Assembly (NCBI GenBank): GCA_016179055.1
Contig: JACOSC010000312.1
Span: forward strand, 1 to 52,097
Direction: 5' to 3'
Source of the DNA: Acidobacteriota bacterium
Lineage (GTDB): Bacteria; Acidobacteriota; UBA6911; JACOSC01
Length of the DNA stretch: 52,097 nt
The notes below the pieces were generated by a model, which saw only the letters and a program-made list of their open reading frames with translations, searched no databases and was not told where the DNA came from. This document shows, in pieces, positions 1-52,097 of this stretch; position 1 is the first letter of the stretch, and each line of letters starts with the position of its first letter. Made by a program: the position numbers and the translations under genes.

Positions 1-211
1 GCTTGATGTCCAGCGACCCTTCCTCCACGTCTCTTACATTGATCCGGTCTTTGCCTATCAACCGGGAAATAAGCTTTGCATCCGATGTATCCGGTAAGGT
101 GCTTTCTTGCTCAACGATAGGGGTAATAAGGATCTCATATACCTTGGCGACGTCCTCCAGCAGATCGACCTTGGCTAACAGGATCAGCGTCGAAGCGTCA
201 AACACGATCAT
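1..211 (-). CDS. PIN-domain-like protein, truncated by the window edge
   Basis: Only the first 70 codons are present; the gene runs off the left end. The N-terminus reads MIVFDASTLILLAKVDLLE, the usual first strand and helix of a PIN-domain ribonuclease, with the metal-binding Asp at residue 5 followed by S/T and a hydrophobic helix. PIN proteins of this type are metal-dependent RNases, commonly VapC-like toxins or DUF3368-type relatives. No antitoxin ORF lies immediately upstream (211-700 is repeat-rich non-coding DNA), so a partner would have to be downstream, outside the window. The start ATG is the only sensible one and abuts a GTATAC-repeat region that may be its operator. Family assignment is fairly safe; the toxin role is inference. 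Confidence 0.6.
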   Translation of the reverse strand, partial: MIVFDASTLILLAKVDLLEDVAKVYEILITPIVEQESTLPDTSDAKLISRLIGKDRINVRDVEEGSLDIK

Positions 212-240
212 GTATAACAGTATACTACAACTGTATACAA
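211..240. promoter_or_regulatory. GTATAC-repeat operator-like region upstream of the PIN gene
   Basis: Two GTATAC palindromes (220-225 and 233-238) and a GTATAA half-copy (212-217) sit directly against the PIN-protein start codon. Closely spaced short palindromes at the start of a toxin-like gene are typical of autoregulatory operators. No regulator gene is visible next to it, so function is inferred only from position and symmetry. Confidence 0.35.
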
Positions 241-289
241 AATCAAGTTTGTTCCTGTCGGATCTCTTGATTGCTTGTAGCTCCAAGTC

Positions 290-668
290 CTGCGCTCCGC
301 CTGCCGCGGCGCGTGGTTCTCTGACGGAATCGTGCGGTCTGCCCAAAGCCCCGCCGCTTTCCCCGCGGCGGCGCTTGGTCCTGTGACGGAATCGTGCGCC
401 TCATTCATTGCCCGTCGCGGCGCGTGATTCTGTGACGGAATTGCGCGATCTGCCCAAACCCCCGGCTGTGCCGCTCCCCCGCCGCGCGTCCTCTGCCGCT
501 GGATCTCGCGGTTCATCCCTACTTCCCTCTGCTCCGCCTGCCGCGGTGCGTGGCTCTGCCACCGAAACCTTGCGCTTATCCACGGCCCCGCCGCGCGCTT
601 GATTCTGCGATAGAAATCCCGAGGGTTGTCCACACCCCCGCCGCTCCCGCCCGCCGCAGCGCGTGGCT
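290..668. repeat. GC-rich degenerate tandem repeat (~55-60 bp unit)
   Basis: The segment repeats a degenerate unit with the core GCCGCGGCGCGTGRTTCTGT, then GACGGAATYGTGCG, then a CCCAAACCCCCGCCG-like tail. Clear copies begin near 302, 361, 413 and 541, with weaker ones after 590. A lone similar unit recurs near 1825-1885. ORFs in this stretch are Arg/Pro/Ala-rich on both strands and look like composition artefacts. I see no coding function. Confidence 0.6.
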
Positions 669-890
669 TCAAGGATACACGGGACTATCATGATAACGAG
701 CCATCGTCATCCGCATTGAAGATCCTCTTTCAATCGGTAGGCTGCACCGCTTATGCCGGCACAAACCCGCCGACACGCCCGGTGCTATAGGCCGTCCTTC
801 TTCTTGATGCGCCGCTGAAAGGGTCCGTGGATTTTGGGGACCCTTTCCGCGGCTTTGGCTGGAAAGGAGGTAGGAAGGGGAATGCTCTAA
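650..890. repeat. Structured repeat element, copy 1
   Basis: About 240 bp that aligns, with divergence, to 1950-2200. The most conserved part contains CTTGATGCGCCGCTGAAA followed by a long hairpin near 810-860: GCCGC and AAAGGGTCC pair with GGACCCTTT and GCGGC. A purine-rich GGAAGGGGAATGCTCT-like tail follows. In copy 2 two G-C pairs of this stem are both A-T, so pairing is preserved. This suggests an RNA or single-stranded DNA structure under selection, or at least a recently active hairpin repeat. No family is recognised. Confidence 0.5.
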
Positions 891-1051
891 GAAAAGGGCA
901 CCTTGATCGCTTACGCGTTCTTTGGGATTTCCTCACCGTCCGTGCGCCGCACCGGTAAAGCACCAAATAGTGATGCTATCAAAAGATAGCAAAGCAGGAA
1001 AGCCTGCTATTTCCAGAATTCTACAGCTTCAGGTCTGCCGCGACATTGCTC

Positions 1052-1378
1052 TTAAGCCGCCAACTTATTTGCCTTAACGTACAATTTTACGCGTTCGTAA
1101 GCCTGCAGAATCTTAATCATCTCAAGAATATTCTCAGCTCGTGGATTTCCACTCGGGCCAAGCATACGGTGGATGCTCTTGCTTGATTTTTTGAGTCTTT
1201 TGGCAAGTCCCTGAAATGTGATTGTTGCGTTAATGTAATCCCGAAGAATTGACTTGCCCGCCGCAAGGTCCCCTGAGAGCAACTCGTTGACCGCCTCTGC
1301 CAGCATATGTCTTCTGAATTCAGCGTCACGCTCAGCACGGCTTAAAATGGTTTTACGAAATTTCCGCGTAACCGGCAT
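1052..1378 (-). CDS. HigA-like antitoxin / putative addiction-module antidote protein
   Basis: A 108-residue protein in the size range of Xre-type antidotes of the 'putative addiction module antidote' family. The N-terminal half has the ...RHMLAEAVNELLSGDL... region typical of these proteins. Residues ~45-100 form a helix-turn-helix (ATITFQGLAKRLKKSSKSI, then HRMLGPSGNPRAENILEMI). It should bind its partner toxin and repress the locus. The start ATG has a good AGGAGATAAT ribosome-binding site that overlaps the end of the decayed toxin gene, so the order is toxin then antitoxin, as in higBA. The antitoxin frame is intact while its toxin is broken, leaving a solitary antitoxin. Confidence 0.75.
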   Translation of the reverse strand: MPVTRKFRKTILSRAERDAEFRRHMLAEAVNELLSGDLAAGKSILRDYINATITFQGLAKRLKKSSKSIHRMLGPSGNPRAENILEMIKILQAYERVKLYVKANKLAA

Positions 1379-1387
1379 ATTATCTCC

Positions 1388-1757
1388 TTATTTCTTTGCT
1401 TTCTTGTCTGCTTTATACTGCGCCCAAAGCACTTGGGCTTTTCTAACATCTTTAACTCTGTGTTTTCTTTGAGCCTCCGCCAAGCAAGATAATCAGATAA
1501 GGACCTTCTTGACCAAAGTAAATCCTATATCAGGGACCAAAATCAATCTTGTATTCCGAGACACCTTTTCCAACAGATTTTACATTTGAAAAATTGCCTA
1601 GCTCCAATCTGTAGAGTGCCGTCGTCACCTTAGCGGCGGTAGGGGCATCGACACTGTTAAACCATTTTTCAAAAACAGATGCCCCCTCTTTCAAACACTC
1701 GATTACCTTGATTTGTTTAACAAAAATAATAGTAACACATACGTTACCAATGGTCAA
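1388..1757 (-). pseudogene. HigB/RelE-type toxin, inactivated (in-frame TGA plus frameshift)
   Basis: The frame reads ...IKVIECLKEG, FEKWFNSVDAPTAAKVTTAL, YRLELGNFSNVKSV, VSEYKIDFGP, which is the N-terminal two thirds of a RelE/ParE-superfamily toxin of the 'addiction module killer' type. It then hits TGA exactly where the family usually has Gly (DFGP-G-YR). Reading through gives YRIYFGQEGPYLIILLGGGS; a one-base shift near CAGAGTTAAAGAT is then needed to recover KDVRKAQVLWAQYKADKKAK and a stop just before the antitoxin ATG. Two independent lesions make it a pseudogene. Its normal start codon is also unclear, because the leftmost ATG lies at the promoter. TGA recoding is unlikely: other genes here end in TGA and the frameshift would remain. 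Confidence 0.7.
1729..1757 (-). promoter_or_regulatory. Toxin-antitoxin promoter with palindromic operator in the spacer
   Basis: On the minus strand TTGACC (1757-1752), a 17-nt spacer and TACTAT (1734-1729) make a good sigma70 promoter. A palindrome GTAAC-N6-GTTAC (1732-1747) lies within the spacer and overlaps the -10 box, the position expected for autorepression by the HigA-like protein encoded downstream. Sequence fit is clear; binding is inferred. Confidence 0.5.
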
Positions 1758-1949
1758 TAATTCACTTTAGAAAAGTCTGGAAAAGACCTCTACTTACGTC
1801 TAAGCCTTGGCATTGTCGCCGCTCCCGCCGCCGCGGCGCGTAATTCTTTGCCAGCGTCGCGCGATCTGCATATTCCTCCTCCGCTCAGTTGCTTCGGCGC
1901 ACCGCCTCTTCACTGCGCGATACGATTCTCAGCGCGGATTAACCCCCTG

Positions 1950-2200
1950 CCGCTCGCGCCCCCAGCGGCGCGTGCCCGATAAAGGCTAAATGGGACTCAA
2001 TCGCTAATCGACTGTTACGCCTCGCATCGAATTTTATAAATTCAGTGGGCCGAACCTCTTGTGCCAACAAAAACCGGCTGGTACGTTCGGTGCTGGGGGC
2101 CGTCTTTCTCTTGATGCGCCGCTGAAAAGATCCAGTTTTTTTGGGGATCTTTTCTGCAGCTTGGGATTGGGAGGAGGTTGGGAAGGGGATGCTTTGAGAG
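1950..2200. repeat. Structured repeat element, copy 2
   Basis: Diverged second copy of the 650-890 element, about 1.3 kb away, so the two copies flank the toxin-antitoxin remnant. The shared hairpin has AAAAGATCC pairing with GGATCTTTT, with two compensatory changes relative to copy 1. It is preceded by the same GATGCGCCGCTG and followed by a similar GGAGGAGGTTGGGAAGGGGA tail. The following gene's frame is open through part of it, but the sequence behaves as a non-coding repeat. Confidence 0.5.
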
Positions 2201-2400
2201 GACGTCATCGAAGCCTCCTTCGCAAGTCCTCCGGGCTCTACTCATTGTCCGCTCGCCGCTCCGCTGTCCACGGGCTGGCGAAGGCGTGGCACCGAAAGTC
2301 CGCCATGAATGCCTTTATTCGGCCGCCGTGGAACTTCAGCGAGGCCCGAAGCTCAATCGTTGAGCTTGGCAGTCCCTGTGGCATATGCCAGAATCTTGCT

Positions 2401-3027
2401 ATGATGGACGAGTACAGCACCATAGACGATATAGCCTTGGCCTTGCTGTATCTGACTACGTTCGGTTCTGGTAACGCTAGCGCCTGGGACGAGATGGATC
2501 GGGCGATCATGCGCCGGCTATTCGCGAAAGGCTACCTCCGGAAACCCCGTGGTAAAGCGCCGGCATTGGCTTTAACGAAGCGCGGCGTTGCACGCGCCCA
2601 GACGGTATGTCAGCAGCATTTGAGACTTCCGTCGTCCACAGTTCGAACTCCGGCGAGCGACGCGGCCACGGAGGCGCTCCCTTGGCCGACGATTAACCGC
2701 TCGCTAGCGATTCTCAAGCCCAAGCCGCCTCTTCTGGAGTGGCTTCGCACCTTGACGGATGGGAATGTACCAGGGACACTGGCCGAACTCCAGCAAGATT
2801 GTACTGCGATCCTCATACCGGCCTTTGATTCGAACGAAGAGGGGCAGTCGTTTGTGGAAACCTTGTACGAACCGCTCTTTGAAATGGAACTGGCCGAGTG
2901 GGACAGGCGGGTCGATTTATGGCCGCCGCAGCGAACGCTGGCACTATTCCGCGAATGGTTTGAGGTAGAGATTCACTCCATCGTGGTCGATGTATTGGAT
3001 GCGGCTATCGAAAAAGAGGATTATTGA
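2401..3027 (+). CDS. DUF6429-like protein with an acidic C-terminal domain
   Basis: About 208 residues. Residues ~8-75 (IALALLYLTTFGSGNASAW, FAKGYLRKPRGKAPALALT, KRGVARAQ) match the pattern of the short DUF6429 family: a Leu-rich helix, a Trp, LxxKGYI, then LTxxG. After a Pro/Ser-rich linker, residues ~120-208 form a second acidic domain with FDSNEEGQSFVETLYEPLFE, WPPQRTLALFREWFEVEIHS and VVDVLD. Function is unknown. The frame is open upstream to 2059, but that part is the structured repeat; ATG at 2401 or 2404 begins where family similarity begins. It lies in the accessory patch beside toxin-antitoxin debris. Confidence 0.6.
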   Translation: MMDEYSTIDDIALALLYLTTFGSGNASAWDEMDRAIMRRLFAKGYLRKPRGKAPALALTKRGVARAQTVCQQHLRLPSSTVRTPASDAATEALPWPTINRSLAILKPKPPLLEWLRTLTDGNVPGTLAELQQDCTAILIPAFDSNEEGQSFVETLYEPLFEMELAEWDRRVDLWPPQRTLALFREWFEVEIHSIVVDVLDAAIEKEDY

Positions 3028-3101
3028 GTGGGCTGAAAGGGATGAAATTTGTCTACTTGAGAAGTAAACAGGGTAAGATACCCTAATCATCCGTAAAAAT
3101 G

Positions 3102-3150
3102 AAAAAGCCATTCCATCATGCAGAGACCCGCATGAAGACTGGCTTTTATT
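3102..3150. terminator. Bidirectional terminator-like hairpin
   Basis: AAAAAGCCA (3102-3110) pairs with TGGCTTTTA (3140-3148), enclosing an inner CATGC/GCATG stem. The A-tract and T-tract flanks allow termination from either strand. It sits ~75 nt after the DUF6429-like gene. Confidence 0.5.
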
Positions 3151-3194
3151 GGTACCGAGTATTACCGAGAGTTACCGACGTTATGGTCAAGATT

Positions 3195-3236
3195 GGATTT
3201 TGAGTCCCGTGCGTCTGCCAGTTCCGCCACTTCGGC
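3195..3236 (-). pseudogene. 5' half of tRNA-Leu(CAA), truncated
   Basis: On the minus strand the sequence GCCGAAGTGGCGGAACTGGC, then AGACGCACGGGA-CTCAAAA-TCC is the acceptor 5' strand, D-arm and anticodon loop of a leucine tRNA (anticodon CAA). Similarity stops after the first three 3' anticodon-stem bases. No variable arm, T-arm (GGTTCGA) or acceptor 3' strand follows, so it cannot be a functional tRNA. Such stubs usually mark the far attachment site of an integrated element or a deletion scar. Confidence 0.65.
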
Positions 3237-3239
3237 ACG

Positions 3240-3708
3240 AGTTGATATTACAATTCTTACGTGTTTTCGTCAATGTCCTCATCTTTTTAGTTAGAATTTG
3301 GCGACGTTTAAGATTATAATAGTAGGGGATTGGGCCTTCCAATCAGCCTATCAGATCACCGCATAGGCTATTCCGTATGCGTAGAGGAAGCGCGTGCGGG
3401 TAATGCTAATTTGTGAGCAGTATACTCGGAGAAAAGACCTAGAAGAGCCAAGCAGGCCGGCTAAACTAGCCAGCCCTGTAGCAACCTTTTAATGTTTACA
3501 TCACACGCGCGCCGCGGCTTGCTTTTAGATGCGGAACCTCGCGTCATGCTGACCTATTATCTACTAGCTCGAATCAAGCCTCCGGCAAACTTACTTTTTG
3601 CCTAACTCGTAGGCGTGCAAGAGAAACGTTTTTTTGCCCCCGCTAAACTAGCCCCGGTGTAGGTATATACTGTCCGATGGGTTGTTGCCATACAACTTTC
3701 TTCAGGGC
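3240..3708. other. Intergenic region without a recognisable gene
   Basis: AT-rich leader region before the oxidoreductase operon. A TATAAT box is at 3315-3320 with only a weak -35. Two related CTAAACTAGCC segments occur near 3462 and 3643. I see no supported gene. Confidence 0.4.
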
Positions 3709-3750
3709 GAACCGAGCCGCACAGGGCTCCGGTTCCGGCCATGACCGGAA
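3709..3750 (+). promoter_or_regulatory. Overlapping leader hairpins before the oxidoreductase operon
   Basis: GAACCGAGCC (3709-3718) can pair with GGCTCCGGTTC (3725-3735), with one bulge. The alternative stem TTCCGG (3733-3738) with CCGGAA (3745-3750) reuses bases 3733-3735, so the two stems compete. The ribosome-binding site AGGAGA (3768-3773) follows. Two mutually exclusive hairpins just upstream of the first gene could regulate the operon, but no known riboswitch is recognised. Confidence 0.3.
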
Positions 3751-3782
3751 ACTTAATAAGTGGAAGCAGGAGACGATAGACC

Positions 3783-5015
3783 ATGGTTGTAACCGCGGCA
3801 AGATTAGATTTGAGAGAAATCGATGCCATACGGACCGCCGTGCGCAGCGGTCAACTGGCCAAAGCGCGACGGCTGACGCTTAGCGGCAACGATGCGGTAG
3901 CCTGCGCCGCCTTAGAGGCCGGCGCCCGTTTCTTCGCCGGCTATCCGATTACGCCGTCCACCGAGATTCTAGAATACGTCGCCCGACATATTTTTGCAGT
4001 GGGCGGAACATACCTCCAGATGGAGGATGAGATTGCCAGCATTGGCGCCGTTATTGGCGCGTCGTTGGGTGGCGTTAAGTCTTTTACCGCAACTTCCGGT
4101 CCTGGTTTTTCACTCAAACAGGAGAACCTTGGGTTTGCCTGCTTCAATGAAATCCCTCTGGTCATCGTGAATGTCCAGCGCGGCGGGCCGTCCACCGGCG
4201 GGCCCACCGATGTCGCGCAGGCCGACATACAGCAGTCGCGCTGGGGAACGCATGGCGACCACCCTATCATTGTGATTTCTCCGGCCTCGGTTCAAGAGTG
4301 TTACGAGGAAACGGTCCGCGCCTTTAACCTCTCCGAGAAATATCGAATTCCGGTCATTGTGTTAAGCGACGCCAAGGTCGGTCAAATGAAGGAGCCGGTC
4401 ATACTGCCGCCCAAAGAATTCGTTCCCAAAATTAATCGGGCCAAACCGAGCGGAGATCCCAAAGATTATGAGCCGTTCGGTCTGACTCCCGGCGGAGTTC
4501 CGCCTCTGGCGCCCTTTGGGTACGGGTATCGGTTTCATGTCACCGGATTAAATCATGGGAGAAGCGGACTCCCGACCAAGGACCCGAAAATCATCGATGA
4601 ACAACTTCGCAGAATTCATGCCAAACTTACTACGACGGAGGCTCGACGCGACATACTAAAGACTGAAACTTTTTTTACCGAAGACGCCGAGGTAGTGCTC
4701 GTGGCTTTTGGCATTACGGCGCGCGCCGCCAAAGAAGCCGTCATACGAGCGCGGCGGCAGGGAGTTAGGATCGGCTTGGTTCGTCCTATTACCCTTTTCC
4801 CATCCGACGAGGAAATTTTCTTCAAGGTGTTTGCTCAAGCCAGAAAAATCGTCGTCGCCGAGTTGAACTTAGGTCAATATATTTTGGAAATTAAACGGCT
4901 CGCCTACGATTTTTCCCAACGAAATCAAGAAATCCCGCCCCTGGTGGTTGGCCTCGATCGCGTAGACACTCAATTGATTACTCCGGCTGATTTGTTACGT
5001 GAGGTTACCGCATGA
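3783..5015 (+). CDS. 2-oxoacid:ferredoxin oxidoreductase alpha subunit (KorA/VorB-like)
   Basis: 410 residues, the normal length of a KorA-type alpha subunit. It carries the active-site loop YPITPST at residues 54-60 (catalytic Thr57), then EDEIASIGAVIGAS, TATSGPGFSLKQENLG, NVQRGGPSTGGPTDVAQAD and GTHGDHP. These place it with 2-oxoglutarate or branched-chain 2-oxoacid oxidoreductases rather than pyruvate enzymes. The C-terminal domain (VVLVAFGITARAAKEAV, then RIGLVRPITLFPSDE) is the transketolase-C-like domain. The subunit should, with a TPP-binding beta subunit, oxidatively decarboxylate a 2-oxoacid to an acyl-CoA in the cytoplasm. An AGGAGA site precedes the ATG. Its stop overlaps the next start by ATGA, so it is translationally coupled to the fused beta-gamma gene. 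Confidence 0.88.
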   Translation: MVVTAARLDLREIDAIRTAVRSGQLAKARRLTLSGNDAVACAALEAGARFFAGYPITPSTEILEYVARHIFAVGGTYLQMEDEIASIGAVIGASLGGVKSFTATSGPGFSLKQENLGFACFNEIPLVIVNVQRGGPSTGGPTDVAQADIQQSRWGTHGDHPIIVISPASVQECYEETVRAFNLSEKYRIPVIVLSDAKVGQMKEPVILPPKEFVPKINRAKPSGDPKDYEPFGLTPGGVPPLAPFGYGYRFHVTGLNHGRSGLPTKDPKIIDEQLRRIHAKLTTTEARRDILKTETFFTEDAEVVLVAFGITARAAKEAVIRARRQGVRIGLVRPITLFPSDEEIFFKVFAQARKIVVAELNLGQYILEIKRLAYDFSQRNQEIPPLVVGLDRVDTQLITPADLLREVTA

Positions 5016-6499
5016 AAGCTTTTCCGGTGCTTCGCCCGCGCATGCGTCGCAGTATTTGGTGTGAAGGTTGCGGACTGGGAAACTTGCAAACCATCATGAA
5101 CCGGGCCCTCATTAAAACGGTGGGCAACCGGCTGAGCGTTGATGTTTCTACTCAGTATGGCCTTGAGAAAGTCCAAAACAATATCGCGCTGGTCAGCGGG
5201 ATCGGTTGCACTTCGCGTCTGCCCGGTCACTTCGATTTTAATACGGTCCATACGACCCACGGACGCTCGTTGGCTTTTGCGACGGGCCTGAAAATGGCGC
5301 GACCTGACTTGACGGTAGCCTTGGCGGCCGGGGATGGGGATATCTTTGCGATTGGCGGCAATCACTTCATCCATGCGGCGCGCCGCAATCCCGACCTGAC
5401 GCTGATCGTGTATGATAATCGATCTTACGGAATGACCGGCGCGCAACACTCGCCGACCTCGCCCATGGGAGAAGTCGGCACGTCGGTTCCCTACGGCGCT
5501 TTTGAGCCGCCCTTTAACCTGGTTAAGTTGGCGCTGGGCGCCGGGGCCTCCTTTGTGGCCCAGGGGGCCGTCACCACTTTGCAAGAACATGAAAAGCAAT
5601 TGGAAGAACTCATATCGGCGGCCATCGCGCACCGCGGTTTCTCTTTTGTCAATGTGATTGGGACTTGCCACACCGGCTGGGGAGCGCTGAACCGCCGGGC
5701 TGACGCATTTCGGTATCGGCGTTTTCTGGAATCCCGCGTGGTTTTGCTCGCGCAATGGGAAAAACTGCCGCCCTCGGAGCAGGAGCGCTGTTTTCCACTT
5801 GGGATAATCCGTCAGGAAGAAAGGGAAGATTTGCAGAGCAGCCGGAGCTATCAAGAGGCTGTCGCCAAGGCCAAAGCCGCGGCCGGCGCGTCAGAGGAAT
5901 TATTGGAAGACATTGCCTTGGAAGAAATGGATCCGCTCACCGAGTATCCACGTACCGGTATTCGCTTTGCCGGTTCCGGCGGGCAGGGGGTCATCACCGC
6001 CGGCGAGATCACGTTGTCGTCGGCTTTGCGCGCCGGCCTCAATGGAGTTTTTACGAAGAACTATGGCCCGGAAGCGCGTGGCGGCGAAGCTTACTCCGAC
6101 GTGCTGATTAGCCGGGGGGAAATCCATTTCCCTCAGACGGAGTCGCCGGATGTCCTGGTGGCGCTCAATGCGGAAACTTACAACAAATTCAGAGGCGTCA
6201 TCTCTCCCACGGGAAAAATCATTGTAAACTCCACGGCCGTTGCCGAAACCTATGGGGATAAGCGAGCCATTCCTTCTCCGCTCGGGGAGTTGCTGGCCCG
6301 GGAAGTAAGACCGCCGCGCCGGGAGTTGGGCATTAACGTTTTAGCCTTAGCGGTCACGTTGGGTTATTTGCAGCTTATACCAAACGCCGCGGTTGAAGCC
6401 GCTGTGATGAAAAGTGTCGGGAAGAGAAATCCCGAGCTCAATCGGCGGGCTTTAGACGTTGGGTTTAAGGAAGCGGAGCGCTTAAGGGGGTTAGCCTAA
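5012..6499 (+). CDS. 2-oxoacid:ferredoxin oxidoreductase, fused beta-gamma subunit
   Basis: 495 residues. Residues ~10-290 are a TPP-binding beta subunit: WCEGCG (Cys17, Cys20) and SGIGCTSRLPG supply iron-sulphur ligands, GDGD (107-110) followed by GGNHFIHAARRN is the TPP/Mg motif, and CHTGWG provides a further Cys. Residues ~312-495 are a gamma subunit (GIRFAGSGGQGVITAG, then NYGPEARGGEAYSDVLIS). In most bacteria these are separate KorB and KorC polypeptides, so the fusion is unusual; with the preceding alpha it would make a two-gene KOR-like enzyme. It overlaps the preceding gene by 4 nt and the next by one base (TAATG). Confidence 0.87.
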   Translation: MKAFPVLRPRMRRSIWCEGCGLGNLQTIMNRALIKTVGNRLSVDVSTQYGLEKVQNNIALVSGIGCTSRLPGHFDFNTVHTTHGRSLAFATGLKMARPDLTVALAAGDGDIFAIGGNHFIHAARRNPDLTLIVYDNRSYGMTGAQHSPTSPMGEVGTSVPYGAFEPPFNLVKLALGAGASFVAQGAVTTLQEHEKQLEELISAAIAHRGFSFVNVIGTCHTGWGALNRRADAFRYRRFLESRVVLLAQWEKLPPSEQERCFPLGIIRQEEREDLQSSRSYQEAVAKAKAAAGASEELLEDIALEEMDPLTEYPRTGIRFAGSGGQGVITAGEITLSSALRAGLNGVFTKNYGPEARGGEAYSDVLISRGEIHFPQTESPDVLVALNAETYNKFRGVISPTGKIIVNSTAVAETYGDKRAIPSPLGELLAREVRPPRRELGINVLALAVTLGYLQLIPNAAVEAAVMKSVGKRNPELNRRALDVGFKEAERLRGLA

Positions 6500-7920
6500 T
6501 GGCCGTTAGATTTGCTAATTCGATGATCACCGGCGAAAAATTATCACCGCCCGCGGAACAACTGGTTACTCGATTTCAACAATTAATGGCGTTAGCTACC
6601 CGCAGCGGTTTCCGGGTTGATGGCCAGCCGCTGGCCCACGCTCTTTTATGTGAAGACGCATTGGCTCGCATGGAACAATGGGTTTTTAATGAAGTCGCCC
6701 TGACGTCTCTCAGCGAGAAAGCGACGCGCATCGAGTTCATTGTTGAAGGGCCGCTCCCGCCCGAGCTCTTGCGGGAATCGCCGCTTAAGCGGGAAACCAT
6801 CTTCAGGCAAACCATTGGTTATGAATTGTGCAAGGCTTGCCGTCTATGCATCGAAATCTGCCCCAAAGATGTTTATGAAGATGACGGCTTTGGCCGGCCG
6901 GACCGCTGGGATCGACGCGCGGAGGAATGCACCGGGCCGGAGTGTGGCCAGTGCGTATCGATTTGTCCGGAGCAAACCATCCACCTTGATCTGGCCAACC
7001 CAGCCTTCAGGTCCACTATTTTCATTTTGCTGGAGAATCCCTTTGCCCACGCGGCCGCCGCCGTGGCGGCGGAAGAAGATTTCTATGTCGCTAATCCGCT
7101 GGAAACCGGAAAACCGTTAACGCTTAAAGGGGAACTGAATCCGGTTGATCTGTTAGACTGCCATCGCGTTTTAAATGAATCGGCTTTTTACCCGGTCTTT
7201 GAAATCAACGGAACGGCTCAGCATTTGGTTGATTCACGCGCGCCCGAGGAGGATTTAGCCCGATGGGCACGGGAAAATCATCGCCATCCGCAATACGTGC
7301 TAGCCGCGGTGAGACTGCTCTACCAGCATTTGTCAAAGATTAATGGATTGAAAGAAGGCAAATATGCTGTCCATATTTTGGTCCATCGGATAATGGATGA
7401 GATCATTCACGGTGAGGTGGATGTAGAACGTCCGGGCGGCTTGGCCTTGCTTAAGCACATTACGAAAGAGGCCTACCTCCCGGAGCACTTCTTCGGCGCC
7501 AAGCGGCGGCCGATTGGCGGGCTCTTGCCCACAGGCACTTCAGCGGCCTGGAAAACGCCTTACGGGGAGCGCGTGCCCGTCTACGTCCGTCTCGAAAAAT
7601 GTTTAGGGCCGGAATGCGGCTTGTGCGTGACCCATTGTCCGGAAGGCGGCGGCGGAGAAACGGCTGCAGTGCGAATGGTTCCGCGTGTGCCGCTCGGCAC
7701 TATTCCTGCCCTGGTGCGCGGGATGAAAGTTTATCTGCTAAACCTGAGTGACGCCCATGCCATCTCCGCAGACCTGGAAGACCTGACCGGCCGAAGGCCG
7801 TTTGAGTTTGCCGTCAATACGGACTATTGCAAATCGTGCGGCACTTGTATGGCCTGTTGTCCGCACGGAGTCATCGACGGGGCCGTGAGAAGTTTCGATT
7901 TAAGGGAGCGCGTGGAGTGA
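6499..7920 (+). CDS. Four-cluster ferredoxin-like electron-transfer protein
   Basis: 473 residues with four Cys motifs in two pairs. Near the N-terminus are Cys111/114/117/121 (CKACRLCIEICP) and Cys144/149/152/156 (CTGPECGQCVSICP). Near the C-terminus are Cys368/373/376/380 (CLGPECGLCVTHCP) and Cys444/447/450/454 (CKSCGTCMACCP). Each motif can hold a [4Fe-4S] cluster. Residues 1-100 and ~200-360 match no domain I recognise. Its place between a KOR-like and a POR-like module, with overlapping starts and stops, argues that it passes electrons within or between the two enzymes. It is far longer than the usual ~100-residue delta subunit. The next gene begins at GTGA, overlapping its stop. Confidence 0.75.
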   Translation: MAVRFANSMITGEKLSPPAEQLVTRFQQLMALATRSGFRVDGQPLAHALLCEDALARMEQWVFNEVALTSLSEKATRIEFIVEGPLPPELLRESPLKRETIFRQTIGYELCKACRLCIEICPKDVYEDDGFGRPDRWDRRAEECTGPECGQCVSICPEQTIHLDLANPAFRSTIFILLENPFAHAAAAVAAEEDFYVANPLETGKPLTLKGELNPVDLLDCHRVLNESAFYPVFEINGTAQHLVDSRAPEEDLARWARENHRHPQYVLAAVRLLYQHLSKINGLKEGKYAVHILVHRIMDEIIHGEVDVERPGGLALLKHITKEAYLPEHFFGAKRRPIGGLLPTGTSAAWKTPYGERVPVYVRLEKCLGPECGLCVTHCPEGGGGETAAVRMVPRVPLGTIPALVRGMKVYLLNLSDAHAISADLEDLTGRRPFEFAVNTDYCKSCGTCMACCPHGVIDGAVRSFDLRERVE

Positions 7921-10181
7921 CAGGAATAGAACTAAGAACACATCCCCTAATTTTAGCCGCTCGCCGTCGTGGGCTGGTTCCGCTCGCCCGCGCGCTGCAA
8001 ACCGCCAGCCAGGGCCGCGTAGGGCTCACGTTGGGTAAAACGCGCATCGGCGACTTGAGTGACGCGTCCGTACAAGCTATGGGCATCGACTTAGAAAGAG
8101 CGACCAATCTTTTATCGCAAATCGTCGAGCATCCGCTGCGACCTGGGGATATGCCGCTGGAGCTATTGCTGGAGTGGCATAGAGAAGGTTCGCCCGCCGA
8201 GGAAACGTTAGCTAGGCTCTACCGGACGCACGTTCCCTTCGTCGCCGCAGATGTCGTATCCGCCATAGAGGCCCGGCAATTGAAAGTGCTCCTGCTGGGC
8301 GGAGCCGGCTCCGGTGTGGTTTCCGCCACCGGCGATATGATCGGCGCATTTTGCAGCGCCGGTTACTATGGACGAGCATTTCCGCTTTTTGATCCATCCA
8401 AGAAAGGGGCGCCGGTCAAAGGGTACGGAGTCGTCAGCCGTGAGCCGATATTGAGCCATGCTCCCTTTGAAGCGCCGGACATAATCCTGCTTTTTGATTT
8501 TAAAATGTTTTCGCTATTGCGTTGGCATCTCGACCAATATTTAGGAAGAAGGCCGGACAGCATAGTTATCATTGTGAACACGGCCATGGCGCCGGCCGAT
8601 TTTAGAGCGGCGGCGGATTTCCACGAACCCTACGCGCTATTCACACTGGATGCCGATGATATCCTGAGAGGAAAGCGCATTCCTCCCAATTACGCAATGA
8701 TTGGCGGCATGCTCGGCATACTGGGCGCCGAGGCGGTTGATCCGGTGGCTTTTGCAGCGGTCGTGCGCGCTTCACTGGCAGCGAAGTTCGGCGCGGGCGA
8801 AAAAGTCGAAGCCAACCTGCACGCCTTGGAGCGGGCCCGTATTTTAGTAAAAGGGGAGGGGTCCAGTTGGCGGACCGAAAGCGCCGCTCTCGGCCGCATC
8901 GAGAAACCGAAGCTGCCCGAAGGCCAGGTGGTGCTCTGCGAAGATGGAAATCGCGCGGCGGCGCGCGCGGTGGCTTTGGTTTTAAATCAATTTCCCTCCG
9001 TGGTGGCCGCTTATCCGATCACTCCGCAAACACAAATTGTGGAACATCTGGCCCAGATGATCGCCGATGGCGATCTCTCCGCGGAAGGCGTGACCCCGGA
9101 ATCCGAACATGGCGCCGGCGGCGCCGTCATGGGGGCGGCCCGCGACCGCGTCCTCGCCTTTACGGCCACTTGTTCGCAGGGCGCCGCCTTGATGTCGGAG
9201 ATCCTGCATTCCATTGCCGGCCTGCGTATGGGCAATGTGGGCGTATCGAATGTCACACGTTCGCTGAATTCTCCGCTGGATGTTGAAGGCGATCATGGCG
9301 ATTTCAACAAAGTTTTCTTGGATGCCGGGTTTCTGGCTTTCATGACACCCGACGTGCAACAAGCCTTTGACTTCCATTTGATGGCCTATATGGTGTCCCT
9401 GTATGCCGAGTATCGGGACTTGGGCGCCGGCCGCCGCGAAATGATTCCTGATCGCGCCGTGATGCTGCCTTGGGTCGTGGCCTCGGAAGGGTTCGAAGTG
9501 AGCCATGCGCCCGAAAGATATTTGGCGTTGACGCCGGAACAGGCGGCGAAGCTTTATGCCGATCCCTTTTTTGATTATGTCAAAGCTTTTGTATTTACTC
9601 CCAACGATAGTGTTATGGGCGCACTGGCGCTCAGCAACTCGCGGGAGGAAGCGGACTATCAACGCCATCAGGCCATGGAATTAGCTTACGAAGTCTTAAA
9701 AAATATTTTTGATTTGTTTGCCAAATACACCGGTCGAAAGTACGATTTTTTACAGGGCTATAATGTAGACGCCGCGGAAATTGCATTTGTCGTGGCCGGC
9801 GCAGCTTATGGCGCCTTTGAAGAAGTGGCGCGCGAATTTGAGAAGAACGGACTTCACGTTGCGACGCTTCATCCCAATGTGCTGCGCCCGTTTCCCAAGA
9901 AAGAATGGGCCGCGGTTCTAAAAGGAAAAAAAGTTTTTGTTTTTGACCGCGATGATCCTTACGGCGCGATTGGCGGCAGGCTCTACACGGAGCTGGCCGG
10001 CGTCGTAAACGAATTCGGCCTGGCGCAAACCGGCACGCAACTCTTCTCGCGTATTTACGGTTTAGGGGGACGGACGCCGACGCTAACACTGGTTCGCGAT
10101 GAAATCTACAAAGCCCTAAGATTCCAGCGTGGCGAAATGGATCTCCTTCCACAAAAATCCTATGTTGGGGTAAGTATTTAA
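7917..10181 (+). CDS. 2-oxoacid oxidoreductase, fused gamma-alpha subunit (PorCA-like)
   Basis: The GTG start at 7917 overlaps the preceding TGA (GTGA) and has AAGGGAG upstream; the longer open frame back to 7827 runs through the preceding ferredoxin motif and is not used. 754 residues. The first ~115 are unrecognised. Residues ~120-330 are a gamma-like domain (LLLGGAGSGVVSATGDMIGA). Residues ~345-754 are a pyruvate-type alpha domain with AAYPITPQTQIVE (Thr369), PESEHGAGGAVMGAA, TATCSQGAALMSEILHSIAG and GDHGDFN, ending in the DRDDPYGAIGG region. The signature is POR-like. Gamma-before-alpha fusion resembles some natural POR architectures, but the N-terminal extension is extra. It pairs with the following beta gene (TAATG overlap). 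Confidence 0.82.
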   Translation: MTGIELRTHPLILAARRRGLVPLARALQTASQGRVGLTLGKTRIGDLSDASVQAMGIDLERATNLLSQIVEHPLRPGDMPLELLLEWHREGSPAEETLARLYRTHVPFVAADVVSAIEARQLKVLLLGGAGSGVVSATGDMIGAFCSAGYYGRAFPLFDPSKKGAPVKGYGVVSREPILSHAPFEAPDIILLFDFKMFSLLRWHLDQYLGRRPDSIVIIVNTAMAPADFRAAADFHEPYALFTLDADDILRGKRIPPNYAMIGGMLGILGAEAVDPVAFAAVVRASLAAKFGAGEKVEANLHALERARILVKGEGSSWRTESAALGRIEKPKLPEGQVVLCEDGNRAAARAVALVLNQFPSVVAAYPITPQTQIVEHLAQMIADGDLSAEGVTPESEHGAGGAVMGAARDRVLAFTATCSQGAALMSEILHSIAGLRMGNVGVSNVTRSLNSPLDVEGDHGDFNKVFLDAGFLAFMTPDVQQAFDFHLMAYMVSLYAEYRDLGAGRREMIPDRAVMLPWVVASEGFEVSHAPERYLALTPEQAAKLYADPFFDYVKAFVFTPNDSVMGALALSNSREEADYQRHQAMELAYEVLKNIFDLFAKYTGRKYDFLQGYNVDAAEIAFVVAGAAYGAFEEVAREFEKNGLHVATLHPNVLRPFPKKEWAAVLKGKKVFVFDRDDPYGAIGGRLYTELAGVVNEFGLAQTGTQLFSRIYGLGGRTPTLTLVRDEIYKALRFQRGEMDLLPQKSYVGVSI

Positions 10182-12967
10182 TGGTTACGGTTCGACGCAT
10201 CGATAGAAGCGCCTTCTTTTACTCTCCGGTCGCAACCCGCGCCGCAGCTCAGCCGGTGGCGCAAGCGATTCTCGATAAAAATCTGGATCTGCCTAAGGGA
10301 GTTTGCCTCTTCCTGACCGACGGTCCCTTGCCGGCTAAAGTGGGCAATCTTTCTGCAGATAAGCTGGCGGACTTGATCCCCTTGGAGAAGATTAATCTTG
10401 CCCAAGACATAGTGAACGCCATACATTATCTCGGGGCCGAAGTAGGCGAGGGAGATTATTATCTTCTAACTATAATGGAAGAGATAAGTCATCTGCCGCC
10501 GCTGACCCGGTTTTCACGGTTGCATTTTGAAGCTTTGGATGGACTCCGAAAAAAGGGAGTCAGGTTTTCTGATTTACCGGCAACGCTGGACGAAGCCCGC
10601 GACGGGCTGATTGAATGGTCCCAGCAACGAGTTCGTGTGGCGATCGAATATCTACTGGGAAATTTGGAGAAGACTATCAAGTTACTTCGCCTGTTGGGCG
10701 TCAGAAAAAAAACCATAAATGTGAGCTCGCTGTTTCACAACTTCCTCAGTGGTTTTTTTGAAGTGGATCTATCGACGGCCGAGCCCATGGATACTCTGCA
10801 AATTCTGGCGCGCGCCGCGGCCTTGCGAGAGCAGGGCGTCATTTATGAAATTTATCGACGCAGCGAATTCAATTGCGCATTGGCCGATCTTTCGCCGGGC
10901 GAGCTGGAAAGCGCGCTTTTGGAAACCAGCGATAGTTACGGAATCTCGGAAGAGATTTTCCGAAAATTTATGGCGATGAATTTTTCCACCGAAGCCCGGC
11001 GCCTGGCGGCAACTCCGGAGATTTCCATAGAAAAACTGATGACTTTTTTTAGATTTTCCGAGCGGGATGCTCAAATAGTTGCGGTTCCCACGGCGCCGGA
11101 CCTGGAAGACCCGCGGCGGTGGAAAGAGACTGAGCTCGGGAAAGCCTGTCGGGCCTTAAGCCGCGGAATTGATTGGTCGGAATTTTCAGCCGGAATTAGA
11201 GCGGCCGGGGATATCGAAGCGCATCGCCGCAACCGTGGCCTACGTGCGCAAGTGGGTCAGGTTAAACAGCTCGCCGAAGGCTTCTTGGTCACGCTGCCTG
11301 CCTTAAACGGCGAAAAGCCGGGCGCTGAGGGCATCCATGAGCTTTCCGAAGATGATCTCCTAGTTAGATTGTACGGCGTGGCCGTTCTGGAGAAGCGAAA
11401 CCTGGAAGAAGTGCTCGGTACGGCCATTAGTAGCCTGAATTTGATACGGCAACTGGAGAACCGTGAGGCCTCTGTGGCCTTGTATGAACTCCTGTCGGCG
11501 AGATTGAAAGGGGAGTCTTTGGTAGCCGTGCTGGGAGCGCAAGGTATCGTGCTGCGCAATTCGCCGATCGCCATGGCGATGGAAAAGCTGAAAGAGCTGA
11601 GCTACAAAGTTTCGTTTACGCTGGCCGTAGACGGCGGCCGGCAGTTGCCATTGACGTCAGCCGGGATTGACGACTTTCGCCGAGGGGTGCTCCTCATGAG
11701 TCGCAAGTCCTCTGCGCGGCATTCGCCGGAACAAGTGCTCACATCAATAATGGATAGGATTGTGCCTGAGATCGCTTTCTTGCCGGCTCTGGTGATTGAC
11801 CAAACCCAATCGCATGATTTGGGCCGAATCGTGGAGCTCGCCCTGGCCGGCATACCGCCGCGCTATCCGTTGCGACGACCTTGGGAAAGAATTGACTCGG
11901 ATCGTCTGGCCTTGCTGGGCAGCGGTCTTGAGCCCGGGATCCGCAACTGCCTGGGCTGTCCGGTAAATGTACTTTATGGTCATGTCGTCAAGACCGCGTT
12001 GGCGATGGGTTTCTTGGATATCATCACGTATGAAGCGACCGGCTGCTTCGAGGTCTATTCCGGCATATATCCCTATACCGGCAAGAAAATTCCTACCTTG
12101 CACGGAGTGTTCGGCGCGGCGCCGTCGGAAATGTTGGGCGGCCTGGCCGCCCGCAGAGCGAGGCTCCGCTATGCGCTAAAAAGCGCGCAGAAGAATGGCC
12201 AACCCGACCACGTGCTGCATCTGGGTTGGGGCGGAGACGGCGGCACGTTTGATATCGGCTTTGGAAATTTATCAGGCCTTTTCTCCCGCTTGCAGAGAAT
12301 CATGGGCGACGAATTGGATCAACATTTAACGCAGAGAGCCTTATACGTTTGCTATGACAATGAAGGCTATCAAAACACAGGAAACCAATATTCCGCCGCA
12401 ACGTCGCCCGGCGGAAATACTACCACCTATCCGCAAGGCGCGGCCCGCCCGGCCGGCAGCGATTTAAGGAAGAAACCGATAGTTGAAATTATCGCCGATC
12501 ATGGCGTTTCGCTTTCGGCGCGCCTGGGCATTCATCGCCCCGAGCATATCAGCCGCGTGGTTTCCCGCGCTCTCGCCGATGGCGACCGCGGGGCGTTTAT
12601 TCATTTCTTGCAACCCTGCACCACCGGTTGGAAATTCACGGCCGATAATATTGCCTATGACCTGGCCTGGCTGGCCGAAGCCGGCGGTCTTTTTACTCCG
12701 GTGACCATCGAACATGGCGTGGCCTACATGGAAGTTTATCCGACCGGCCGCAATCCCGAGCGCGCCTTTATGGAGATGCAAGCGCGCTTCAAACATTTGT
12801 TGAGCAGCGGACCGGTCGCCAAGAACTATCTGGATCGCGTCATGGGATATTATCGGACGGAATGGGAGAGAGTTTTGCGGCTGACCGGCTTTGCCGGCGA
12901 AATCCGCGGCGCCCACCGACTAGCCTACCTAGAACCCGAGCACCGTCGGCCGAAGATTAATGTCTAA
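10181..12967 (+). CDS. POR-like beta subunit with a ~590-residue novel N-terminal region
   Basis: 928 residues, about three times a normal beta subunit. Residues ~585-928 are a TPP-binding beta domain: NCLGCPVNV (Cys590, Cys593), HLGWGGDGGTFDIGFG (GDG near 686), then YVCYDNEGYQNTGNQYSAAT, the TPP pyrophosphate and metal motif of pyruvate:ferredoxin oxidoreductases. ATSPGG and PCTTGW segments also fit. Residues 1-585 are mostly helical by eye, with no Cys motifs or membrane spans, and match nothing I know. They follow the start directly and the frame is clean, so the fusion looks genuine. It is the last gene of the operon; no convincing terminator follows. Confidence 0.8.
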   Translation: MVTVRRIDRSAFFYSPVATRAAAQPVAQAILDKNLDLPKGVCLFLTDGPLPAKVGNLSADKLADLIPLEKINLAQDIVNAIHYLGAEVGEGDYYLLTIMEEISHLPPLTRFSRLHFEALDGLRKKGVRFSDLPATLDEARDGLIEWSQQRVRVAIEYLLGNLEKTIKLLRLLGVRKKTINVSSLFHNFLSGFFEVDLSTAEPMDTLQILARAAALREQGVIYEIYRRSEFNCALADLSPGELESALLETSDSYGISEEIFRKFMAMNFSTEARRLAATPEISIEKLMTFFRFSERDAQIVAVPTAPDLEDPRRWKETELGKACRALSRGIDWSEFSAGIRAAGDIEAHRRNRGLRAQVGQVKQLAEGFLVTLPALNGEKPGAEGIHELSEDDLLVRLYGVAVLEKRNLEEVLGTAISSLNLIRQLENREASVALYELLSARLKGESLVAVLGAQGIVLRNSPIAMAMEKLKELSYKVSFTLAVDGGRQLPLTSAGIDDFRRGVLLMSRKSSARHSPEQVLTSIMDRIVPEIAFLPALVIDQTQSHDLGRIVELALAGIPPRYPLRRPWERIDSDRLALLGSGLEPGIRNCLGCPVNVLYGHVVKTALAMGFLDIITYEATGCFEVYSGIYPYTGKKIPTLHGVFGAAPSEMLGGLAARRARLRYALKSAQKNGQPDHVLHLGWGGDGGTFDIGFGNLSGLFSRLQRIMGDELDQHLTQRALYVCYDNEGYQNTGNQYSAATSPGGNTTTYPQGAARPAGSDLRKKPIVEIIADHGVSLSARLGIHRPEHISRVVSRALADGDRGAFIHFLQPCTTGWKFTADNIAYDLAWLAEAGGLFTPVTIEHGVAYMEVYPTGRNPERAFMEMQARFKHLLSSGPVAKNYLDRVMGYYRTEWERVLRLTGFAGEIRGAHRLAYLEPEHRRPKINV

Positions 12968-13064
12968 GCCATCGCCGCCTCGTTCCATTTCAAAGGGGTT
13001 TGATTTCCGTTATTCATGCGGGCGTTTGACGATTTGGCAACCCCTCCAACATGGCCTCTCCCTT

Positions 13065-13187
13065 CTCACCACAGAGGCACAGAGTTCACGGAGGGATACG
13101 GCCGTTATACAATCGTTCTTTTGTTCTGTGATCTTGTTCAAATCCATTGCTTGGCTTCTCAGTGGCCTCTGTGTCTCTGTGGTGAAA
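13065..13187. repeat. Inverted CACAGAG-type repeat pair
   Basis: CACCACAGAGGCACAGAG on the left arm is mirrored by CTCTGTGTCTCTGTGGTG on the right, about 80 bp apart. The same pair recurs at 19498-19578, and a weaker variant lies at 20272-20320. It is an interspersed palindromic repeat; no gene is present. Confidence 0.6.
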
Positions 13188-13200
13188 GGCCGGCCTGTTT

Positions 13201-13223
13201 GGTTCCGGCTCGTCCGGGTTAGG
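13201..13223. repeat. GGTTCCGGCTCGTCCGGG short interspersed motif, copy 1
   Basis: A 23-nt motif starting GGTTCCGGCTCGTCCGGG and ending TTAGG. It recurs at 23449-23471 (downstream end of ahcY) and 32215-32237 (intergenic), in the same orientation with 1-4 differences. Function unknown. Confidence 0.45.
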
Positions 13224-13394
13224 AGCTTGAAAATAATCAAATACCACAAATTGATTCGTACACACACCACCACGAAGTTATCGTGAGTCATACGATGTAG
13301 CCAAGTTTGTGTCTTTGCGTCCCTGTGATAAAATCGCTACTTCTCTTTTCCATGTCGTAAGTGGTGCCTGGTATTAAACCTCAGAGGGGGTATG

Positions 13395-13570
13395 ATTTCA
13401 GCAGGATGTAAGCCCCATAAGGGCGGTATGTTTATAGCACGGGTCGCTCACCCTAAAGCCCAAGCCCGTAAGGGCGACATGGGGATCATGGCCTTAAACC
13501 ACATGCCGCTCCTTAGAAACTTCCCCAGTTTCATCTTTATTCTGCGTGTCGTTAGGACAAGCTGGGGGAT
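13395..13570. repeat. Palindromic GCCC-TAAGGGC repeats and a shared 45-bp segment
   Basis: Two hairpins of the AGCCC..GGGC type occur near 13410-13470. 13517-13561 (CTCCTTAGAAACTTCCCCAG..., ending in GTGTCGTTA) reappears in inverted orientation at 23019-23063. No coding sequence is supported. Confidence 0.5.
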
Positions 13571-13623
13571 TCCTACGGAGCTGGGCGCGTATCTCTGGAA
13601 CATTTTACTTCATAAGATGTTTT

Positions 13624-13749
13624 GTAACTGTTCAGGGGGGATAGTCCTGTTATAACACCCCCGGAATAGTTGCAAAAAGATCTCCCTGAAAGGGCCAACG
13701 CGAAACCTTCGAGATGCTACTTTACCCATAAGACCCCGTGAACAGTTAC
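13624..13749. mobile_element. GTAAC/GTTAC miniature transposon, copy with TSD GATGTTTT
   Basis: 126 bp starting GTAACTGTTCAGGGGGG and ending CCCCGTGAACAGTTAC. The 8 bases before it (13616-13623) and after it (13750-13757) are both GATGTTTT, a perfect target-site duplication. There is no ORF inside. IS66 elements are known for GTAA termini and 8-bp duplications, so this is probably a non-autonomous IS66-type derivative. Confidence 0.75.
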
Positions 13750-13792
13750 GATGTTTTCAACTATTTGCTGGCGTTGGTCACCCGATTTGTTC

Positions 13793-16700
13793 TTATAAGA
13801 CGAAGAATCTTCCAAAACAATACCAGCTTATAACTCGCTTCTTCCATTTTCTCTCCTCGTCGGTTTTAGGATGAACTTTTACCGCATCTTGGCACAATTT
13901 CAAATCGCAAGCACTGGAAAGCGCATTGAATGGAAGTAGGCTGCTCACGCCAATTGAACAAGTCTTATCGTAACATTTATCATGGGCCCTACATGCTGCA
14001 TCGAGGCCTCTATCATCAAAATCAAAAGGGCCTAAATCTTTGTGGGTATTTCGATCCTTATTATTTCCCGGCCCGCACCAATTACCATACCATGGTGCTA
14101 GACCATACGGATCGCTCTCATTAATGGGGTTGTTCTCTACATAAGCATAAAAGTTGATACCACCATTGAAGCTGATTGGGTCCTCGCTGATAAACCTTCC
14201 CACCTGCGGGTCATAATACCGCGCCCTGTAATAATACAACCCACTTTCCGGATCGAACTCGCGGGAGGTGTAGGTATATGGATTAGCGCTGTCGCCTGTT
14301 TGCAGCATGACACTGCCGAAGGCGTCGTAAACATACGACTGAACCACCTCGCCGGCCGCGTTTGTAGTCTGCATGATGCTGCCCAGACCGTCGGGGTGGT
14401 AAAAGGAGCTCTCACCGTCCCGATCCATGATCAACGGCTCGTCGATGCCTGGACCGTGCGTATAGCGGGCGAGGAGATTGTTGCTCCCATCCAATTCCAG
14501 GAGTATGGTTTGGTTGTCGTAAATGTACTTGGTGATCGCGCCGTTGACGTTCTTTTGGATCCTTCGCCCGAGCCCGTCATATTTGTACTCGGCAAAACCG
14601 CCGCCCGGCAAGTCGATCCGAGTAAGCTGATTCTCGCTGTCGTAACTCAGGCGGGTGAGCGCGCCGGTGGAGCGATCTTGTTTGGAGATGAGATTGCCGT
14701 TGGCATCGTATTGGTAAACAAAGTTGTCGTCTTGCAATAACCGGTTGGCGGCCTCGTAGGCGTAGGTTGCCGATAAATGCGAGTCCAGCCGATTTCCAAC
14801 GGGATCATAGCTGAACGATTCTTCAGGATTGAAGTCTTGCGGATGCGTGGCATGGATCAAACGATGGAGACCATCGTAATCGAAGCGGTTCAAGCCCTCT
14901 AAATCGGTGCGGGTGATTCGATTCCCCACTCTGTCATAGGTGTACTGGAAACTTGAAATCGGCGTGGCCTGACGACGATTAGCCAATGAAGCCAATCGAC
15001 TGGCCGCATCGTAAGTGTAGGTTACCGACGTGTTGTTGGGCAAGTTGAGCTGGGTGCGTCGCGACAGAGCGTCGTAGGTAAAGGTGATGTCCGCCGGCTG
15101 TGCGGGACCGTCACAGGATGGCGTGGAGGGCATTCTGGTTAAACGACTCAGCGCATCGTAACAGTATCTAGTTTCGCCAGGCTGTCCGGTTATGGCCATC
15201 CGTGTGCGATTGCCATTTTTATCGTAACGGTAAGTAATCGACCGGGCCGGCAAGATGGCGCCGCCGGTCGTTGCGCCCGTCAATTGATCCGCAAGATAGC
15301 TCATTTCCAAGGCGCTCTCCGTTACGGCGCCTACTTTTTTCTCTACCCGTGCCAGATGGCCCGCCGGGTCATAGCCATATTCAAAGGTCACCGTGGGAGA
15401 ACCGACCCATGTCTTCCGCGCCAGTCGATTTATCCCATCGTATACATACGTGATCCGCCCGCCTCTCGCGTCGGTCGTCTCGACGAGATTCCCATTGCGA
15501 TCGTAGCCAAAGGTCTTGCTTTGTTCGCGCGGATTCGTCACTCTCTTCAAACGCCCCATTTCATCGTACTCAAACCTCGTAATTTGCCTCTTAGCATCCT
15601 CAACCAACTTGAGCAATCCCGCTGACCCACCGCAACAACCGGGTTCATATTCGTAGCGGGTCACTCCTTCGGCCGCATCCGTGACGCTCGTGAGCCGGTT
15701 CATCGGATCGTACTCGAACAGGGTCTCCCGGCCTTCCGCGTCCCGGCTCTTTATCACATTCCCGGCCTCGTCATATTCCAGACAGGTCTCACCCCCCAGC
15801 GGGTCTCGTGAACAAGTGCGGCGCCCTCTATCATCGTAGGAAAAAGTTGTGGGATTTCCGATGGCATCCGTTGTCGAGGTCAGCAATCCCCGACTATCGT
15901 AGGTCATTGTAGTTATGTTGCCGGCGGCATCTCTGGTTTCAATAAGGTTGCATCCGGGGTCATCGTAGGTAAACGTCGTCACATTACCCATGGGGTCGCG
16001 TAAGCTTGCCACCTGATTACATCTGGGATCGTAGGTATACGTGGTCACGGCATCGATTGCGCTATTCCGCGAGGTCAATAGATTGCCTTGCGTATCGTAG
16101 GTCATTGTGATTTCAACCCCGTCCGGCCGTCTGATTCTTGTGGGGTTGCTATGTTGATCTCTATCAATTAGTGTCTCTCGGTTGAGGGCATCCTTGATAA
16201 ATGTGGCCGCTCCAAATCTATCGTTCTTGAAAGTGGTTCTATTGCTGCGGCCGTCAGTAAAACGGCTGTTGACATCCGCCGTTCTTATGAGCGGCGCCGG
16301 CCGCTCCCGGGTTCCTAGGCCGCTGGCCGGATCTACCAGACCCGCCAGTTGACTCATGCTAACTTCTCTCGTGATCCTTTCCGGTGCAGGCAGCTCCATC
16401 GGGACCGTTGACCGTACAAAACGACCGGCAAAATTGTATTCATAGCGGGTCGTAGCAACACGAGCATCCGTCCGCAACGTCAGGCGACGATCGCTATCGT
16501 AATCAAATCGTACCACCGCGCCGCTGGGATCCGTCACCCGCTTGAGATTCCCGCCCTCGATGGTAAACGTCGTCACCCGGCCGGCCGGGTCCTGCACGCT
16601 GGACAACCGGCCGTTGCCGTCGTAGCTGAGCTGCGTCACCAGTCCTACCGGATCGGTGATCGAAATCAGCCGCCCATTGTCATCGTAATCATATTGCGTC

Positions 16701-19153
16701 GTATTCCCATTGCGATCGACGGTCGAAACATGCAGTCCTTCAGCATTGAAATTTATCTTCGTCCCATCTTTCATCGTTCTCGTAAACGTTCCGTCCGCAT
16801 TACGCACCAACTCAGAAAACTCCCCTTCAGGCGCGCCTCGCGAAGATAAAAATACCGATAACCATTGAGAGGCCTCACTCGCCACAGCTAAATCCAGCAT
16901 TCCATCCCGATTGAAATCTCCTACTACAACTGACGCATTATAAAGATTAAGATCAGCTGAAAAATTTCTTGCTACACCAAAGTTTCCTCTGCCATCCCCC
17001 AGCAAGATCGATACATTGTTTGAGTTCTGATTAGCCACAGCCAAATCCAGATTACCATCGCGATTGAAATCTCCTCCTACCACATCCGCAACGGCATTTC
17101 CAACTGGAAAATTCCTGGCTGGCCGGAAGGCTCCATCACCAACTCCTAGTAGGATCGAGACGTTGTTCGAGCCCCCGTTAGCCACAGCCAAATCCAGATT
17201 ACCATCGCGATTGAAATCTCCTACCGTAACAGAACCAGGATTACTTCCAACTGGAAAATTTCTTGCTGCACCAAAGCTGCCTCTACCATTTCCTAGCAAG
17301 ATCGATACATTGTTCGAGCCCCCGTTAGCCACAGCCAAGTCCAGCTTTCCGTCCCGATTGAAATCTCCTACTACCACACCCGTAGGAGAATTTCCAACTG
17401 GAAAGTTCCCGGCTGGCTGAAAGCTTCCATCTCCATTCCCAACCAGTATCGATACAGTATTTGAGTAAAGATTAGCCACAGCCAAGTCCAGCTTTCCATC
17501 CCGATTGAAATCTCCTACTACGACCGAGATAGGGAGGGTTCCAACTGAAAAATTCCTTGGTGGCTGAAAGCTTACATCTCCACTCGCCACCAGTATCGAT
17601 ACATTGTTTGAGAAAAGATTAGCCACAGCCAAATCCAGATTCCCATCCCGGTTAAAATCGTTTGCTACAACCGACCGACTGCCACTTCCACCTGAATAAG
17701 GATGCCATGCTCTGCCAAAGTTTCCTCGGCCATCTCCCAGCAGGACCGATACGTTGTTTGATCCCCAATTAGCCACGGCTACGTCTATATTTCCATCTTG
17801 ATAAAAATCGCCTACAGCAACTGAGCTGGGTTGAGTCCCAACACCAAAAATTCTTGGCGGGCAAAAGTCTCTGAGACCATTTCCCAACAGGATAGAGACG
17901 CTATTCGAATTAGCCAACGATACCACAATGTCCAGATTGCCGTCTTTATTAAAATCCGCAACCGCGATTGATCTAGGACCATTGCCGCCTGCGTTGCGGT
18001 CGATTCTTACTGGGAATTCTCCTCTGCCATTCCCCCACAGGATGGATACATTATTCGAGTCCCAGCGCCAATTTGCCGTAGCTATATCCAGATTACCATC
18101 GTTATCGAAATCCCCTGTAATGATCCTAATGGGAGCAAGCCCAACAGCAAAGTTTCTTGCCGGTTCAAAGCCGCCGGCACCATTGCCCAGCAGGACCGAC
18201 ACGTTATTTGATCCACCATTAGCTGTAGCCAAATCAAGCTTTCCGTCTCGATTAAAATCCGCTGTTATAACATACCCGGGCGAAGTCCCAACAGGAAAAT
18301 TCCTCACGGACTTGAAAGTTCCATCACCAACTCCCAAGAGAACCGACACGTCGTTGGATGTGCCATTCGTTACGGCTAAATCTGGTATATTATCTCCATC
18401 GAAATCCCCGACGGCGATAGAATTGGGTCCAGTCCCCACCGCAGGCCTTGCTGGGAGTTCTCTGAAAGTTCCATCACCATTCCCCAGAAGAATCGAGACC
18501 GTGGCAGGTATAGAGTGCGTCACCGCTAAATCGAGTTTCCCATCCCGATTGAAATCCTCGATGGCGACGGCTGTGTGGTAATTTGCCACGCGGATGATTC
18601 GCGGCTCACCGAAACCGCCGGTCCGATCTCCCAGCAGAATGGCCACGGTATCTGAGCCGTTGTTCGTCATCGCTAAATCCAGCATACGGTCGCCGTTGAA
18701 ATCGCCTGTGACAATAGAGTACGGATTGCTGCCGCCGGATGGGAAGTCTCTTCGCACTTTAAAGAGCGGGGCATCGGTCTCGATAGAAAAGACCTTGGCC
18801 GTTCCATCGCCTTCGGTTATTGCGGCTGAAACGCCGCCAGGGTCTAGGTGGAGCCGCTGCAATCCCTCCAAGCCCCAGCCGGCGCCGAAGGGGCTGTTGC
18901 GTTGATTGTTAATCAACAGTTGATCGGCCATGGCGGCGCTGTACCGATTTTGATAGTTGTTGTAGTTATTGAAAGTAATCATCGCATACGGATAAACGCC
19001 CGTGGCCAGGTTATTCGCATCAAACTGCATAGCTACGCGGTAAGGCGTATTCAGCTCGGGAGGTGGATTATAAAATACTTCGCCCCGCAGCTCTCTGTTT
19101 ACGATCAGTCGAGTGGAGAGCGTTTGCGGAATGGCCACATTCCTTCTTAACAT
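13793..19153 (-). CDS. Rhs/YD-repeat giant surface protein with FG-GAP repeats and PLA2-like tip
   Basis: 1786 residues in this frame. After a short lead-in there are 13 tandem ~55-residue FG-GAP/VCBS-like repeats (residues ~130-790, consensus VGDFNRDGKLDLAVANGGSN then NVSILLGNG). About 850 residues of YD repeats (YDxxGRL...) follow, then the Rhs core RYYDPQVGRFISEDPISF. The last ~100 residues (about 14098-13796) change character: WCGPGNN, DFDDRGLDAACRAHDKCYD and CDLKLC match the Ca-loop and the C-x3-HD-x-C catalytic helix of phospholipase A2. This suggests a secreted or surface Rhs effector whose variable tip hydrolyses phospholipids. No immunity gene follows. The N-terminus lies in other frames (see 19146-19486). 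Confidence 0.85.
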   Translation of the reverse strand: MLRRNVAIPQTLSTRLIVNRELRGEVFYNPPPELNTPYRVAMQFDANNLATGVYPYAMITFNNYNNYQNRYSAAMADQLLINNQRNSPFGAGWGLEGLQRLHLDPGGVSAAITEGDGTAKVFSIETDAPLFKVRRDFPSGGSNPYSIVTGDFNGDRMLDLAMTNNGSDTVAILLGDRTGGFGEPRIIRVANYHTAVAIEDFNRDGKLDLAVTHSIPATVSILLGNGDGTFRELPARPAVGTGPNSIAVGDFDGDNIPDLAVTNGTSNDVSVLLGVGDGTFKSVRNFPVGTSPGYVITADFNRDGKLDLATANGGSNNVSVLLGNGAGGFEPARNFAVGLAPIRIITGDFDNDGNLDIATANWRWDSNNVSILWGNGRGEFPVRIDRNAGGNGPRSIAVADFNKDGNLDIVVSLANSNSVSILLGNGLRDFCPPRIFGVGTQPSSVAVGDFYQDGNIDVAVANWGSNNVSVLLGDGRGNFGRAWHPYSGGSGSRSVVANDFNRDGNLDLAVANLFSNNVSILVASGDVSFQPPRNFSVGTLPISVVVGDFNRDGKLDLAVANLYSNTVSILVGNGDGSFQPAGNFPVGNSPTGVVVGDFNRDGKLDLAVANGGSNNVSILLGNGRGSFGAARNFPVGSNPGSVTVGDFNRDGNLDLAVANGGSNNVSILLGVGDGAFRPARNFPVGNAVADVVGGDFNRDGNLDLAVANQNSNNVSILLGDGRGNFGVARNFSADLNLYNASVVVGDFNRDGMLDLAVASEASQWLSVFLSSRGAPEGEFSELVRNADGTFTRTMKDGTKINFNAEGLHVSTVDRNGNTTQYDYDDNGRLISITDPVGLVTQLSYDGNGRLSSVQDPAGRVTTFTIEGGNLKRVTDPSGAVVRFDYDSDRRLTLRTDARVATTRYEYNFAGRFVRSTVPMELPAPERITREVSMSQLAGLVDPASGLGTRERPAPLIRTADVNSRFTDGRSNRTTFKNDRFGAATFIKDALNRETLIDRDQHSNPTRIRRPDGVEITMTYDTQGNLLTSRNSAIDAVTTYTYDPRCNQVASLRDPMGNVTTFTYDDPGCNLIETRDAAGNITTMTYDSRGLLTSTTDAIGNPTTFSYDDRGRRTCSRDPLGGETCLEYDEAGNVIKSRDAEGRETLFEYDPMNRLTSVTDAAEGVTRYEYEPGCCGGSAGLLKLVEDAKRQITRFEYDEMGRLKRVTNPREQSKTFGYDRNGNLVETTDARGGRITYVYDGINRLARKTWVGSPTVTFEYGYDPAGHLARVEKKVGAVTESALEMSYLADQLTGATTGGAILPARSITYRYDKNGNRTRMAITGQPGETRYCYDALSRLTRMPSTPSCDGPAQPADITFTYDALSRRTQLNLPNNTSVTYTYDAASRLASLANRRQATPISSFQYTYDRVGNRITRTDLEGLNRFDYDGLHRLIHATHPQDFNPEESFSYDPVGNRLDSHLSATYAYEAANRLLQDDNFVYQYDANGNLISKQDRSTGALTRLSYDSENQLTRIDLPGGGFAEYKYDGLGRRIQKNVNGAITKYIYDNQTILLELDGSNNLLARYTHGPGIDEPLIMDRDGESSFYHPDGLGSIMQTTNAAGEVVQSYVYDAFGSVMLQTGDSANPYTYTSREFDPESGLYYYRARYYDPQVGRFISEDPISFNGGINFYAYVENNPINESDPYGLAPWYGNWCGPGNNKDRNTHKDLGPFDFDDRGLDAACRAHDKCYDKTCSIGVSSLLPFNALSSACDLKLCQDAVKVHPKTDEERKWKKRVISWYCFGRFFVL

Positions 19154-19486
19154 CCAGCGGAAGGATCGGACGAACGTCCGCGGTCATCGAATTATAAACG
19201 AATCGGAAGGCACGCGCGAGGTTTAACGAACGATACGAGGGCAGGACATAATCAAGGGTCAGATTGCCATCCTGCAATCCGGCATTGGAGCAAACGCTCT
19301 GGCCGCATGATTTCTTAGGGTCCTTGCCATCGGCGTTGTCCGCCGGTCTAGGATCTGGAGACGGCCAGCCGGGACCGGGTCCCGAGGGCGGGCCCATGCC
19401 GTAGTCCACCCTGAGCGCTATGGTTAAAAAAACAGGAGAAACAGACCCACCAAAACAAATAGCTTGGCCAATTTGCAGTGAAACAT
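19146..19486 (-). pseudogene. N-terminal part of the Rhs gene, separated by two frameshifts
   Basis: A strong GGAGG site precedes the ATG at 19486, which opens a signal peptide (MFHCKLAKLFVLVGLFLLFF). It stops at TAA immediately after a run of seven T on the coding strand; eight T would join it to LTIALRVDYGMGPPSGPGPG. The next frame runs on (NLTLDYVLPSYRSLNLARAF) to PLDVKK, where similarity switches to the main frame (RRNVAIPQTLSTRLIV) near 19145, in an AAGAAGGAA purine run. Both shifts are single-base and in low-complexity tracts. They may be assembly errors, mutations or phase variation; as read, the main ORF lacks its export signal. Confidence 0.65.
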
Positions 19487-19494
19487 GATTCCCT

Positions 19495-19580
19495 CCCCCC
19501 TGTTCACCACAGAGTCACAGAGAACACGGAGAGAAACTTTGGCTAGGCTTCGTGTCCTCCGTGACTCTGTGGTGAATGAA
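19495..19580. repeat. Inverted CACAGAG-type repeat pair, second copy
   Basis: TTCACCACAGAGTCACAGAG on the left arm and CTCCGTGACTCTGTGGTGAA on the right form a ~80-bp inverted pair like that at 13065-13187. It abuts the Rhs ribosome-binding site. Confidence 0.6.
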
Positions 19581-19654
19581 ATAAGAATATCATGGTGCCG
19601 GCATCAGCAAAACAACAATTCCCTTTTCAACGAGAAGTTCCAATCCTATTCTCT

Positions 19655-19915
19655 CACCCAAGCCCCAAAGGGGCGCCATAGGACAGCCCAGGGCAACGCC
19701 CTGGGTTTAGGTCCACGTTATGCTCCAAAGCCCTGTAAGGGCGGAATAGATCAATCCCAAACGTACCGCTCGTCAAAGGCCAGGCCGTATTTCCGAAGCA
19801 ATTGATGCATGGTTATTACGCTCCTTCAGAGCTGATCCATTGGAGGGCTCCTTTGACCCAGGGCGTTGCCCTGGGCTTTCCTATGACGCCCCTTTGGGGC
19901 TTCGTATTACCGATC
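19655..19915. repeat. Palindromic repeats flanking a transposase remnant
   Basis: The block reads GCCCCAAAGGGGCG, CCCAGGGCAACGCCCTGGG and GCCCTGTAAGGGCG, then the remnant at 19751-19810, then the same palindromes inverted (CCCAGGGCGTTGCCCTGGG, CGCCCCTTTGGGGC). The mirror arrangement resembles REP/BIME-type repeats. Confidence 0.55.
19751..19810 (-). pseudogene. Possible C-terminal remnant of a REP-associated (Y1/IS200-like) transposase
   Basis: A 19-residue frame, MHQLLRKYGLAFDERYVWD then stop, resembles the conserved C-terminal end (...FDERYLWD) of Y1-type REP-associated transposases. It sits exactly between mirrored palindromes, where such a gene would be expected. Nothing upstream encodes the catalytic domain. 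The match is short, so the assignment is tentative. Confidence 0.4.
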
Positions 19916-20189
19916 GCAATGGTGTGTCTCGCACGCACCATCTGATACTTACCCCTCAAGAAAGTCCAAACTCCAGGCTGCATGAAATGCAGCATAGTAT
20001 GAGCGACTGGCACTGGGATCCGGTTGGCGCTCCCCAAGGGCTAGCTCCGCAATCCTTAAATTGCTCCGCGCTTTCCTTAAATAGTTTTCCCACATGAACT
20101 TTACATCCTATCCTGTCGCCATGTTTTCGTGGTCATACATCCCTTGATTTAAGTTTTCTTGCCGCGTATTTTAGCACAAGGTCTCAGAA

Positions 20190-20251
20190 TTAACCACCGG
20201 CTTCGTTTATCTCTTTCGCCACCCGATTACCCGACTCCAGGGCGCCCTCAT
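20190..20251 (-). pseudogene. Duplicated C-terminal fragment of the amine oxidase gene
   Basis: This segment encodes EGALESGNRVAKEINEAGG then stop, nearly the same as the C-terminus of the intact amine oxidase at 20923 (EGALESGNRVAKESHESCG). Similarity continues past both stop codons (20146-20190 versus 20880-20922, with GTATTYTAGCRCAAGGTC in common). The Uma2 gene lies between the two copies. Confidence 0.65.
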
Positions 20252-20320
20252 TAATTCCTCTCCTTTGTCTCTTTGTGCCTTCGTGGTTTTTTCATTTTAT
20301 TAACCACAATGGCACAAAGT

Positions 20321-20869
20321 TCACAAAGCAAATAGGTCAGCCACAGAACAGGTGAAGCCAGGGATAACATCCTCGCCACTGAGATTATCTTTTTCCGTTA
20401 AAACGAGGACTTCTTTTAATGAGCGATAAACCATAATGATTCGAGTCTTAGGATCCGCCACCCAAACCATACGGGCGCCGGCATCCAGATATTCTTTGAC
20501 TTTCTGTTGGATTTCATCATAGCGGTCATTCGACGATACCACTTCGACCGCCAGGTCGGGCGCAAACGGCCAATAATTATCAGGGATTTCCTCAGGAATG
20601 CGGTCACGCGCTATGAACGAGACATCCGGTGCACGCACAGTGTCTGGGTTTTGCGTTATTTTGAAGCCCGTTTCCGCACCACATACTTTACCTAAATTAT
20701 GTGACTTAACATAACTAGCCAGTGGTAGGCTAATATTGATTGTAACTATTCCGTGCTGTCCTCCAGTAGGGCTCATGCGAATTAATTCTCCTCTCACAAG
20801 CTCGTACTTGTAACTATCATCCGGCATTTTTATTAATTCTTCGGCTGTCATTAGTATTCTCGTAGTCAT
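20321..20869 (-). CDS. Uma2 family protein (DUF820, PD-(D/E)XK-like)
   Basis: 182 residues, the usual Uma2 length. The N-terminus MTTRILMTAEELIKMPDDSY, then KYELVRGELIRMSPTGGQHG, is diagnostic. The core APDVSFIARDRIPEEIPDNY, DLAVEVVSSNDR, VKEYLDAGARMVWVADP follows the PD-(D/E)XK nuclease fold pattern, with the acidic (D/E)VxS segment. Family members are common in multi-copy accessory loci and have no settled biological role. The gene is flanked by a duplication of the 3' end of the neighbouring amine oxidase, so it probably arrived by insertion or local rearrangement. Confidence 0.88.
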   Translation of the reverse strand: MTTRILMTAEELIKMPDDSYKYELVRGELIRMSPTGGQHGIVTINISLPLASYVKSHNLGKVCGAETGFKITQNPDTVRAPDVSFIARDRIPEEIPDNYWPFAPDLAVEVVSSNDRYDEIQQKVKEYLDAGARMVWVADPKTRIIMVYRSLKEVLVLTEKDNLSGEDVIPGFTCSVADLFAL

Positions 20870-20922
20870 AAATTCCTCGATTTAAATCTTCTTACGGTGT
20901 ATTCTAGCGCAAGGTCGAAAAA

Positions 20923-22470
20923 TTACCCACAAGATTCGTGGCTTTCTTTCGCCACCCGATTACCCGACTCCAGGGCGCCTTCCATCGAGCCATGCCACAC
21001 CGAGGTGTGTTCCCCGGCCAAGTGAAGGCAACCCTCAGGCTTTTGGAGATCACTCAGCAGTTTCGTTATATATCCGGGGACAAACGTCGAATAACCTCCG
21101 CGGCTCCACGGCTCGCTATCCCAGGATAGGCTAATTCCCTGCTCAAACTCTCTCTGAATTTTCGGCAGAAACCTCGCCGCTTCATCAACGATAGATCGGA
21201 AGCGCTGAGCGTCCGGCATGGACTGAAGCCGCGCCGCATGCGGGGCCGTCGTAGTGCACTGTAAGATGGAACGTTCGCTTTTCTGTCCCAAAGTGGATTC
21301 AAACAACCACCCGATGGAAAGGTCTGTGATGAAGTAACCTTCGAGATTTTCCTCTTTCCAAAATCTACTTCGACACTGAAGAAAAGTTCTGTGCGCCGAG
21401 GCATATTCCAGACTCTCTAGGGCTCGCCTTTTGGCTTGAGAGAAAGCGGGACTCAGTTCAATCCTACGGAGCACCGGTAATGGTATGGCACAGATCAGCG
21501 CGTCTCCTGAGACTTTCTTTCGGGCCTCTCCTTGAATATACGTAACCTCGACGTCCATCTTGCCTGTTCTTGTCCTGGCCTGGCTCTGTGAAATCTTAGT
21601 TACTGGGGCGTTGTAGACAATCTTATCGCCCAATTTCCGGGCGAATGCTTTCGGTAGCCGATCACAGCCTCCGTCTATCTGCCAGGCGGGGGCGACGTAA
21701 TTGCCCAGCGCTTCTTGGACAACCGGATAAAGGGCGGAAAGCTTTTCCAAACTGGGTGCGTTGAAATAGTGATCGTAAAATAAGCCGATGAACTCCAGCG
21801 CCGCTTTAGACGCGCCTTGCTGCTTGAGAAATTCTCCCAGCGTTTGTTGATCTCGCGCGACCGATTCCGGCCCCAACCGCTTTGCCGGGGCATTTGTCCA
21901 GTTCTCCCGGGCTTGGAGCGGTCGAGTATAGTGTTTCAAAAGCCCAAGCAGTGAGGCTTGTCGTTCTTCCGGCGAAAGGTCGAAAGGAACCACCGACGGG
22001 TTTTGATGAAAGTCAAATAGGGTGAATCTTTTTCCCCGCAGGTAAAACGTTGGCTGTAAAGTCGGTAGTTCCCGCAAAGGGAGCCCAAAAGCTTTACAAT
22101 AATAATGAACGTACTTATGAGTCGAGTAAATGAACTGAGCGCCGGCTTCGACATAAAGCCCGTCGGCCAATGGCTCGCGCAGGGTCAGCACGCGCCCGCC
22201 CGGTCTAGTGCGCGCTTCCAACACAGTCACTTTATGGCCGAGTTTATCTAACTCATACGCCGCCGCCAGGCCGGCCAATCCAGCGCCTATAACGATGATC
22301 TTTTTCGGTTGATTCGACTGCTTAGAACTCTTTTGCGAAGCCACAGCAGGATGGGTGATGGCGGCCAAACAACCAACCGAGACAGCGAGTTGCTTTAAGA
22401 AATCACGACGTGATCGGACCAGCTCTTCCTTACTCGCGAGCAGCATTTGCTTACGGGTGCGCGTCTCCAT
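20923..22470 (-). CDS. Tat-exported flavin-containing monoamine oxidase
   Basis: 515 residues. A twin-arginine signal (SRRDFLKQLAVS at ~20-31, then a hydrophobic stretch) should send the folded protein across the inner membrane. Residues ~58-92 hold the FAD dinucleotide motif IVIGAGLAGLAAAYELDKLG followed by VTVLEARTRPGGRV. The C-terminal LHLAGEHTSVWHGSMEGALE is the typical amine-oxidase FAD-contact segment (AGE-T). It would oxidise an amine or amino acid with release of H2O2; the substrate cannot be read from sequence. A GGAAGGCACAGGAGCAAAGC leader contains the RBS. Its 3' end is duplicated at 20146-20251. Confidence 0.85.
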   Translation of the reverse strand: METRTRKQMLLASKEELVRSRRDFLKQLAVSVGCLAAITHPAVASQKSSKQSNQPKKIIVIGAGLAGLAAAYELDKLGHKVTVLEARTRPGGRVLTLREPLADGLYVEAGAQFIYSTHKYVHYYCKAFGLPLRELPTLQPTFYLRGKRFTLFDFHQNPSVVPFDLSPEERQASLLGLLKHYTRPLQARENWTNAPAKRLGPESVARDQQTLGEFLKQQGASKAALEFIGLFYDHYFNAPSLEKLSALYPVVQEALGNYVAPAWQIDGGCDRLPKAFARKLGDKIVYNAPVTKISQSQARTRTGKMDVEVTYIQGEARKKVSGDALICAIPLPVLRRIELSPAFSQAKRRALESLEYASAHRTFLQCRSRFWKEENLEGYFITDLSIGWLFESTLGQKSERSILQCTTTAPHAARLQSMPDAQRFRSIVDEAARFLPKIQREFEQGISLSWDSEPWSRGGYSTFVPGYITKLLSDLQKPEGCLHLAGEHTSVWHGSMEGALESGNRVAKESHESCG

Positions 22471-22589
22471 GCTTTGCTCCTGTGCCTTCCTTTTACCTCT
22501 TTTCGCGTGCGTTGTAAAGCAAAATCTTCACGCTAATGAAAAAACGTGAGCAATTACCTTATTCTTTGACGCGGATAACCGGGACAAAG

Positions 22590-22940
22590 GTGGGACAGGC
22601 ATCTTGCCCCGACGCCGTCGGGGCGGAACGCCTGTGCTTTTCCAAAAACATTTTCTTGAAAGCTATAGTACGCACGCGCCCCGGCAGGGGCGCAAGGAGA
22701 TTAGCCTGGGGCAAGCGCAGCGCTGCCCCAGGACTCATGGCCTCATCCATCTCGAGCGCCCCGGCAGGGGCGCTGAGAGGTGCTTGGCCTACCAGAGGCC
22801 CTAGCGCTGAAGATGAGTGGATAATGCAGCATCAAATGAGTCTATGACCTCTCGGCGCCCCTGCCGGGGCGCCGGTGTTCTAGGGGACTCACCGACCTGG
22901 GGCGGCGCTCCGCTTGCCCCAGGCTAATGTCCCGGCGCCC
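22590..22940. repeat. Cluster of CGCCCCGGCAGGGGCGC-type hairpins
   Basis: Several short palindromes (GCCCCGACGCCGTCGGGGC, CGCCCCGGCAGGGGCGC repeated, CTGGGGCAAGCGCAGCGCTG with CCCCAG, GGCGCCCCTTTGGGGCGC) in mirrored order. ORFs drawn here are repeats read in several frames and are not genes. Confidence 0.6.
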
Positions 22941-22999
22941 CTTTGGGGCGCGCTCTGAAGCTTGGACATTTCAAAGAGCAAGTATTTCCGGCCAATCAC

Positions 23000-23191
23000 G
23001 ATTGTTGGCGAGCTTTAACGACACGCAGAATAAAGAGGAAACTGGGGAAGTTTCTAAGGAGCGACATGTGCAGGCTTTGATAATAAAGGCTCCGTACATG
23101 TCGCTCCTACGGAGCTTGACTCCTATTCAATGGCTTCTGGCTATAAACATGGCGCCCCTACGGGGCTAAGGAGCGCCGGCAGAGTAGTTAC
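23000..23191. repeat. Palindromic repeat block ending GAGTAGTTAC
   Basis: Contains the inverted copy of the 13517-13561 segment, two GGAGCGACATGT / ACATGTCGCTCC arms, and a GCCCCTACGGGGC hairpin. It ends in GAGTAGTTAC, the terminal motif of the mobile elements described at 27964. A matching left end was not found, so this may be a decayed copy. Confidence 0.5.
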
Positions 23192-23199
23192 AAAATTTT

Positions 23200-23400
23200 T
23201 ATCCCGTGGCCACGGTTCAATCGTCGCTGACGCGACGGGGCCCGACGCACGGCCCATGGGACCGTGCCCTAAAGGACACGGCTAAAGTCAACGGGCCGCT
23301 ACGCGGCCCGTTTATTCAGCCTTCGGGTCGTCGCCATACTCTGAGTAAGGACAAGGCGAACGTATTGGGTTATTACGTGGCGGCCTTGCGGGCCCGTCCC
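23200..23400. repeat. GGTTCAATCGTC...GGCTAAAGTC repeat, copy 1
   Basis: Shares CACGGTTCAATCGTC, CACGGCTAAAGTCA and CCGCTACGCGGCCCG with the blocks at 33650-34010 and 46050-46305. It is a degenerate, hairpin-rich interspersed repeat. Confidence 0.5.
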
Positions 23401-23466
23401 AGATGGGTTTCTCCGATTTATTAAGAGCCTACAACTTTTAACCGGTTTGGTTCCGGCTCGTCAGCC

Positions 23467-24726
<1,260 letters not shown>

Positions 24727-24929
24727 TTACCTCTCTTACCTGTTCCGGTGATGCGACGTGCGACCTGACGCAGAAAAAAACCGTTATCTATAAACGCCGC
24801 AGGAATCAGGAAAATATAATTACCAGGCCAAGGCTACCGGCAGTGGACCCACAGCCCCTTACGCGGCCTCCGATTAATCGACCTGGTTCTCCATTATTTA
24901 CTCAGTACAGACCATTCTTATCCGGCGTC

Positions 24930-26078
24930 CTATAAACCGGCGGCGCGCCGAAGCGCTTCGGCCCGGTCGGTCCTTTCCCAATAAAGTTCAGGCTCCCAAC
25001 GGCCGAAATGGCCGTAGGCGGCGGTTTTCTGGTAGATCGGCCGGCGCAAGTCCAGAGTCTCAATCATCCCTTTAGGCGTTAGGTTGAAATGCGAGCGGAT
25101 AAGTTGTGCGATTTTTTCGTCGCTGATTTTTCCCGTGTTGTAGGTCTCGACGTTGACCGATATCGGATCGGCGACCCCAATCGCGTAAGAAAGCTGAACC
25201 TGAAACCGATCGGCAATGCCCGAAGCCACGACATTTTTGGCAACGTATCGGGCCATGTAAGAGGCCGAGCGGTCTACTTTCGTAGGGTCTTTACCGGAGA
25301 AGGCCCCGCCGCCATGATTTCCCATACCGCCATAAGTGTCGACAATGATTTTTCGGCCGGTAAGCCCGCAATCGCCATGCGGACCGCCAATGACAAATCT
25401 TCCCGTGGGGTTAATAAAATACTTTGTCTTTTGCAGCATCTCGGCCGGCATGGCCGGCTTGATGACGTGCTCGACAATCTCTGCGCGAATTTGCTCGGTG
25501 CTGACCTCAGGGCCATGTTGTGTGGAAATGACGATGGTATCAATGCGAATGGGCTTATAACCTTCGTACTCGACGGTGACCTGCGACTTGCCATCCGGCC
25601 GCAGCCAATGAAGCTGGCCGTTCTTGCGAACTTCTGCCAACCTTCGAGTCAGCTTGTGGGCATACATGATGGGGGAGGGCATGAGTTCCTCGGTTTCGTT
25701 GACCGCGAAACCGAACATCATGCCTTGGTCGCCGGCGCCGCCGGGGTCCACGCCCATAGCGATGTCGGGCGACTGCTCTTTGACGGCGGAGATGACCGCG
25801 CACGTCTCATAATCAAATCCCATGCGCGCGTCCGTGTATCCAATCCCTTTGATGGTTTCACGGGCGACCGCCGTCAGATCCACATAGGTCTTGGTGGTGA
25901 TCTCACCAGCCACCAGAGCTAGTCCGGTCGTAACGAGCACTTCACAAGCGACTCGACCATAGGGATCATTTCGCATTATCGCATCGAGAACGCCATCCGA
26001 AATCTGGTCCGCAATCTTGTCGGGATGTCCCTCGGTCACGGACTCTGAACTGTAAAAATATCTCGCATTCTTGTCCAA
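24930..26078 (-). CDS. metK: S-adenosylmethionine synthetase
   Basis: About 382 residues from a TTG start at 26078, chosen because GGAGGATACC precedes it and similarity begins there ([20 protein letters not shown]); the frame stays open upstream to 26156 with no family match. The enzyme makes SAM from methionine and ATP. Motifs: [49 protein letters not shown] and [16 protein letters not shown]. The neighbour ahcY follows on the same strand after ~200 nt without a convincing terminator, so co-transcription is plausible. Confidence 0.94.
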
Positions 26079-26460
26079 GGTATCCTCCAAATATGCAATA
26101 TATGTTATGGCTCGGCGTACCGCGGCCACGCGTGCCCAGATTCCTCCTGAGCCCAATGGGGCGACGGCAACCTCATGCCGGGCTAATCCTCAATATCTTT
26201 CACCGGGGAGTGATTGGCTTCCTACGCGCGGGCCACTGGCTTGGTGGCAAGCACTCCAAAGGGGGTTGATCTCGGTAGATACAGGGTAGGACCCGAGCCA
26301 CTGTCCTTTCGCGCATCCCCAACGACTACTCGGGTGCATGGCACCCCTTGCCCCAGGGGCAACACAGGTAACGCAAAGGCATCTTTGAATTTTACACAGG
26401 AGGGTTTTCCTGTCAATAGCTAACTGGCGAGCGCAGTAATGCGCGGTTATCAGCGCTGAA
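26079..26460. other. metK upstream region with possible leader structure
   Basis: On the metK strand AGCCC and GGGCT enclose a GGCA/TGCC stem about 80-110 nt before the start, and a CACCCGAGTAGTCG-type palindrome lies further out. It does not match the SAM-I, SAM-II or SAH riboswitch cores as I know them. No gene is supported. Confidence 0.3.
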
Positions 26461-26905
26461 GTTCGATCATAAGAAACGCGCGGATGCCAAACTCCAGTTC
26501 CGCGGGGTCCTGGAGTTTGGGCATTTGTAGGGAGTGGTGTACCGCGTACAATCCAAAGCTCCGAAGGAGTGCTCTATAATAGCCAGGGGCAAGCGCCGCG
26601 CAGCCCCTGGAAAGAAAGCGTCATCAGCACGCCAGCCCTGAAAGGGCGCACTAATGGAGATCAATTCCTAGGCCGCCTTCGTTTTCTTCCATACGTATTC
26701 ATCGGGCAGAAGGGTATCACGCCCTTTCAGGGCTGATAACTTCAATAGTCTTACATACCAGGGGCGACGCTTCGCTTGCCCCTGGCTATTATAGCCCGCT
26801 CCTTCAGAGCTACGCGAACCCGCTTCGGGCTATAGCGGGGCGCCTGCTCGAAGTGGTGGGGACGATAGGATCGCGCGGGGCTGTGGCCAATGTCCAGAAT
26901 CGCCG
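26461..26905. repeat. Composite palindromic repeat, copy 1 (~440 bp)
   Basis: Consecutive hairpins: CCAAACTCCAG/CTGGAGTTTGG, AGCTCCGAAGGAGT, a CCAGGGGCAAGCG/CAGCCCCTGG stem, GCCCTGAAAGGGCG, then the same hairpins mirrored. 26461-26822 matches 51738-52097 closely in the same orientation, and the whole block matches 46306-46740 inverted. It ends with the segment shared with 46310-46380 (CGAAGTGGTGGGGACGATAG). Confidence 0.7.
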
Positions 26906-27341
26906 TGCGGGGCCGGCACCGCTACCGTCTGATTGGCTTATGATCGAATCTTACGATTAGCACTATCCGCTTGAAGTCGGACGGCGAGTCCGTTATGATG
27001 ACAGTTTGCTGAACGCCGAGTTACTTCTACGTATCTTCTTATTACTGCCTATTACTGCCGGCGTCGGAGGGGCGCACCGGCGATTGAAAATTACAATGGT
27101 TCTTCTGCTCATAGAATAGAGAAGATGTCGTTGGTTTTTCTTAGCTCTGCACTAATACGCCCATTTACGGGGGCAAGTCGTTTGGAGGCTAGGTCCAGGC
27201 TCATCTGAAGGAGTTTTGCGCCGGCATCAGATAGCACGAAAGAATCTTGATGATCACAGGTTACACTCGCCGCGGCCACGTGGAAGTTTCCGGTGGCCAC
27301 GGAGTCAGCGAAGGAATGACTGAAGGTAAGGGTAAAGCATT
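26906..27341. other. Intergenic region, possible small gene only
   Basis: A 63-codon minus-strand frame (27300-27109, GTG start, no clear ribosome-binding site) is the only candidate. It has no recognisable family. Otherwise I see nothing convincing. Confidence 0.3.
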
Positions 27342-27884
27342 ATGAATTTTCGCGAGACGCGCCTTGATGGGCTATGGATTGTTGAACCTGACGTTTATAG
27401 CGATTACCGCGGGTTTTTTATGGAGATTTATAACCAGCGGGCTTTTGCGAAGTTCGCCCCTGTAGAATTTGTTCAGGACAACATGAGTCGTTCCATCAAA
27501 GGAACGCTGAGAGGTCTCCATTATCAGGTGGGATCTTACGCTCAAGGCAAGCTTGTGCGGGTTACGCACGGAGCGGTGTTTGATGTGGCGGTTGATATAC
27601 GTCGCGCTTCCAAAACCTTTGGGCAATGGTTTGGTTTGATGCTCAGCGCGGAAAATAAGTTGGCTCTGTACATTGGTCCCGGTTTCGCTCATGGCTTTCT
27701 AGTGATTTCCGATGTCGCTGAAATCATGTATAAGTGCACTAATTTTTATGAGCCGCAAGCGGAAAGGTGTATCATTTGGAATGACCCCGACGTTGGAATC
27801 GAATGGCCTAATTCACCGGATTTGAATTTATGCTCTTCGAAAGACCGAACGGCGCCTCTTTTGCGCGATGCCGAGATTGATTAG
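27342..27884 (+). CDS. rfbC: dTDP-4-dehydrorhamnose 3,5-epimerase-like protein
   Basis: 180 residues, normal for RfbC/RmlC, a cupin that epimerises dTDP-4-keto-6-deoxyglucose at C3 and C5 in dTDP-rhamnose synthesis. Motifs: VYSDYRGFFMEIYN, FVQDNMSRSIKGTLRGLHYQ (catalytic His region), QGKLVRVTHGAVFDVAVDIR, GPGFAHGFLVISDVAEIMYK and NDPDVGIEWP. GGTAAGGGT upstream is a weak RBS. The rfbA, B and D partners are not adjacent, so the gene stands alone, and a different nucleotide-sugar substrate is possible. Confidence 0.9.
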   Translation: MNFRETRLDGLWIVEPDVYSDYRGFFMEIYNQRAFAKFAPVEFVQDNMSRSIKGTLRGLHYQVGSYAQGKLVRVTHGAVFDVAVDIRRASKTFGQWFGLMLSAENKLALYIGPGFAHGFLVISDVAEIMYKCTNFYEPQAERCIIWNDPDVGIEWPNSPDLNLCSSKDRTAPLLRDAEID

Positions 27885-27963
27885 ACGGGTGGCAAAGATG
27901 GTGCGGTTAATCCTGAGCCCGAGTTTCCGGAGGGCAAGGGCTTCTGTTACTTTGAAATGTAAT

Positions 27964-28186
27964 GTAACTACTCAGGCAATGCGTCTCAGCCCCGTAGGGG
28001 CGGCCTGTTTATAGTAGCTCCTATCGTAGGTCCTAAAGCTCCGTAGGAGCGACCTGTCCGGACGCGTTCGCCGACGAAATCAACCTTACACAGGCCGCCC
28101 CTACGGGGCTTGTTCGAACTCACGCATGGATTCTTGCTATAAACAGGCCGCGCCTACGGAGCTAAAGGCATTGGCTGAGTAGTTAC
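27964..28186. mobile_element. GTAAC/GTTAC miniature transposon, TSD AATGTAAT
   Basis: 223 bp, beginning GTAACTACTCAGGCAATGC and ending GGCATTGGCTGAGTAGTTAC; the ends are imperfect inverted repeats of ~20 bp. AATGTAAT flanks it on both sides (27956-27963 and 28187-28194). Its interior is made of GCCCCGTAGGGGCGGCCTGT-type hairpins, so REP-like palindromes are carried as cargo. Confidence 0.8.
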
Positions 28187-28258
28187 AATGTAATTAACTA
28201 AACCAAGTCGCGTTAGGCCGCCAACGAGGCGACGCAGCTTACAACGGTAAAAGAGTCC

Positions 28259-29362
28259 ATGATAAAAACCAGGCGATTGCTAATAGCTACCGGTGGCGGA
28301 GACTGCCCCGGACTGAACGCGGTGATTCGCGCCATCGTTAAGAAAGCCGTTGGGCAGTATAGCTGGGAAGTGATTGGGAGTATTAACGCGTTCAACGGCG
28401 TGCTCATGGATCCGATGGAATTGAAGCCGCTGGATCTGGCCGCGGTGTCGGGGATTCATGTTAAAGGCGGCACGATCCTCGGCACTACCAATCGCTGTGG
28501 TCCGTTCCAGTGGCCGGTAGAACGTTCGGATGGAAGTTGGGAATTGGTGGATCGATCCGGTGAGATGATTGAGAGGTTGGGCCGGCTAGGGATCGATGCC
28601 GTCATTAATATCGGCGGCGACGGATCGCAACTAATTTCGCAGCGGCTCTTTGAGCAGGGCTTGAATATTATCGGAGTTCCCAAGACCATAGATAACGATC
28701 TTTCGGCGACGGATTTTACCTTTGGCTATCAAACCGCCGTAGAAGTTGTTACCGATGCCGTCGACAAGCTGGTAACCACCGCGAGCAGCCATCACCGCAT
28801 CATGGTATTGGAAGTGATGGGCCGTGACGCCGGTTGGATTGCGTTGGGCGCCGCGGTGGCGGGGGGCGCCGATGTTGCGCTCATCCCGGAAATTCCCTAT
28901 CGCATAGGCAGCGTCATGACGAAAATCTCGGAGCGAATCCAGCGCGGCCGCGGCTTTGCCATTGTGATTGTTGCGGAAGGTGCGCGGGCCGTCGATGGAG
29001 ACGTTATCGCATCCCAGAGTGAAGAAGTCGGCTACCAGAACAAAGTGCTAGGTGGGGTAGGTCGGTGGGTGGCCGGCCAGATTAAGGAGCAGGTACCGGA
29101 TCTTGAAATACGACTTACTGTGCTCGGTCACCTGCAGCGCGGCGGCATTCCCTGCGCCTTCGACCGCATTTTGGCGACGCAATTTGGCGTTGCCGCCGTC
29201 GAGGCGGTCAAAGCGGAAATATTCGGTCATATGGTTGCCTATCGACATCCCGACGTGGTTACTATCCCAATTAAGGAGGCTATCTCTCAATATAACCACG
29301 TGGGTTTGAACTCCAACCTAATTAAGACGGCGCGTGGCCTGAACATTTGCCTGGGGGATTGA
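28259..29362 (+). CDS. pfkA: 6-phosphofructokinase with mixed ATP/PPi signature
   Basis: 367 residues, PfkA family. ATGGGDCPGLNAVIR starts the protein. GGDGS at 119-123 has the Gly usual in ATP-dependent enzymes, whereas PKTIDND (Lys142) is usual in PPi-dependent and 'group III' enzymes. MGRDAGWIA and LGHLQRGG are the fructose-6-phosphate contacts. Gly104/Lys124-type combinations (E. coli numbering) are known in actinobacterial and Dictyoglomus-like enzymes and do not decide the phosphoryl donor. The gene is monocistronic between two mobile elements. No strong RBS is visible. Confidence 0.92.
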   Translation: MIKTRRLLIATGGGDCPGLNAVIRAIVKKAVGQYSWEVIGSINAFNGVLMDPMELKPLDLAAVSGIHVKGGTILGTTNRCGPFQWPVERSDGSWELVDRSGEMIERLGRLGIDAVINIGGDGSQLISQRLFEQGLNIIGVPKTIDNDLSATDFTFGYQTAVEVVTDAVDKLVTTASSHHRIMVLEVMGRDAGWIALGAAVAGGADVALIPEIPYRIGSVMTKISERIQRGRGFAIVIVAEGARAVDGDVIASQSEEVGYQNKVLGGVGRWVAGQIKEQVPDLEIRLTVLGHLQRGGIPCAFDRILATQFGVAAVEAVKAEIFGHMVAYRHPDVVTIPIKEAISQYNHVGLNSNLIKTARGLNICLGD

Positions 29363-29410
29363 GGCGAACTAGTGGCGAAGGTGTAGGAATCGATCTCCAT
29401 TAGAGCGACC

Positions 29411-29626
29411 GTATCCGTTCACGGGGGGTGGATACCCCCGGCGGAAGCCGGGGGAGCTTCAAGATCCAGCCTAGATCAAGCCCCTCACCCCCTGGCCCCC
29501 TCTCCCCGCCCGGCGGGGAGAGGGGTTGGGGGAGTGGGGCGTCGCCGGAGTAGGCCGGGCCTGAGTCTCCCCCAGCTTCCGCTGGGGGTCTCTTGTGTGG
29601 TCTCAGTGAACCCCGTGAACAGTTAC
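29411..29626. mobile_element. GTAAC/GTTAC miniature transposon, TSD GAGCGACC
   Basis: 216 bp from GTATCCGTTCACGGGG to CCCCGTGAACAGTTAC. GAGCGACC is present immediately on both sides (29403-29410 and 29627-29634). The interior holds nested hairpins (CCCCCGGCGGAAGCCGGGGG, CTCCCCGCCCGGCGGGGAG, CCCCCAGCTTCCGCTGGGGG). Confidence 0.8.
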
Positions 29627-29696
29627 GAGCGACCTTTCCGGGCCGGCGAGTTGTGGACGCTGTGCCGAGGTCACACCCGTCATGGGCGCGCCATGA

Positions 29697-30701
29697 TTAG
29701 GTGAAGGCATCAATCATCGCTTTCACGTCGTCACCGAGAGGATAGAGCACAGGGCAGGTGCAGCCGTTGTCGATGTACTCCTGAACCTTCGCCCGGCATT
29801 CATCGGGAGTGCCGGACGCAGTGACCAATTGAACAACTTCATCCGGGACCAGCCGCATGGCGCGCCGTATGTCATCATCGGTGGCGGGCCAGGCCAATGT
29901 TTTATTAATCTCATCCAAGAGAATTTGGCTGACCCCGCTGGCTTTCATCAAGTGCGGCTGCTGCCCCAGATATTGCGTGACCAGCATACGCGCATTATCC
30001 ATGGCCTTCTCTCGGTTCTTGTCGAGTGAACAAATCACCAATTGCGGCCGGTCAATGTTTTCCAGGGTGCGCCCGGCGCGCTCGGCGCCCACCTTGAGAT
30101 GAGCCAAAGCTTCTTTATTATAGTCCGGCGATACCATGTAGTTAAGCAGCGCGCCATCAGCGATCTCGCCGGCCAGCTCCATCATCTTCATTCCGGTAGC
30201 GCCAATATAGATCGGCACATTACGCGGCTCTCGCCGCCCGTGAATAATATCGATCTCTATGTCGGTAACGTCGACAAACTCGCCATGATAGGTCACCGTT
30301 TCCATGTTGAGCAGCCGCCGCACCACCGTGACCACTTCTCGCATAGCCTGCAGGGGCTTCAACCGCTTGACGCCAACTTTCGACGCCAGCGGCTCCCACC
30401 ACACACCAATTCCACAAAGGGCGCGATTGGGCGCGAGGTCATCCAGCGTCACAAAGGTGGCGGCGATGAGCGCGGCGTTCCGCGTCCAATTGTTAATGAC
30501 CCCGGTTCCCACTTTAATTCTATTCGTGGTAGCCGCAAAGGCCGCCAACGGCACGATGCCGTCTCGCACCAGGCGCGATTCCGCTTGCCATACGGCTTCG
30601 AAGCCCCGCCGCTCGGCGTACTGAACATATTCCATGCCCGCGCGTATGGGGTGTTTGTCCTGCAAGTAAAGGGCGACGCGGTTCGTGGTCAACTTGGACA
30701 T
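29697..30701 (-). CDS. LLM-class flavin/F420-dependent oxidoreductase
   Basis: The ATG at 30701 is preferred: AAAGGAG lies 10 nt upstream, and the frame further upstream shows no family similarity. About 334 residues with a luciferase-like TIM barrel: [76 protein letters not shown] and [17 protein letters not shown]. The Mer-like pattern favours F420 over FMN, but the cofactor is not decided by sequence. The substrate is unknown. It starts 4 nt after the stop of the hypothetical gene upstream, in an apparent operon with uridine kinase. Confidence 0.85.
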
Positions 30702-30705
30702 AAGA

Positions 30706-31149
30706 CTAGACTCCTTTGGACTTGTGCAGAGAGGGGAACATGCGGAGATGCCGTGCAATCATCATCTCCAAAATATCCTCTCGGAACTGCGCGAATTCTT
30801 CTTCGCCGAAAGGGAGCTGTTCTTTGATCTTTAAGACGAAGTTTTCTTGGGCCACCGGATCTTCGAGCATGGAAAGGTTCCAGCAGATGGTCGCGATGGA
30901 CCAAGCCATCTTCATTTCCTCGACGCTGCCATCCGCGCCCTCGGTTAAAGGCCGCGCATACTCGGCGAATAGGTCCGTCCGATTTGTTGGAATTTCGCTC
31001 TGTTCTTCCGGTGCGCCGTCCGTAAGCGGGGGCATTGCCGGCGCCGGCTCCGTGTGGGGCAGGGACGCTTCTGAAGATGGCTCAGCGCCTTGATTATCTC
31101 CGCTTGATCCCGAATGACGGCCTTCGTAAAGGCCCTTATCCTTAGTCAT
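30706..31149 (-). CDS. Hypothetical protein with a disordered N-terminus
   Basis: 147 residues. The first ~55 are rich in Ser, Gly, Pro and Glu and look disordered. Residues ~65-140 form a helical domain ([40 protein letters not shown]). I cannot name a family, although similar 'AxxICWNLxxL' proteins exist as uncharacterised. Its stop is 4 nt from the LLM oxidoreductase start, and uridine kinase lies 127 nt upstream on the same strand, so translation is supported by context. Confidence 0.65.
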
Positions 31150-31276
31150 AGTGCTTCCCCGCTACATGCGCCATTTCCTCTGTCCTCGTTGGGCCAGTCC
31201 CCATCGATCTGCGCGCCTACAGTCCGCCCTGTGTATGTCCATCAGCAGCAAGGCGCGGAACGCGCGGCTACCTTGT

Positions 31277-31906
31277 TTACCGCGGTTGTTCCGTGGATTG
31301 GAACAGGCTATTGATACGCGAGATCATAACATCAATAGCGATTTTATTGCGTCCGCCCTCGGGAAAAATAATATCCGCATAGCGCTTGCTGGGCTCCACA
31401 AACTCCAAGTGCATGGGGCGGACCGTTTCCATGTATTGCTCAATGACGGATTCCAAACTTCGGCCGCGCTCGCGCGTATCCCGTTGCAACCGGCGGATAA
31501 ACCGCACATCGGGATCGGTATCCACAAAGATCTTGATGTCCATCATGGACCGCAGTTCGCCGTTTTCGAAGATCAATATGCCTTCAATAATAATGATCTC
31601 TTGCGGATTGATCCGCGCGGTCTCGGCCATGCGATTGTGCGTATGAAAATTGTAAGCCGGTTGATCGATGGCAAGACCCTCGCGCAATTGACGAACGTGT
31701 TCCATGAGCAAGGGCCAATCGAAGGCGTCCGGATGATCGAAATTGATTTGTGCGCGGGCATTGAGCGGAAGATCGCTGCGTTCGCGGTAATAAGAATCCT
31801 GATGAAGGATAAGCGCTCGGTCGGGGCCAATCTGTCGGAGGATTTCATCGGCCATCGTGGTCTTGCCCGAACCGGTACCGCCGCATAATCCAATTATCAA
31901 AGGCAT
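31277..31906 (-). CDS. udk: Uridine kinase
   Basis: 209 residues, usual Udk length. It phosphorylates uridine or cytidine in pyrimidine salvage. P-loop GLCGGTGSGKTT at 6-17, then LHQDSYYRE, NFDHPDAFDWPLL, YNFHTHNRM, IIIEGILIFENGELRSMMDI and RDTRERGRSLESVIEQYMET, all characteristic of the family. It heads the minus-strand group ending in the LLM oxidoreductase. Confidence 0.93.
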   Translation of the reverse strand: MPLIIGLCGGTGSGKTTMADEILRQIGPDRALILHQDSYYRERSDLPLNARAQINFDHPDAFDWPLLMEHVRQLREGLAIDQPAYNFHTHNRMAETARINPQEIIIIEGILIFENGELRSMMDIKIFVDTDPDVRFIRRLQRDTRERGRSLESVIEQYMETVRPMHLEFVEPSKRYADIIFPEGGRNKIAIDVMISRINSLFQSTEQPR

Positions 31907-32440
31907 ACCCTAATTCCTCAAGGCTATCCACCAGCCGCAGGGCGCGCCGCGGGTCAGCCCCACGGCGAGATTCCTGCCACACTTTCGGCCACAAGATAGC
32001 ATAGTTGTAAGTCAAAAGCAATCCATATCGGGCATCCATACCGGTCATCCAAAATCGGTAACATACCCGGGGTGCTTGCCGAATCGTATATCGGGAGTGT
32101 GATGAATTTGTGCTGAAACGAGCAAAATATTTTCTGGAGGTAGCTTTCATGCTTTATTCATGCGGATAGTTGAGGGTCTTCCAGCGTCACCAACTTTTTG
32201 AATTTTACTGGGTTGGTTCCGGCTCATCCGGGTTAGGGCTATTCTGACCAGTGACCACTGACGACGGACATGCACCAGATTCAGTATCGAAAGCGAATCG
32301 ATCGCAAAAAAAGACCCCTATCATTTTATGCGGGGGATCTGATATATTATGAGGATTAGTCACTCGGCGGCGTTGCGGCCGCTATAGCGCTGATGGGGAC
32401 TTGGAAAGTTGCTATACTAAATATGACACGGAGGCTAATT
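31907..32440. other. Intergenic region
   Basis: Contains the third GGTTCCGGCTCATCCGGG motif (32215-32237) and a GACCCC/GGGGATC hairpin near 32311-32338. A TATATT box near 32340 could be the -10 for the following gene. An overlapping minus-strand frame (32150-31845) is not convincing. Confidence 0.4.
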
Positions 32441-33517
32441 ATGCAGAGATTCGCACGATGGGGGAAATGGGCAAGCCTGTTTACATGGCTGCTCCTCACC
32501 CACATTATTTTTGCGCAACAACCGTCTACACTTTCCGGCTCGGATCAAACCTTGATCCCGACAAAGCCCGGCCCGCCACCCAAGGCCGTCTTCAAGGAGA
32601 TGCGGCACGCCTTCGGCGAAGTCCAGCGGGGCGAAAGCGTATCACATATCTTCATAGTTAAGAATGAAGGTGAAGGGCCGTTGGCCATCACCAACGTTGC
32701 CCCTGGCTGAGGGTGCACGGTAAGCGACTTTGATAAAGTCGTACCTCCCGGGAAGGAGGGGAAAATTACGCTGGTCATAAAGACGGATGGGTTGCGCGGG
32801 GAAGTGCATAAGTCGGCCACCGTACAATCAAACGATCCGACCAATCCGATGGCTACATTGGAAATGACCGGCAAGGTCATTGCCCTGGTAGATGTACAGC
32901 CGCAGGATAAGATATTCTTTAACTCTTACCGCAATGAACCGCAGAAGAAAGAGGTTTCCATAATAAACAACGACAAGAAGCCTTTGAACATCAAGAAGGT
33001 CGAGAACAGCATCAAGAACGTGTCCACGGAGTTACAGACGGTTAAGGCGGGGAAAGAATATAAGTTGATTATCACGGCCGATACCAGCGCGCTCGGTAAG
33101 TCCGATGGAACCATAACCGTGCGGACGGATCATGCGAAGTTTGCGGCTATTCCTATTACGGTTAGTCTATGGGTCCGGTCGCAAGTGGGGGCCTTCCCCA
33201 CCGAAGTTCGCTTTGGCAATCTGAAACTGGAGGCCTTAAAGACTGCGCCGGGAGCTGTAACTTCGCGCTCGGTGATCGTGCGCAGACAAAAAGACGCCAA
33301 AGATTTCAAGATTGAGAAAGCGATGAGCGACGCCCCCATGTTCAAAGTCGAACTCGAACCCCTTAATACCGGTCCGGCGGGTGGTTACCGTGTAAAGATT
33401 CAGTTAGACCTGAATAAGGTCAAGCCCGGCGACACCCTGGAGTCCTTCATAACCGTGAAAACCAACGACAAGGAAACACCTGAGTTGAAGATTCCTGTCC
33501 GCGGAAAAATTGTGTGA
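32441..33517 (+). CDS. DUF1573-family secreted protein, candidate selenoprotein (in-frame TGA at Cys position)
   Basis: The ATG at 32441 has CGGAGG 7 nt upstream and opens a signal peptide (residues 1-25, ...FTWLLLTHIIFA). The 358-codon frame contains one TGA, at codon 90 (32708-32710), and then runs 268 codons without a stop. Context is ITNVAPG-(TGA)-GCTVSDFDKVVPPGKEGK; DUF1573 proteins have Cys-Gly-Cys-Thr here, so TGA replaces the first conserved Cys and Cys92 remains. A hairpin with a loop G lies 21 nt downstream (next entry). DUF1573 domains are Ig-like (ASH-type) modules; two more follow (residues ~150-240 and ~245-355). Alternatives are a Cys-to-stop mutation or assembly error. Recoding is an inference; the domain call is firmer. 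Confidence 0.65.
32711..32749 (+). promoter_or_regulatory. SECIS-like hairpin immediately after the in-frame TGA
   Basis: GGTA (32719-32722) pairs with TACC (32742-32745) and CGACTTT (32725-32731) with AAAGTCG (32735-32741). A two-base AG bulge lies on the 5' side and the apical loop is GAT. The loop begins with G, 21 nt after the UGA. Bacterial SECIS elements are known to be short stem-loops just inside the reading frame, with a G early in a small apical loop and ~16-37 nt spacing from UGA, which this satisfies. Confidence 0.5.
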
Positions 33518-33550
33518 CTTGCCTTTCATGATGATAGTCACGGCGCCTAC

Positions 33551-33583
33551 GGTATGGACAACCGCCAACAGGTTGTCCATACC
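33551..33583. terminator. Perfect 13-bp hairpin downstream of the DUF1573 gene
   Basis: GGTATGGACAACC and GGTTGTCCATACC surround a 7-nt loop. There is no T-tract, so it may protect the transcript 3' end or be a repeat rather than an intrinsic terminator. Confidence 0.4.
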
Positions 33584-33649
33584 GAAAGGCGGCGTAACGG
33601 CCAAACATTTCTACCTTTCAAACACATTACCCAAGCTTTTCGCTAAACC

Positions 33650-34010
33650 GAAGGGCTAAAGCGACGGCTGGTTAAACCGGCCGCGTAGTGGCCTAATGAT
33701 TGTAGCCGTGCCTTTCAAGGCACGGTAGGTCCGGCGGCGGGGATCCCTTTCGTCCCGACGCTGTCGGGACGATTGAAACGCCTACACAATCATTCCACCA
33801 CCCCATCGTCTTCCGCGCCAAAAATCGCACAGGATACCTAAAGCCGGAGAGCCAACAACGGGTCTGCGCGTACCTCTATCGGCGGAATCAGGCGGCCCCG
33901 ACGCGACGGGGGCTTGCGGCGGGCCCATGGGACCCGTTCCCTAAAGACTCGGCTAAAGTTAGCGGGCCGCTACGCGTCCGGTTCATACACCCTTCTGTCA
34001 GCGCCGAAAA
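33650..34010. repeat. GGCTAAAGTC / GTCCCGACGCTGTCGGGAC composite repeat, copy 2
   Basis: Contains GCCGTGCCTTTCAAGGCACGG and CGTCCCGACGCTGTCGGGACG hairpins, a CACCCCATCGTCTTC segment and GGATACCTAAAGCCGGAGAG. The same segments appear in reverse order and orientation at 46050-46305. A second half (33900-34000) resembles 23200-23330. Confidence 0.6.
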
Positions 34011-34014
34011 GTAG

Positions 34015-34043
34015 TTGACAATAGCAGGAGTATGAAATAGGAT
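34015..34043 (+). promoter_or_regulatory. Orphan sigma70-like promoter
   Basis: TTGACA, a 17-nt spacer, then TAGGAT. No ORF of note starts downstream before the mobile element at 34194. It could drive a small RNA or be fortuitous. Confidence 0.25.
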
Positions 34044-34193
34044 AGCAGCATATACCTTGGTGTAAGGATTAAACTTTTCGTGTGCAAGAAGAATCCTTGC
34101 TCAAGAAACATGGCGTCCTTGGCTATCAGTTCTACCGAGTTCGTCCGTTTATTTCTATAACGTCTTCGATGATAATAAGTGGAAATAATCATG

Positions 34194-34384
34194 GTAACTG
34201 TTCACGGGGATCGGGGGCCAGGGATCAGGAACCAAGGGCCTGGTGGCGCCGATGACTGTTAGGAATTATCGCGATTTAGAGATTGCGCAGTAGGGCGGTT
34301 GCGTAACGGATTGCGGAAGTCTTTGGAAATGAAATCCAAGTAATATCGCCCGATCCCAGACCCCTGACCCCCGTGAACAGTTAC
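34194..34384. mobile_element. GTAAC/GTTAC miniature transposon carrying an S23-like gene fragment
   Basis: 191 bp; the ends GTAACTGTTCACGGGG and CCCCGTGAACAGTTAC belong to inverted repeats of ~33 bp with few mismatches. Flanks are TAATCATG (34186-34193) and TAAGCATG (34385-34392), a 7/8 duplication. Inside, the ATG at 34252 encodes MTVRNYRDLEIAQ then a stop, like the N-terminus of 23S-rRNA-intervening-sequence four-helix-bundle proteins. Confidence 0.7.
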
Positions 34385-34574
34385 TAAGCATGTAATTCAA
34401 TTCCGCTGATAGGCGTGTTAAGCAGCAAGACGTTTGAATAGGAGTTGTTCATGCCCCGTGTGGGGTACCCAGACGAATGAAAACAGAACCGCCTGCGGTG
34501 GCCGAGACGGATCTCACTCAGTCGCTATCGCAATGGGTACCGTTAGTCTGGAGTTATTTTTAAAGGAGATAACT

Positions 34575-35552
34575 ATGGTAAGACTCCGTATTGTCGCTGG
34601 AAGTTTTGTATTGTTGTTAGCGTATAGCGTTTCCCTCTTTGCCGAAGTTCCCTACACCCGACATTTTGGTCCGATCATCGACCGGTATCAAGCCTTCGAT
34701 CCACAGCGGACCTGCAGTCCGACGGAAAAACCCGGGGCCATCGACTTCAGACATATTGTCCTTGGCACATACACCAGGACGCGTAACCTGGGGATCATAC
34801 GGGCATGCAGTGTCGGCGGGACTAGCGAGCATAAGGAAGGCCGCGCTTGGGATTGGGGCGTCAGGGTAACTGTGCCGGCCGAGCGGCGTAATGCCGATGA
34901 CCTCATCGGTTGGCTGTTGCAAAGGGATCCTCACGGCAATGCCAATGCCCGATTGCGACGGTTTGGGTTGATGTACATGATATGGAATCGCCGCATATGG
35001 GCCTCATACCGCGCCGGCGAAGGCTGGCGGAGCTATAGCGGTCCCAATCCACATACCGATCATGTTCATTTTAGTTTCGGATGGCCGGGCGCCCGTAGAC
35101 AAACGACGTGGTGGCATCCCGAGCGCACCGGAACACCCGTGTTGGGGCCCGGCACGGAAGAATGGGTAGCCGATGAGTCCGCTGAGGACGTCGAAATAGA
35201 AGGACCTTTCCCTGGAACAACCTCGCCGGATCGTGGTCGGAACGGCGTGGAAGAGGCCGCTTTGCGTCTGGCTATTGAACAGCAGTTGGTCCCTATACGC
35301 GACGGCGAAATCGATGATACGACGCGGTATTGTCCCCCTAACAGCCTCGTTGTGTCTTGGGACATGGACGTGGAAGCTTTTAAGCACGGCGGGAACATTG
35401 CTCCTATGGGGCCGGAGCCGGACGAAAATACGAATGAGGTCACCGGCATTGTCTATTGTAAAGGCTTCGATTACGCTTATGTCGGGTTTGAAGCCTGGTG
35501 GGATGAAGACAATGGCGTATGGATGGTACTGAACACACCGACGTGTGACTAA
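34575..35552 (+). CDS. Secreted protein with ARB-07466-like (putative peptidoglycan peptidase) domain
   Basis: The ATG at 34575 is chosen for AAGGAG 8 nt upstream and a clear signal peptide (MVRLRIVAGSFVLLLAYSVS, cleavage near LFA|EV). Residues ~40-195 contain GTSEHKEGRAWDWGV, WLLQRDPHGNANARLRRFGL, MYMIWNRRIWASYRAGEGWR and NPHTDHVHFSFGW. This matches the ARB-07466-like C-terminal domain, related to M15/VanY-type zinc peptidases, with His in SEHKEG and HTDHVHFS as likely ligands. The remaining ~130 residues are acidic and unrecognised, ending in WWDEDNGVWMVLNTPTCD. It is probably extracytoplasmic; the enzymatic role is inferred. Confidence 0.75.
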   Translation: MVRLRIVAGSFVLLLAYSVSLFAEVPYTRHFGPIIDRYQAFDPQRTCSPTEKPGAIDFRHIVLGTYTRTRNLGIIRACSVGGTSEHKEGRAWDWGVRVTVPAERRNADDLIGWLLQRDPHGNANARLRRFGLMYMIWNRRIWASYRAGEGWRSYSGPNPHTDHVHFSFGWPGARRQTTWWHPERTGTPVLGPGTEEWVADESAEDVEIEGPFPGTTSPDRGRNGVEEAALRLAIEQQLVPIRDGEIDDTTRYCPPNSLVVSWDMDVEAFKHGGNIAPMGPEPDENTNEVTGIVYCKGFDYAYVGFEAWWDEDNGVWMVLNTPTCD

Positions 35553-35762
35553 TCCGTCACAAGTCTGATGAGGTTATTGACGTCGGCCATGTTTGGTTCC
35601 GATAGCCGTTTCGTTGGAATTATTTTGCCACATAAATAAATGCCTTGGCCTGTCGGCGCCACGAGCGGCGGGCCCATTTTCCATCAATATTTAGTGTATT
35701 CTTTGTGGAGTTTCCCAGGTCTCTTTGGGGTGCGTACGACGAGTGCATATAGCACCGACTCG

Positions 35763-35852
35763 CCTGGGAGCGCCCCGACTACCGTCGGGGCAAGAGTGGA
35801 CGCGGTTCGCGACGATACTCGCCGGCAAAGATGCCGGCGCTCCCAGGTATTT
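35763..35852. repeat. Inverted repeat with nested hairpins before the S8 protease
   Basis: CCTGGGAGCGCC and GGCGCTCCCAGG form the outer arms, enclosing GCCCCGACTACCGTCGGGGC and ending with GCCGGCAAAGATGCCGGC. It lies 15 nt before the start of the protease gene, so it should fold in its 5' leader. Confidence 0.55.
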
Positions 35853-35867
35853 TTATGGGAGGTAGCC

Positions 35868-38084
35868 ATGGCTCGATGGGCGGCCCGTACTCTCCGCCGT
35901 GCTTTTTTTACCCTTATACTGCTGACTACAATCGCCCAATTTCTTCCAGCCTTGACGCTGACGGCAGGTATATTGGAGCTTCAAAAAGACGGAAGTGGGT
36001 ACGCTCTCGGCATGGAAGGCATTGGCCGTTTCTACGCTACCACGTATGATATTCAAAATGCGCGACTCATTCAAGTGCCTAATACGACCATGCGTGTGAT
36101 CCTGTGGGAGGAGAAACGGACGGAAGGCCCCTCGACTCCTTTTTTTGCCATTAGTCTGGATGGGCAACGAATCGTTCGTGTGCAGCAAGCCGCCTATGAT
36201 CTCTTGTTGCGCTATGCGCAGTTCGATCCACTGATGAATTCTTCGTCAGTGGATGCCCTATTGGCGGCCCGGGAGCCGGCAAATGAAAGCACCTTTATCG
36301 TTCAGTTCGTCACCCAGCCCCTGGAGGAGTACCGCCAACAGATAGAGACTCTCGGTGGAACACTATATAAGTATTTGGCAAACTATGCCTATGTTGTAAG
36401 GATGAATCCCGCCGCCAAGGAGCAAGTGTCCAACCTGCCGTTTGTGCGTTGGGTGGGACCTTATCATCCCGCTTATCGATTAGAAGAATCCTTGATCGCC
36501 GAATTAACGCAAGATGGGGATAGCCTCCCTGCGAGTCGGTATAGCATACAGGTGTTCGAGCGTGGGAAGGCCCAGCAGGATCGAGTGGCTATGCGGATCG
36601 AAGCTATGGGTGGAACCATTAATAAGATCAGCCCGCAGGGATTCCGGCTCGAAGCCACAGTAACACGCGACGCGCTATTGGAAGTGGCTCACATGGACGA
36701 AGTGCAGTTCATCGATCGCTGGACTGCGCCCGAGCCCGATGTAACAACGGCCAGGGAAATCGGTGGGGCAGATTTCCTTGAATCCGTGGCCGGGTTCACC
36801 GGAACCGGCGTACGCGGCGAGGTTATGGACGCCGGCATACGCGCAACACATCAGGACTTTCAATCTCGGCCCATTATTATCCATGGCGCGAACCCCGGTG
36901 TCGACAGTCATGGAACCAGCACCACCGGCATCATTTTCGGCGACGGTCGCGCGGATATGAGAGGGCGCGGCTTTCTGCCTACCGGACAAGGCATTTTCGC
37001 ATCGTATCTGCGTCTCTCCAATCGCTACCAACATACGGCCGAACTCTTGGAACCCCCTTACCAGGCCCTATTCCAATCCAATAGTTGGGGAGGCGGGCTG
37101 ACCAGGCAGTACACAACGGTTTCCGCCGACATGGATGACATTTTGTTCAACAATGATATCATCATCGCGCAGTCACAGAGCAATGCCGGCAACCAAATGT
37201 CTCGCCCGGAAGCGTGGGCCAAGAATATCGTGTCGGTCGGCGGGATATTGCACCGCGGCACAGTGACTATGGATGACGACTGTTGGTGTAGCCGTGGCAG
37301 CATCGGACCCGCGGCCGATGGCCGTATTAAGCCGGATCTGGCGCATTTTTATGACATGAACTTCACCCCCTCTGGACGCAGCGATACCAGTTACACGCCT
37401 TCATTTGGCGGCACCAGCGCGGCCACGCCGATTGTGGCAGGACATTTTGGCCTTTTTTTTGAAATGTGGCACAACCAAATTTTCGGCAATCCCGGCGGGG
37501 AGACAGTTTTTGACAGCCGTCCACATATGGCGACTGCAAAGGCCATGATCATCAATACCGCCAAGCAGTGGACTTTCACAGGCCCGCAGCATGATTTGAC
37601 CCGCGTGCATCAGGGCTGGGGATTGCCGGATCTGGCCAACCTTTATAATTTGCGTGACAAGATTTTTGTCGTCGACCAAACCGACATTCTGCTTCCCTTC
37701 GAAACTAGAACCTATCGATTTCAATCACAAGGCGGCGGAACGCCGCTACGGGCCACATTGGTTTATTCCGATCCCAGTGGAACCACCTCTTCAACGCAGC
37801 ATCGCATCAATAAGCTGAACTTGAAAGTGACCTCTCCAACCGCGGTCGTTTATTGGGGAAATAACGGCCTGATGAGCGGCCTATGGTCAACGCCGGCCGG
37901 TGATCCCGACACCAAGAATACGACGGAAAACGTATTTATTAATTCACCGGACAATGGGACATGGACCTTTGAGGTGATCGCCGCTGAGATAAACGAAGAT
38001 AGTCACCTCGAGACACCGGAAATTGACGCTGACTACGCCTTGGTGATCAGCGGCATCGTGCCGAGCCCGGCCGGACGGAGATAA
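35868..38084 (+). CDS. Secreted S8 (subtilisin-like) serine protease
   Basis: The ATG at 35868 follows GGGAGG and starts a signal peptide (...FFTLILLTTIAQFLPALTLT); the longer frame upstream is the inverted repeat. 738 residues. Residues ~140-290 hold two I9-like prodomain segments (FIVQFVTQPLEEYRQQIETL, RYSIQVFERGKAQQD). The catalytic triad is Asp321 (EVMDAGIRATHQDF), His348 (SHGTSTTGI) and Ser517 (FGGTSAATPIVAGH); DAG in place of the common DSG/DTG is a minor variation. The last ~150 residues form a beta-rich domain (TYRFQSQGGGTPLRATLVYS, DNGTWTFEVIAAE) like the P/PPC domains of exported subtilases. Likely extracellular or periplasmic. Confidence 0.88.
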   Translation: MARWAARTLRRAFFTLILLTTIAQFLPALTLTAGILELQKDGSGYALGMEGIGRFYATTYDIQNARLIQVPNTTMRVILWEEKRTEGPSTPFFAISLDGQRIVRVQQAAYDLLLRYAQFDPLMNSSSVDALLAAREPANESTFIVQFVTQPLEEYRQQIETLGGTLYKYLANYAYVVRMNPAAKEQVSNLPFVRWVGPYHPAYRLEESLIAELTQDGDSLPASRYSIQVFERGKAQQDRVAMRIEAMGGTINKISPQGFRLEATVTRDALLEVAHMDEVQFIDRWTAPEPDVTTAREIGGADFLESVAGFTGTGVRGEVMDAGIRATHQDFQSRPIIIHGANPGVDSHGTSTTGIIFGDGRADMRGRGFLPTGQGIFASYLRLSNRYQHTAELLEPPYQALFQSNSWGGGLTRQYTTVSADMDDILFNNDIIIAQSQSNAGNQMSRPEAWAKNIVSVGGILHRGTVTMDDDCWCSRGSIGPAADGRIKPDLAHFYDMNFTPSGRSDTSYTPSFGGTSAATPIVAGHFGLFFEMWHNQIFGNPGGETVFDSRPHMATAKAMIINTAKQWTFTGPQHDLTRVHQGWGLPDLANLYNLRDKIFVVDQTDILLPFETRTYRFQSQGGGTPLRATLVYSDPSGTTSSTQHRINKLNLKVTSPTAVVYWGNNGLMSGLWSTPAGDPDTKNTTENVFINSPDNGTWTFEVIAAEINEDSHLETPEIDADYALVISGIVPSPAGRR

Positions 38085-38207
38085 AGCGGCGAAGAATTTC
38101 CGTGAAGTCGCCGAGCCGCCGCAGGTAAACTGGATCTTACACAGTCGCCGCCGATCCATTCGATGCGATTATCCTCATTTATCTTTGCTGGTTTGCTTCA
38201 AAGATTT

Positions 38208-38404
38208 GTAACTGCTCAGGAGAAAGCCCGCCCTTGACAGAACCGAGAGCGGTAGCGACCGGGTCGGCACGTTGTTGTCATCGCTCATGTATTATTCCGA
38301 GCTCGGGAGAATACATGATCGCTGACAGTTGTCTCCAGGTGCGCACCCGGTCGCTACCGCTCCCGGTTCTGTAGCATCGCCGCCTCCATGGGCTGAGCAA
38401 TTAC
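38208..38404. mobile_element. GTAAC-ended element with long internal inverted repeat
   Basis: Starts GTAACTGCTCAGGAG and ends CCATGGGCTGAGCAATTAC. Inside, ACAGAACCGAGAGCGGTAGC continues into GACCGGGT and is mirrored ~75 bp later (ACCCGGTCGC...GGTTCTGT), 28-nt arms with one mismatch. The flanking duplication is unclear (AAAGATTT versus GATTTTTT). Confidence 0.55.
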
Positions 38405-38712
38405 GATTTTTTCCACGGGCCCATGAAAGCGATGTGGATTTTACATCAGGTATTTGCCGTCAATCTTTCATTCTTTCTGGAAGAAGGCGCAGCAGGCCGG
38501 AGCTGAGTTATTTTTTTTCGGCTATTCCTGTGCCTGAGATGATACCCTGGTTTTACAATTTGCTCTGTTGCTGCTTACACAAAGGGGTCTTTGCGGTTAT
38601 ACTGATAGCCGCCAGGGGGCTCAAGGCTAACGTTCTTGACGAAGGCATGTTCCGGGGATATTGACGTTTTAGAACCACACGCCGGTTCCACCCGAGGGAA
38701 AGGAGTTCTTTA

Positions 38713-39069
38713 ATGAGTAACCCGATAGGGCCAGCCGCGGTCGATATGCTGCGTGAGTTTGTGGCCATTCTCGTTCACACGTTGGCATACTCGTGTGGGT
38801 TGTCCTATGTTCGCAAGAAATTTTCTATGATAGGGCCATTGATTATCGCACTGACGGTTACCGCGGTCGGTTTCACGGCCACTTATTTTCGGTTTCCAGC
38901 GCCCATCCCCGTTGGTATTCTAATTCTATTCTATCTTACGCGATTTCGGTGGCGCGACACGCTGCTGGCTTATCTGATCACATGGCTAGTGTATGCGTCG
39001 TGTCATGTCCTGTTTAGCCTGTTTTTTCGGTATAATTTGCTCATTCCGGCGTTTCCGCTGCGATCGTGA
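38713..39069 (+). CDS. Small inner-membrane protein of unknown function
   Basis: 118 residues with a strong AAAGGAG site. Three or four hydrophobic segments: a helix near residues 12-30, MIGPLIIALTVTAVGFTATY, PVGILILFYL and LLAYLITWLVYASCHVLFSL. An amphipathic, charged N-terminus (FVAIL...YVRKKF) is cytoplasmic by the positive-inside rule. I do not recognise a family. It stands alone between a mobile element and a convergent gene. Confidence 0.6.
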   Translation: MSNPIGPAAVDMLREFVAILVHTLAYSCGLSYVRKKFSMIGPLIIALTVTAVGFTATYFRFPAPIPVGILILFYLTRFRWRDTLLAYLITWLVYASCHVLFSLFFRYNLLIPAFPLRS

Positions 39070-39200
39070 GATTCCCTCTATCGTTTGGCAAAAACCATTT
39101 ACGTTAGTGGCCGCGGTTCTCGAGCGCCTCTCAGAGGCGGAAACGCTGGGTCCGATCCAACGGCCGGCCATGGCTCTCAACGTTGACCGAAAGCTTGCGC

Positions 39201-41084
39201 TTATTTCCAGTACAAAGTGAAGGACCCGATGAGGCGACGGTTGTTGGCATAGAAGAAATCGCCGTAGCTGCCTTGGCCGGTTCGTTGGCCCTGCGTCATA
39301 TCTAATAACTCCTCCACGATCATACGAAGCGTCAGGCGAAAGTGATTAGGATTTTCTCGGGGCACGGCCTCGATAGTGGTTTCAATCCCAAACCGGTTCA
39401 GATTCTGGTCGATAATCAAGCGCGCGTCGGGCGTCGGTCGCACCGGGGGATAGAGGTTAAGCACGGTTGTTCCCACCGTCATTTGCCCGTCAGCGTCGCG
39501 CCGGCTGCCCATCCACGCGCTCGTCAGGATTACGTTGGTCAGCGTCGATTCTGCGCTGAGTTCCGTGGCAGAGTTATGGCTGGTGACGAAGGCTTCGATG
39601 GGATGAATCTCCGTGGACCAATGGTCATGGCCGCAATCCACGATCCACCGGCCTACCATCATTATGCGGTCGCCAATCTCCGGGCGGAAACCGCCGGGAA
39701 CTTGCCATTGTTCGATTTCAATGGGTAACGTGCCCAAGTCCTCCTCGTCAAAATTTCCGGGAAACCGGCTATCGCAACAGGCATAGCAAAGCGGACGCGG
39801 GGCCGGATGGGGCCGGCAGTCGCCGGGGGCGGCGAGCAAATAGTCAAATTCCGGATCCAGTTTCAGCGAAAGGTTCCAATCATTGCACAATTGGCCCTGG
39901 GCCAGTACGGGATTGCAAGGGCCGCGGTAATAAACTTGCGAAGGATCTCCCAGCTCCCAATCCGGCGGCATGGATCTATGCGTAGCTCCGAAATCGCTGC
40001 CGGAGAGATGGCTGTTAGTCACAATGCCTTCAGCCGCGGTCGAATACCAAAAGATCGGGCGATTGCCGGCGCGCAAAACGTCGCCCCAATCCCGAGAATC
40101 TGGCCGGCCACGAAACAGCATAATATCTAGGGCGCGCAGCGGATCCATTTGCACGATTTGGTGAAGCTGGTCTGAGTCGACGCCACGATCCATCCAATCA
40201 GGGCCGGCGGAGAACGCATAAAGCAGCGGTTGCCACTCCGGGGGGCCTAGCGGAGTGGCGGTCCATCCGCAGACTTCGCCCGAGCGCGGAAAGTTTGGCG
40301 TCTCATAGCGGGTTTGGTCGCAAGGTCCGACAATGCTCTCACAGGCGAACGCTTCCCATTTGGGCGAGGCCGTGCGGTCCGTCGCCCAATCCCGTACCCA
40401 ATCTTCGATGCGCTGGGTATCGCGATGGACTTCTGTCGAGGAGGGGTCGATGGGAAACCAGGCCGGTGAGACTACCGGGTGGCGAGTTACGTAAAGTGTC
40501 GGCGGATCTATCCGCATTTCCATGGCGTTGAGCGATCGATTTCCGGGGACTTGAAACAGTTGCCACTCCGAAATGCCCTCGCCGCTCATGGGGTCCGACA
40601 CGGGCAGCCCGATGTTATAGAGGGCCGGTTGTTCAAGACGGCGACGCAATAACTCAAAATGGTCGCTGATATAAAAGGCTGAGCCGGCCGTGGGGTTATA
40701 AATAATGTGACCGGACTCGAATGTGGCCTCCGCGTACTTCAAAGCATGGGAGGAACGGCCTCCGGCGTTGAATAACTTAGATATCGAGGCTTCGCGCGGA
40801 CATCCCAAAATGCTTGTGGGCCCGCCCACTGCCAGCCACTTGTCCGCGATAGGCTTGGGCAGCATGACCTTTGATCCCGGGGCACGCTCCACCAGGACGC
40901 CTCCTTCGAAAGGAACAAGATAACCGCATTGGCCAGTCTGTTCTTCCAGAAAACTAGGTGAAATTCTCTCGGCGGCCTGGGAAGCCGCGCCGACGGAATT
41001 ACCCGGAGAGATTAAAGCCGAGAAGAAACATCCCACAGTCATCAGGACTATGTCCAAAGCATCAAGGTGACCCTTAGAAATCAT
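39201..41084 (-). CDS. Large secreted protein with LGFP-like segment, function unknown
   Basis: 627 residues. GGAGG precedes the ATG and residues ~10-33 (LDIVLMTVGCFFSALISPGN) act as a signal peptide. Near residues 80-125, IADKWLAVGGPTSILGCP and ATFESGHIIYNP resemble LGFP repeats of cell-wall or surface proteins. A later segment, DRIMMVGRWIVDCGHDHWST then EIHPIEAFVTS, is a motif I have seen in several secreted hypothetical proteins; its Asp/His cluster could bind metal. Many Trp, Pro and Cys residues fit an exported, disulphide-containing protein. Confidence 0.65.
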   Translation of the reverse strand: MISKGHLDALDIVLMTVGCFFSALISPGNSVGAASQAAERISPSFLEEQTGQCGYLVPFEGGVLVERAPGSKVMLPKPIADKWLAVGGPTSILGCPREASISKLFNAGGRSSHALKYAEATFESGHIIYNPTAGSAFYISDHFELLRRRLEQPALYNIGLPVSDPMSGEGISEWQLFQVPGNRSLNAMEMRIDPPTLYVTRHPVVSPAWFPIDPSSTEVHRDTQRIEDWVRDWATDRTASPKWEAFACESIVGPCDQTRYETPNFPRSGEVCGWTATPLGPPEWQPLLYAFSAGPDWMDRGVDSDQLHQIVQMDPLRALDIMLFRGRPDSRDWGDVLRAGNRPIFWYSTAAEGIVTNSHLSGSDFGATHRSMPPDWELGDPSQVYYRGPCNPVLAQGQLCNDWNLSLKLDPEFDYLLAAPGDCRPHPAPRPLCYACCDSRFPGNFDEEDLGTLPIEIEQWQVPGGFRPEIGDRIMMVGRWIVDCGHDHWSTEIHPIEAFVTSHNSATELSAESTLTNVILTSAWMGSRRDADGQMTVGTTVLNLYPPVRPTPDARLIIDQNLNRFGIETTIEAVPRENPNHFRLTLRMIVEELLDMTQGQRTGQGSYGDFFYANNRRLIGSFTLYWK

Positions 41085-41328
41085 AACAACGCCTCCTTTA
41101 AATCCTTCATCGCTAATTTTTATTTTTGGTCGGTTGGTATTATTTTATGGCTACGATTGCCACTGCCACTGTTTTTCCCAGCCGCGGTAAACTATGCTGA
41201 GTAGTTACCTTTTCTTTTGATTCGATATGATAAATATCTCCCAGCCTGTTAGCACGAGCATAACCCTTACCGTCTCTCATTGTCAAGCGAGTTGTGTCCG
41301 TTCGAAGCCGTTCTGAGTTGGTTTTACA

Positions 41329-41416
41329 TTTACCATTCACGGGGGTCAGGCACCGTTGGCTAGGGGTCAGGTTCCGAATACCTGATCCCCGACCCCTGAC
41401 CCCCGTGAATAGTTAC
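41329..41416. repeat. GTTAC-ended inverted repeat, degenerate copy
   Basis: Left end TTACCATTCACGGGGGTCAGG and right end CCTGACCCCCGTGAATAGTTAC are near-mirror images, like the mobile elements at 13624, 29411 and 34194. No matching 8-bp duplication was found (GACTTATC lies to the right), so it may be decayed. A solo GAGTAGTTAC end lies at 41199-41208. Confidence 0.5.
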
Positions 41417-41419
41417 GAC

Positions 41420-42265
41420 TTATCGTAGGGCAATAGCGGCCATCATGCGGCCGGTGACTCCCTTTTCCGCCCGATGGGAGAAAAAGTATTCCGGCTCACA
41501 AGCGGTGCAACGGCCGGCTTCCAAGATTTGATCCGGCGAGAGACCGGCGTCGAGGAGTTGCCGGCGATTAACCGCCCGTAGATCGAGGCGCCGCCGCTTG
41601 GCCCCGTCGGGACGGTGAAAGCAGGTCTCGCCGTACTGGAACTCGCGGTTGTAGGCCTCAACCACTTCGTCGCCCACTTCATAACAGCAAGGCCCGATCC
41701 CGGGACCGATCGCCGCTATCAAGTCCTCCGGCTTGGATTGAAAAGCTATCTGCATGGTTTCCACACCACGCTCGGCAATCCGTTGGCAGGCGCCTCGCCA
41801 GCCCGCGTGCAATCCGCCTACGGCGCGTTGTCGTTGGTCAATAAGAAGGATGGGGAAACAATCGGCGGTCTGTATAGTCAGCAGGCAGCCGGGGCGGTTG
41901 GTAACAAGGCCATCACCTTCTCCGTATCGGTGGGGATCGGGCGCGGGGTCTCTACGATCGGCCAAAAAAGATTTTGTTTTATCCCCCGCGTTGTTTAATA
42001 TATGTATTTGGCTTGAATGAACTTGATGCAGAGTGACCAACTCCGCCTGCGGAATATTCAAAGCGGCAAGGAATCTTGAACGGTTCAACGCCACATGACG
42101 GGCGTCGTCTTCTGCAATGTAACCCAGATTTAGGGCTTCGCCGGGGAACGGGCTAACCCCACCCAGGCGCGTGCTGAACCCGTGGGTTAAGAAGCGGTAC
42201 TCTTCAAGTCGACGAAAAACAAAAAAGGCTAGGCCGCCGGCGCGTTTCAGGATAAATTCCGTCAT
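41420..42265 (-). CDS. pgeF: Peptidoglycan editing factor / laccase-domain protein (YfiH family)
   Basis: About 281 residues. YfiH/PgeF/LACC1 family, zinc-binding purine-nucleoside-processing enzymes; E. coli PgeF edits peptidoglycan precursors. Motifs: HGFSTRLGGVSPFP, LVTLHQVHSSQIH (His ligand), GDGLVTNRPGCLLTIQTADC (Cys ligand), GLHAGWRGACQRIAE (His ligand), AIGPGIGPCCYEVGDEV and FFSHRAEKGVTGRMMAAIAL. ATG at 42265 starts with MTEFILKR; the frame extends six codons further to 42283. It is divergent from acpS. Confidence 0.9.
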   Translation of the reverse strand: MTEFILKRAGGLAFFVFRRLEEYRFLTHGFSTRLGGVSPFPGEALNLGYIAEDDARHVALNRSRFLAALNIPQAELVTLHQVHSSQIHILNNAGDKTKSFLADRRDPAPDPHRYGEGDGLVTNRPGCLLTIQTADCFPILLIDQRQRAVGGLHAGWRGACQRIAERGVETMQIAFQSKPEDLIAAIGPGIGPCCYEVGDEVVEAYNREFQYGETCFHRPDGAKRRRLDLRAVNRRQLLDAGLSPDQILEAGRCTACEPEYFFSHRAEKGVTGRMMAAIALR

Positions 42266-42405
42266 GCCGCCAGAGTATAACAAAATCGGCGGCGCGCAGC
42301 GATACGCGGGTGGGCGCGTATCGGGAACGGAAAGGGATCAACGCGTCCGTTGGCGGCCGGGTGGCGGCAGGGCCGTAAGGTGAGCGTTGCTCGCGACGAA
42401 AGCTT

Positions 42406-42783
42406 ATGATCATTGGTGTTGGCACAGATATAATCGAGATTGAGCGCGTTAAAGGGGCCATTGAGCGCACGCATGAGCGCCTGGTGCCGCGTCTTTTCAC
42501 GGAGCTAGAGCGGAACTATTGCGAACGTCACAAGAATCGTTTTCAACATTATGCCGGCCGCTTCGCCGCCAAAGAAGCCGCGTTTAAGGCGCTGGGAACT
42601 GGGTTGGCCAGTGGCATAGGCTGGCGGGATGTGGAAGTTCAAAACGCGTCGACGGGGAAACCCACGCTGGTACTATATGGGCGCGCCTATATACAGGCGA
42701 GCGCGCTGGGAATCTCGGCGATCCATCTATCCCTATCACACTCGGATTATTACGCGGTAGCCCAAGTGATTATGGAAGGCTGA
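42406..42783 (+). CDS. acpS: Holo-[acyl-carrier-protein] synthase
   Basis: 125 residues, typical AcpS. It transfers 4'-phosphopantetheine from CoA to acyl carrier protein. IIGVGTDIIEIERV carries the Mg-binding Asp, GRFAAKEAAFKALGTGLASG is the second signature (Glu/Lys), and LSLSHSDYYAVAQVI ends the protein. It is followed after ~30 nt by the GGCT-like gene on the same strand. Confidence 0.94.
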   Translation: MIIGVGTDIIEIERVKGAIERTHERLVPRLFTELERNYCERHKNRFQHYAGRFAAKEAAFKALGTGLASGIGWRDVEVQNASTGKPTLVLYGRAYIQASALGISAIHLSLSHSDYYAVAQVIMEG

Positions 42784-42815
42784 ATCTCGCTGGAAATTGC
42801 GAAATAAGGGTGAGC

Positions 42816-43271
42816 ATGCCCGATAGAATTTTTATTTACGGTCCCTTCATGGGCGGCTATGATCTGGCGGAAGAGCTGAAGAATTATCAATTCATAAAGT
42901 ACGTCGGTCCCGGAATAACTCCGGGGACGCTATACGATCTTGGCAGCTATCCCGGCGCCGTGGCGGCGGCGGGGATGTCCCCTTGTGTATTCGGTGAGGT
43001 TTATGAAATTATCTCCGATGAATCTTTGCCAATGCTCGATGAAGGTCAAGGCGCCGTGGGGGATGATCCGAAACTCTATCAGTTTCAACGTGACCTGGTG
43101 CGCGTGACTCTACGCGACGGGTCCACCACCGAAGCCTGGATGTTTTTCTATAATATGTCAGTGGCAGGCCACTCCCCGATTCCTTCGGGTAATTTTAAGC
43201 AGCACAAATTGGAAGAGAAAAAGTTAAGCCGCCGCGGTTTCTTTTCTCGATTATTTCCCAAGATCGAATGA
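42816..43271 (+). CDS. Gamma-glutamylcyclotransferase-like (AIG2/GGCT fold) protein
   Basis: About 151 residues. RIFIYGPFMGGYDLAEELK matches the YG(T/P)L...G start of GGCT-fold proteins, and PGTLYDLGSYPGAV, VFGEVYEI and TEAWMFFYN follow the family order. The basic C-terminal tail (KLEEKKLSRRGFFSRLF) is extra. Family members cyclise gamma-glutamyl amines or peptides; the substrate here is unknown. ATG at 42816 with AAGGGTG upstream is preferred to the GTG six bases earlier. Confidence 0.78.
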   Translation: MPDRIFIYGPFMGGYDLAEELKNYQFIKYVGPGITPGTLYDLGSYPGAVAAAGMSPCVFGEVYEIISDESLPMLDEGQGAVGDDPKLYQFQRDLVRVTLRDGSTTEAWMFFYNMSVAGHSPIPSGNFKQHKLEEKKLSRRGFFSRLFPKIE

Positions 43272-43378
43272 TACGATTACGGATTTCCGATGGTGGAATT
43301 TCGCGGTAGTGTTGCTTTTGCACGGAATAACTCCGCCATCCGCCGTCAAAAAAATCCGCCCTGAGACTTTGCTTGGGT

Positions 43379-45685
43379 ATGAAGAAAATTGATCGTTATA
43401 TAATTAGTGAGCTGCTGCCGCCCTTCCTTGTCTGCTTGCTGGTATTTTCGTTTATAGTGTTTGCGCAAGAGCTGGGACGGCTGGTGCAACTCTTAATTTC
43501 AAGGGATGCCGGATGGCCGGTGGCCTTGAAGCTGGCGTTTTCCATTTTACCCAGAATCTTGATTTTTACGCTGCCGTTGTCTTTCTTGGTGGGCATCATC
43601 GTTGGATTTAGCCGGCTCTCCTCCGATAGTGAGATAATCGCGCTGCGGGCCAGCGGATTCCATTTGTTCTATATCTTACGACCGGCCATCATTCTATCGC
43701 TGTTGGTGTGGCTGGTCAGCTTGTCGCTGTCGCTCTATTGGCTCCCCCTGGGCAACGCTCGGCTACGCGCGCTGACCTATGAAATCGGTATGACCCAGGC
43801 CACGTCAGCCATACAGCCGAGAGTCTTCACGGAGGATTTGCCCAACACGGTCCTCTATATTGAATCGCTCTCGGAAAACCGCTCCCGCTGGCAAAATATT
43901 TTCCTGGCCGATACCGGCGACAAGACCGATCAAAAAATTATTCTGGCCCAGCGGGGCCGCTTACTCATGGAACCCTTTACCCGCAAGGTCCAAGCGCACC
44001 TGGAAAACGGCCTTATCTACAAAGTAGATATGGAACGCAGCGATAAAGATAACGTTAGCCGCTTTGAGACGACGGAACTTCCGATCGCCAGTGAGGACGC
44101 GCCGGTGCAGAGGCCGCGTGAGCGCAGAACCGAAGAGTTGACGATACGGCAATTATGGCAGCACATACGCGCGCGCACGGCGCAAGCCCGTGAGATGCAG
44201 GTGGAGTTGAATCTTCGCTTGGCGCTGGCCTTCTCCGTCTGGGCATTCTGTTTGATGGGCGTTCCGCTCGGCATTTTCACGCGCAAAGGCGGACGCGCCA
44301 CCGGATTTGTCGTCGGAATTCTGTTGATCATGCTGTTTTATATATTGCTGTTTGCCGGCAAACGGCTCGCCGTCGCCGGCACATGGTCGCCGGTTCTGGG
44401 CGTATGGACGGCCGATATTGTCTTCTTCATGCTTGGCCTTTTGCTTATGGTCAAGAGCAATCAGGACCTGAACATTATCCGCCATATTTCAGCGTCGCAC
44501 ATCTGGGCAGGGTTGCGCGCCCAGCTCGCGCCATGGATTGCCGCCCGGCGGCGACGAACGGCGGAGAATGCCGTGCCGCGGACGGCGACAAGCTTTCAGA
44601 TCATGCGCGTGGCGAGCCTGTACGTTACACGCAGCTTCCTGGGTTTCTTTCTGCTCTCGCTCGGCGCCTGTCTGGCGTTGTTCATTGTGTTCACGCTTTT
44701 CGAATTGATTGACGATATCGTGCGCAATAATATACCGGTGCTGCTGATGCTGCTTTATTTTATTTATTTGACGCCGCAGATACTGGTCGTTGTAGTCCCA
44801 CTTTCCATTCTCTTGGGCGCCTTGATTAGTTACGGCATTCTTGAAAAATCCAATCAGATGATGGCGTTTAAGGCGGGCGGCATCAGTGTGTATCGGCTGA
44901 CGGCCCCGGTGATCATCGCCGCCTTGGGCATCTCCGGGGTTATGTATTCCATACAGGAATACGTTCTTCCCGATGCCAATCAGCGGCAGGACAGCCTGCG
45001 CCACGTTATTAAGGGCCGGCCGCCGCAGACTACTTTTCGGCCCGAGCGAAAGTGGACCTTTGGCGACGGCAACCGAATTTTCAATTATGCCTACTTTGAT
45101 CCGCGGCAAAATCGGTTCGGCGAATTCAATTTGTACGAAGTGGACGTGACGCGGCAAATTATCCACCGGCGGATTTACGGCTTGCGCGCGCAGTGTGAGA
45201 GCGGGCGCGGCTGGATCTTGGAAAAGGGCTGGGTGCGCGATTTTGGCACGGATACATTTTATCGTTTTGAGAAAGAGAAGTTTAATTTCCCCGAGTCGGC
45301 CGAGTACTTTAAGGAAGGGTTGATGGATCCAAAAGAGTCCAGCAAGATGACCTATGCCGAGCTACGCGATTATATTGCCCGGCTGCGCCGCAGCGGCGTC
45401 GACACGGCTATGTTGAAGATGGAGCTCTACCGCAAGGTGTCATTTCCGCTATCCGCGCTGGTCATGGTATTGCTGGCGATCCCGTTCTCTTTTTTGATTG
45501 GCAAGCGCGGAGCGTTTCATGGGATTGCCGCCAGTGTAGTTATCGGCATTGTTTACTGGGGAACCATGAACCTCTTCGAAGCGCTCGGGTCTTACGGACT
45601 ACTCTCTCCGCTGTTGGCGGCCTGGGCGCCGAATATTTTGTATAGCGCTGTCGGTCTCTACTCATTATTTACCATTCGCACCTGA
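43379..45685 (+). CDS. lptFG: Fused LptF-LptG lipopolysaccharide export permease
   Basis: 769 residues, twice the usual length, with two YjgP/YjgQ repeats. Residues 1-~375 begin MKKIDRYIISELLPPFLVCL and residues ~400-769 begin MRVASLYVTRSFLGFFLLSL; each repeat has three N-terminal membrane segments, a periplasmic beta-jellyroll part and three C-terminal membrane segments. LptF and LptG normally form a heterodimer with LptB2 that drives LPS from the inner membrane to the LptC bridge, so one chain can supply both. Domain junction is a basic linker (IAARRRRTAENAVPRTA). ATG at 43379 is chosen over a TTG at 43373. Confidence 0.88.
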   Translation: MKKIDRYIISELLPPFLVCLLVFSFIVFAQELGRLVQLLISRDAGWPVALKLAFSILPRILIFTLPLSFLVGIIVGFSRLSSDSEIIALRASGFHLFYILRPAIILSLLVWLVSLSLSLYWLPLGNARLRALTYEIGMTQATSAIQPRVFTEDLPNTVLYIESLSENRSRWQNIFLADTGDKTDQKIILAQRGRLLMEPFTRKVQAHLENGLIYKVDMERSDKDNVSRFETTELPIASEDAPVQRPRERRTEELTIRQLWQHIRARTAQAREMQVELNLRLALAFSVWAFCLMGVPLGIFTRKGGRATGFVVGILLIMLFYILLFAGKRLAVAGTWSPVLGVWTADIVFFMLGLLLMVKSNQDLNIIRHISASHIWAGLRAQLAPWIAARRRRTAENAVPRTATSFQIMRVASLYVTRSFLGFFLLSLGACLALFIVFTLFELIDDIVRNNIPVLLMLLYFIYLTPQILVVVVPLSILLGALISYGILEKSNQMMAFKAGGISVYRLTAPVIIAALGISGVMYSIQEYVLPDANQRQDSLRHVIKGRPPQTTFRPERKWTFGDGNRIFNYAYFDPRQNRFGEFNLYEVDVTRQIIHRRIYGLRAQCESGRGWILEKGWVRDFGTDTFYRFEKEKFNFPESAEYFKEGLMDPKESSKMTYAELRDYIARLRRSGVDTAMLKMELYRKVSFPLSALVMVLLAIPFSFLIGKRGAFHGIAASVVIGIVYWGTMNLFEALGSYGLLSPLLAAWAPNILYSAVGLYSLFTIRT

Positions 45686-45737
45686 TGGCCGAAAGGTGGG
45701 ATAGGCATCTTACCTGAGTCGCTTTTCCAAGAACATT

Positions 45738-46029
45738 GTAACTGTTCAGCCCCGCTTTCGACCAAGCCGGAGGCTTGACAGCTATTAGCCGGTGGTTGAG
45801 CGCAGCGATACCACCGGTCAACGAACGAAAAACGGATGCACCCCGCCGGGGTGCGCCGGTTTTCATGACGTGCGTTCCGGTGGTATCGCTGCGCTCAACC
45901 ACCGGCTAATAGCTGGAAACCCTCCGGGTTTCCGTGCGATTCCTGATTTCGAATTTCGTAATTGCGCAACCACTCGCGCGTTAGGCTGCCCCGCCGATAC
46001 GGAACCGCTGCCATGGGCTGAGCAGATAC
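45738..46029. mobile_element. GTAAC-ended element with 38-bp perfect internal inverted repeat
   Basis: Starts GTAACTGTTCAGCCCCG and ends CCATGGGCTGAGCAGATAC. Flanks AGAACATT and ATCACATT agree at 6 of 8 positions. Inside, 45780-45817 (AGCTATTAGCCGGTGGTTGA...) is mirrored exactly at 45877-45914, enclosing a GCACCCCGCCGGGGTGC hairpin. Confidence 0.6.
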
Positions 46030-46049
46030 ATCACATTTTTTGAAAGATT

Positions 46050-46305
46050 TAGTGCGCACGCCCGACTCCGCCACGGTACACTCAGACCCGTAGTTGGCTC
46101 TCCGATTTTAGGTATCCGGTACGATTATTGGTATTGAAGACGATGGTGTCGTAGTGTGACGTGTAGGTAGTGGCCCTAATGGCTATCCCGTGGCTGCGGT
46201 TCAATCGTCCCGACAGCGTCGGGACGAAAGGGATTTCTGCCGCCGGACCTACCGTGCCTTGAAAGGCACGGCTAAAGTCATTAGTCCGCTACGCGGCCCC
46301 GGAGT
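46050..46305. repeat. Composite repeat (GTCCCGACAGCGTCGGGAC type), copy 3, inverted
   Basis: Inverted relative to 33650-33900: GTAGTTGGCTCTCCG, GAAGACGATGGTGTCG, GGTTCAATCGTCCCGACAGC and CCGTGCCTTGAAAGGCACGG occur in mirror order. Non-coding. Confidence 0.6.
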
Positions 46306-46740
46306 TTGGACATTTGCTACAGCCCGTCGCGATCCTTTCATCCCCACCACTTCGAGCGAGTGCCCCGCCATAGCCCGCAGCTTGTTCCCATAGCTCCGAA
46401 GGAGCGGGCTATAATAGCCAGGGGCAAGCGCCGCGCCGCCCCTGGTACATAACATGGCCGAAGCTATGCGCCCTGAAAGGGCGCGCTACCCTTCGGATCG
46501 ATTATTACGTATGGAAGAAAACGACGGCGGTATAGGAATTGATCTCCATTATTGCGCCCTTTCAGGGCTTGCGTGCTTGGGAGGCTTTCTTTCCAGGGGC
46601 GGCGCTGCGCTTGCCCCTGGCTATTATAGCTCGCTCCTGCGGAGCTGCGGGTTGCATGCAGCACTTCACTCCATACCAAATGCCGAAACTCCAGCTTACC
46701 GCCGCCGGTACTGTATTGGTTGGCAGTTCTAATGCCTGGG
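46306..46740. repeat. Composite palindromic repeat, inverted copy
   Basis: Inverted counterpart of 26461-26905, with CCACCACTTCGAGCGAGTGC, CTATAATAGCCAGGGGCAAG, GCCCTGAAAGGGCGCG, TACGTATGGAAGAAAACGAC and CAGGGGCGGCGCTGCGCTTG. It directly follows the repeat at 46050-46305. Confidence 0.65.
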
Positions 46741-46852
46741 TGGCTGTCCCGTTGCATTGCTTTCATTCCTTCGCGATCTCGCTCAGGGAGGCCGGTCAAA
46801 ACGGCCACAGGGAAGCCGGCCGGATCCCGCCTTAGCTTTTCGTAGCGCCAGG

Positions 46853-48361
46853 CTACTTCTCGAACAGTTCCGTGTTGGATAGTACGCGTATCTTCTTCTG
46901 GTTGATATTGAGCGGATAAACTTCGATGAGCTTATCCTCCTCCTGGATTTCTTTCGAGACCGGGCTCGCGTACGTCACGGGAGATTTAATGTTGGCCATG
47001 AGGTCGGCCTTCAACGCCTCTGCGCCTTTGGTTACGATGGCGATCTTTACATTTCTGTATTGCAAGTGTTTCTTGATCGCGCGGTTGACATCAGCTACCG
47101 TCAGCTTGGGCAATTCTTCCTGGATCCTATCAATATAGTATTTCGTTCCGTAAAAATCAGAATCAAGATAGTAGCCGAGACGCTGGCTCATGGTCTGAAC
47201 CCAGAGCTTCGAGTAATTGAGCACGAATTTTCGGGTGTTCTCGAAATCCTCCGGGCTTAGTCCCTTGTCTACCAGCTTCTGCAACTCCCAAAGGGCATTG
47301 CGCAGGCCAAAGTGCCGGTTGGCATGCTCGATGGGACGGAGCCATATGCTGAAGAACTGTTGTCGCCGGGGAATATTCGGCCGAGGAAACACTGTGCCGG
47401 GATACTCCATGAAATTTTCGATATAGGAGTAATCGCCGTAATTCAACCCGCGCCAGCCGCGTAGGTGCTGCATCAGCGCGCCGTTAAAAGTCCGGTGTTC
47501 GCCGAGGTAGGAGTTGGCTACCAGCAGCGCGTAGAAATCCTTGTCGGCACGAGTCACTTGAATCGGGAATCCCATGGAAATCGCCGTGGAGCGGCATTCC
47601 TTTTCCACCAGCAAAATTTCGTGGTCCACGATCGGTTCGGGTTGCGGATCGGGCTCGGCGGCGGGCTTGCCGGCCGGCAGACGGGCGAAATCGCGCGGGA
47701 GGCGTGACATAAAGTCCTTGGGATAACCGCCGGCAATGCCAATCGTGATGTTACCCCGCGTATACATTTTCTTGTAAAATGCTTTGACATCTTCCAGTGT
47801 TACGGCTTTTAGCCCCTGCACGGTTCCTATCTCGGGAGTGCCGTAAGTGGTATTGGCATACATAAAAGTGTTCAAGGCTTGCTTGCCTAAGTTCTCATCA
47901 TCGTTGCCGCGCAAGGTGTTTTGCAACGCGTTAAGCAGGTTGGTTTGGTGGCGCTTGAAATCTTCCGGGTCAAATCGGGGCTCGAGCAAGAGGCTCGACA
48001 AAATGGCATAGAACTTCTCCAAGTGGTCGCGGTGCACCTCTCCAATGAAGACCGTTACCTCCTTGTCAAATTGTGGGCTAACGGTGGCCGCCCATGGGTA
48101 CAACGTCTTAACCACTTGTTGGTAGGTCAAGTTTTTAGTTCCGCCGTGGCCGATCATCAAGGCGGTTAGCGCATTGAGCCCGTTCTTGCCTTGCGGATCG
48201 CGCGCCGATCCGCTGCCGATCACAGCGCGAAACGTAACCAACGGGGAATTCGCCGAAGGCCGTTCAAGCACTTTGACTCGATCACTGGGTGCGGAGTTCA
48301 TGCTTGTCATGGATGCCCCTATGCAAAAAAATAGTATTGCAACTAAAACCGTCCCTCTCAT
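46853..48361 (-). CDS. M16-family peptidase-like protein, probably non-catalytic partner
   Basis: 502 residues with a short signal-like N-terminus (GTVLVAILFFCIGAS). The M16 fold is visible (FRAVIGSGSARDPQGKNGLN, GLKAVTLEDVKAFYKKMYTR, GNITIGIAGGYP), but the zinc motif HxxEH is absent; the corresponding segment is LNALTALMIGHGGT. Paired M16 proteins, one active and one not, are known (for example mitochondrial processing peptidase and bacterial pairs). Its ATG overlaps the stop of the upstream M16 gene (TAATG), supporting a heterodimer. YGDYSYIENF and the C-terminal KVAIVTKG-like segment fit the second M16 domain. Confidence 0.8.
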   Translation of the reverse strand: MRGTVLVAILFFCIGASMTSMNSAPSDRVKVLERPSANSPLVTFRAVIGSGSARDPQGKNGLNALTALMIGHGGTKNLTYQQVVKTLYPWAATVSPQFDKEVTVFIGEVHRDHLEKFYAILSSLLLEPRFDPEDFKRHQTNLLNALQNTLRGNDDENLGKQALNTFMYANTTYGTPEIGTVQGLKAVTLEDVKAFYKKMYTRGNITIGIAGGYPKDFMSRLPRDFARLPAGKPAAEPDPQPEPIVDHEILLVEKECRSTAISMGFPIQVTRADKDFYALLVANSYLGEHRTFNGALMQHLRGWRGLNYGDYSYIENFMEYPGTVFPRPNIPRRQQFFSIWLRPIEHANRHFGLRNALWELQKLVDKGLSPEDFENTRKFVLNYSKLWVQTMSQRLGYYLDSDFYGTKYYIDRIQEELPKLTVADVNRAIKKHLQYRNVKIAIVTKGAEALKADLMANIKSPVTYASPVSKEIQEEDKLIEVYPLNINQKKIRVLSNTELFEK

Positions 48362-49704
48362 TATTTTTGTTCCTCCGTTAAGATAACCACCGTGCGATTC
48401 TCTCGCGTAAAGTATTTCTTTGCGACCGCCATCAAGTCTTCGGCCGTCACGCGGTCATACATGGCATATACGCGGTTGATTGAGTCGGGATTGCCGGTCA
48501 GCTCCAAAAAATGGCCCAGCGTATTGGCTACACTGTCCGGGTTATTCATACGCATGGCGAGAGAGTACCGCATGTTGGATTTGATCTCCGCCAGGCGACC
48601 GGCGTCGACCGGCTTTGATTTCGCCTCTTCCATCGCCGCATCGATTTCGCTCCGTACGGCATCGATATCTTGTGCGCTCTTGATACGGGTACTGACGATA
48701 AATAGCGCGGGATCACGCCGATCTTGCGCACTGCCGCCAATAAACTCGACCATTTGTTTCTGCAAGACCAGCTTTTGAAAAAGGGGCGCACTCTGCGAGA
48801 AGACCATTTGGGAAAGAATGTCGAGCGCCGGCATGGTCTGGGTCCGCTCGTCAAATTCCGGCACGTGATAGCCGATCATAAGGTAGGGCAAGGTTCGATT
48901 CTTCCATGCCATGCGGACCAGCTTCTCGGCGGTTTGCGGCGGCTCTTGGGGAATTTCAACCTGGTAGTCGCCGCGCGTCCATCGGCCATAATAATTCTTC
49001 ACCCATTGCAACAGCTTGGCCTGATCAAAATCGCCCACCACCACTATAATACAATTCTCCGGCCGGTAATAGCGCGAGAAGAACTTCAGACTGTAAGCGT
49101 ACTGGTTGGGCATGTCCTTGATGTCCGCAAGGAAACCCATGGTCGTATGCTTGTAGGTATGCGCGACAAAGGCCTCATCGCGTAACCGTTCATACATGGC
49201 CGCCATGGGGTTGGAATAATTTTTGTTGTACTCGCCGAGCACGGCGCCCGCTTCCGTCTTAAAGCCTTCCTCGTTATATTTCAAATTCATGAAGCGATCG
49301 GCTTCCAGCTCGATCATCTTCTCCAATTCCGAGGAGCTGAAGACGGCATGGTAACAGGTCCAATCGTCGGTAGTGAAGGCGTTGGAATCGGCTCCCATGA
49401 CTTTAAGCACCTCGTGATACTTTTCCGTCGAGTAACGCTCGGTGCCCCGGAACATCATGTGTTCAAAAAAGTGGGCGAATCCGGAATGTCCCGGTTCAAC
49501 TTCATTGCGAGAACCTGTGCGGACGACGGTGTAGTAGGCAACCAGTCCCGGACTGTCAAAGGGCACAGCCACGACCCTCAGACCATTCTCCAAAGTTGAC
49601 TGATTAATCTTGAATGGAAAGATTTTGTTCTCTTCCGCGAGAGGGCTATTCATAAGCAAGACTCCTATAGCCAACACGGCTAGCGACGAAACGACTACCT
49701 TCAT
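48361..49704 (-). CDS. M16 zinc metallopeptidase, catalytic subunit
   Basis: ATG at 49704 with AGAGGAG 7 nt upstream, starting a signal peptide (MKVVVSSLAVLAIGVLLMNS, then PLA|EE); the frame upstream of it is dispensable. 447 residues. The inverted zinc motif is H78-F-F-E-H82 (SGFAHFFEHMMFRGTERY), with the distal ligand in FKTEAGAVLGEYNKNY. VVVGDFDQAKLLQWVKNYYG and the second-domain VEFIGGSAQDRRDP complete the fold. Likely periplasmic, degrading peptides with the non-catalytic partner encoded immediately downstream. Confidence 0.88.
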   Translation of the reverse strand: MKVVVSSLAVLAIGVLLMNSPLAEENKIFPFKINQSTLENGLRVVAVPFDSPGLVAYYTVVRTGSRNEVEPGHSGFAHFFEHMMFRGTERYSTEKYHEVLKVMGADSNAFTTDDWTCYHAVFSSSELEKMIELEADRFMNLKYNEEGFKTEAGAVLGEYNKNYSNPMAAMYERLRDEAFVAHTYKHTTMGFLADIKDMPNQYAYSLKFFSRYYRPENCIIVVVGDFDQAKLLQWVKNYYGRWTRGDYQVEIPQEPPQTAEKLVRMAWKNRTLPYLMIGYHVPEFDERTQTMPALDILSQMVFSQSAPLFQKLVLQKQMVEFIGGSAQDRRDPALFIVSTRIKSAQDIDAVRSEIDAAMEEAKSKPVDAGRLAEIKSNMRYSLAMRMNNPDSVANTLGHFLELTGNPDSINRVYAMYDRVTAEDLMAVAKKYFTRENRTVVILTEEQK

Positions 49705-49903
49705 AGTGTGACTCCTCTGTGCGGAAGGCCCGTGCGTCGCTGCTATACGTTTGGCCGCGGCGACGAGGACTTTGCGCGCATTTGGTAGCTGGGTGATAAA
49801 CAGTAACACCTTAGTCATGGAAGGCTAAGAAACTTTGGCCGGTGAGGGCATGATCTGTATGCCGACCATAACTGAGCCCTTACGATAAACGCAAAATTAC
49901 TTC

Positions 49904-49964
49904 GTAACTGTTCAGGCATGCCTCTCTGCCCCTAGGGGCTAAGGAGCGACGGCTAAATAGATAC
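49904..49964. mobile_element. Minimal GTAAC-ended element, TSD ATTACTTC
   Basis: Only 61 bp, GTAACTGTTCAGGCATGCC to GGCTAAATAGATAC, with a CCCCTAGGGG hairpin inside. ATTACTTC is exactly duplicated at 49896-49903 and 49965-49972. The right duplication abuts the stop codon of the following dehydrogenase gene. Confidence 0.75.
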
Positions 49965-49972
49965 ATTACTTC

Positions 49973-51544
49973 TTACTCAACCCGTGTTTGGCTTTGCTCG
50001 CGCAGGAACTGCTGCACATAATAAGGGCCGAGCGCGCCTTTACCGCTCGAGCCGCTGCCTTTCCATCCGCCAAATGACTGAATGCCGGGCCAGGCGCCGG
50101 TGGTGGCGCCGGCGGCGCGATTGGCGTAGGTGACGCCCGCCTCAATGTTATCGAAGAAGTACCGCACCTCCTCGGGATTTCGGCTGAAAATGCCGGCGGT
50201 CAATCCGAATTCGGACCGGTTGCACCAGTCGAGGGCCTCGGCAAGCGAACTGACGTCGGTCAAGCAAAGGATGGGCAAGAACAATTCGTGTTTAAATAAA
50301 TGGTGGTCTTTGGGCAATTGGTCGACCAGAGTCGGTGTGACATAGTACCCGTGGTTGAAGGGCTCTGCCGTGACGATTTGCCCGCCAAATAGTATATGAC
50401 CGTCCTTATGGGCTTGTTCGACATAGGTTTGGTAATCGCGATAAGCCGCGGCATTGATCAGCGGACCCATATAGGTATCGCGCTCGAGCGGAAATCCGAC
50501 TTTAAGCTTACGTGCCCGTTCAACCAGCAACTCCGTAAAACGCGCCTTCACGTCGCGATGAATGTACACGCGCGAGCAGGCGCTGCACTTTTGCCCATCG
50601 AAGCCAAACGCCGACTTAGTTACACCATCCGCGGCCTGCTCAAGATCAGCGCTGGGCATGATGATGCAGGGATTCTTGCCGCCCATTTCGGTAATGCAAG
50701 GCCGCGGCGCCTTTTCGCTAAAGCGGCGGTAAAGCGCGCTGCCCACGTCTAACGATCCGGTAAAGACGCAGCCCGATACATCGGGATTGGTTGCCAGCTC
50801 ATCGCCCAGCACCCGGCCCGATCCGGACAGGTAGTTAAAAACGCCTTCCGGCAGACCGGCCGCCGCCATGGCTTCGTAGAGCTTGAGTCCGCTGTACGGC
50901 GTATCCCCGGCCGGCTTGAAAACCACAGTGTTGCCGGCAGCCAGCGCGCCGGCGCACATACCGGTGGCCAACGCCATGGGAAAATTAAACGGAGAGATCA
51001 CCACCCATACGCCCCAGGGTTTGAGCACGCTGCAGGTTTTTTCAGTGGGCGAGCTCTGTCCGAGGGGCTGAGCATATCCGTTATTCAACTCAACCTGCTG
51101 GCAATAGTAGCGAATTAAATCCGCGGATTCTTCGACGTCACCGAGCGCTTCCAGCCGATTCTTGCCGGCCTCGAGGCTCAACAACACCGCCAATTCAAAC
51201 TTGTGATCGCTGATGTGATCGGCGGCGCGGCGCAACCGGGCAATGCGTTCCGGCCAGGGCAGCTTTCCCCATGTACGGAAGGCCGCTTTGGCCGCGGCAA
51301 TGGCGGCCCGGGCGTGCTCGGGTTGCCCCTTCTGAAAGTAGCCCAGGACCATACGCGTATCCGCGGGGCTGGTATTGACGCTCTCGCTGTCGGAACGCAA
51401 TGGTTCGCCGTTAATGAACATGGGATGATGTTGTCCGAGGCCGGCCTTTACCGGCGCAATGGCCGCTTCGTAGGCTTGGTGCAATTCCTCCGAAGGTCCG
51501 CTGACCGACGCGTAGGTGACTTTTAGCTGTGATGGTGACGTCAT
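49973..51544 (-). CDS. L-glutamate gamma-semialdehyde (P5C) dehydrogenase
   Basis: 523 residues, aldehyde dehydrogenase superfamily, RocA/PutA-C-like. It oxidises glutamate semialdehyde to glutamate with NAD(P), the second step of proline catabolism. Motifs: MFINGEPLRSDSESVNTSPA, ISPFNFPMALATGMCAGALA, VVFKPAGDTPYSG, catalytic Glu in ITEMGGKNPCII, catalytic Cys in GFDGQKCSACSRVY, and GWKGSGSSGKGALGPYYVQQ near the end. GGAGGAGG lies ~11 nt upstream of the ATG. No proline dehydrogenase gene is adjacent. Confidence 0.9.
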   Translation of the reverse strand: MTSPSQLKVTYASVSGPSEELHQAYEAAIAPVKAGLGQHHPMFINGEPLRSDSESVNTSPADTRMVLGYFQKGQPEHARAAIAAAKAAFRTWGKLPWPERIARLRRAADHISDHKFELAVLLSLEAGKNRLEALGDVEESADLIRYYCQQVELNNGYAQPLGQSSPTEKTCSVLKPWGVWVVISPFNFPMALATGMCAGALAAGNTVVFKPAGDTPYSGLKLYEAMAAAGLPEGVFNYLSGSGRVLGDELATNPDVSGCVFTGSLDVGSALYRRFSEKAPRPCITEMGGKNPCIIMPSADLEQAADGVTKSAFGFDGQKCSACSRVYIHRDVKARFTELLVERARKLKVGFPLERDTYMGPLINAAAYRDYQTYVEQAHKDGHILFGGQIVTAEPFNHGYYVTPTLVDQLPKDHHLFKHELFLPILCLTDVSSLAEALDWCNRSEFGLTAGIFSRNPEEVRYFFDNIEAGVTYANRAAGATTGAWPGIQSFGGWKGSGSSGKGALGPYYVQQFLREQSQTRVE

Positions 51545-51737
51545 AAGAATAAATCCTCCTCCTTAGCCTGGGCGGGGACTCCGCCGCGCGTCGGCGAGAC
51601 GGCGTTGGGCCTTGGTCCCGGCCGGCCACTGACAAATTCCATATTGGATTCAGGCACAAAACTTATCCCATTTGGGGAACAAATGACCATTCTACATATC
51701 AAGACCCAGCTTGTCCACCAATGCGTTACTGATCTGA

Positions 51738-52097
51738 CGTTCGATCCTAAGAAACGCGCGGATGCCAACCTTCAGTCCCGCGGGGTCCTGGAGTTTGGAC
51801 ATTTGTAGGGAGTGGGGTACCGCATACAATCCAAAGCTCCGAAGGAGCGAGCTGTAATAGCCAGGGGCAAGCGCAGCGCAGCCCCTGGAAAGAAAGCGTC
51901 CCCAGTTTGCAGCCCTGAAAGGGCGCACTAATGGAGATCAGTTCCAAGGCCGCCGTCGTTTTCTTCCATACGTATTAATCGATCAGAAGGGTATCCCGCC
52001 CTTTCAGGGCTTATAACTTATATAATCTTACATACCAGGGGCTGCGCGACGCTTGCCCCTGGCTGTTATAGCCCGCTCCTTCAGAGCTACGCGAGCC
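51738..52097. repeat. Composite palindromic repeat, copy continuing past the window
   Basis: Same order and orientation as 26461-26822 with roughly one difference per 8-10 bases by eye. It includes AAGAAACGCGCGGATGCC, GGGGTCCTGGAGTTTGG, GCCCTGAAAGGGCGCACTAA and CTTCCATACGTATT, and runs to the end of the window. Confidence 0.7.

Follow-up and report, generated by a model that had tools for sequence, protein, structure and literature searches.

An in-frame TGA very probably read as selenocysteine in an OS_HP2/DUF1573-family gene of an Acidobacteriota bacterium

The gene at 32441..33517 on the plus strand of the window (the whole 52,097-nt stretch analysed here, contig JACOSC010000312.1 of an Acidobacteriota bacterium) almost certainly encodes a member of the known OS_HP2/DUF1573 family. 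Its codon 90 is a TGA at a column where relatives carry Cys, and the source genome has matches to all four selenocysteine (Sec) genes; the codon is therefore very probably read as Sec. According to the reading that we favour on balance, the gene encodes an OS_HP2 protein that is predicted to be exported and whose Sec-Gly-Cys (UGC) motif would be a redox pair. The internal TGA would be decoded at a hairpin lying shortly 3′ of it, through SelB and tRNA-Sec. The resulting pair, carried by an exported Ig-like protein, would cycle between a selenol/thiol and a selenenylsulfide form, with a thioredoxin-like protein of the periplasm (TlpA/ResA type) as its probable partner.

The gene comprises 358 codons plus a stop and is preceded by a likely ribosome-binding site (GGAGG, 32430..32434, plus strand), with the ATG at 32441 lying 6 nt further on. 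The only stops in the frame 32441-33517 are at codons 90 and 359, which bears out the initial annotation's description of a 358-codon frame holding a single internal TGA. This TGA (32708..32710, plus strand), in the context A-P-G-(TGA)-G-C-T, opens the likely Sec-Gly-Cys motif, as judged from the sequence and from the same column in relatives; the second residue of the pair is Cys-92 (TGC, 32714..32716, plus strand), which is Cys in 34/34 of the UGC places described below. The 268 codons 3′ of the TGA are open and align with relatives to the end. The terminator (33515..33517, plus strand) is also a TGA, so the source genome uses TGA as a stop too, in this one instance. Directly 3′ of the gene, at 33550-33584, a perfect inverted repeat of 14 bp encloses a loop of 7 nt; it may represent either a terminator or a repeat element.

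The mechanical ORF list cuts the gene in two (32393-32710 and 32792-33517), and the protein database entry P0001 holds only a 222-residue piece starting at residue 137 of the protein. The three nearest database relatives (73, 65 and 65 % identity in the alignment) likewise start 3′ of residue 90, as would follow from a TGA at that column in these relatives too, a point drawn from the protein entries alone.

Membership of the family was assessed with domain profiles. A Pfam profile search matched PF07610 (DUF1573) across residues 51-146 (E value 1.8e-27; 32591..32878, plus strand), and NF041425, the NCBIfam model for 'OS_HP2 family (seleno)protein', matched residues 52-146 with 126.7 bits, above its curated cut-off of 100. 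The protein thus combines an NF041425 score over the cut-off with a UxC motif inside the pfam07610 domain, and NF041425 was matched at E ≤ 0.001 by every one of the 34 UGC proteins.

These relatives come from a sample of the phylum comprising 297 genomes, the source genome included, of which 147 contain a match to the window protein (this tally and those of tRNA-Sec matches were made by eye). The matches listed include 36 stop-bearing places, counting the gene itself, and all were read along with stop-free ones. TGA occupies the residue-90 column in 34 of these 36 places, distributed over 33 genomes with that of the window gene, and is followed in each case (34/34) by Gly-Cys; beyond the window gene, this amounts to 33 places in 32 other genomes. 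The two remaining stop-bearing places (G104 and G196) have Cys at this column. No second in-frame TGA was found in the matched stretches of the 34 UGC places; for G250, two TGA codons are listed in a longer stretch and one in a shorter stretch, and the gene ends at the next TGA. The UGC form is accordingly present in at least 33/297 genomes of the sample.

The initial annotation had called for TGA/Cys pairs at codon 90 to be sought in homologues, and they were found: the 34 UGC places stand against 35 compared places with Cys (34 CGC and one CVC), while four further rows (L019, L025, L026 and L028) have other residues. The compared rows were picked, consisting of all 36 listed stop-bearing places, the best-scoring stop-free ones and Cys domains found alongside, so the 34:35 ratio says nothing of prevalence. 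Among the 35 Cys places are L068 and L084 (from stop-bearing rows), the Cys domains that lie beside Sec ones in L046 and L073, two domains of L035 and the Atribacterota locus L054. In a tree of 68 domains, computed with L054 left out and the Sec/Cys column masked, eight changes between Sec and Cys are needed and at least five are forced by well-supported branches, although the tree rests on only 109 columns and many of its forks are unresolved. Both forms occur in one genome at L073, where they are encoded by adjacent genes, and in one chain at L046:1489-2865:-, where a CGC-bearing DUF1573 domain comes first in a tandem pair and is followed by one bearing U(TGA)GC.

The source genome (5.3 Mb, 95 % complete) was searched for the Sec machinery, another check proposed at the outset, and all four components were matched over their curated cut-offs: selA (560.4 bits), selB (389.6 bits), the tRNA-Sec gene selC (77.2 bits) and selD (394.6 bits). 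The selD match, which lies outside the window (L048, G000:C262:997-1923:-), itself contains one in-frame TGA; SelD of this genome is thus probably a selenoprotein, and the organism probably makes at least one selenoprotein besides the DUF1573 protein. Across the 33 UGC genomes, 28 have a tRNA-Sec match at an E value of 1.1e-11 or better. The other five (G100, G185, G203, G016 and G030) have only weak matches: in a laxer search, tRNA-Sec came barely over the cut-off in two, and selB exceeds its cut-off in all five. With tRNA-Sec over the cut-off in 229/297 genomes of the sample, finding it in the UGC ones is weak as a test and discriminates little.

Downstream of the internal TGA lies a SECIS-like hairpin (32724..32742, plus strand), in which 32724-32731 pairs with 32735-32742 around the loop GAT (32732-32734). 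The 8-bp stem is uninterrupted, with seven Watson-Crick pairs and one G-U pair, and the loop G is 21 nt after the TGA. The initial annotation had described this element as a stem of 7+4 bp; the stem, the GAT loop and the spacing of the loop G stand, whereas the extra 4 bp are absent from the minimum-energy structure. Taken alone, the hairpin is within what chance would give, both by shuffling (z −1.35; 19/200 shuffles of a 58-nt stretch fold as well) and by random synonymous recoding (a stem of equal or greater length in 495/5000 recodings). Rfam returned no match at E ≤ 1 in 32600-32900.

Across the family, however, the SECIS-like hairpin accompanies TGA rather than Cys. Using a stem scan made for this analysis in place of a published SECIS predictor (longest stem of at least 6 bp, loop of 3-8 nt), we detected a stem in 33/34 TGA places and 2/35 Cys places (Mann-Whitney p = 3e-12, a value that overstates the case because the rows are related to one another), and the loops of the 33 UGC stems begin 18-21 nt after the TGA. 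A second definition, which asked for an energy of −4 kcal/mol or lower and for a 3-14 nt loop having G as its first or second base, gave 29/34 UGC and 3/35 Cys places. In a fixed register, which not all UGC genes use, the pair 20/28 is A-T, T-G, C-G or G-C in 27/34 UGC places and pairs in 4/35 Cys places, and the pair 19/29 is formed in 19/34 and 4/35, respectively. Only the middle of the stem discriminates, since pairing at the outer positions 13/35 and 14/34 and at the innermost 22/26 is no rarer in Cys places than in UGC places. The textbook rule for bacterial SECIS elements places a G in a small apical loop; under the longest-stem definition, G is among the first two loop bases in only 8/33 UGC hairpins, suggesting that this rule is not general in the OS_HP2 family.

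With 20 aligned sequences as input, the predicted structure is almost entirely beta (mean pLDDT 85.4, pTM 0.61), and we read the model as three Ig-like domains in a row; given the pTM, the arrangement of the domains is less sure than the domains themselves. Residues 1-27 and 29-41 have pLDDT values under 50. The UGC-bearing DUF1573 domain is predicted to be all-beta over residues 49-147, with block-mean pLDDT values of 87-96 over 51-150, and residue 92 starts a modelled strand (92-97), so that Sec-90 and Cys-92 would lie where a strand of the first Ig-like domain begins. Structure comparison gave chains of the ciliary central apparatus, cadherins and titin as the closest solved folds, with low whole-chain TM-scores (0.19-0.39 normalised by the query, among the best 50 listed). 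A thioredoxin fold around the Sec was considered and rejected, as the model is all-beta and its nearest solved folds are Ig-like or cadherin-like. A search of solved structures with the single protein sequence returned nothing below an E value of 0.42, while a profile search returned Hydin-type chains, other axonemal chains and 2qsv. By a crude count, 32/34 UGC proteins have a hydrophobic run within their first 50 residues, and the window protein is likewise predicted to be exported via its hydrophobic N-terminus.

No shared partner gene emerged among the nearest neighbours in the relatives: no family was found in more than four of the 65 nearest neighbours scanned (of 66 listed), among the best 25 of 72 families. 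For the immediate neighbours of the window gene (31151-31888 and 34434-35552), Pfam gave nothing at E ≤ 0.001. The second ORF on its downstream side, 35640-38084, matches Peptidase_S8 (subtilase-type). A table of iron-responsive genes in PMC10434189 places a BACON protein, an S8 peptidase and a DUF1573 protein next to one another in Bacteroides thetaiotaomicron (BT0211-13); the proximity of an S8 peptidase to a DUF1573 gene in both organisms may be due to chance. Elsewhere, the window contains genes with pyruvate/2-oxoacid:ferredoxin oxidoreductase and ferredoxin domains, apparently in two sets side by side (3783-12967), a 1786-aa ORF on the minus strand (13793-19153) and a single 770-aa ORF (43373-45685) that contains two stretches of LptF_LptG and may be an LptF-LptG fusion.

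As to what the motif does, redox turnover of the Sec/Cys pair is suggested by the motif together with two fusions. One of the 34 UGC proteins has a redoxin/thioredoxin-type match, and by its length (531 aa) and CGYC motif this is the protein of L067. In that locus (L067:2872-4464:+), a UGC-bearing DUF1573 domain precedes a C-terminal part that is thioredoxin-like and contains CGYC, making the protein a possible selenoprotein with a built-in reductase. The second fusion was seen in P0015, one of the 21 Cys homologues found, in which the domain is joined to a glutathione-peroxidase/redoxin domain.

The main rival to this mechanism accepts that Sec is decoded and takes Sec-Gly-Cys, like Cys-Gly-Cys, as a metal(loid)-binding site or a structural bridge in place of a catalytic redox pair. 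UGC/CGC may just as well bind metal: metals are commonly bound by a bare C-x-C on a loop, the domain is predicted to be an Ig-like beta-sandwich and not a thioredoxin fold, and no family recurs in more than four of the 65 neighbours scanned. The repeated exchange of Sec and Cys points instead to redox use, as do the fusions to thioredoxin-like and peroxidase domains, although these are few, and to our knowledge Sec is rarely retained for metal binding alone. We therefore regard a metal or structural role as unlikely, though it carries more weight than any other alternative, and retain the redox pair as the preferred reading. Extended to the family, that reading would make OS_HP2 an exported seleno-oxidoreductase with an Ig-like beta-sandwich as its scaffold in place of a thioredoxin fold, common in the phylum, with at least five Sec/Cys swaps and sometimes fused to its own thioredoxin-like reductase; we offer this generalization tentatively, as something short of an even call.

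Two further alternatives concern the codon itself. A true stop, arising from a recent pseudogene or a sequencing error, would fit the observation of one stop in one assembly and a hairpin that is, by itself, within chance. Against this, the frame stays open for 268 codons past the stop and can be aligned with relatives right up to its end, matches exist to all four Sec genes, and 32 other genomes contain between them 33 further places with TGA at this column. We rejected this explanation on account of that recurrence and consider it very improbable. Reassignment of TGA as a codon for Trp or Gly, for which the read-through of TGA in both the DUF1573 frame and the selD match might speak, can be dismissed with still more assurance, as the DUF1573 gene itself terminates in TGA where its relatives end, the internal TGA falls at a Cys column and all four Sec genes are matched. 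The selenocysteine reading put forward in the initial annotation is hence upheld by the four Sec genes, the TGA/Cys pairs and the family-wide association with a stem.

Reading the TGA as Sec explains why this gene gets read in pieces, as in P0001, which begins at residue 137. The Sec form of OS_HP2 was found in at least 33/297 genomes of the sample of one phylum, with Sec and Cys swapped several times, and the availability of a Sec form, a Cys form and fusions to thioredoxin-like and peroxidase domains provides a direct way to test the role of DUF1573.

The initial annotation had hinted that a DUF1573 selenoprotein had not been described. This does not hold: OS_HP2 is listed in 2008 with pfam07610, the motif UxC and two sequences (PMC2398784), 'DUF1573 domain-containing protein' appears with the motif UGC in tables of two reviews (PMC9312934, 2022; PMC13188914, 2026), each citing Zhang and Gladyshev 2007, and NF041425 is a curated model. 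As OS_HP2 is already in the literature, the window gene is a new member and not a new kind of selenoprotein. The sections of these three papers that deal with the family state no function for a DUF1573 selenoprotein, and DUF1573 was not found in the portions of PMC12013277 (deep-Sep) consulted.

Compared with the OS_HP2 model (NF041425), the window protein shares a match over the cut-off across residues 52-146, and nothing was seen that would exclude membership; the model covers one domain (98 positions), whereas the window protein continues with apparently two more Ig-like domains. With the tabulated DUF1573 selenoproteins (PMC9312934, PMC13188914) it shares PF07610 and UGC, a likeness drawn from the table descriptions only. 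The ocean survey of 2008, in the part that lists the family, counted two OS_HP2 sequences (PMC2398784), compared with the 33 or more genomes in our sample of 297. The ASH/HYDIN-type Ig-like domains resemble the protein in profile (PF22544 and Hydin chains) and predicted fold, but belong to scaffold proteins of cilia. We know of no Sec/Cys motif in them. The Cys DUF1573 proteins (CGCT) share the domain, and their first Cys aligns with the TGA; they differ in having Cys in place of Sec and in the hairpin, a stem of at least 6 bp accompanying 2/35 of their places compared with 33/34 TGA places.
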